Positions 1 to 27,373 of a DNA stretch of 27,373 nucleotides are shown piece after piece. Source of the stretch: a virus; the IMG/VR virus record IMGVR_UViG_3300037882_001394, positions 1 through 27,373 of that record; one strand, 5' to 3'. The translations under genes and the position numbers were made by a program. Below the pieces are notes generated by a model. The model searched no databases. It was not told the origin of the DNA and saw only the letters and a list, made by a program, of their open reading frames with translations. Positions within the stretch are counted from its first letter, which is position 1; each line of letters begins with the position of its first letter.

Positions 1-977
1 CAAGCATTCTCTCAGCTACTAATGATAAGGATATTAAATTTGGTATTAAGAGAGCTGGTAATTATGAGGGTGAGTTTCTGGTCTTTTCGGATGATTTCAC
101 GATTAGCGGCAATAGCTATGTTTTCAATCCATCCTTTAACACGGTTTCATTAAATGCCGCTTTAAATCATAACAGTCTCTCAGGTGATGACATTGCATCT
201 ATTACAGGAGGATTAGAGGTTACATGGTCAACAGACTCAGGAAGCACTTGGCAAACTGCAAACGCTATTAACGCTGTTATCACTCACGATTATATTAGTG
301 GTGATGAAGGAACACCAATGGAGATGCCTAACGCGGAGGATTGGCTATTAACTGCTTTAGATCCTCTTAGTGCTTCTATCCATCTTGCAGGTTCCACCAA
401 TCGCTTCTATTACATTGGCAATGGTGAGGAACTTACTGTAACTGCTGGAACCAATTCCAATGGTGTAAACGTATTAGGACAAGACGCTGGAAGTGGTGCT
501 AGTAGTGTTACCGATTCCAATTTCATTGGTAATAATGCTGGTTTAGCTGCTTCTTATGCCAGTAATTCAAACTTTTTCGGTGCTCATGCTGGTGCGGGTG
601 CTAATGCCACCAATTCAAATTTCATGGGATTTAACGCTGGCTTGGGTGCTACTAATGCAAATGATTCAATCTTTATCGGTGGTGCTGCTGGAAGTGGTGC
701 TATCGATGCTTATAATTCCATCTTCATTGGAAACTCTGCGGGTGGGGAAACAACGGGTAGTAGAAATATTATCATTGGAGATTATGCGAACGTAAACCCT
801 CTGTCATGCTCTAATTGCTTGGTTATAGGTAATGAAGCTGGAGCGGCTGTAAGCAATACCATTGCCCTAGGTTCTACATCATACCCATTCCTTACGGCGG
901 GTTCTGGAACATCCACAGGAAGTTTCTTAGTGGTGAGAATCAATGGTATTGATCGTAAGATCCAAATCTTTTCTTAA
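1..977 (+). CDS. tail fibre protein, 3' part (5' end outside window)
   Basis: The frame is open from base 3 and stops at 977, so the N-terminus lies outside the window. The first ~130 visible residues match the N-terminal domain of the gene at 26855-27373, so the two are paralogous fibre proteins. The C-terminal half is built of 16-17-residue repeats of the form SxFxGxxAGxGAxxAxN (about bases 471-842), a pattern expected to form a repetitive beta structure along a trimeric fibre. The last ~35 residues, ending in RINGIDRKIQIFS, look like a small terminal domain. Downstream come the lysis genes, as expected at the end of a tail module. Fibre role is inferred from composition, repeats and position; the receptor is unknown. 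An internal ATG at 318 is not the true start, because coding similarity to the paralogue continues upstream of it. Confidence 0.85.
   Translation, partial: SILSATNDKDIKFGIKRAGNYEGEFLVFSDDFTISGNSYVFNPSFNTVSLNAALNHNSLSGDDIASITGGLEVTWSTDSGSTWQTANAINAVITHDYISGDEGTPMEMPNAEDWLLTALDPLSASIHLAGSTNRFYYIGNGEELTVTAGTNSNGVNVLGQDAGSGASSVTDSNFIGNNAGLAASYASNSNFFGAHAGAGANATNSNFMGFNAGLGATNANDSIFIGGAAGSGAIDAYNSIFIGNSAGGETTGSRNIIIGDYANVNPLSCSNCLVIGNEAGAAVSNTIALGSTSYPFLTAGSGTSTGSFLVVRINGIDRKIQIFS
471..842 (+). repeat. in-frame 16-17-codon tandem repeats in tail fibre
   Basis: About six units with consensus SNFxGxxAGxGAxxAN follow one another in the translated fibre. The DNA is diverged between units, so these are old protein repeats rather than a fresh microsatellite. 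They probably set the length of a beta-helical shaft. Confidence 0.8.
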
Positions 978-987
978 TTGTCTCCCT

Positions 988-1176
988 ATGTTCGAATCAA
1001 TATACGCAAAATTATTCATTGGTTTCACTGCTCCTCTTGCTGGTGTTATGGTAAGCCTATCCAGCCACATTCCAGAATTGCAGGTAATATCAATCTGTAT
1101 CGGTGCGGTGGTTGGATTAATCGCTATGGCTAATGGTGCTATTGATCTTTGCAGGAAGGTTAGGAATAAGAAATAA
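988..1176 (+). CDS. holin-like small membrane protein (62 aa)
   Basis: This 62-residue protein has two hydrophobic segments (about residues 8-24 and 30-48), a short turn between them and a basic C-terminal tail (RKVRNKK). Size, topology and position just upstream of the endolysin are those of a class II holin, which forms membrane lesions that let the lysin reach the cell wall. I chose ATG 988 because it removes a polar extension that overlaps the fibre gene; an ATG at 943 in the same frame would overlap it by 35 bases. Function rests on topology and context, not on a recognised holin family. Confidence 0.7.
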   Translation: MFESIYAKLFIGFTAPLAGVMVSLSSHIPELQVISICIGAVVGLIAMANGAIDLCRKVRNKK

Positions 1177-1182
1177 TTTAAA

Positions 1183-1256
1183 TGCGGGCAGGTGGTCTAG
1201 TGACCATTCCAGTTTCATAAGCTGGAGAGGATGGCGCAAATCCATCGCCCGCAACC
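1183..1256 (+). tRNA. tRNA-like gene, anticodon CAT (Met or Ile2), with atypical D and T loops
   Basis: A cloverleaf can be drawn. The acceptor stem is 7 perfect pairs (1183-1189 with 1247-1253). The anticodon stem is 5 pairs (1209-1213 with 1221-1225) around the 7-base loop TTCATAA, giving anticodon CAT at 1216-1218. The T stem is 5 perfect pairs (1230-1234 with 1242-1246). Base 1254 serves as discriminator, followed by CC but not CCA. The D stem is weak (about 1192-1195 with 1204-1207), its loop lacks the usual GG, and the T loop is CGCAAAT instead of TTCRANT. The loss of both partners of the tRNA elbow suggests a real but unusual tRNA or a tRNA mimic. It overlaps the otherwise possible ATG at 1231 and so decides the next gene's start. 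Confidence 0.68.
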
Positions 1257-1263
1257 TTATAAT

Positions 1264-1644
1264 ATGAAGGAAGTTTTTCCAGATACAATCCATTTGTCTG
1301 ATGCTGGAATGATAGGTGGATCTAGGATTTTTAAACTGGAAAAGCCTTATAGGTTCTATTCCTCAAAAGGTCTTATAATAATCCCGGTAGGATTTATTAC
1401 AGATGGTGCCAGTATTCCAAAGGTGTTTCATAATATTCTGAATCCTTATGGTAAATATTTTGCCAGTGCTCTATGTCATGATTATTTTTATTCTCCATTA
1501 AATCAGCAATTCGCCCGTAAGGAATCCGATGATCTATTTTTAGAGGGAATGGAAGTCTTAGGAGTAAACTGGATTACAAGAAATGTGATCTATTACGCTG
1601 TAAGAGGATTTGGGTGGAGGTTCTACGATGGATTTAAAGACTGA
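1264..1644 (+). CDS. DUF1353 family protein of the lysis region
   Basis: The protein (126 aa) has the hallmarks of DUF1353: a DGASIPK motif, then ALCHDYFY with a conserved His-Asp, then a C-terminal AVRGFGW motif. DUF1353 proteins are common in phage lysis cassettes next to holin and endolysin; their biochemical role is unsettled. I chose ATG 1264, preceded by the TAAT spacing common in this genome, because an ATG at 1231 falls in the T arm of the tRNA-like gene. The end overlaps the start of the 29-codon membrane peptide at 1628. Confidence 0.8.
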   Translation: MKEVFPDTIHLSDAGMIGGSRIFKLEKPYRFYSSKGLIIIPVGFITDGASIPKVFHNILNPYGKYFASALCHDYFYSPLNQQFARKESDDLFLEGMEVLGVNWITRNVIYYAVRGFGWRFYDGFKD

Positions 1645-1717
1645 GAACTATTCCGGGTTCCTTCTAATGCTGCTTTGGGTGGTGTTCTGGTGCTGGTTAT
1701 TAATGCCAAGAGTTTGA
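1628..1717 (+). CDS. 29-residue membrane peptide, possible lysis accessory
   Basis: A short frame starts at ATG 1628 inside the end of the DUF1353 gene and stops at 1717, nine bases before the endolysin start. It encodes a charged N-terminus (MDLKTENYSG) followed by one strongly hydrophobic, Trp-rich segment (about residues 11-27). Tight packing between two lysis genes and the clean single-span topology argue that it is real; it could be a holin regulator or a minimal spanin-like peptide. No family is recognised. Confidence 0.5.
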   Translation: MDLKTENYSGFLLMLLWVVFWCWLLMPRV

Positions 1718-1726
1718 TTTAAGATT

Positions 1727-2341
1727 ATGAATGTAGAATTAGTAAAAGAAATACAGGAAGCGGTAGGAGTAACATCAGATGGCATTATAGGTAATGTAAC
1801 CCTTAACGCTATTGCTGATAAGCTAGGAATACCTCCCAAGGCTGTTAAAGTAGAACCTACTACAGACAATAAGGGAAAAAGTCTTATAAAGATCGCGGAG
1901 AGTCAGCTAGGAATATTCGAAACATCTAAGAACCATGGTGAAGGAATCGCGAAATATTGGACAGCTACCACCTATCCAGATGGATACGATAATAGGGAAC
2001 CTTATTGCGCTGCTGCTGTTTGTTGGATGGTAAGAGAAGCGGGTAAGTTTACAGACGCTACAAGACCTAAGACGGCTTCTGCATACGGATTTGAATCATG
2101 GGCAGAGAAGAACGGTTTAAAGCTGTCTAAGCATCCTTCTAGCGTTAAAGCGGGACAGATTGTCATATTTTCATTCTCACACATTGGAATCTGTGTGAAG
2201 GAAACAGACTTTAGAGGGAACTTTGAAACCATCGAAGCAAACACTTCACAGCAAGGGGTGACAGGTTCACAGAGGGATGGGGGGGGTGTGTGGAGACGTT
2301 CTAGGAATCTTTCCCTTGTCCGTTCCACTGTGACCATCTGA
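1727..2341 (+). CDS. endolysin: peptidoglycan-binding-like N-terminus plus CHAP/NlpC-P60-type domain
   Basis: This 204-aa protein should cleave peptidoglycan at the end of the lytic cycle. Residues 1-35 (LVKEIQEAVGVTSDGIIGN) resemble the first half of a peptidoglycan-binding repeat with its DGIIG turn. Residues 50-200 look like the CHAP-type hydrolase known from phage lysins: probable nucleophile C94 in EPYCAAAVCW, H152 in SHIGIC, and E170 or N172 as third residue. There is no signal peptide, so release would need the holin-like protein upstream. A run of eight G's at about 2279-2286 lies in the codons for the DGGG segment; the residues after it still look family-like, so the frame is probably intact. 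Confidence 0.82.
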   Translation: MNVELVKEIQEAVGVTSDGIIGNVTLNAIADKLGIPPKAVKVEPTTDNKGKSLIKIAESQLGIFETSKNHGEGIAKYWTATTYPDGYDNREPYCAAAVCWMVREAGKFTDATRPKTASAYGFESWAEKNGLKLSKHPSSVKAGQIVIFSFSHIGICVKETDFRGNFETIEANTSQQGVTGSQRDGGGVWRRSRNLSLVRSTVTI

Positions 2342-2394
2342 GACGCTTCAAGCGATTCCTTGGAGACTTTGCCGCATGGAATCGGTTGGGAAGC

Positions 2395-2414
2395 TTCTAG
2401 GGTGGTCCTAGGAG
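2395..2414 (+). repeat. dispersed 20-bp CTAGG element, copy 1
   Basis: TTCTAGGG-N4-CCTAGGAG matches 4581-4600 at 17 of 20 bases. Both copies are non-coding, one beside attP and the other upstream of the zinc-ribbon gene at 4667. The core CTAGG...CCTAG is an inverted repeat, so it could be an operator. Confidence 0.45.
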
Positions 2415-2446
2415 TGATTTCAGGAAGGAAACGGGGTGGGTGTTCC

Positions 2447-2472
2447 ATCGTTACCTAAAAATTACCTAAAAA
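2447..2472 (+). repeat. left arm-type integrase sites (tandem TTACCTAAAAA)
   Basis: Two perfect 11-bp tandem copies of TTACCTAAAAA (2451-2461, 2462-2472). With bases 2447-2456 this reads ATCGTTACCT, the reverse complement of the right-arm unit AGGTAACGAT. Probable binding sites for the integrase N-terminal domain. Confidence 0.65.
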
Positions 2473-2586
2473 TTGGCTTGTGAGAAATCAGCGGGGAATC
2501 CAGTTTCCGCCCGTCTCTGCTTGTCTTTTCCGGGTAACGCCAGAATGGAAAAGGTAGAAATAAGGTAATTACCTTTCTGAAACCAG

Positions 2587-2606
2587 TTGGAAATTCGCTG
2601 TAAGTA
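2587..2606 (+). promoter_or_regulatory. promoter-like element before the tRNA-Thr half gene
   Basis: TTGGAA-ATTCGC-TGTAAG-TA matches the late-gene element at 22213-22232 (TTGACA-ATTCGC-TATAAG-TA) at 17 of 20 positions with the same 6-base spacing. It lies about 20 bases before the tRNA 5' end. Because it precedes an RNA gene, it argues for a transcription signal rather than a translation signal. Confidence 0.55.
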
Positions 2607-2625
2607 GTTGATTTTTAACACCTTA

Positions 2626-2666
2626 GCCGGTTTAGCTCAGTGGTAGAGCAACTGATTTGTAATCAG
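2626..2666 (+). tRNA. 5' half of a tRNA-Thr(TGT) gene: attP core
   Basis: The sequence begins GCCGGTTTAGCTCAGTGG, has a D stem GCTC/GAGC, and continues through an anticodon arm CTGAT-TTGT-AATCAG with anticodon TGT. Homology to tRNA stops at about 2666, so variable region, T arm and 3' acceptor strand are absent. It cannot be a working tRNA alone. On integration at the anticodon arm the phage-borne 5' half would be joined to the host 3' half, rebuilding the gene behind phage-supplied upstream DNA. Confidence 0.78.
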
Positions 2667-2758
2667 ATTTTTGGCCTTTTCCCTGTTAAGTTCGTTAGGA
2701 AATACCATTGATTTTCAACGATTTGCGCTCCACTCCGCTCGTCTCCACTTTTTAAAAA

Positions 2759-2782
2759 AGGTAACGATTTAGGTAACGATTT
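2759..2782 (+). repeat. right arm-type integrase sites (tandem AGGTAACGATTT)
   Basis: Two perfect adjacent 12-bp copies of AGGTAACGATTT (2759-2770, 2771-2782), inverted relative to the left-arm sites across the tRNA core. Probable integrase arm-binding sites. Confidence 0.65.
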
Positions 2783-2832
2783 CCCGTTAGGGTATCTGAT
2801 AGGCTAACGGAATCGGGGAATTCCGCTTGACG

Positions 2833-2864
2833 GGTTCAACTGATTCCAGTAAATCAGTTGAACC
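2833..2864 (+). promoter_or_regulatory. 13-bp perfect inverted repeat abutting the integrase start codon
   Basis: GGTTCAACTGATT (2833-2845) and AATCAGTTGAACC (2852-2864) are perfect complements around a 6-base loop, and the right arm ends at the base before ATG 2865. The inner part, CAACTGATT...AATCAG, is the same as the tRNA anticodon arm in the attP core. It may be an integrase-binding operator for autoregulation or an RNA hairpin that controls translation. Confidence 0.7.
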
Positions 2865-4034
2865 ATGAAACTTACCGAACGGAAGAGCAAGACGGGTTCA
2901 AACTTCTACCTTAAAAAGACCATTAACGGGAAACAGGAACAGATTCCACTTGGATCTGATAAAGCTGTAGCCAAGTCCCGCGCAAATCGTTTCATTCTTA
3001 CGATGGATGAAAACGGAGTCGATGCCGCTTACATGGAGCTTAACGGAGGAACACCATTAAAAAAGGGTTCCCCCACTTATGAACAGATGGAGACACTTTA
3101 TAAGGAATACCTAGGCCAGAGTGTGAAAGCTTTAAAGGATAAGACGGTTTATGATAACCTATCCGCTCTTAAACGGATAATGACAGCTTGTAATGTAAAA
3201 ACCATTGCCGAACTAGATCAGCAAAAAATTAGAGGTTTAATGCTACCTCTTAAACCAACAGAAGCACAAAGGCGCGGATTTGCTTCTACTGTAAGATGCG
3301 CTAAAAGTATCTTTAAGGCTAAAGCTTTGGATTTCTATAAGACAAAGGGTAAAAATATTATTAACCCATTGGATAAGGTGGAAATCTCAGCACCTAAAAT
3401 TGAAAGTTACACACCATTGGCAGGAAACCTAAGAGATAAGATCAGGAAGGATTGCCTTACCCTGCCACCATGCGAAGCGATGATTGTAATCCTTTCAATG
3501 GAATTCGGGTTAAGACGTTCGGAAATTGAATATTGCGAAACCGGGTGGTTTAGTGAACAGGAAGAAATGGTTTATTTGTCCGTTCAAGATACAGAGTTTT
3601 TCAAACCTAAGACAGATGAGAAAAGGGTATTTCCAGTCTCCAAGGATGTTTATGAGGAATTGATTGCACTTAGAAAGAAGACCAATCCCAAAGGAAACTT
3701 CTTTGTTTATGTGGATGCCTCTGGTGATACTGGAAGATTATGGAGACGTTTCGGCAATGTGAATAAGTGGTTAAAGAAGCAAGGTGTTACTGCTACCCGT
3801 CCCATTCAATCCATGAGGAAAGAAGCAGGATCTAAGATTGCACAAGAAAACGGAATATTTGAAGCACAAAGGGTATTAGGTCACTCCTCGCCAGTCATGA
3901 CGAGCAAGGTTTATGCAGGTCTTACCAATATTCAAACGGTAGGAGGTAACAAGCCTAAGAAGACTCCAGAGGAAACTTTCGCGGAGTCTTTAGGAATTAC
4001 AGTGGAAGAACTTCGGAAACGTCTTGCAGTTTAA
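2865..4034 (+). CDS. int: tyrosine recombinase, phage integrase
   Basis: This 389-aa protein catalyses site-specific recombination between attP and the host tRNA-Thr gene. Residues 1-60 are a basic arm-binding-type domain, about 70-165 a SAM-like core-binding domain, and 185-355 the catalytic domain. Visible active-site residues are R217 (in GLRRSEIE), a lysine in the beta-hairpin FFKPKTDEK (about 247-253), R318 in QSMRK, H340 in LGHSS and the nucleophile Y350 in KVYAG. The box II HxxR motif reads Q315-S-M-R318, so the usual His is replaced by Gln. The start codon directly follows a 13-bp inverted repeat, and a strong terminator follows the stop. Confidence 0.93.
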   Translation: MKLTERKSKTGSNFYLKKTINGKQEQIPLGSDKAVAKSRANRFILTMDENGVDAAYMELNGGTPLKKGSPTYEQMETLYKEYLGQSVKALKDKTVYDNLSALKRIMTACNVKTIAELDQQKIRGLMLPLKPTEAQRRGFASTVRCAKSIFKAKALDFYKTKGKNIINPLDKVEISAPKIESYTPLAGNLRDKIRKDCLTLPPCEAMIVILSMEFGLRRSEIEYCETGWFSEQEEMVYLSVQDTEFFKPKTDEKRVFPVSKDVYEELIALRKKTNPKGNFFVYVDASGDTGRLWRRFGNVNKWLKKQGVTATRPIQSMRKEAGSKIAQENGIFEAQRVLGHSSPVMTSKVYAGLTNIQTVGGNKPKKTPEETFAESLGITVEELRKRLAV

Positions 4035-4053
4035 TCGAGCCATAAAGGCACAA

Positions 4054-4086
4054 GAAAGGGGTAGGATTGATTTCCTACCCCTTTTC
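4054..4086 (+). terminator. intrinsic terminator after integrase
   Basis: A 12-bp stem (4055-4066 with 4073-4084, GGGGTAGGA/TCCTACCCC core) is flanked by A's and T's and followed by CTGTGTCT. It lies between convergent genes (integrase and the excisionase-like gene) and could work in both directions. Confidence 0.88.
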
Positions 4087-4128
4087 TGTGTCTGGATGTT
4101 TCAAGCGTCTCCTACCCACCTTACAGAC

Positions 4129-4344
4129 TTAAAGAACCTCAACAGACAAATTATCAAGCATTGCCTTTGTGTATCTGTAACCTTTCAGCTTCTTACCTGC
4201 AATTTTAACGATGGGTTTAAGCTCTCCGTGTTTCTGTAAATCCCAGATTATAGCCTTAGACAAACCGGAGTAGTTTACAGCCTGTTCAATCGTCATATAA
4301 AGCGGGGTAGTGTTATCATCTATTATTTTCGTTCTCTTATTCAT
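4129..4344 (-). CDS. excisionase-like MerR/HTH_17 DNA-binding protein
   Basis: The 71-aa protein contains a compact winged-HTH of the excisionase/HTH_17 type: MTIEQAVNYSGLSKAIIWDL is helix-turn-helix, then a basic wing (KIAGKKLKGYRYTKAML). Such small proteins next to a tyrosine integrase usually act as recombination directionality factors that bend attR/attP DNA and drive excision. It is convergent with the integrase gene, unlike the common tandem arrangement. It is read from a long GC-rich structured leader (4348-4469), with one arm of a 14-bp inverted repeat only 5 bases upstream of its start. It could instead be a transcriptional regulator of lysogeny. Confidence 0.65.
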   Translation of the reverse strand: MNKRTKIIDDNTTPLYMTIEQAVNYSGLSKAIIWDLQKHGELKPIVKIAGKKLKGYRYTKAMLDNLSVEVL

Positions 4345-4347
4345 GGA

Positions 4348-4469
4348 GCAACCCGCCCGCTTTACTGGAGGGATTGCCTAAAAATCCGATTATCCACACA
4401 AGTTCCAGATTGCAACCCACCCGCCGCCACTTTCTCGAAAAAAGTCCCGCGAAAAAGCGGGCGGGTTTG
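4348..4469 (-). repeat. three-arm GC-rich inverted repeat in the xis-like leader
   Basis: Read on the minus strand, one arm (4467-4454) can pair locally (GCGGG), with 4424-4412 (one G-U), or perfectly over 14 bp with 4363-4350, which ends 5 bases before the excisionase-like ATG. These pairings exclude one another, as in an attenuator or translation switch. Confidence 0.5.
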
Positions 4470-4580
4470 TTAAAAATTGTATGTAACCTCTCGTTTCCGA
4501 TCTTCCTAAGAGAATCCACCCTAGGAGCACCTGTAACCCTTCCAAGGGTGATTCTCCTACCTAGAAACCGTTCAAATCGA

Positions 4581-4600
4581 TTCTAGGGGCATCCTAGGAG
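4581..4600 (+). repeat. dispersed 20-bp CTAGG element, copy 2
   Basis: Matches 2395-2414 at 17 of 20 bases. The reverse complement of the overlapping stretch 4573-4597 also resembles 8999-9020 (AGGATGCCC(C)TAGAATCGAT). Confidence 0.45.
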
Positions 4601-4666
4601 CAAGAATGACGCTTTAAACGAAAAAGCTGTTGACCGTTTCCACCTTATCCCGATGATTCCGCCCGT

Positions 4667-5218
4667 ATGGCTAAGAAAAAAATACCAATAGCATCAGTCA
4701 GAAAAGCATTGCTTAAAAACCCTCCATCCAATGTGACGATCATTGATCCTGAAACAGACGAAGTAACCACCACATCAGACACCACCACAAAAAGTATGAG
4801 CTTTATCCCACTAAACAAAAAAGGCGAACCAATCCCACAAAGCAAAGGAACCGGAAGAAAGCAATGCCCTTCATGCGGTTGCTTCATTGCTCCGGTTGCG
4901 GCTGTCTGTCCTAACCCATCTTGCAAACATATTTTCGTTAAAGGTGAGAAACCAGTCAAAGGAACCCGAACACCTAAGACACCAGCAATCGAGCAAGCAG
5001 AGAATCCCAAGGTTTCACTACTAAAGGTTCTTAAATCGCGTGGTTTTGAAGTATCAGGAACAAGAGACATATTTGATCCTACTGCGGAAATTCAATATTC
5101 CACCGAAAAGGCTATTGCTCCAATCCTTGATTTTGTCCCTTCCTTTAATCGGAATGGAAAATTTGAATTATCTTTAGATGACATGCTTACCATCTTGAAA
5201 TTGCCACTAAGTAAGTAA
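4667..5218 (+). CDS. zinc-ribbon protein of unknown function (183 aa)
   Basis: The N-terminal ~60 residues are polar and Thr-rich, with a basic start (MAKKKI). A four-cysteine zinc ribbon follows: C67-x2-C70 (plus C72) and C81-x4-C86, in CPSCGCFIAP...CPNPSCKHIF. The C-terminal ~90 residues are mixed and have no family I recognise; they contain a short alpha/beta stretch with VLKSRGFEVSGTRDIFD. Zinc ribbons of this kind usually bind nucleic acid or other proteins. ATG 4667 is the only good start and lacks a Shine-Dalgarno sequence. It heads a two-gene plus-strand unit that ends at the terminator at 5699. Confidence 0.65.
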   Translation: MAKKKIPIASVRKALLKNPPSNVTIIDPETDEVTTTSDTTTKSMSFIPLNKKGEPIPQSKGTGRKQCPSCGCFIAPVAAVCPNPSCKHIFVKGEKPVKGTRTPKTPAIEQAENPKVSLLKVLKSRGFEVSGTRDIFDPTAEIQYSTEKAIAPILDFVPSFNRNGKFELSLDDMLTILKLPLSK

Positions 5219-5254
5219 TCCCATCGATTAAAACCGCAAAACAATATAGAACCA

Positions 5255-5677
5255 ATGAACGACAAACCAATTAACCCGGCTGATTTTGTAACTGATGATA
5301 TATCCTTGGAAGATGCCAAGGCATTCTTTGAAACAGCGGGAAATTTTGAAATTGATGAATTTAATGATGCCAAGAGGTTCAAGGCTACTGGAGTTCAACC
5401 AGAGCCGGAGAATGATGAATCATTGACTGTATATTATCGACTGTCTGAGGATACCCCGCCATTTGATGTTATCGTGATTACTGACGATAGCACTTACTCC
5501 AATGAAAATCCCGGTCAAATTTGTATTGATATGTTCAACACCACTGGAACCTATAAGGACACCAAGAGAATCCTTATTGATAGAAAGCCTAAGACCACTC
5601 CACAGACCGCGCCAACAATGACAACCACTCAACCACCAAACTTTCCCAAAGGTGGTAGGGATCATCTGAGGTTCTGA
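5255..5677 (+). CDS. hypothetical acidic protein (140 aa)
   Basis: Not recognised. The protein is acidic through about residue 100, with DDISLEDAKAFFETAGNFEIDEF near the N-terminus and a beta-rich middle (LTVYYRLSEDTPPFDVIVITDD). The C-terminus is a low-complexity Thr/Gln/Pro tail (KTTPQTAPTMTTTQPP) ending in basic residues, probably disordered. It sits 36 bases downstream of the zinc-ribbon gene and just before a strong terminator, so the two are probably co-transcribed. No signal peptide or membrane span. Confidence 0.6.
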   Translation: MNDKPINPADFVTDDISLEDAKAFFETAGNFEIDEFNDAKRFKATGVQPEPENDESLTVYYRLSEDTPPFDVIVITDDSTYSNENPGQICIDMFNTTGTYKDTKRILIDRKPKTTPQTAPTMTTTQPPNFPKGGRDHLRF

Positions 5678-5698
5678 TACAGTAACCACCTGAAACAA

Positions 5699-5731
5699 GA
5701 AAGCCCGTAGATTGATTTCTACGGGCTTTTC
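5699..5731. terminator. bidirectional intrinsic terminator between convergent operons
   Basis: Stem AAAGCCCGTAGA/TCTACGGGCTTT (5700-5711 with 5718-5729) with T's on the right and A/G on the left. It separates the plus genes 4667-5677 from the minus operon 7994-5749. TCCGTGTCTAT follows the T tract, as at other terminators here. Confidence 0.87.
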
Positions 5732-5748
5732 CGTGTCTATATGACTTG

Positions 5749-6072
5749 TTACAGGATCTCAATCTTAGGAAGCACGATTCCATTAACGGTTTCCAATCCG
5801 AACTTCCTAAATTTGATATTCAAGGTGGAACCCTTGGCAAGATTCTTGGTTCTGTCTGATAATGGAATGAAGCTGTAATCCTTGGTTCCCTTTGGAGCTA
5901 CTACAGCACCTCTAGGAGTGACCAGAACCACTTCAAATTTAGTTCTGATATCCGCTGGCATGTTATTCGTTGCCAGTTTGGGTGATCTAAGCCCGAATGA
6001 TGATGTGTCTTTTTTGATTTCTCCGTTAGCGATGCTTGAGAGAGCGAGTAGTGTAATAATGATGTATTTCAT
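5749..6072 (-). CDS. secreted protein with signal peptide (107 aa)
   Basis: A clear Sec signal peptide (MKYIIITLLALSSIANG, predicted cleavage after residue 17, no lipobox Cys) is followed by a ~90-residue mature domain rich in beta-type residues, with VEVVLVTPRGAVVAPKGTKDY-like stretches and a C-terminal KIEIL. It is the last gene of the leftward early operon and ends at the bidirectional terminator. A secreted early phage protein may change the lysogen's surface (superinfection exclusion) or act in the periplasm, but I do not recognise the family. Confidence 0.65.
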   Translation of the reverse strand: MKYIIITLLALSSIANGEIKKDTSSFGLRSPKLATNNMPADIRTKFEVVLVTPRGAVVAPKGTKDYSFIPLSDRTKNLAKGSTLNIKFRKFGLETVNGIVLPKIEIL

Positions 6073-6093
6073 ATGCTGTATTATGCGATGGTT

Positions 6094-6357
6094 TTAATTA
6101 AGTCGATTCAATGCGTTATATATTCTCCCTACTGCTTGCTTAATCTCACTACTAGCGTCGGCAACTTCTTCCGGGTTTGAATATACGTCCCATCCGTTAA
6201 ACGATTCACCTTCTATTTTCTGCTGTTCTATAAAAGAATAGGGACCATAACTAAAAATCACACCTCCCCAGAGGTATAATGTTCCATCTCTCTTAGTTCC
6301 ATGCTTCTCTCTATCGTCTGTAAAAACCACCACACTTCTTACTGCTTCTGTATTCAT
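6094..6357 (-). CDS. hypothetical protein (87 aa)
   Basis: Not recognised. It has a beta-rich first half (VRSVVVFTDDREKHG, then TLYLWGGVIFSYGPYSFIEQQ) and an alpha-helical C-terminal part (EEVADASSEIKQAVGRIYNALNRL), so it looks like a small folded alpha/beta protein. Its stop lies 21 bases before the signal-peptide gene. No Shine-Dalgarno sequence. About 120 non-coding bases separate it from the broken gene upstream. Confidence 0.6.
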   Translation of the reverse strand: MNTEAVRSVVVFTDDREKHGTKRDGTLYLWGGVIFSYGPYSFIEQQKIEGESFNGWDVYSNPEEVADASSEIKQAVGRIYNALNRLN

Positions 6358-6476
6358 ATCTGAGGAACATCACCCGTTTTATCGAGTGGTATTCCGTTGG
6401 TCTGTTTATAGAGGGAACCCGCTCTTATCAATTCACCAAGAACCGACTATACTACTATCATTACCAATCAAATTTC

Positions 6477-6621
6477 TTATACCTTATCTGTCTCGTTATT
6501 GTTAAGGTGCCATATTAAATCAAGGAATGCATCGAATCCTTGGTTATTGAGCCTACCCATTAAAACGTCATCTATTAGGCGTTCATGCTCGTTTTTTTTC
6601 TGCTGTTGTTTTTAATTTCAT
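6477..6621 (-). pseudogene. small early gene interrupted at an A8 homopolymer
   Basis: From ATG 6621 the minus strand reads MKLKTTAEKKRA and stops early. Removing one A from the run of eight (complement of 6592-6599) gives 47 residues ending at TAA 6477, with a plausible charged helical C-terminus (EHERLIDDVLMGRLNNQGF...). The spacing, 12 bases after the upstream stop, fits the operon. The extra base is either a real frameshift, a slippage-prone switch, or a sequencing error. Confidence 0.5.
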
Positions 6622-6633
6622 ACTCTTAAATTC

Positions 6634-6813
6634 TTATTCTACCTCCGCCAATTCACCCTCACACACTGGAACCTTCTCCAGTTTAGAAATCGTGAAATCA
6701 TCATTAGACCAGAGAAATATATGTTTGCCCACGGTGATAATGGTATCACCATTTGGTAGATCGATGAATGCATCATCTGATTTTTTGAAGGGATTGCGGA
6801 ATAGTTTTTTCAT
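6634..6813 (-). CDS. hypothetical small protein (59 aa)
   Basis: Starts at ATG 6813 (MKKLFRNPFKK), a basic amphipathic N-terminus followed by a beta-rich region (AFIDLPNGDTIITVGKHIFLW) and an acidic C-terminus. A GTG further upstream (6849) would place the start inside the 36-bp repeated element, so ATG is preferred. It begins 27 bases downstream of that element, which suggests its own promoter or operator inside the operon. Function unknown. Confidence 0.58.
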   Translation of the reverse strand: MKKLFRNPFKKSDDAFIDLPNGDTIITVGKHIFLWSNDDFTISKLEKVPVCEGELAEVE

Positions 6814-6839
6814 AATGTCTATAATATAGTTACCTCTGG

Positions 6840-6875
6840 AGTGTTTCACTTTTCTTGCGTTTTTGGAAAATAGTT
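6840..6875 (-). repeat. 36-bp regulatory repeat, minus-oriented copy
   Basis: The reverse complement of 6840-6875 matches 9162-9197 at 34 of 36 bases. It lies directly upstream of the gene 6813-6634. It contains TTTTCC-AAAAACG-(C/G)AAGAAAA, an imperfect inverted repeat typical of an operator. Confidence 0.75.
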
Positions 6876-7212
6876 AAACTTTTTTCGTTTGGTCATATTT
6901 ACTCTGTGATTCATAAGCTGCATCCTTATCGATCACCCAACAATTTCGACACACATTATATTCCTTTTCTTTAGGGTTATGTGGTAATGAAAAGTGTGTA
7001 ATGGTTTTTATCCTATAACACATATGGCAAAGTCTGTTGGAATCTGGATCTAAACCAGCATCCTTGTATTTCATCTGTGTTTTAGGTTTGAGCGCATATA
7101 CATCATAATCATAAACTTTTTTCATCATTTCGCGATAGATCTTCACGATAGTCTGTTCCACCCTACTCTTATCGATAGGGTTAATGGAATTGTAGTTAAT
7201 TGGTGTTTTCAT
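6874..7212 (-). CDS. small zinc-ribbon protein (112 aa)
   Basis: The C-terminal half has two Cys pairs, C62-x2-C65 (CHMC) and C88-x2-C91 (CRNC, followed by Trp), with a Phe in the spacer. The same layout closes the 261-aa protein encoded just upstream, so the two share a zinc-ribbon module. The N-terminal ~50 residues are basic and helical (RVEQTIVKIYREMMKKV). Its start overlaps the upstream stop in an ATGA, implying translational coupling. Similar Cys-pair modules occur in many small phage proteins and in endonuclease VII-type nucleases, but no nuclease residues are evident. A nucleic-acid-binding accessory role is an inference. Confidence 0.65.
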   Translation of the reverse strand: MKTPINYNSINPIDKSRVEQTIVKIYREMMKKVYDYDVYALKPKTQMKYKDAGLDPDSNRLCHMCYRIKTITHFSLPHNPKEKEYNVCRNCWVIDKDAAYESQSKYDQTKKV

Positions 7213-7994
7213 AAGTTGTTAAAAAATTCGTTTGTTAAGATTCTTGCCAGTTCCTCACATTCATACCAGCACTCAGAACAAACTGGATTTGTTATCTTAT
7301 GCTTTCTGCTAATAGCGAACATGGAGAGCTTGTAGGATACATCACAGCACGGGCAAACCTTATGGTCTTCAATATCCATATGAAGAATCGTTTTATATTC
7401 TTCCCTAAGTTCATCGTCTCCGTTCTTGCGTCTTTCGATCTCTGTAAGCTTCTTAGCATCCTTGGTAGTTCTCTTGAAATCGCAGTATTGATAATCACCA
7501 GAGGAAATCAGGTTATGGTCTATATCGTAATAGAATGAGTGGTTATCGGAATAGTTGAAAGAACATCCCTTCACTTCATCCCTGATGAGCATACCACTTG
7601 CCATTAGAGCCTTGAATACCTCTGTAACCGTTCCTTTGGAATAATCCTTCACATAGTCAGACTGAAGCACTGGAATCGATTTAAAAGCATTCTTAGGCTG
7701 AAACTGTGCCACATAAGAAAGAACCTTCAAAGCGACTTCATAGGCTTTCTTACATTTACCCAGAGTGGTTTCCCTATATTTGATTCTGGAGATTCTCTGT
7801 AAGTTGATTTTCGAGAACTTGTAAGCAGTAACCTTCTTAACCCTTACCTTCTTCTTTGGGTTTCTATTACCCTTCCTTTTTAAAGCTTTATCCCTTGGGG
7901 GTTTCGAACATGGAGAACCGGGGCATGACAGACCCAAACCATCCCCCAAGGGAATAAAAGTGAAATTGTTTATATCTAAAATGTTATCTTGCAT
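7209..7994 (-). CDS. winged-helix plus zinc-ribbon protein, candidate replication or regulatory protein (261 aa)
   Basis: First gene of the leftward early operon. Residues ~20-60 are very basic (KRKGNRNPKKKVRVKKV). Residues ~78-165 look like a winged helix: VLSYVAQFQPKNAFKSIPV, then YSKGTVTEVFKALMASGML as recognition helix, then a beta wing with SFNYSDNHSFYYDID. The C-terminus is a zinc ribbon with C214-x2-C217 and C239-x2-C242. The fold resembles replication-initiator and regulator winged helices. As the genome has no other replication candidate, this is my best guess for an initiator; a transcription regulator is equally possible. It faces the 495-base control region. Confidence 0.6.
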   Translation of the reverse strand: MQDNILDINNFTFIPLGDGLGLSCPGSPCSKPPRDKALKRKGNRNPKKKVRVKKVTAYKFSKINLQRISRIKYRETTLGKCKKAYEVALKVLSYVAQFQPKNAFKSIPVLQSDYVKDYSKGTVTEVFKALMASGMLIRDEVKGCSFNYSDNHSFYYDIDHNLISSGDYQYCDFKRTTKDAKKLTEIERRKNGDDELREEYKTILHMDIEDHKVCPCCDVSYKLSMFAISRKHKITNPVCSECWYECEELARILTNEFFNNL

Positions 7995-8012
7995 ATGTAT
8001 CGGTTTCTACCC

Positions 8013-8038
8013 GGTTCGAATCGGGGATGGCTTTACCA
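8013..8038 (+). other. tRNA 3'-end-like fragment
   Basis: GGTTCGAATC (a canonical T loop with closing pairs), preceded by CCC and followed by GGGG, then ~10 bases and ACCA, looks like a T arm plus 3' acceptor strand. No D or anticodon arm is present upstream, because that DNA codes for the gene at 7994. The acceptor strand does not complement the tRNA-Thr half at 2626. Probably a relic or chance. Confidence 0.3.
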
Positions 8039-8051
8039 CCTGTATTAATTA

Positions 8052-8130
8052 CTCCACAGCGTCCAACTTTTCTAAATTGGCTGATTTGTTTCCATTAAAT
8101 CATGAGAAGATTGGAAGTCAATGGGTGGAG
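8052..8130 (+). ncRNA. candidate structured RNA or origin hairpin (79 nt)
   Basis: Three nested stems: 6 bp CTCCAC/GTGGAG (8052-8057 with 8125-8130); 10 bp with one bulged A (CCAACTTTTC 8063-8072 with 8104-8114); and an apical 6 bp TGATTT/AAATCA (8082-8087 with 8097-8102). It is non-coding and sits in the divergent control region. It could be an antisense or leader RNA, or a replication-origin hairpin. Confidence 0.42.
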
Positions 8131-8319
8131 CACTAGAAAGTTTTGACCGTGCCTAATCTGAGTGCCATTTTGGGTGCTTTTCAGATAATCACTCAGTTAG
8201 ATTCATTCAAATAGCTTCAATGGTTTTTCCGCTGTAAGTCATTCTTCTATAGGGGTTTGCGGCTGTTTTTAGATCGTTCTCGTTAGGCACTATAGATTAT
8301 ACTATATTATAAAGACTTC

Positions 8320-8332
8320 TTATCAGTGATAA
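8320..8332. promoter_or_regulatory. palindromic operator candidate TTATCAGTGATAA
   Basis: A perfect 13-bp palindrome around a central G, just right of AT-rich promoter-like DNA. Its right half with the next bases (GATAATCA) recurs at 8184-8191 and 11517-11524, all three in non-coding DNA. Confidence 0.4.
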
Positions 8333-8489
8333 TCAGTAGTTATAAAGATGGTTCCTTTTGTATTGTCTGAAGTGAAGTCGCTGTCGCTCCTAATTAGAAT
8401 TCTATTACCATTGTTAAGGCTAATTGGCTTCGCCTTATAGGTCCGCGAGCGCGATCATCTAACACTACCAGAAATGGTTAAATACAAAT

Positions 8490-8987
8490 ATGAAAACCAC
8501 CCACTGTATCGATTGCGGTATTATAAGAGATTCAGAATTTCGTGGTAACAGATGCCATCACGATTATAAGCTGTATCAGAATCATTACTATAAGAATAAC
8601 AAGGAAGCAGTTGATAAGAAGAATAAGGAGAACAAAATAAGCAAGAAATCCCTACAACCTCCCAAACCACCCAAGGTTAAGAAGAGCAAAGAGCAACAGA
8701 AGCAAGAGAATAGAGATAGGAACATGAGAAACTTTCATAAGAAACGAGCAAAGAAAGAATCTGTAAGACCACCCGTCAAACGTAATACAGACAGAGAAAT
8801 TTATGTGTCTAATAAAACATGGTCTTATGACCACACCTATTACATGAATCTTGATGCTGTTAAGGATATGCCTATGGAGTGTTTCGAGGCTGAATACTGG
8901 AGAAAGGAAGAACCGAAAAATCAGAAGGATTCATCCTTAGACATTAAAAGGGTCTTACAGAAGGTTCTACACATCCTAAGAGGGTGA
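8490..8987 (+). CDS. basic early protein with N-terminal Cys motif (165 aa)
   Basis: The N-terminus has C6-x2-C9 and C22 followed by HHDY (CIDCGIIRDSEFRGNRCHHDY), resembling the zinc ribbons of the divergent operon but with the last pair written as C-H-H. The middle (~45-100) is an extremely Lys/Arg/Gln-rich, probably coiled or disordered segment (KEQQKQENRDRNMRNF). The C-terminal 60 residues are mixed, with Trp and Tyr. It is the first gene of the rightward early operon and likely binds nucleic acid. Not recognised as a family. It stops at 8987, and another frame stays open after it. Confidence 0.62.
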   Translation: MKTTHCIDCGIIRDSEFRGNRCHHDYKLYQNHYYKNNKEAVDKKNKENKISKKSLQPPKPPKVKKSKEQQKQENRDRNMRNFHKKRAKKESVRPPVKRNTDREIYVSNKTWSYDHTYYMNLDAVKDMPMECFEAEYWRKEEPKNQKDSSLDIKRVLQKVLHILRG

Positions 8988-9201
8988 AATCAAGCCACAG
9001 GATGCCCTAGAATCGATTCTAAGCACCTTAGACAGACATTCCACCCACAAGAACCAGCTCGACCGCTTACAGGCATTCTCTAAAGCGTGGGGAATCAGAC
9101 CGTTTATTCTTGGAAATCGTATGGGAAGCAGTGGCAGGAATCGGGATAATGAAAATAATTCAACTATTTTCCAAAAACGGAAGAAAAGTAAAACACTGTA
9201 A
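8970..9201 (+). pseudogene. open frame without a start, possible gene remnant
   Basis: From 8970 to TAA at 9199-9201 one frame stays open for ~77 codons with protein-like composition (DALESILSTLDRHSTHKNQL, then LQAFSKAWGIRPFILGNR) but has no ATG before 9130. It may be a remnant or a frameshifted tail of the upstream gene, or just chance. It overlaps the 36-bp regulatory repeat. Confidence 0.25.
9162..9197 (+). repeat. 36-bp regulatory repeat, plus-oriented copy
   Basis: 34 of 36 bases match the reverse complement of 6840-6875. It lies 53 bases before the HNH gene start. Just here it is also preceded by GAAAATA pairing with TATTTTC (7-bp inverted repeat). Candidate shared operator. Confidence 0.75.
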
Positions 9202-9211
9202 CCCTAAATAG

Positions 9212-9247
9212 GTAGTGAGGGGATTAAAAAACAATACCTCACACTAC
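9212..9247 (+). promoter_or_regulatory. leader hairpin before the HNH gene
   Basis: GTAGTGAGG (9212-9220) pairs with CCTCAC(AC)TAC (9237-9247) through a two-base bulge. The stem ends three bases before ATG 9251, so it could limit translation of the endonuclease. Confidence 0.45.
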
Positions 9248-9250
9248 TAT

Positions 9251-9841
9251 ATGAACGAAACAACCAAACAAACCAACCTTACCAAGTTCCTTAACACTAC
9301 CAGCACCAACTGGAAGATACTGGAGGAATTTCCTAACTACATCATTACAGAAGATGGAAGAATCTGGAGTCTAGCACGCGGTAGATTTATGCAACCTTAT
9401 ACAGATCCAAAAACAGGATACAGAGGCACTCACGTTTTAAATGCAACAGGTAAATCGTTACCTCGCAGAATACATACCCTTGTAGCTACTGCATTCCTTG
9501 GACCAAGACCAAAGGATAAGAATGTTAATCACATCGACGGAATTAAAACTAATAACAATATATCCAATCTGGAATATGTAACCCAAAAGGAAAATAGTAT
9601 TCATGCCGTGGAAAAAGGTCTTATAAAGACTCTGGATGAACACCCACAAGCCACTAAGAAGAATGAATATGTAGTAGATGCCGTGTTTACCTACCTTATG
9701 ACCAATGACAGTAAGAAGACCATCACAGAGAAATATGGTCTATCATTCCAGTATCTTAATCGAGTGCTGGATGGGAAACTAAGAAAAGAGATTTGGAAAG
9801 ATCCATTTCTAGCACCGTTCAAGCCTGCTAACGTCGAATAA
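9251..9841 (+). CDS. HNH homing endonuclease with NUMOD4-like domain
   Basis: The 196-aa protein has a NUMOD4-type start (WKILEEFPNYIITEDGRIWS, residues 21-40), then an HNH_3-type nuclease: H75 in RRIHTLVATAF and the NHIDG motif (N93, H94, D96) followed by NNNISNLEYVT. A C-terminal region (~150-190, ITEKYGLSFQYLNRVLDGK) looks like a DNA-binding helix-turn-helix. Such free-standing enzymes cut specific sites in related phage genomes and spread by repair. No intron boundaries are evident. I chose ATG 9251 (CTATATG context); an upstream TTG at 9215 would run through the leader hairpin. Confidence 0.85.
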   Translation: MNETTKQTNLTKFLNTTSTNWKILEEFPNYIITEDGRIWSLARGRFMQPYTDPKTGYRGTHVLNATGKSLPRRIHTLVATAFLGPRPKDKNVNHIDGIKTNNNISNLEYVTQKENSIHAVEKGLIKTLDEHPQATKKNEYVVDAVFTYLMTNDSKKTITEKYGLSFQYLNRVLDGKLRKEIWKDPFLAPFKPANVE

Positions 9842-9867
9842 CATACAATATATTTTAACAATCGTAT

Positions 9868-9905
9868 CACGCTCTTATAACTCATTGATTATAAGAGCGT
9901 GTTTT
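9868..9905 (+). terminator. intrinsic terminator after HNH gene
   Basis: A 13-bp perfect stem CACGCTCTTATAA/TTATAAGAGCGTG (9868-9880 with 9889-9901), 8-base loop, then TTTTCGTTTCTAT. The promoter-like element at 9926 follows. Confidence 0.88.
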
Positions 9906-9925
9906 CGTTTCTATATTCGGCCTAA

Positions 9926-9945
9926 ATGACATTCAGAGATTAAAT
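9926..9945 (+). promoter_or_regulatory. promoter-like element (variant) before 9946
   Basis: ATGACA-TTCAGA-GATTAA-AT ends directly at ATG 9946. The 20-base distance and the TGACATT core match the elements at 13831 and 23695. It directly follows a terminator. Confidence 0.45.
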
Positions 9946-10221
9946 ATGTATATGCAGAAGAACTTATTCGACTCCCTCTATACCATTACAGAGGAAATAC
10001 CAGAAGCCAACGTATCGATGGGATATGTCGGAAGTCTTAACCCTTCATGGTTCAGCAATACAGACAGACCACATGAAAGCCCTTTGTGGGTTACTGTGAT
10101 CGATTCCAGCATCAGAACGCATAAGACAGAACAGAAAGCCCTAAATACATACCAAGACGCTTTAAGAGGCATTCTTGAACAAATGGGACAAGATGCAATC
10201 AACGACGAATCCCCTTGGTAA
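9946..10221 (+). CDS. hypothetical protein (91 aa)
   Basis: Not recognised. It is a small soluble protein with NLFDSLYTITEEIPEANVSM, an aromatic PSWF/WVTVID middle and a helical C-terminal half (TEQKALNTYQDALRGILEQMG). First gene after the terminator at 9868. ATG 9946 is chosen over ATG 9952 because it sits 20 bases from the start of the promoter-like element, the spacing seen in the late genes. Confidence 0.6.
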   Translation: MYMQKNLFDSLYTITEEIPEANVSMGYVGSLNPSWFSNTDRPHESPLWVTVIDSSIRTHKTEQKALNTYQDALRGILEQMGQDAINDESPW

Positions 10222-10225
10222 CATT

Positions 10226-10333
10226 ATGAGAGATTACATAGAAACCATCAAAGGTAATTGGCTCGATGCCTGTATATTCGTTTACATGCTGGCACCTCGT
10301 CTATGGGACACAATAACAAGATATACATTATGA
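10226..10333 (+). CDS. 35-residue membrane-associated peptide coupled to lipoprotein
   Basis: A short frame begins at ATG 10226 and ends in a TGA that overlaps the lipoprotein start (ATGA at 10330-10333). The peptide has an amphipathic N-terminus (MRDYIETIKGNW) and a hydrophobic segment (DACIFVYMLAPRLW). The ATGA coupling supports it as a real gene; it may act with the lipoprotein at the inner membrane. Confidence 0.5.
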   Translation: MRDYIETIKGNWLDACIFVYMLAPRLWDTITRYTL

Positions 10334-10593
10334 AAAAACTATTACTTACATTATCCATCATATCCTTGATGCTCTCCAGTTGCGCTCAAACCGTCTTTTA
10401 TCATGATGGGAAACCTGTTGCGAGATTCCAAGGTGATTACCCATCCAGTGACCTTACAATCACTCCAGAGGGTTCTGTGAAGTGGAAAGCGGTTATTAAT
10501 CACAGTAACGCCACCAAAGCACAGACAGAAGCCTTAACCAACTCCACAGCCGCAGTAATAGCCGCATGGAGCACAAAGAACCTTTTAAAGTAA
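10330..10593 (+). CDS. small lipoprotein (87 aa)
   Basis: The N-terminus MKKLLLTLSIISLMLSSC is a lipoprotein signal peptide with lipobox LSSC, so C18 should be lipidated and anchored. The mature part is ~70 residues (FYHDGKPVARFQGDYPSSDL, then a Ser/Thr/Ala-rich helix) ending in NLLK. Start is ATG 10330, matching the signal peptide; an upstream frame extension would destroy it. Phage lipoproteins often block superinfection by receptor masking or DNA-injection exclusion, but this small HDGKPVARFQGD-type family has no function known to me. Confidence 0.72.
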   Translation: MKKLLLTLSIISLMLSSCAQTVFYHDGKPVARFQGDYPSSDLTITPEGSVKWKAVINHSNATKAQTEALTNSTAAVIAAWSTKNLLK

Positions 10594-10599
10594 TACAAT

Positions 10600-10923
10600 A
10601 TGAAAGACGATTACATACACGAAAACGAGATAGAACGCAAAACACCCGCTGACTATCTCATGGAGAAAGAGGAGGATATTACAGCCAATGATTACAGGGA
10701 AGCGGCTTTACTATACACAAGGGTTATGACTCTGGCACTCGATTATATCATCCATTCCAACAATCCCCTTATTGCCAGCTTGGGTGTATCCTATGCAATG
10801 GGAATCAAACCCGATGGACTATCACAGAGAGCATATGCAAAGAAGATAGGATGCAGTTCCGGCACAATCTCAGCACATATCGTGAACTTTAGAAAAATCG
10901 CTAATATAGATATAAAACAATGA
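10600..10923 (+). CDS. helix-turn-helix protein (107 aa)
   Basis: The C-terminal ~35 residues form a HTH (LSQRAYAKKIGCSSGTISAH, about residues 74-93), like the site-recognition part of Xre- or sigma-like proteins and of some small terminases. The N-terminal half is acidic and helical. It overlaps the next gene by ATGA (10920-10923). Its position two genes before the terminase suggests a late-gene regulator or packaging accessory; neither is proven. Confidence 0.6.
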   Translation: MKDDYIHENEIERKTPADYLMEKEEDITANDYREAALLYTRVMTLALDYIIHSNNPLIASLGVSYAMGIKPDGLSQRAYAKKIGCSSGTISAHIVNFRKIANIDIKQ

Positions 10924-11372
10924 ATGACACTGAGAAATCAATAAGAAGAACCATTAAGGACAATCAAGCAAGGATCAGAACCCTTACAGCAAGAACCAAA
11001 GGAAACATAGACGAACTATTGGAACTGGTGAAACTCCAAAACACCTATTTCGATCTATACAGAGAGAATGGCAGTAAGGAAGCATTCCCTAAAGCATTGG
11101 CAGACATGATCAACCTATCATTAGTAAACGCTCAGGATATCATCAAAGACTATAAGTATATCCTCAATCGTAATACACCTGATAAGACATTCCTAGAGAA
11201 GATGGGAGTATTGAAGCTGACACAGAGAAAGGACATTACAAGGAAGCAAGTGCAACCTGTATCCAACCTAATCAAAGCCTCATCATTGGTAGGAGACATT
11301 AGGAACATACTGAAGAATACCAATGATAATGATAAAGCAATCGTAATGAGTTTGTTGGAGGATATCAAGTGA
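10920..11372 (+). CDS. hypothetical helical protein (150 aa)
   Basis: Not recognised. It is highly charged and helical throughout (RTIKDNQARIRTLTARTKGN, then LLELVKLQNTYFDLY), with a conserved-looking C-terminal helix (DNDKAIVMSLLEDIK). It starts in ATGA overlap with the HTH gene, so the two are translationally coupled and may form a complex. It is the last gene before the ~280-base gap upstream of the terminase. Confidence 0.58.
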   Translation: MNDTEKSIRRTIKDNQARIRTLTARTKGNIDELLELVKLQNTYFDLYRENGSKEAFPKALADMINLSLVNAQDIIKDYKYILNRNTPDKTFLEKMGVLKLTQRKDITRKQVQPVSNLIKASSLVGDIRNILKNTNDNDKAIVMSLLEDIK

Positions 11373-11655
11373 TGGGAATGTGTGGTGGATTGTTGCCGAA
11401 TTAATACAGCGAAGCATGTAAGGGATGGGCTGTAATGTGGTTATCATTAGTAATATAGTAGCCGATCCATTCCAAGCGCGAAACTATCACCATTCTCCCC
11501 ACCCCGATTACATACTGATAATCATAAAAAGGTATGAGTAAGACCTAGGCGGGGGGGTATTAGGAGACTTCTAGGAGATTGGTATCATAGATAAGTAGCC
11601 GATCCTTAGCGGAAACGGAATTTTGACAATCCCCGGATCTATAGAGATAAGAGAT
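11373..11655. other. non-coding candidate packaging (cos/pac) region
   Basis: No gene seen. It holds two copies of AGTAGCCGATCC (11457-11468 and 11594-11605), a run of seven G's (about 11551-11557), the shared 8-mer GATAATCA (11517-11524) and the promoter-like element at 11623. DNA just upstream of the small terminase gene is where lambda-type phages carry their terminase-binding and cutting sites. Confidence 0.45.
11623..11642 (+). promoter_or_regulatory. promoter-like element before small terminase
   Basis: TTGACA-ATCCCC-GGATCT followed by ATAGAGATAAGAG. It is 33 bases before ATG 11656, longer than the usual 20-23. The second box is poor here; a shifted ATAAGA at 11648 is an alternative. 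Confidence 0.4.
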
Positions 11656-12075
11656 ATGATAGGACAAGAACCAGTTAAGAAGAATGGCAGACCTAAGAAG
11701 CAGAGGATTACCCTTGATACTTCGATGAGTCCCGAGCAAGCCAAGGAACAAAATGTTATAGCAACTGCTAAGGAGAAGATGTATAAGGCTGAAATCCAAA
11801 GGGTTAAAGCATTAGAGGCTAATAAGTCCGTTATTGATACCAAAGTAGTTTCTGGAATTGTTAATGGAGTTTTCAGCACATTAAAGACCATCCTTTATTC
11901 CGCCACTAATAAGCTTCCCGCTCAACTGGCAGGTAAGGAACATGCTGAGATTAATCGAATCATGTTCGAGTTTATCGATGAATCTTTAAAGAGAATGCAG
12001 GAGGATTTTGATAATAAGTTAAGCAACCTCACAGTCACAGATGAGGATGAAGAGGAGGATATAGAGGATGACTGA
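11656..12075 (+). CDS. terminase small subunit (probable)
   Basis: This 139-aa protein precedes the large terminase and overlaps it by 8 bases. It has a basic N-terminus with the GRPKKQR motif (AT-hook-like), a long helical middle (ATAKEKMYKAEIQRVKALEA, then STLKTILYSATNKLPAQLAG) and a very acidic tail (DEDEEEDIEDD). The small subunit recognises the packaging site and recruits the large subunit. I prefer ATG 11656; a TTG at 11623 would use the TTGACA box itself as start. Assignment rests mainly on position and helix pattern, resembling lambda Nu1-type proteins. Confidence 0.72.
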   Translation: MIGQEPVKKNGRPKKQRITLDTSMSPEQAKEQNVIATAKEKMYKAEIQRVKALEANKSVIDTKVVSGIVNGVFSTLKTILYSATNKLPAQLAGKEHAEINRIMFEFIDESLKRMQEDFDNKLSNLTVTDEDEEEDIEDD

Positions 12076-13828
12076 AGCTGAAATCTCCATTTATAGCACC
12101 ATTAAAAGTGCTCTTAAACCTACCGGAAACGTGGACCTTATAGAATGGGCTAAAAGAAATTGCTATGTATGCAATTCGCCAAAAGGTAATACCGTTGATT
12201 TTAATCTGACTCCATACTTCAAGGAGATCTATACAGAGGTTATCACCAATCCCAACTTAAAGGAGATCAATATATGCGCTCCAACGGGTGCGGGTAAGTC
12301 TGCCCTATTGCTGGCGTTAGCACAGACCACGGTGGCATTATATCACAAGGAATTGATGATAGTGGCTCAAAGTGAGAAGATGACATTGGACTTTCTCAAT
12401 ATCCACTTAAAGCCAGCACTCAGGAAGAATAAGAACATTCTCAGGATGTGGCCGAAGAGAGATAAGGACACAAAGGAATCCTTACACTTTCCACATATGA
12501 ACATTTTCACAGGGTATGCTACGGCACCTAATACCCTACAGAGTCGCTCCGTCGATTTACTGGTGATGGACGAGGTATGGATGTTTACTGTAGAAGGTGT
12601 AATCGAGGAAGCAAGGAGACGTTTACAGAACAGACCAGCAAGCAAGATGGTTAATGTTTCCCAAGGTGGAACCCTAGGAGATCAATTCCATAAAACCTAT
12701 TCCTTGGGACTGTTGAAAGAATACGCTTGGAAGTGTGAAGGATGCGATTCAAGGAATATCTATAAATTCGCTGATCTTAAATTTGAATGCATTAAAGACT
12801 CTGACGGCATTCCCATCTGGAATACTGTATATGCGGAATTGGAATGCCCTTGCTGCAATAAGCGATACCCTGACATTATAGAGAATCGCAGAAAACTTTC
12901 AGAGGGTGGAATCTATGTGGTAGAAGATCCGGAACAGAATTACCTACCACAGCATGTATCATATAATTTCAATGCGCTTGCTCTATATGATGTTTCATGG
13001 ACACAGACGGCATTAGACTTTCTCACTGCCAATCATTCTAATATGCGTAGAACCGCTCTAAAGCAGTTCGAACAGAAGAGGCTTGGCTTATTCTATGACG
13101 AATCAAAGAACGTGGAGACGTTCAACCTAGAGGCAATATCCGATGGATACCTAATGGATCAATATAAGGATGATCCTTGGGAAGTCCGTCTAATGACTGT
13201 TGACGTTCAAGGTTCTCAGATGTGGATAGTTATTAGAGATTGGACCAAACAAGGAGCAAGCAGACTTGTCTCTTTTAAATACTGTTCACACTTTCACGAT
13301 ATCGAGAGAATCAGGGTGGAATATAATATTAAACCTAAAGCTGTCTTCATTGATGCCGCTCACAGATCCCCGGAAGTTAAGCAAGCTTGTGCTCAATATG
13401 GATGGATGGGATTGAATGGCTTGAAGGATACCCTTTATAAATGGAAGGAAAGAAGCGGAAGAACAGTGGAGAAAATGTATTCGTCTCCTGATGCGACAAG
13501 AAGAGTTCCCATCAAGTTACCATCGGGAAATAAAATAGTTCATATCATTAACTACGCTGGAACCACTACAAAGGACACTCTGGCGACAATCCAGAATAAT
13601 CCTAATACAAGATGGTTAATCCCGAACGGTGGTGAGAACTACGCTCAATATCTCCATCAGATCCAAGGTTCCGAGAGAAGAGAGATAAGTAAGATCTCAG
13701 GAAAACCATTTTATACCAAAGTAAAAGACGCAAACCACGGTTACGATTGCGAGGTTATGCAGATAATCGCTTCTCAGGTTTGGCAATGTCTGGTGTTCGG
13801 TGGTGAGGAAGTGAAGGAGGATAGCTGA
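12068..13828 (+). CDS. terL: terminase large subunit, lambda gpA (GpA) family
   Basis: The 586-aa packaging motor and nuclease. The N-terminal ATPase shows Walker A APTGAGKS (residues 71-78) and Walker B DLLVMDE (163-169, catalytic E169). A zinc-binding insertion with two Cys pairs follows (CEGC near 224 and CPCC near 270), typical for GpA. The C-terminal nuclease domain shows acidic beta-strand ends in MTVDVQG (about 378) and VFIDAAH (about 430). Overlap with the small subunit means coupled translation. GpA-type terminases usually go with cos packaging. Confidence 0.93.
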   Translation: MTEAEISIYSTIKSALKPTGNVDLIEWAKRNCYVCNSPKGNTVDFNLTPYFKEIYTEVITNPNLKEINICAPTGAGKSALLLALAQTTVALYHKELMIVAQSEKMTLDFLNIHLKPALRKNKNILRMWPKRDKDTKESLHFPHMNIFTGYATAPNTLQSRSVDLLVMDEVWMFTVEGVIEEARRRLQNRPASKMVNVSQGGTLGDQFHKTYSLGLLKEYAWKCEGCDSRNIYKFADLKFECIKDSDGIPIWNTVYAELECPCCNKRYPDIIENRRKLSEGGIYVVEDPEQNYLPQHVSYNFNALALYDVSWTQTALDFLTANHSNMRRTALKQFEQKRLGLFYDESKNVETFNLEAISDGYLMDQYKDDPWEVRLMTVDVQGSQMWIVIRDWTKQGASRLVSFKYCSHFHDIERIRVEYNIKPKAVFIDAAHRSPEVKQACAQYGWMGLNGLKDTLYKWKERSGRTVEKMYSSPDATRRVPIKLPSGNKIVHIINYAGTTTKDTLATIQNNPNTRWLIPNGGENYAQYLHQIQGSERREISKISGKPFYTKVKDANHGYDCEVMQIIASQVWQCLVFGGEEVKEDS

Positions 13829-13830
13829 GT

Positions 13831-13850
13831 TTGACATTTTCCCTATTAAT
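13831..13850 (+). promoter_or_regulatory. promoter-like element before gpW-like gene
   Basis: TTGACA-TTTTCC-CTATTA-AT, ending directly at ATG 13851 (20 bases from TTGACA). Confidence 0.5.
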
Positions 13851-14117
13851 ATGGGACTGGATAAATCGCTTTATCTTTGGGGAAAGAATTGCCCCGAAAG
13901 ACTGGAACAATTGAGAACTTGGCTGGATGCCACCATTATCAAATGTGCATCTGGTGAAGGTAAGACAGTTGCTTCCACTACCGCTAACGGGATTTCCGTA
14001 GCCTTTATGTCTAGTTCTTTAACTGTAGAAGAATGGATAGCCGCTTTAACAAGTGCAATAAGGATGCTGGAAAATCCCGGTGTATCAACCCGCAAGACAA
14101 TTCAAGTTTTCAGATAA
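13851..14117 (+). CDS. gpW-like head-tail joining protein
   Basis: This 88-aa protein sits between large terminase and portal, exactly where lambda has gene W. The C-terminal half has the pattern GKTVASTTANGISVAF followed by a helix (TVEEWIAALTSAIRMLENP), similar in order to gpW-type beta-hairpin and helix. gpW binds the portal ring after packaging and prepares the head for tail joining. The N-terminal helix (LYLWGKNCPERLEQLRTWLD) is longer than in lambda. Call based on synteny and fold-like pattern. Confidence 0.6.
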   Translation: MGLDKSLYLWGKNCPERLEQLRTWLDATIIKCASGEGKTVASTTANGISVAFMSSSLTVEEWIAALTSAIRMLENPGVSTRKTIQVFR

Positions 14118-14120
14118 TAT

Positions 14121-15515
14121 ATGAGTAATAAGTTAATCAAAGCGGTTGAACCTCGATTTAATAGGAAGATAGTTCCAGCAAAAGCACTTGCTAGGGACTT
14201 TGATACTATTATTACACAATTCGATCACGAAAAACTCATAGGTCTTTCCCGTGGATTGTATCATAACAATCCACTTGTTAAGTCTGCTATTGAGCAAAAG
14301 AGTTCTTATAGTATTGGAGCGGCTTTCGAGTATCGCTCAACCTCCGTAAATGATGCATTCAAGGTGAAAGCCAACAATGCAATTAAGCAATGGTCAAAAA
14401 TCTGCGAAGTATCTGGAATGACATTGAATGATGTCGCTTACCTTGCATCTGTGAAGATGGACGTCGATGGTGATGTTTTCATTTTATTATCAGAATCAAG
14501 CGGAGGATACCCACAAATCCAGTTGATTGAATCACATGCCATCGGTTCAAGAGAATCAGGCAAGATCGATCACGGTAATCTATGGGAAGAAAAAGGAGTT
14601 CTTTACGATAAGAAGACCAAAAGACCTATCAAGTATAGAGTTCTCGCGGAAGATAAGAAAAATGATAAGCTGGTTTCCGTTCGTGATCTAATCCGAATCA
14701 ATGAACCTGCAACCTCATTACGTGGAATCCCTCTGGTAAGTTCTACAATCAATATGCTCTATGATTTGGAGCATTCCCAAGAACTGCTTTTAACTCAGCA
14801 ATTGCTAGCCGCTTCTATCTCCATGGTGGAAACGAATGAAACAGGTTCAAACACCTTTAACCTAGATGATGATACCAACGATACACCCATGAATTATGAG
14901 GTTATCAATCATGATGGTGGAGAACTGAGATACATTAAGGCTGGGACTGGTAGTAAATTGGAGTTCTTAGAGAACTCCAATCCTAATACCAATTGGCAGG
15001 AGTATCAGGACACACTTACAAACATGGCAATCCTTGCTCTCGATTGGTGCCGTAACCTTTTGGGTATGTCAGACAGCACAGGAGTTAATGACAGGCTCGC
15101 GCTGCAACAATGTGCAAAAGCTTGCGTTGATCGTCAGACCCTAATGACACCTTATCTTGCTAGGATTTGTAACTATGCCCTTTCTAAACTCATTAAGAAT
15201 GGGTTTCTGGTCATTGATGATCTTCCTGAAGACTGGTTTGAATGTGTATTTACTAAGCCAAAGTCCTTAACGGTGGATTATGCCAGAGATTCCAAAGCAA
15301 TCTTAGAAGAATATAAGACCGGAATCAAAAACCTTTCTCAGATACTCGCAGAAGAGGGTATCGATTATGAAGAGCACATTAGATCCCGATATAGGGAAGA
15401 GGCTTTAAGAATCAAGCTTAGAGAAGAAACCGAAAAGGAATTCGGTGTGTCTCTGAATGAACTGGATGCTCGTCTTATCAACGCAAACCAACTTACACAA
15501 AATGAAGTTATATGA
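14121..15515 (+). CDS. portal protein, lambda gpB family
   Basis: 464 aa, the usual length for lambda-family portals. Near the N-terminus it reads HEKLIGLSRGLYHNNPLVKSA and later RDLIRINEPATSLRGIPLVS (about 195-214), both typical of the gpB/phage_portal_2 family (compare the conserved RG.P.L). The dodecameric portal is the DNA channel at one head vertex. Charged C-terminal tail (EETEKEFGVSLNELDARL). It follows the gpW-like gene by 3 bases and overlaps the protease by 14. Confidence 0.9.
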   Translation: MSNKLIKAVEPRFNRKIVPAKALARDFDTIITQFDHEKLIGLSRGLYHNNPLVKSAIEQKSSYSIGAAFEYRSTSVNDAFKVKANNAIKQWSKICEVSGMTLNDVAYLASVKMDVDGDVFILLSESSGGYPQIQLIESHAIGSRESGKIDHGNLWEEKGVLYDKKTKRPIKYRVLAEDKKNDKLVSVRDLIRINEPATSLRGIPLVSSTINMLYDLEHSQELLLTQQLLAASISMVETNETGSNTFNLDDDTNDTPMNYEVINHDGGELRYIKAGTGSKLEFLENSNPNTNWQEYQDTLTNMAILALDWCRNLLGMSDSTGVNDRLALQQCAKACVDRQTLMTPYLARICNYALSKLIKNGFLVIDDLPEDWFECVFTKPKSLTVDYARDSKAILEEYKTGIKNLSQILAEEGIDYEEHIRSRYREEALRIKLREETEKEFGVSLNELDARLINANQLTQNEVI

Positions 15516-16233
15516 AATCAATGAACAGGGATTAGAAACCCTGATGGACATGGAACAGTTTCCCAAGTCAGAAATGGATATTACCTCTTTCTTTAAACAA
15601 AGGGAAGCTTACACCGTCCAAGATGGCGTTGCTTATATTCACGTTTTCGGACCACTGATAAGAAACGCATCAGAATTTCAGAAGAGACAATCATTGACTG
15701 ATTACGCGGATATTGTGAACGAGCTGGAACGAGCTGCATCAGATCCCTCGGTGTTCTATGTCGTTATCAGATTCGATTCTCCGGGTGGTGAGTCCATCGG
15801 TTCACAGGAAGTCACAAACATTGTCGAAAGCTTTCCTAAGCCCATTGTAGGCGTTGTATCGGGTGTTTGCGCGAGTGCTGCTTACAAGATCGCCAGCGGT
15901 TGCACAGTTCTTTACAGCACCGTTTCAAGTGAGATTGGCTCAATCGGTTCCATTATCATTATCGAGAACTCTAAAAAGGCGATGAATTCCCTAGGAGTTT
16001 CGAAAGAAATAATCTCCAACGATGGAGCAACCTTTAAATCTGTTGGTGCCGATTATGGAAGTCTTACGGATGAGCATAAGCAATACCTACAAGGCAAGGT
16101 CAACGATTGCGCTCTAAGGTTCCAAGAAACCGTCTTAGCCAACAGACCGGAAGTTAATCCCGAAACATTCACAGCCGCCACCTATAAGGCTTCTGATGCT
16201 GTTCTAATGGGTTTGATCGATGCAGTGATTTGA
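15502..16233 (+). CDS. S49-family head maturation protease (ClpP/SppA-like), lambda gpC type
   Basis: 243 aa. Residues 40-240 show the SppA fold: FDSPGG (91-96) forms the oxyanion loop; probable nucleophile S125 in CASAAY; general base probably K179 (TFKSVGAD). The enzyme removes scaffold and trims head proteins. I chose ATG 15502 since the earlier in-frame ATG lies deep in the portal gene. There is no separate long C-terminal scaffold fusion as in lambda gpC/Nu3; the scaffold is the next gene. Its stop codon TGA is part of the TTGACA element at 16230. Confidence 0.88.
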   Translation: MKLYEINEQGLETLMDMEQFPKSEMDITSFFKQREAYTVQDGVAYIHVFGPLIRNASEFQKRQSLTDYADIVNELERAASDPSVFYVVIRFDSPGGESIGSQEVTNIVESFPKPIVGVVSGVCASAAYKIASGCTVLYSTVSSEIGSIGSIIIIENSKKAMNSLGVSKEIISNDGATFKSVGADYGSLTDEHKQYLQGKVNDCALRFQETVLANRPEVNPETFTAATYKASDAVLMGLIDAVI

Positions 16234-16249
16234 CACTTGCATCATTTAT
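16230..16249 (+). promoter_or_regulatory. promoter-like element before scaffold gene
   Basis: TTGACA-CTTGCA-TCATTT-AT, 23 bases before ATG 16253. The TGA of the box is the protease stop codon. Confidence 0.45.
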
Positions 16250-16252
16250 AGA

Positions 16253-16726
16253 ATGAATCTATTCAGAAAAATTTTACCTAGTGAGGATCTGACTCTTAAA
16301 ATCGAATCCTTGGAAACCATTATTGCCGATCTTCAAAGCGGTTATAATCAATTACAGGAATCCAATAAGGAGCTTTCCGAAAACGTCTCTTCTCTAATGG
16401 ATGAATTGAAATCCAAAGATGCCGTTATTGAAGAAAAGACCGAGGAAATCGAAACTATCGAGGAAAAGGTTGAAGAACTGGAAACCGCAATAGAACAGAA
16501 GACAGAGGAAATCCTAGAAGTTATTGAGAATGTAGTTTCTGTAGAGAAACAAGCGGCAATCAAAGCTTTGGAAATCCTTGGGAATGCTGGTCATGAAGTG
16601 GTTGAAACCATCGAGTCACCGGAGTCTATCGATATCATGGCACAGATGCGAAACCTTAAAGGTGATGATCGCGTGAAATACTATCTGGAACATAGAGAAG
16701 AGATCGCTAAACGCTCCAAGCTCTAA
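16253..16726 (+). CDS. coiled-coil scaffolding protein
   Basis: 157 aa with a long heptad coiled coil from about residue 15 to 100, built of E/K/I repeats (EEKTEEIETIEEKVEELETA), then a hinge and a C-terminal segment (MAQMRNLKGDDRVKYYLEHR) ending in the basic EEIAKRSKL. This layout of coiled coil followed by basic coat-binding C-terminus, placed between protease and major capsid gene, is that of a head assembly scaffold that is removed on maturation. It is not a tail protein, given position. Confidence 0.8.
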   Translation: MNLFRKILPSEDLTLKIESLETIIADLQSGYNQLQESNKELSENVSSLMDELKSKDAVIEEKTEEIETIEEKVEELETAIEQKTEEILEVIENVVSVEKQAAIKALEILGNAGHEVVETIESPESIDIMAQMRNLKGDDRVKYYLEHREEIAKRSKL

Positions 16727-16732
16727 TCACTT

Positions 16733-16752
16733 TTGACAATTTAATATACATA
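16733..16752 (+). promoter_or_regulatory. promoter-like element of the major capsid gene
   Basis: TTGACA-ATTTAA-TATACA-TA, 70 bases before ATG 16803. The space between holds a leader hairpin. Confidence 0.55.
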
Positions 16753-16759
16753 TAAGCCC

Positions 16760-16778
16760 GATCCACTTTCAACGGATC
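16760..16778 (+). promoter_or_regulatory. 5' leader hairpin of the major capsid mRNA
   Basis: GATCC (16760-16764) pairs with GGATC (16774-16778) around a 9-base loop, followed by 24 A/T-rich bases to the ATG. The major tail gene has a hairpin at the same distance from its start (20734-20746), which suggests a shared mRNA-stabilising or translation-enhancing leader. Confidence 0.5.
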
Positions 16779-16802
16779 AAAACAATTTAACAATAACATA
16801 TT

Positions 16803-17627
16803 ATGGCTAATACCTTCGCATCTTTAGACCCATCGGTTGTGTCCGCACAAGCGATGATCGCTCTTAAAAATAAAACCGCTGTCCTTACTCAATTCTCTAC
16901 TGATTTCAGCGGAGAAGTTAAGAGAGGTGCAGTTATCAATGTTCCCCTTTATACAGGTGGAACCGTTCTTAGTAACCCTACCAACTTCGCACAGTCTGAT
17001 TCTACTTCTGCTACTGTTGCTGTTACTCCAGTTCACCTAGTTTCTCCTATCTCCCTCACTTATAGCGAATACAATGCTTTTCATAGCCTTGAAACGCAAA
17101 TCGGTGCTGCTGTTAATAAGCTGGTTGATAAGATGCAAGCTACTGTCTTTGCTCACCTTTCCACTTCCAACTTCTCTGTAGGTCTTTCAGCTAACCCCGT
17201 TGGTCTTACTACTGCTAACCTTGCTACTGCATGGGCTTCTGTTGCTGGTAGTGAAAAGATCTGTTACTTGACTTCTACTGGATTCGGTAACTTCAATGGA
17301 GTTAATACACAGTCATTTAATACCACTGCTGGTGGTCCTGCTTTCGGTTTCGATAACTTCGGATGGACTGATAGCATCGCTACCGCTCAATCTGGTGTTT
17401 ATGGTTTCGTTGCAAGTGGTAGAAATGCCTTTGCTGTCGCTGCTGGTCTTCCTGAGATCCAACGCCCTGATGAAATCGATTCGTTCGTTATCGATCTGGG
17501 TAATGGTCTGCAAGCTAAGATCACTTACTTCTATGATAAAGGCACAAGAACTGAATATATGGCTGCTGAAGCTATGTTCGGTGCTTCTATCGCTGAAGCT
17601 GGTTCTCTGAAACTTACCAAGTGGTAA
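16803..17627 (+). CDS. major capsid protein
   Basis: The 274-aa protein starts MANTFASLDPSVVSAQAMIAL, rich in small and aromatic residues and lacking motifs beyond a capsid-like Ala/Thr/Val composition (SATVAVTPVHLVSPISLTYSEY, FGNFNG, DNFGWTD). It follows protease and scaffold and ends at a strong terminator, and it has a dedicated leader. These are hallmarks of the coat protein, likely HK97 fold of the short type. Codon use is notably biased to GCT/GGT/ACT/CTT, consistent with high expression. Confidence 0.88.
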   Translation: MANTFASLDPSVVSAQAMIALKNKTAVLTQFSTDFSGEVKRGAVINVPLYTGGTVLSNPTNFAQSDSTSATVAVTPVHLVSPISLTYSEYNAFHSLETQIGAAVNKLVDKMQATVFAHLSTSNFSVGLSANPVGLTTANLATAWASVAGSEKICYLTSTGFGNFNGVNTQSFNTTAGGPAFGFDNFGWTDSIATAQSGVYGFVASGRNAFAVAAGLPEIQRPDEIDSFVIDLGNGLQAKITYFYDKGTRTEYMAAEAMFGASIAEAGSLKLTKW

Positions 17628-17645
17628 TCTGAATAACTAATCTAC

Positions 17646-17681
17646 AAAGCCCGGTAAGTGTAAAGCTCACCGGGCTTTTTT
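17646..17681 (+). terminator. intrinsic terminator after the major capsid gene
   Basis: A 10-bp stem AAAGCCCGGT/ACCGGGCTTT (17646-17655 with 17669-17678), then T's and GTGTCCAT. The next promoter-like element begins ten bases later. Confidence 0.92.
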
Positions 17682-17690
17682 GTGTCCATT

Positions 17691-17710
17691 TTGACAATCC
17701 GTCATAAGTA
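17691..17710 (+). promoter_or_regulatory. promoter-like element before 17713
   Basis: TTGACA-ATCCGT-CATAAG-TA, 22 bases before ATG 17713, directly downstream of a terminator. This is one of the best copies. Confidence 0.6.
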
Positions 17711-17712
17711 GA

Positions 17713-18039
17713 ATGGCAAACTTCATATCATTATCCGCCCGTAAGGGTGATACCTATAAGGGCGCGGTGTATTCCATTTCATTATCAGGAACACCGCTGG
17801 ACCTTACAGGAGCATCTATAAAATACCAATTGAAGAGAAACGCTTGTGAAGATCCCGCTTTTGAATTTACAGATATCACCATAAGTAATCCGTTGAGCGG
17901 AGAGTTTATAGTTGAACCTGTAATCATTGATATTACAGCCCGTCAATATCTCTATGATATCGAGATTACTACTGCGGATTCTATGGTAAGAAGTGTAGTG
18001 GAAGGAACCTTTCACATAATCCAAGATATCAGCCGCTAA
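17713..18039 (+). CDS. BppU-N-like domain protein in head module (108 aa)
   Basis: The sequence ISLSARKGDTYKGAVYSISL followed by PLDLTGASIKYQLKR resembles the N-terminal adaptor domain of phage baseplate/fibre proteins (RKGDT...L.LTGA.I), an Ig-like beta sandwich. The whole protein is just this domain. It sits between the major capsid gene and a collagen-like fibre gene, so it probably anchors that fibre to the particle. Its RKGDT motif parallels FRRGDT in the fibre gene at 26855, so the phage seems to use this adaptor more than once. Confidence 0.68.
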   Translation: MANFISLSARKGDTYKGAVYSISLSGTPLDLTGASIKYQLKRNACEDPAFEFTDITISNPLSGEFIVEPVIIDITARQYLYDIEITTADSMVRSVVEGTFHIIQDISR

Positions 18040-18042
18040 TAT

Positions 18043-19185
18043 ATGGATAATTACGAAATCACTGTCGATACCAATCCCGACATTTTCACGGTTTCCGTGA
18101 ATTCGTCACCTGATGTTTATAATGTCATTTATAGGGAAGCTAGGGATGGACAGGATGGATCACAGGGTATTGATGGAGAAAACGGAATTGATGGTATCAC
18201 TCCAATCATTCAGGATGCAGGATCAGGCTTGGAAGTTTCTACTGATGAAGGGAACACCTTCACACCCCTTATAAGCTATCAAGAGATTATCGACGCCACA
18301 GACGTTCAAGATCAGCTTGATGGAAAAGGAAGCCTAGACAGTAACAATCAATGGTTTGGTTCTCAGAGTTTTGATGGCAATGTTACCTTGGGTGGAACTG
18401 TTGGTGAAACTATAACACTAAATGCCCGTTTCGTTTCACATCTTTACCCTTCGACTTCAAACACTAGGGACTTGGGAAGCTCATCTCTTAGATTTAAAGA
18501 TCTTTGGTTATCTGGCAAATCGACAGTAGCGGGTAGCATGTCGAGTGATTCGCTTTCTACTGGTCCTATAAACTGTTCTACAATCACAGCTACAGGATAT
18601 ACAAACACTGTAGGATTAACATCCACTGGAAAGGTTACAGCAACCGCACAAGGATCGTTATCAACGCTTGGAAGTAATGATGTAATGACCAAAGCACTTG
18701 CAGACGCTTCTTATGGTCAAATGTTCACTCTTCTTGATACAACCTATACAACCGCCAGCTCGATTACAAATGTAAACAGTTCCACAACGATTACATTATC
18801 CGCTGGAACATATGCTTACTCTGGATTCATAGGAGCTTACTGTAATACTAACGGAAGCACAGGTGTCTATGTGGAAATCAAACCACTTTTTACTGGCGGG
18901 GTTAGTTCGATGAAAACGATTCAGCACCGTGGAGTTTCATATTATGGTCTTAACACTCTTACTGGTCAATTCATCCGATATGATACCAATGCATCCTATT
19001 TTGCTTCTTGTAACATGGATGCAGGATGGGGGGCGACGAACGGAGTCAGTCAACTGGATGGATACCTAGTGCTTACATCAGCTAAGACATTCGGGTTAAG
19101 TATTAGACAAAGTGGTGTTACTGATGCCACTCGTCCCGCTCATATCATGCCGGGTAGTATTATCACTTTCAGAAAAATTGCCTAA
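18043..19185 (+). CDS. collagen-like fibre protein encoded beside the capsid gene (380 aa)
   Basis: After a short beta N-terminus (residues 1-30) comes a GxY collagen-like stretch (about 34-52, DGQDGSQGIDGENGIDG), a Ser/Thr-rich shaft with phage-fibre features (SSLRFKDLWLSGK; VMTKALADASYGQ), and a ~150-residue C-terminal beta domain with aromatics (GFIGAYCNTNGSTGVYVEIK, TFGLSIRQSGV). The chimeric build is that of trimeric receptor-binding fibres. Its location between major capsid and head-completion genes points to a head fibre or decoration rather than a tail fibre, but tail use is possible. Start ATG 18043 overlaps the TAATATATG context. Confidence 0.72.
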   Translation: MDNYEITVDTNPDIFTVSVNSSPDVYNVIYREARDGQDGSQGIDGENGIDGITPIIQDAGSGLEVSTDEGNTFTPLISYQEIIDATDVQDQLDGKGSLDSNNQWFGSQSFDGNVTLGGTVGETITLNARFVSHLYPSTSNTRDLGSSSLRFKDLWLSGKSTVAGSMSSDSLSTGPINCSTITATGYTNTVGLTSTGKVTATAQGSLSTLGSNDVMTKALADASYGQMFTLLDTTYTTASSITNVNSSTTITLSAGTYAYSGFIGAYCNTNGSTGVYVEIKPLFTGGVSSMKTIQHRGVSYYGLNTLTGQFIRYDTNASYFASCNMDAGWGATNGVSQLDGYLVLTSAKTFGLSIRQSGVTDATRPAHIMPGSIITFRKIA

Positions 19186-19200
19186 TAGACATATTATATC

Positions 19201-19503
19201 ATGGACCTTACCCCTTACCTACTACTTGCCTTTGATGTCTATCCTAAAGTCTCTGTGATTATCTCAGGTGTGACAGTGGAAGCTATCTTTAAAACTTCAT
19301 CCCATAAGGATACAAAAACATGGGGAGGATTAACCGATACATTAACGGACACTTCTATAATGGTTAAGACTTCCGATCTCACCAACCCAAAGGAATTAAA
19401 AGGAAATGTTATCAACCTTAATGGAACATCATATAGAGTCGCCAGTGTGACATATGGTGAAGGTGTTTGCACATTATTCCTAGTTGATCCATCCACTTTA
19501 TGA
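19201..19503 (+). CDS. head-tail connector, gpFII-like (100 aa)
   Basis: A 100-aa beta-rich protein (VSVIISGVTVEAIFK; LKGNVINLNGTSYRVASV) in the place of lambda gene FII, with the typical Y-R-V pattern and final beta strands (GVCTLFLVDPSTL). gpFII-type proteins cap the portal complex and receive the tail. It ends ATGA-coupled to the next gene. Confidence 0.6.
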   Translation: MDLTPYLLLAFDVYPKVSVIISGVTVEAIFKTSSHKDTKTWGGLTDTLTDTSIMVKTSDLTNPKELKGNVINLNGTSYRVASVTYGEGVCTLFLVDPSTL

Positions 19504-20249
19504 GATTAAAGGTTACAGTTGATTCTTCCCAACTCAAAAGGGATTTAAAGAAGTTCACAGAAGCACTCAATAAGGATGCCGCTGATTCAATCATTGAACT
19601 TGCTCAGACTGGATGCACTCAGCTTGCTTACAGAGTGGAACCATACGGTATTACTGGTAAGGCTAAGGACATATCCGAGAAAGCCATTTATAAGGACATT
19701 AATAAGGTTTATTGGACCAATGGGAGAACATACAATGCAGTTAAGAGGATCAATCCTCGATTGGCTGCTGCATACTCCAAGGCTGTTAATGAAAATGATG
19801 ATCAGAAAGCGGAAAAGATTGTTGATTCTGTCATTAATGATTTTTCGATTAAACCGATGGATTCTGGACAGCATTTAAAAGCATCCAGAAACAGCCGTGG
19901 AAGGGTTTCTAAGCCGTCTCCGGTGAATGTGGATAGTGTGTCAGACCTAGAGCGTTTAAAAGCCTTGAAGGTGCTCACAGGAGGCACAGCTAAAGCGGGA
20001 TTCCTTCAAGCTGGTGAATCGTTGGGATCTAAGACAAGAATCCAGAAATGGTTAAAGAAAGCGGCGGGTTTGGGATCATCCCGAATCATCCGCAATGGAT
20101 GGGAAACCGTTGTGTGGATTTATAATCATGTAAAATATACAAGTTCTGTCATATCTGAAACAAAGATCCAACAGGCTGTAAGAAATGGTTATGTAAACCA
20201 TCTAAAGAAGATGCAGAAGCAGGCGGATAAAATTGCCTCCAAGGTTTGA
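19500..20249 (+). CDS. gpZ/HK97 gp10-like minor tail protein
   Basis: 249 aa, basic. Starts MRLKVTVDSSQLKRDLKKFT, then helices and a variable middle (GTAKAGFLQAGESLGSKT). The C-terminal part reads WIYNHVKYTSSV, where gp10-type proteins have a conserved Y.xx.E/YxxxVEY-like patch. Position between gpFII-like and tail-terminator-like genes matches lambda Z, involved in tail completion. Longer than most gp10 proteins (about 130-190 aa). Its stop overlaps the TTGACA at 20246. Confidence 0.62.
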   Translation: MRLKVTVDSSQLKRDLKKFTEALNKDAADSIIELAQTGCTQLAYRVEPYGITGKAKDISEKAIYKDINKVYWTNGRTYNAVKRINPRLAAAYSKAVNENDDQKAEKIVDSVINDFSIKPMDSGQHLKASRNSRGRVSKPSPVNVDSVSDLERLKALKVLTGGTAKAGFLQAGESLGSKTRIQKWLKKAAGLGSSRIIRNGWETVVWIYNHVKYTSSVISETKIQQAVRNGYVNHLKKMQKQADKIASKV

Positions 20250-20265
20250 CAATTCATCATAAGTA
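20246..20265 (+). promoter_or_regulatory. promoter-like element before tail terminator gene
   Basis: TTGACA-ATTCAT-CATAAG-TA, 22 bases before ATG 20268. The TGA in the box is the stop of the preceding gene. Confidence 0.6.
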
Positions 20266-20267
20266 TA

Positions 20268-20705
20268 ATGACGGGTAAATCACTGGTAAAGAATCTTTCT
20301 GCTTATGTGGCACCAATTCTAGGACTTCCAGTTTATAGTTTCGATAGGAATGCAAGTTATGAAGTTCCATGTATCGTTATAGGATATGATTCCGACAACG
20401 GGGGAGAATTAACCTATATCGGTAATTACACGGTGGATGCTTGGGTTAGGGTCATTTATCAAGGTTATGATGATCCTGAGAATGGTTATGGAGACACTAA
20501 AGCCATTGAAGTTCTAAACACTCTGGCAAACAAGACCGCGATTTTATCATCGTTGAATGCTCCATTATCAGGCACAGACACAAGACCAGCAAGAGGTTTT
20601 GGTATGTATGATTATAGCTTCCCATCCATTACAAGAGAACAGGAAGACCATTCAGAGGTTATCAAGGTATCATTTGAAGCCTATACAGTAGCCGCTGACT
20701 TTTGA
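20268..20705 (+). CDS. tail terminator, gpU-like
   Basis: 145 aa starting MTGKSLVKNLSAYVAPILGL, the helical opening of gpU/tail-terminator proteins, with beta strands TYIGNYTVDAWVRVIYQGYDD and a final SEVIKVSFEAYTVAADF. The terminator ring stops tail polymerisation and forms the head-facing end. Order Z-U-V is as in lambda. The stop TGA is inside the TTGACA box of the next gene. Confidence 0.72.
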   Translation: MTGKSLVKNLSAYVAPILGLPVYSFDRNASYEVPCIVIGYDSDNGGELTYIGNYTVDAWVRVIYQGYDDPENGYGDTKAIEVLNTLANKTAILSSLNAPLSGTDTRPARGFGMYDYSFPSITREQEDHSEVIKVSFEAYTVAADF

Positions 20706-20721
20706 CAAATTTACATAAGTA
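20702..20721 (+). promoter_or_regulatory. promoter-like element of the major tail gene
   Basis: TTGACA-AATTTA-CATAAG-TA, 68 bases before ATG 20770. Together with the major capsid gene (70 bases), these are the only two with this long spacing. Confidence 0.6.
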
Positions 20722-20733
20722 AGAGATCCAATC

Positions 20734-20746
20734 GGGGAAAGTCCCC
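20734..20746 (+). promoter_or_regulatory. 5' leader hairpin of the major tail mRNA
   Basis: GGGGA (20734-20738) pairs with TCCCC (20742-20746) across a 3-base loop; 23 A/T-rich bases lead to ATG 20770. The distance matches the capsid leader hairpin. Confidence 0.5.
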
Positions 20747-20769
20747 ACAATTCTAACCTTTAAAATATC

Positions 20770-21144
20770 ATGCCTGCCGTAAACGCAACTCAATTCGGAA
20801 CCAATGTAAACTGGGGTATCAATGCCGCAGAAACTGGTTTCATTATCAATTCTTATACCCATAAATACAGCAACGAAAAGGAAACGATTCCCGGACGTTT
20901 CGGATCAACCGAAACCGTGATATATTTCAACGAAACCGTTTCTATATCTATGGATGGAGAAATCCCTGCATCAAGTCCGTTCTCTGGAACTCTTGCAGCT
21001 ACCTTAACCCTTGGAAACCCTCTAAGCTCATACCTGAAAGGCTCTATTACCACAGGTCAAACCATCACGGAAAGTATCGAGGTAACTGCCGACAGAAAAG
21101 GAGCTAAGAAGTTCAAGCTAGAAGCGATGTATTATCCATTCTAA
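20770..21144 (+). CDS. major tail (tube) protein
   Basis: 124 aa, small for a siphovirus tube protein but with typical features: it starts MPAVNATQFGTNVNWGI, has beta strands and alternating hydrophobics (SYTHKYSNEKETIPGRFGST; VSISMDGEIP; TLTLGNPLSS) and ends FKLEAMYYPF. It stands between gpU-like and chaperone genes where lambda V lies, has its own leader hairpin and a strong terminator, as expected for the second most abundant protein. Only the position and fold-like pattern support the call; no family name can be read directly. Confidence 0.75.
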   Translation: MPAVNATQFGTNVNWGINAAETGFIINSYTHKYSNEKETIPGRFGSTETVIYFNETVSISMDGEIPASSPFSGTLAATLTLGNPLSSYLKGSITTGQTITESIEVTADRKGAKKFKLEAMYYPF

Positions 21145-21175
21145 TTTTCAATCATTCTTTCATATTGTATAATAG

Positions 21176-21204
21176 AAAAAGGCATCTGTAATGGATGCCT
21201 TTTT
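21176..21204 (+). terminator. intrinsic terminator after the major tail gene
   Basis: AAAAA-GGCATC/GATGCC-TTTTT (stem 21176-21186 with 21194-21204), 7-base loop, then CGCGTCC. The promoter-like element follows ten bases later. Confidence 0.88.
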
Positions 21205-21213
21205 CGCGTCCGT

Positions 21214-21233
21214 TTGACAATCTCTATAATAAT
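21214..21233 (+). promoter_or_regulatory. promoter-like element before 21236
   Basis: TTGACA-ATCTCT-ATAATA-AT, 22 bases before ATG 21236 and just after a terminator. Confidence 0.52.
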
Positions 21234-21235
21234 AG

Positions 21236-21625
21236 ATGATACAGATTACAGATATAAATTTGGTTTCCGCTCTATTAACAATGGGAATCTCTCCAGAGGT
21301 GGAAGCACCAATAACAAAGGTGAAACGATTCGACAGGGATGGAAACCCTTTCGAGCATTGCACATTCAATTTCCAAGGTGAAAGCATGTGTGGACAGTAT
21401 AAGACCACGGATCTAATCCACGCATGGAACAATCCTAATTTTAATGATGAGTTTCCAGAACACCCTTTCGCATATATTAGATGCGCTTTTAATAACAGGG
21501 AATTCGCTCTTGATAAGGTTAAGCAGGCAATCCCGTTGATTATCATAGAGAAGAACGGTAAGCACGTTGCAATCAGTGAGAATGCATCAAAGCAGCTTAA
21601 AGAAGAAACCTTTAGAAAGATATAA
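21236..21625 (+). CDS. hypothetical tail-module protein (129 aa)
   Basis: Not recognised. It is a compact alpha/beta protein with a conserved-looking core (TFNFQGESMCGQYKTTDL, PFAYIRCAFNNREFALDKVK) and a helical C-terminus. It stands between the major tail gene and the chaperone, overlapping nothing and ending one base before the chaperone ATG (21627). It may be a further tail assembly factor. Confidence 0.58.
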   Translation: MIQITDINLVSALLTMGISPEVEAPITKVKRFDRDGNPFEHCTFNFQGESMCGQYKTTDLIHAWNNPNFNDEFPEHPFAYIRCAFNNREFALDKVKQAIPLIIIEKNGKHVAISENASKQLKEETFRKI

Positions 21626-21626
21626 G

Positions 21627-22010
21627 ATGAATAAGAAGAAAGATAATATACAGGGGAAAGCATTCTTTACCAATGGCTTTAAGTTCAAAGGGGTCAAATA
21701 TGAGGCAATGACCAATGGGAGACTTGGGATTTTGATCCAAGTAAACAGCGCATTTATCAATGGTGGTAACAAATTGAGAGCTGTATATGATGCCGCTTTC
21801 GTCCTTAAAACATCATATGACGATTTAGAGGAAATCATTACAGAAGGTAATTTCAATAAGGAGGTTATTCAGTTTATGGATACATTCGATTATGAGGATA
21901 CATTCGAGCTGGAAAAGCTTATCTGTAATATCACTGAGGAGATCCAAGCCGTAATGGTGGAAACCCGCAATGATGAGGATGATGAAGATATTGAAGATGG
22001 AAAAAAGTAA
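21627..22010 (+). CDS. tail assembly chaperone, short form (gpG-like)
   Basis: 127 aa. It is the zero-frame product, with an acidic C-terminus (ETRNDEDDEDIEDGKK). Position immediately before the tape measure gene, plus the slippery site near its end, identify it as the tail chaperone equivalent to lambda gpG. Start at ATG 21627; a more upstream ATG at 21567 lies inside the previous gene and is not favoured. Confidence 0.82.
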   Translation: MNKKKDNIQGKAFFTNGFKFKGVKYEAMTNGRLGILIQVNSAFINGGNKLRAVYDAAFVLKTSYDDLEEIITEGNFNKEVIQFMDTFDYEDTFELEKLICNITEEIQAVMVETRNDEDDEDIEDGKK

Positions 22011-22216
22011 GTGAACCTTTCTTCCTCGCTACCCTCATAATGAATATTGCGAGTGAAACAGGATGGAGCGAAAGGGACATTTTAAATATGAGCTATGCGC
22101 GTTCATGGGCATATCAGCACGATATTCTTAGGAAGCGTGGTAAGGAAACCTACTTCAGATTCGGGGAAGCAGACATGGACGATATGTTTAATCTATTCGA
22201 CTCTCTGGCAAATTGA
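21627..22216 (+). CDS. tail assembly chaperone, frameshifted long form (gpG-T-like)
   Basis: At heptamer A-AAA-AAG (22001-22007), immediately followed by the zero-frame stop TAA, a -1 shift lets ribosomes read on in the frame GTA-AGT-GAA-CCT. It adds about 69 residues ending in FNLFDSLAN at TGA 22214-22216 and giving a 196-aa fusion. The extension has no start of its own suitable for an independent gene at the junction. The fixed ratio of G and G-T is needed to assemble the tail around the tape measure in lambda and most long-tailed phages. The final TGA lies in the TTGACA box at 22213. Confidence 0.85.
22001..22007 (+). promoter_or_regulatory. -1 frameshift slippery site A AAA AAG
   Basis: Classic heptamer in the zero frame GGA-AAA-AAG-TAA. 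Slippage leads to the open extension 22007-22216. Confidence 0.85.
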
Positions 22217-22232
22217 CAATTCGCTATAAGTA
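22213..22232 (+). promoter_or_regulatory. promoter-like element before tape measure gene
   Basis: TTGACA-ATTCGC-TATAAG-TA directly abuts ATG 22233 (20 bases). The TGA is the stop of the G-T chaperone. Nearly identical to 2587-2606 before the tRNA-Thr half. Confidence 0.62.
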
Positions 22233-23684
22233 ATGAGTGAAGTAAAGGTCAAATACGCCGCTGACACTACGGGAATCGATAAAGCTAATAAGCAAGTTGA
22301 ATCCGGGATCGGTGGTTTATCTTCTAAATTAGGAGGATTGGCTATGGGTGTGGCTGGCGTTGGTGCTGCATTTGGAGCTTTAACAGTTGGTGGACTTGCA
22401 AAGGGTTTCAGTGATCTTATGGACTATGCTGGAGGCTTATCAGATCTTTCCGAGATTACAGGAATGACAGCGGGTAAACTTGCCATATTTTCCAAAGCTT
22501 TAGAAGATACAGGAGTTTCCGCAGAAAGTATTACTAAGATCATTGCTGGATTGAGTAACAAGCTTGAAGACCCCGGAACAGAAACCGCAGGATGGTTACA
22601 GAAGTTCGGATTATCCATTGCAGAGGTTCAAGCCATGAACCCGGAAGAGAGGTTTAATGCGATTGCAAAGGGTATAGGAGGCTTAACAAGCCAATCTCAG
22701 AAACTTAGTGCATCATCCGCATTATTCGGCAAGCTGGGTGCTTCTCTGGTTGTCATGTTCAAGTCACCTGATGTTATGCGAGAATCTACAAAATATCTCG
22801 GCTCCCTTGCTGATAATTTGACCAAATACGCGGCCGATCTTGATGCTGTGGGTGATTCAATCGGTGGATTACGTTTAAAGATTCTTGGTTTCTTCGCTGG
22901 TATGGCTGGACCTAATATGGACCTCTTCAAGAAATTGAAGGAAGGGATTGATAATATCGATCTAGGACCATTAGGAGCGAAGTTCGGCAATATTGCTAAT
23001 GGACTGATTGAAGCTCTTAAAGATGGTAAGTTTTATGAAGTGTTTTCTGTAACCATTCATAAGATCGGAGAATTGCTTATATCTGTTTTTGAGTTTGGAG
23101 CACAGAGATTCGGGAGAGTCCTAGAGGATACACTAAGAGGAACCAAACTAGGAAGAATGATAGGCATAGAGGATGCTAAGACCGTTGACGTTGGAAATGG
23201 TGCCACTGCAACCTTCAAGTCTTACAGCACTCCATTAGATGATTTCTCTGATATTCAAAAGAGAAACAAAGGATTGTTTGGCACTTCTGATTTTCCATCT
23301 GGTAATCCATCAAAGCATAAGGATCTGACATTAGAAGAGGGTGTAAAACTGTTTCAAGATACCGTTGATGAGTCCTTAGAGAAACGAGCTAAGGAATTTA
23401 AAGAGTGGCAGGATTCCAACTGGCAACCGTCTTTTAATATGATGGAACCCGGAACCACTAATATTCCTGATTGGTTGAAGAAAAGTAATAAGAGCAATCC
23501 AGAGCTTCCTATGTTCAAAAGGGAGAATACAAGCCTTTCTCATATGGCTTCTATTGGTGGCGCAAAGGCTATCACCAACAATCCATTGATCGACCTTCAA
23601 AGGGAGTCTATAAAGATTCAAAAGGAGATTGCCCGTAATACTGCAAGATCTTATGGTGGAACCATGTCAGCGGTTTATATCTAA
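22233..23684 (+). CDS. tail tape measure protein (short, 483 aa)
   Basis: It starts MSEVKVKYAADTTGIDKANKQ, the usual tape-measure opening, then a Gly/Ala-rich hydrophobic stretch (about 26-60, AMGVAGVGAAFGALTVGGLA) and long helices (EITGMTAGKLAIFSKALEDTG, SKLSASSALFGKLGASLVVM). The C-terminal half is charged and ends in a helix (DLQRESIKIQKEIARNTARS). 483 residues at ~0.15 nm each imply a tail of about 70 nm, short for a siphovirus. The frameshifted chaperone just upstream confirms the role. Confidence 0.88.
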   Translation: MSEVKVKYAADTTGIDKANKQVESGIGGLSSKLGGLAMGVAGVGAAFGALTVGGLAKGFSDLMDYAGGLSDLSEITGMTAGKLAIFSKALEDTGVSAESITKIIAGLSNKLEDPGTETAGWLQKFGLSIAEVQAMNPEERFNAIAKGIGGLTSQSQKLSASSALFGKLGASLVVMFKSPDVMRESTKYLGSLADNLTKYAADLDAVGDSIGGLRLKILGFFAGMAGPNMDLFKKLKEGIDNIDLGPLGAKFGNIANGLIEALKDGKFYEVFSVTIHKIGELLISVFEFGAQRFGRVLEDTLRGTKLGRMIGIEDAKTVDVGNGATATFKSYSTPLDDFSDIQKRNKGLFGTSDFPSGNPSKHKDLTLEEGVKLFQDTVDESLEKRAKEFKEWQDSNWQPSFNMMEPGTTNIPDWLKKSNKSNPELPMFKRENTSLSHMASIGGAKAITNNPLIDLQRESIKIQKEIARNTARSYGGTMSAVYI

Positions 23685-23694
23685 TATTCCTAAT

Positions 23695-23714
23695 TTGACA
23701 TTCTGGGTATTTTA
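23695..23714 (+). promoter_or_regulatory. promoter-like element before 23716
   Basis: TTGACA-TTCTGG-GTATTT-TA, 21 bases before ATG 23716. Confidence 0.48.
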
Positions 23715-23715
23715 G

Positions 23716-24522
23716 ATGCCAGATGTAAAACCAACAATTAAAGGGAAGCTATCAACGCCCGGAACATCCCAGACATTACCTAGGGTTAATGCTTCGATGG
23801 ATGATAAAGGAAAGTGGACGGTAAGACACGCGATTTCCTGTAATATAGCAGATGTAGCACTCCTTACACCGCGACTAGGAGCACCTTGCCCGCATACTAC
23901 TTATTCTTTCACCACTCTTGCAGGTATTGATATCGAGGAGGATGGTAAGACCGCAACAATCACCGGAACCTATACAGGAACCCAAGTCTCAGAAGATGAT
24001 GAGGATGACAGCTCCGGTAAGTATAGTTACGAAACCAATATTTCTTTAGGTGATGTTCCGATTACGGAATATTACAGATATGAGGATGTGGTTGAATCTG
24101 AGAAGAACGCAATCAATCGTTACCTTAGTTCTAGGTATGGTTCTAAAAGTGATGATCCAGAAAATGCGGGATACTATACATTAATTGATGAGGGAACCCA
24201 TGTAAACGGGAGAGAATTCATCATAGAATCAGAACTAGGAAAGGAACTATTGGATTTCATCAGACGCGGAATAGTAACCCGTTTACAGCCTAGTATTATA
24301 CGCCGTGTGAGTTACACCGCGAAATCAGAACCCACAGGACCAAAATATAATGATGTGGGTTACATTAAAGAACCAAGGGAAGCACCTGCTATATCAGACG
24401 ATAGAAACTGGCTGTTTAATGGAATGACTTCCACGCAAGACGGATCGGTTTGGAGAATCACTGAGGAATATCTCCTTAGTGGTCGCGGTGGATTCTATAC
24501 AGAACTTTACGGAGACAGCTAA
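23716..24522 (+). CDS. distal tail / baseplate protein (268 aa)
   Basis: Not recognised by family. Beta-rich protein (HTTYSFTTLAGIDIEEDGKTA) with a central acidic loop (SEDDEDDSSGKY), a segment NAINRYLSSRYG and a C-terminal WRITEEYLLSGRGGFYTEL. It stands directly after the tape measure gene, the standard position for distal tail or tail-hub components. Start and element distance fit the late-gene rule; it runs into 24526 with only 3 bases between. Confidence 0.65.
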   Translation: MPDVKPTIKGKLSTPGTSQTLPRVNASMDDKGKWTVRHAISCNIADVALLTPRLGAPCPHTTYSFTTLAGIDIEEDGKTATITGTYTGTQVSEDDEDDSSGKYSYETNISLGDVPITEYYRYEDVVESEKNAINRYLSSRYGSKSDDPENAGYYTLIDEGTHVNGREFIIESELGKELLDFIRRGIVTRLQPSIIRRVSYTAKSEPTGPKYNDVGYIKEPREAPAISDDRNWLFNGMTSTQDGSVWRITEEYLLSGRGGFYTELYGDS

Positions 24523-24525
24523 TAT

Positions 24526-25398
24526 ATGAGATTTGTTAAATCAGGAGAGTTCGTAAGATCATCCGATATAAATGACCTTGTAACCCATTCCCGAAAGAGA
24601 ACGAGCAAGCCGAAAGTGTTTAATCCACCTGTAAGGATGGTGTATAATCCCTTTGATGTTATAAGCAGGGAATACGATGGCACAGATTGGTTATTCAAGC
24701 TCCAACCTAGTTGGATCATCAGTGATAATGAAACCAGTTCTATACAGGTTCAGAATACAGATAATGACTGGACGAATCTGGATGATTACCCATCGTTCAA
24801 AGTCATTAAAGGACCGGAGAAACATTTATATTTAAACAAGACTTCCGCCCGTCTTACTTGGGAGACATTCCCGCAACCTGATAAGCTTCTCATACTTCAA
24901 TCGGTAGCATTATCAGGTGCCGAGGATCTTTATAGTTATACAAACAAATTCCCATCTGTAGTATATGGAAGCGGAATCACTACAGAATGCGCTTTTGGAA
25001 GTGTTACAGGTGGTTTAAGCGGATCGTATATCAAAGGAGGAATCATCCATTGTGGTGATAAGAACTTTACCGTGCCGAACTATGAAATCGATTTGGGAGA
25101 TAATGGAAGGAAGCTTTTATATTTTGAAATCGAGTGTGAAAGCAATCGTGATGATGATAATGAAATCTTTCTCCCTGCTGTTAAAACGAGCGCATGGGAA
25201 CCAGCTTGGGAGGATACATCAGATGATGAATATCCCGACAATACACACCCTGTATTAGCTACAGGATTAGGAACCATAATAGTTCCAGTAGGTGAACTGA
25301 TAATAGCAAGTGGAAGCTTGTCAGCATTTAACGCCACTGGATGTGATAATATCACAATTTCGCAATGTGCTGGAACCCTTAGCTATTCGAGGGGATAA
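24526..25398 (+). CDS. tail tip protein (290 aa)
   Basis: Not recognised. Starts MRFVKSGEFVRSSDINDLV; beta-rich with WLFKLQPSWIISDNE and a Gly/Ser-rich C-terminal region (GSGITTECAFGSVTGGLSGS, then a Asp-rich DDDNEIFLP). Second gene after the tape measure; coupled to the next gene by TAATG overlap (25396-25400). Probably part of the tail hub or an early fibre adaptor. Confidence 0.62.
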   Translation: MRFVKSGEFVRSSDINDLVTHSRKRTSKPKVFNPPVRMVYNPFDVISREYDGTDWLFKLQPSWIISDNETSSIQVQNTDNDWTNLDDYPSFKVIKGPEKHLYLNKTSARLTWETFPQPDKLLILQSVALSGAEDLYSYTNKFPSVVYGSGITTECAFGSVTGGLSGSYIKGGIIHCGDKNFTVPNYEIDLGDNGRKLLYFEIECESNRDDDNEIFLPAVKTSAWEPAWEDTSDDEYPDNTHPVLATGLGTIIVPVGELIIASGSLSAFNATGCDNITISQCAGTLSYSRG

Positions 25399-26648
25399 TG
25401 ATTATAACAACTCTTCAAGAATTGGCTTTAGTGTCTTCTTGCTGTGATTGTGAGTGGCCTACTTGCGATGCTCCATCGTTATCATGCCAATCCATCGCAA
25501 TAGAAGCTTGTGGTTATTCGCTACCGGATCACCCTGATTTATCCGTGGAGGATGCCTGTAAGCTCTATAAGACTAAAGCCAATGGTTATGATCTTTTCAG
25601 TTCTGAGAATCGTTATGATTTGATCGGATATGAGGAATACTTAACAGGTGTTCAGGATATCACCAATAATACAACTGCAACGGTGGAAAAGTATTATGTA
25701 GGGACCACCTGTAATGCTCATTTTATCAATACCTCCCATTATTATTCTAATGTCTTTCAACATTTCCCATATGATGAGGGAGAGGAGGATTTTACTGATA
25801 CAGATACTATCATCAGTTCATCCACTTTAAGCGGTGGATGTATAGGAACCCGCACTTGGAATGAAGATCCGCCAGAGGAGTTCAATTCATGTCCTACTTA
25901 CAATCCCGATCCTGATGAGACTTGGATTTATACAGCACCCGGAACTTATACAAAATCATTAACAGGAGACGTGCCTCCCGACTATACAGAATCGGAAGAT
26001 CTTACAGTTACATACAGTAATCAGATAACCATAACAGACTTAACCGAACATTTGGTTACATTGGCTTGGGATGAGGATACGAATGGACAAGAGTGTATTT
26101 CATCTGTAACAGCCGCAGGTTTGAGCGGGTGCGAACAGGTAACATCCGCCACCAGAGTTCGTTATCAAGTTGGTATTCCTGAGACTGAAAGTTATCGAGG
26201 GTATGATGCCGCACATGCAGCTTGGACAGAAGCAGACCCGGAAGAGCGCGGACCAGAACCTAGGGAAAGAAGTGTTTATATCATGGAATGGGATCTAGTA
26301 TTCTTTCCAAAGGATCTATTAGACTGGCAGATATTAAAAGCTGATTACGACTCTGCAACGGCTTCTCTAAGCTCATGGAGTTCTTGTGAATCAGAAACAC
26401 CGGGAGAGTGTGGAGACGCTCCAGAGGTGCCAGCTAATCCCGGTAATGATCCACCATCGGAACCTGTTCTAGTAGGTTCTGAGGATTGGACATATAGCGG
26501 TGGTGATGGGTGGTCTTCATGGTTTGAAATGCCATTACCAGAAGAACCGGGAGAGATACGAATAGTTAATACCATGGTTAAGTGCTGGAACTCGGTAAGA
26601 CTAGGTTCCAAGCCTCAATCATTCGGGGAAATAGTTGATTTGGAATAA
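25398..26648 (+). CDS. Cys-rich tail protein (416 aa)
   Basis: The N-terminal 40 residues carry six Cys (C15, C16, C18, C23, C30, C38), followed by further Cys through the protein (e.g. GTTCNAHF, SGCEQVTSATRV). The rest is acidic and rich in Thr/Tyr/Trp (PDPDETWIYTAPGTYTKS, WDEDTNGQECISS), ending with a Trp/Gly-rich domain. A Cys pattern of this type in a tail protein suggests disulphides or metal binding outside the cell. Function is otherwise unknown; tail-tip or host-recognition role is inferred from position. Confidence 0.62.
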   Translation: MIITTLQELALVSSCCDCEWPTCDAPSLSCQSIAIEACGYSLPDHPDLSVEDACKLYKTKANGYDLFSSENRYDLIGYEEYLTGVQDITNNTTATVEKYYVGTTCNAHFINTSHYYSNVFQHFPYDEGEEDFTDTDTIISSSTLSGGCIGTRTWNEDPPEEFNSCPTYNPDPDETWIYTAPGTYTKSLTGDVPPDYTESEDLTVTYSNQITITDLTEHLVTLAWDEDTNGQECISSVTAAGLSGCEQVTSATRVRYQVGIPETESYRGYDAAHAAWTEADPEERGPEPRERSVYIMEWDLVFFPKDLLDWQILKADYDSATASLSSWSSCESETPGECGDAPEVPANPGNDPPSEPVLVGSEDWTYSGGDGWSSWFEMPLPEEPGEIRIVNTMVKCWNSVRLGSKPQSFGEIVDLE

Positions 26649-26649
26649 T

Positions 26650-26844
26650 ATGAAAAAGTTCAAACGTCCTAGGAAACTTAAAGGGCTTGGGGATGTAGTT
26701 GAAATGATTGCCAAACCCATTGCCAGAGAAATAGATAAGACCATCGGAACCGATCTTAGTAATTGTAATCTTTGCCAGAAACGAAGGGATAGGCTTAACC
26801 AGCTTGTGCCTTTTGAAGATGATGATTCCGGGACGCTTCCCTAA
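26650..26844 (+). CDS. small CxxC protein of the tail module (64 aa)
   Basis: Basic N-terminus (MKKFKRPRKLKGLGD), a helix (VEMIAKPIAREIDKTIGTDL) and a single C39-x2-C42 pair in NCNLCQKRRDRLNQL. Small proteins with the pattern AKPIA..D...GT.L..C..C..R...LN occur in phage tail/lysis regions; role unknown. TAATATG start, one base after the previous stop. Confidence 0.58.
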   Translation: MKKFKRPRKLKGLGDVVEMIAKPIAREIDKTIGTDLSNCNLCQKRRDRLNQLVPFEDDDSGTLP

Positions 26845-26854
26845 ATAATGGGAT

Positions 26855-27373
26855 ATGAAGTTGTATCTTGATAAAGACACTGGCGTTTTCACACCATCCC
26901 CATTAGATAACTCTGCAATATCTGAAGTGAACTTTAGGAGAGGTGATACGGCTGTAATTGAATTGATTTTTACATCTGGTAATGTCGCTTTGTCTGCTAT
27001 CAATGATAAGACCATCAAATTTGGTATTAAGAGACTTGGTAATTATGAAGGTGGATTCTTGGTCTATTCCGATGAATTCACAATGTCGGGTAACAGCTAC
27101 ATATTCACACCATCATTTAACACCGTTCCTCTTAATGAGGCTTTAAATCATAACAGTCTCTCAGGCGATGACATTGCATCTATTACAGGTGCTTTACAGG
27201 TAAGATGGGAATCGCTATCAAGCATTGCCCGCTCAAATGCTATTAACGCTGTTATCTCACACGATTATATCAGTGGTGATGAAGGAACACCAATGGAGAT
27301 GCCTAGCGCGGAGGATTGGCTATTAACTGCTTTAGATCCTCTTAGTGCTTCTATCCATCTTGCAGGTTCCACC
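26855..27373 (+). CDS. tail fibre protein, N-terminal part (3' end outside window)
   Basis: Opens at ATG 26855 (MKLYLDKDTGVFTPSP) and stays open to the window end, 173 codons. Residues ~25-130 contain FRRGDTAVIELIF, the adaptor-domain motif, and the region from about residue 49 to the end matches the left-edge fibre (1-398), with bases 27307-27373 identical to 332-398. So this gene and the left-edge gene are recent paralogues, presumably tandem fibre genes differing in their distal parts. It lacks the promoter-like element. Confidence 0.88.
   Translation, partial: MKLYLDKDTGVFTPSPLDNSAISEVNFRRGDTAVIELIFTSGNVALSAINDKTIKFGIKRLGNYEGGFLVYSDEFTMSGNSYIFTPSFNTVPLNEALNHNSLSGDDIASITGALQVRWESLSSIARSNAINAVISHDYISGDEGTPMEMPSAEDWLLTALDPLSASIHLAGST

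Follow-up and report, generated by a model that had tools for sequence, protein, structure and literature searches.

A TTGACA element at a fixed distance from start codons in a phage family of Verrucomicrobiota

A phage family of Verrucomicrobiota carries a start-linked element, the word TTGACA(C) at 19-23 nt ahead of ATG. The DNA analysed here (the window, 27,373 nt, IMG/VR record IMGVR_UViG_3300037882_001394) is a member of this family, with P8625 as the nearest named phage. Verrucomicrobiota are common in soil, water and gut, gene control in their phages is almost unstudied, and the element has the look of a switch, so far undescribed, for starting or controlling viral genes. That a six-letter word keeps a fixed start-codon distance over a wide phage family implies a single conserved reader, from either host or phage; its identity would bring to light either a compact promoter type that lacks a -10 box or an RNA switch acting at many genes at once.

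In an exact-word scan of the whole window, TTGACA came up ten times, at the very ten sites of the original prediction, always on the + strand and with no occurrence on the - strand (Table 1). For seven of these (13831, 16230, 17691, 20246, 21214, 22213 and 23695), an ATG that opens an ORF of at least 80 aa follows at 20-23 nt, a placement shared by only 1.6% of + strand positions (binomial P = 3.2e-11); the window copies are real and far beyond chance. The predicted fixed distance to the start codon was thus borne out, and it recurs as 19-23 nt in relatives. The 9926 site, originally included among the copies at 20-23 nt, reads ATGACA and is possibly a degenerate copy of the element, and the remaining exact copies are more distant from their genes, at 33 nt (11623), 70 nt (16733) and 68 nt (20702). 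At 16230, 20246, 20702 and 22213 the TGA within TTGACA doubles as the upstream stop codon, as had been noted. The site at 2587, taken for a further copy, reads TTGGAA, with three mismatches to the full pattern, so that the argument for transcription from the tRNA half gene is built on a site lacking TTGACA. This site and the 22213 copy are identical at 17 of 20 positions.

Table 1. Elements and hairpins in the window.
Feature	Position	Strand	Remark
Variant ATGACA, ATG 20 nt on	9926..9948	+	downstream of terminator-like hairpin 9868-9901
TTGACA-N17-GATAAG, ATG 33 nt on	11623..11658	+	gene preceding terminase; like long-spacer class
TTGACA, ATG 20 nt on	13831..13853	+	gene 13851-14117; in P8625, TTGACA of this slot is 36 nt upstream of ATG
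TTGACA, ATG 23 nt on	16230..16255	+	gene 16253-16726; TGA is stop of upstream protease gene
TTGACA, 70 nt upstream of major capsid-like gene 16803	16733..16802	+	leader hairpin 16757-16781
Terminator-like hairpin 3' of capsid-like gene	17646..17678	+	ends 12 nt before 17691 element
TTGACA-N6-CATAAGTA, ATG 22 nt on	17691..17715	+	gene 17713
TTGACA-N6-CATAAGTA, ATG 22 nt on	20246..20270	+	gene 20268; TGA is upstream stop; P8625 gene in same place has TTGACA at 36 nt
TTGACA-N6-CATAAGTA, 68 nt upstream of tail-tube-like gene 20770	20702..20769	+	leader hairpin GGGG-AAAGT-CCCC at 20734-20746
Terminator-like hairpin 3' of tail-tube-like gene	21180..21200	+	ends 13 nt before 21214 element
TTGACA, ATG 22 nt on	21214..21238	+	gene 21236
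TTGACA-N6-TATAAGTA, ATG 20 nt on	22213..22235	+	tape measure-like gene 22233; TGA is upstream stop
TTGACA, ATG 21 nt on	23695..23718	+	gene 23716; palindrome TCTGG/CCAGA across ATG

The pattern originally described was longer, TTGACA-N6-YATAAG-TA. Its first word holds in all ten copies; the second box, YATAAGTA, is exact in only four (17691, 20246, 20702 and 22213), the other copies being merely AT-rich at this position. With three mismatches allowed, the full pattern was observed 16 times in the window vs 13.7 expected, which is not above chance, and the signal therefore consists of exact TTGACA and its position. YATAAGTA is a second box specific to this window: among relatives no YATAAG-like sequence is conserved between TTGACA and ATG, and this stretch is in many cases rich in GC and able to pair with the gene start. 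In window copies directly followed by ATG, YATAAG stands 2-4 nt before it, too close for a normal -10. A promoter class with -35 and -10 at short spacing, as first proposed, is not supported, in view of this proximity, the unconserved YATAAG and a hexamer that is near-exact, unlike a -35.

Relatives in viral contigs were obtained through portal alignment. Terminase, protease and capsid protein probes alone retrieved none from viral contigs, the 24 matches of the DNA pattern TTGACAATNNNYYATAAGTA in viral contigs were all unrelated or due to chance, and the tRNA-Thr half, used as a probe for the host in genomes, gave 0 matches. Across the family, exact TTGACA was found 122 times at 19-23 nt before ATG (4.7 expected), with scarcely any excess of one-mismatch forms in this short class, and the element is conserved over phages and prophages of 41-68% GC. 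The enrichment anticipated for related phages or the host is strong in the phages, while 400 kb sampled in two Verrucomicrobiota genomes have no -20 peak of TTGACA, which together support a phage-specific, start-linked gene-expression signal, as had also been considered. In three genomes without the portal family, TTGACAC-N12-15-ATG is scattered and not clustered. The element provides a practical marker for prophages and correct start codons in these genomes.

Upstream of the 17691 and 21214 copies, terminator-like hairpins end at a distance of 12-13 nt, and one ends ~24 nt before the 9926 variant; the original description had three copies 10-20 bases past a terminator. In the family set, 17 of 116 elements have a terminator in the 60 nt ahead of them, vs 14 of 365 control genes, and some terminators lie only 3-16 nt upstream of the element, which leaves little room for any other promoter. 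In G299, the closest relative, capsid and tail genes have the same order of terminator, TTGACA and leader as in the window, including the succession of element, leader and capsid gene seen at 16733. The homologue of gene 17713 is relocated in G299, still with TTGACA 20 nt before its ATG; one element has travelled along with its gene. The placement past terminators and before capsid and tail leaders favours initiation.

The spacer of ~14 nt that separates TTGACA from ATG tends to complement the first codons of the gene (swap test z = -12.7), which was replicated on 83 new elements (z = -9.0); the remaining genes of the same prophages avoid such complementarity. TTGACA sits at the base of the 5' arm of the palindrome. 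A strong palindrome (score at least 6) is present in a minority of elements (50 of 211 vs 17 expected), and for the seven copies in the window, taken by themselves, the hairpin test does not reach significance (P = 0.06). Palindrome strength hardly changes when the reverse complement is taken (z -12.2 and -11.1), G-U pairs show no excess, hairpins lose no strength at elements where a terminator already stops read-through, and the copies at 68-70 nt keep the element without a start-codon hairpin. A fixed-centre DNA operator was rejected on account of varying palindrome centres, and termination-reinitiation at UGA was rejected as well, since only 64 of 218 elements have the TGA of TTGACA in the role of upstream stop codon.

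In the P8625 clade, which is nested within the family, the distance from TTGACA to the ATG downstream is 36-37 nt and YATAA follows the hexamer at a spacing of 17 bp; this arrangement (TTGACA-N17-[TC]ATAA-N7-ATG) occupies the same gene slots as the short class. It is apparently an ordinary sigma70 promoter giving a leaderless mRNA, sigma70 transcripts starting 6-8 nt past the -10. The short class thus resembles the late promoters of P8625 in the slots that TTGACA holds in a related phage, and differs from them in that there TTGACA is 36 nt before ATG, followed by a -10 at 17 bp, with -35 mismatches tolerated. We read the clade as a case of one initiation function replaced by another, and the change from short to long as a natural experiment in promoter rebuilding. 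Promoters are not a topic of the P8625 genome paper.

As our leading but tentative explanation, we propose a compact late promoter near the ATG, combined with T4-like silencing of read-through RNA. TTGACA(C) would be the recognition word of this promoter, and transcripts would begin at most ~20 nt downstream of it, at or just before the start codon, yielding leaderless or near-leaderless mRNA; genes needing a leader (here major capsid and tail-tube-like) would use the same element ahead of a leader that carries a hairpin close to its 5' end. In read-through RNA from upstream, the spacer would fold onto the first codons and hide the start codon, and transcripts initiated at the element, missing the 5' arm, would be translated, as in T4 gene e. 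Since TTGACA is the sigma70 -35 consensus and appears to be in true -35 use in the P8625 clade, the reader may be sigma region 4 or else a phage protein that works by way of this region. Neither BLAST nor phmmer detected a non-structural gene common to all short-class phages, only structural genes being universal, and we therefore name no phage factor; the proteins scanned included no sigma-like protein. GC-rich members without AT-rich DNA at the expected melting site count against the promoter, and the undiminished hairpins behind terminators count against silencing, which predicts weaker ones. The broader claim of a new phage promoter class, with TTGACA ~20 bp from the transcript start as sole strict element, no AT-rich -10 over 41-68% GC, gene-specific start-codon palindromes silencing read-through, and one clade switched to standard sigma70 promoters in the same slots, we consider possible but doubtful.

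The main rival to the promoter reading, which we judge rather unlikely, is an RNA-level control element: long late transcripts would carry UUGACA and a start-codon hairpin at each regulated cistron, and an RNA-binding protein or sequence-specific endoribonuclease of phage or host would open or trim the hairpin and so turn translation on. This would account for spacers and first codons matched gene by gene, for a strict word beside the hairpin as the only fixed sequence, and for GC-rich spacers without a -10. However, the near-equal palindromes on the reverse complement and the lack of a G-U excess do not favour RNA over DNA, the 68-70 nt copies have the element but no start-codon hairpin, and terminators directly upstream would demand read-through.

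The stoperators of mycobacteriophage L5 are many oriented copies of a 13-bp repressor site near gene starts, which are not known to keep a fixed distance to ATG. A prophage silencer of this kind, with a repressor on many TTGACAC sites blocking lysogenic transcription, would agree with the many copies in a single orientation adjoining gene starts and with a dyad (TTGACACC-GGTG) weakly apparent in some prophages. We regard it as improbable: immunity sites usually vary from phage to phage, whereas TTGACA is exact across the whole family, a roadblock has no need of a 19-23 nt distance to ATG, and a search for a repressor shared across the family found none.

An ordinary sigma70 promoter, with TTGACA as -35 and a -10 17 bp further on, is already disfavoured for the short class and very improbable. 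All ten window copies match the -35 consensus exactly, the P8625 clade is apparently built in this way, its -10 falling in the 16-18 bp range of sigma70 promoters, and the 11623 copy fits, as the only one with GATAAG at 17 bp, contrary to the original view that a 17-base reading places no -10 box. In the short class, the -10 would fall within the gene, at a place of no conserved sequence, and the start would lie beyond the ATG; moreover, single-mismatch -35 forms are nearly absent from this class (122 exact) but tolerated in the long class. Chance or codon bias, suggested by the full pattern with three mismatches, has negligible probability given the exact-word position test (P = 3e-11) and is already refuted by replication in many relatives.

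Among known systems, the Start-Associated Sequences of Cluster K mycobacteriophages (consensus GGGATAGGAGCCC, which contains a Shine-Dalgarno core and lies 3-7 bp ahead of the start codon in non-structural genes; PMC3203893, which also mentions the L5 sites) likewise repeat a short asymmetric word of unproven role, in one orientation, at numerous gene starts within one phage group; most of these genes begin with ATG, and the word overlaps the stop codon of the preceding gene in some cases. Unlike these, the present element has TTGACA at 19-23 nt, largely at structural genes, with start-codon palindromes. In the T4 late genes e and td/I-TevI, the start region is folded in read-through RNA, and late promoters in the DNA encoding the 5' arm let late RNA escape the fold (PMC3014915). 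The structure over the translation start of gene e has its counterpart here statistically, across the family, with the window alone at P = 0.06; T4, however, uses TATAAATA and gp55 at few genes, while the word conserved here, at many genes, is TTGACA. The lambda Q late promoter also has a -35-like word that stands out of its normal position in a phage late region and is used there by sigma region 4, but as one Q-dependent site within one late promoter (PMC6606751), as opposed to many sites at gene starts.

A sigma54 promoter was rejected, its geometry being loosely similar but the -12 GC absent and the start falling in the gene. A promoter for a T7-like RNA polymerase was likewise rejected, no polymerase-sized early gene being seen and the box being unconserved in relatives. 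The box of the window does resemble the yeast mitochondrial ATATAAGTA.

The window contains ten TTGACA copies on the + strand, the number originally noted, and none on the - strand (exact-word search of the whole window). Seven of the ten lie 20-23 nt 5' of an ATG opening an ORF of at least 80 aa (P = 3.2e-11, with 1.6% of + strand positions qualifying at this ORF threshold); the proposed fixed distance holds for these and fails at 16733, 20702 and 11623 (see table). Position 2587, also listed as a copy, carries no TTGACA. The second box, N6-YATAAGTA, was said to be shared, yet is exact in just four copies, and the gapped pattern with three mismatches allowed was no more frequent in the window than by chance. 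Sharing of TGA with the upstream stop codon was borne out at four copies. Terminators just before the element, claimed for three copies, were found before 17691 and 21214, and the stated lack of a -10 box at 17-base spacing is correct for all copies except 11623.

The window encodes portal, terminase, protease and CHAP proteins, and its portal matches that of Verrucomicrobia phage P8625 (27% identity, E = 2e-36), which places it among the tailed phages of Verrucomicrobiota; head and tail gene order is the same in both. The portal alignment matched 80 viral relatives, two records titled Opitutae and Verrucomicrobia, and 67 of 384 genomes of Opitutae/Verrucomicrobia class. Nearest to the window is a prophage of genome G299, with E-values of 6.5e-66 for the integrase, 2e-61 for the lysin and 3e-61 for a tail gene.

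Across the family, TTGACA is the top position-specific hexamer 5' of genes, all distances being measured from predicted gene starts. Most members carry it at -19 to -23 (short class; up to nine copies per prophage, prophage GC 44-68%), the P8625 clade at -36/-37 (long class); in a portal tree (FastTree, midpoint root, topology read without support values) this clade is nested within short-class branches. The original prediction looked for enrichment in related phages or the host: short-class phages hold 122 exact copies 19-23 nt before ATG versus 4.7 expected, in a set that includes some close relatives and was reduced by removal of identical spacers alone, whereas no -20 peak was found in 400 kb sampled from two host genomes. 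The pattern was not clear in the prophages of genomes G097 and G319. Elements were picked by exact TTGACA, so that degenerate ones are under-counted except in the one-mismatch count, where such forms contribute little (largest, A6 to G, 8 versus 2.4). Upstream of short-class elements the sole conserved column is -1, with G or T; on the downstream side come a C-rich stretch and then a G at about position 17-18, counted from the first T. In the G299 prophage (sequences L184/L185), TTGACG also occurs at comparable distances from several gene starts, that of the terminase gene among them; no tolerated change other than A6 to G is clear.

In the short class, the ~14 nt that precede the ATG pair with the opening 12-15 nt of the gene. 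When spacers were swapped among genes the folding became weaker, at -4.73 instead of -6.59 kcal/mol (z = -12.7), and an independent set of 83 elements gave z = -9.0. Such start pairing is avoided by host ORFs (z = +3.9) and by those genes of these prophages that lack TTGACA (z = +3.5); in the long class it is weak (z = -3.3). Strong palindromes occur at about a quarter of elements (50 of 211, versus 17 expected), which makes the palindrome a common feature but not a universal one; taken by themselves, the seven ATG-linked copies of the window gave P = 0.06. The palindrome sequence differs gene by gene, as in the G117 prophage with CGGGCGTTTC-N9-GAAACGCCCG around ATG. Since scores are similar for the coding strand and its reverse complement and G-U pairs show no excess, DNA palindrome and RNA hairpin are indistinguishable.

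Long-class elements read TTGACA, 17 bp, [TC]ATAA, 7 nt, ATG, with -35 mismatches tolerated; P8625 has four TTGACA copies at exactly 36 nt before ATG. We infer a sigma70 promoter by ordinary rules, whose transcript would start at the ATG as leaderless mRNA. The window's YATAAG is similar to the long-class -10 box but 11 bp (one helical turn) closer, and is not kept in G299 or other short-class relatives.

Several observations fit transcription initiating at the element more readily than a signal that acts in translation only. Terminator-like hairpins lie at most 60 nt upstream of 17/116 elements versus 14/365 other genes, and in genome G129 the stem of one such hairpin stops 3 nt short of TTGACA. 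In both the window and G299, TTGACA lies ~60-70 nt upstream of the capsid gene, whose leader has a hairpin starting 20-24 nt past the first T; TTGACA precedes the tail-tube gene by 68 nt (window) or 41 nt (G299), and the element 3' of this gene comes after a terminator-like stretch. The homologue of window gene 17713 lies near the integrase in G299 but has retained TTGACA 20 nt upstream of its ATG; the element thus acts like one component of a movable unit. The analysis shows the strictness of the word, its constant distance, the excess of palindromes and the span of the family; transcripts would begin near the ATG, a putative factor would read TTGACA, and the palindrome may have a silencing role. 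T4 gene e is a documented precedent for such silencing: its read-through RNA is folded and translated poorly, and RNA from late promoters situated in the DNA that encodes the 5' arm escapes the fold (PMC3014915). Control at the RNA level keeps real weight as a rival to a promoter, because GC-rich members showed no -10-like sequence, no regulator shared by the phages was found, and hairpins were not weaker where a terminator precedes the element. A single fixed operator is an unlikely source of the palindromes, as their helix centres vary.

Coordinates of the TTGACA copies at other distances and of further features in the window and in P8625
Feature	Sequence	Position	Strand	Description
TTGACA	window	16733	+	70 nt 5' of capsid-like gene 16803
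TTGACA	window	20702	+	68 nt 5' of tail-tube-like gene 20770
TTGACA	window	11623	+	ATG 33 nt downstream; sole copy with -10-like box (GATAAG) at 17 bp
Late promoters	P8625 (L029)	5412, 10736, 15558		palindrome GTATCCA-N5-TGGATAC or close forms over -10 region
Contig-end repeat	window	12-398, 26993-27373		imperfect, 80% and 96% identity; tail-fibre-like
tRNA-Met (CAT)	window	1183-1256		ARAGORN prediction; 3' part overlaps start of ORF 1231-1644 (DUF1353)
tRNA-Thr-like 5' half	window	2624-2665		before integrase
tRNA 3' half-like	window	~8005-8045		
Inverted repeat	window	6840-6889, 9148-9197		50 nt, 88% complementary; flanks 2.3 kb including early-region strand switch
HNH endonuclease	window	9251-9841		best matches in Staphylococcus and Listeria phages, ~36% identity

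The late-promoter palindrome is specific to P8625 and a possible operator. The exact 41-nt tRNA-Thr-like 5' half had no match in the genome collection searched. The repeat at the contig ends reflects either paralogy between fibre genes or a circular genome of ~27 kb whose ends overlap variably; the HNH endonuclease is an apparent mobile insertion, and the inverted repeat is possibly regulatory.
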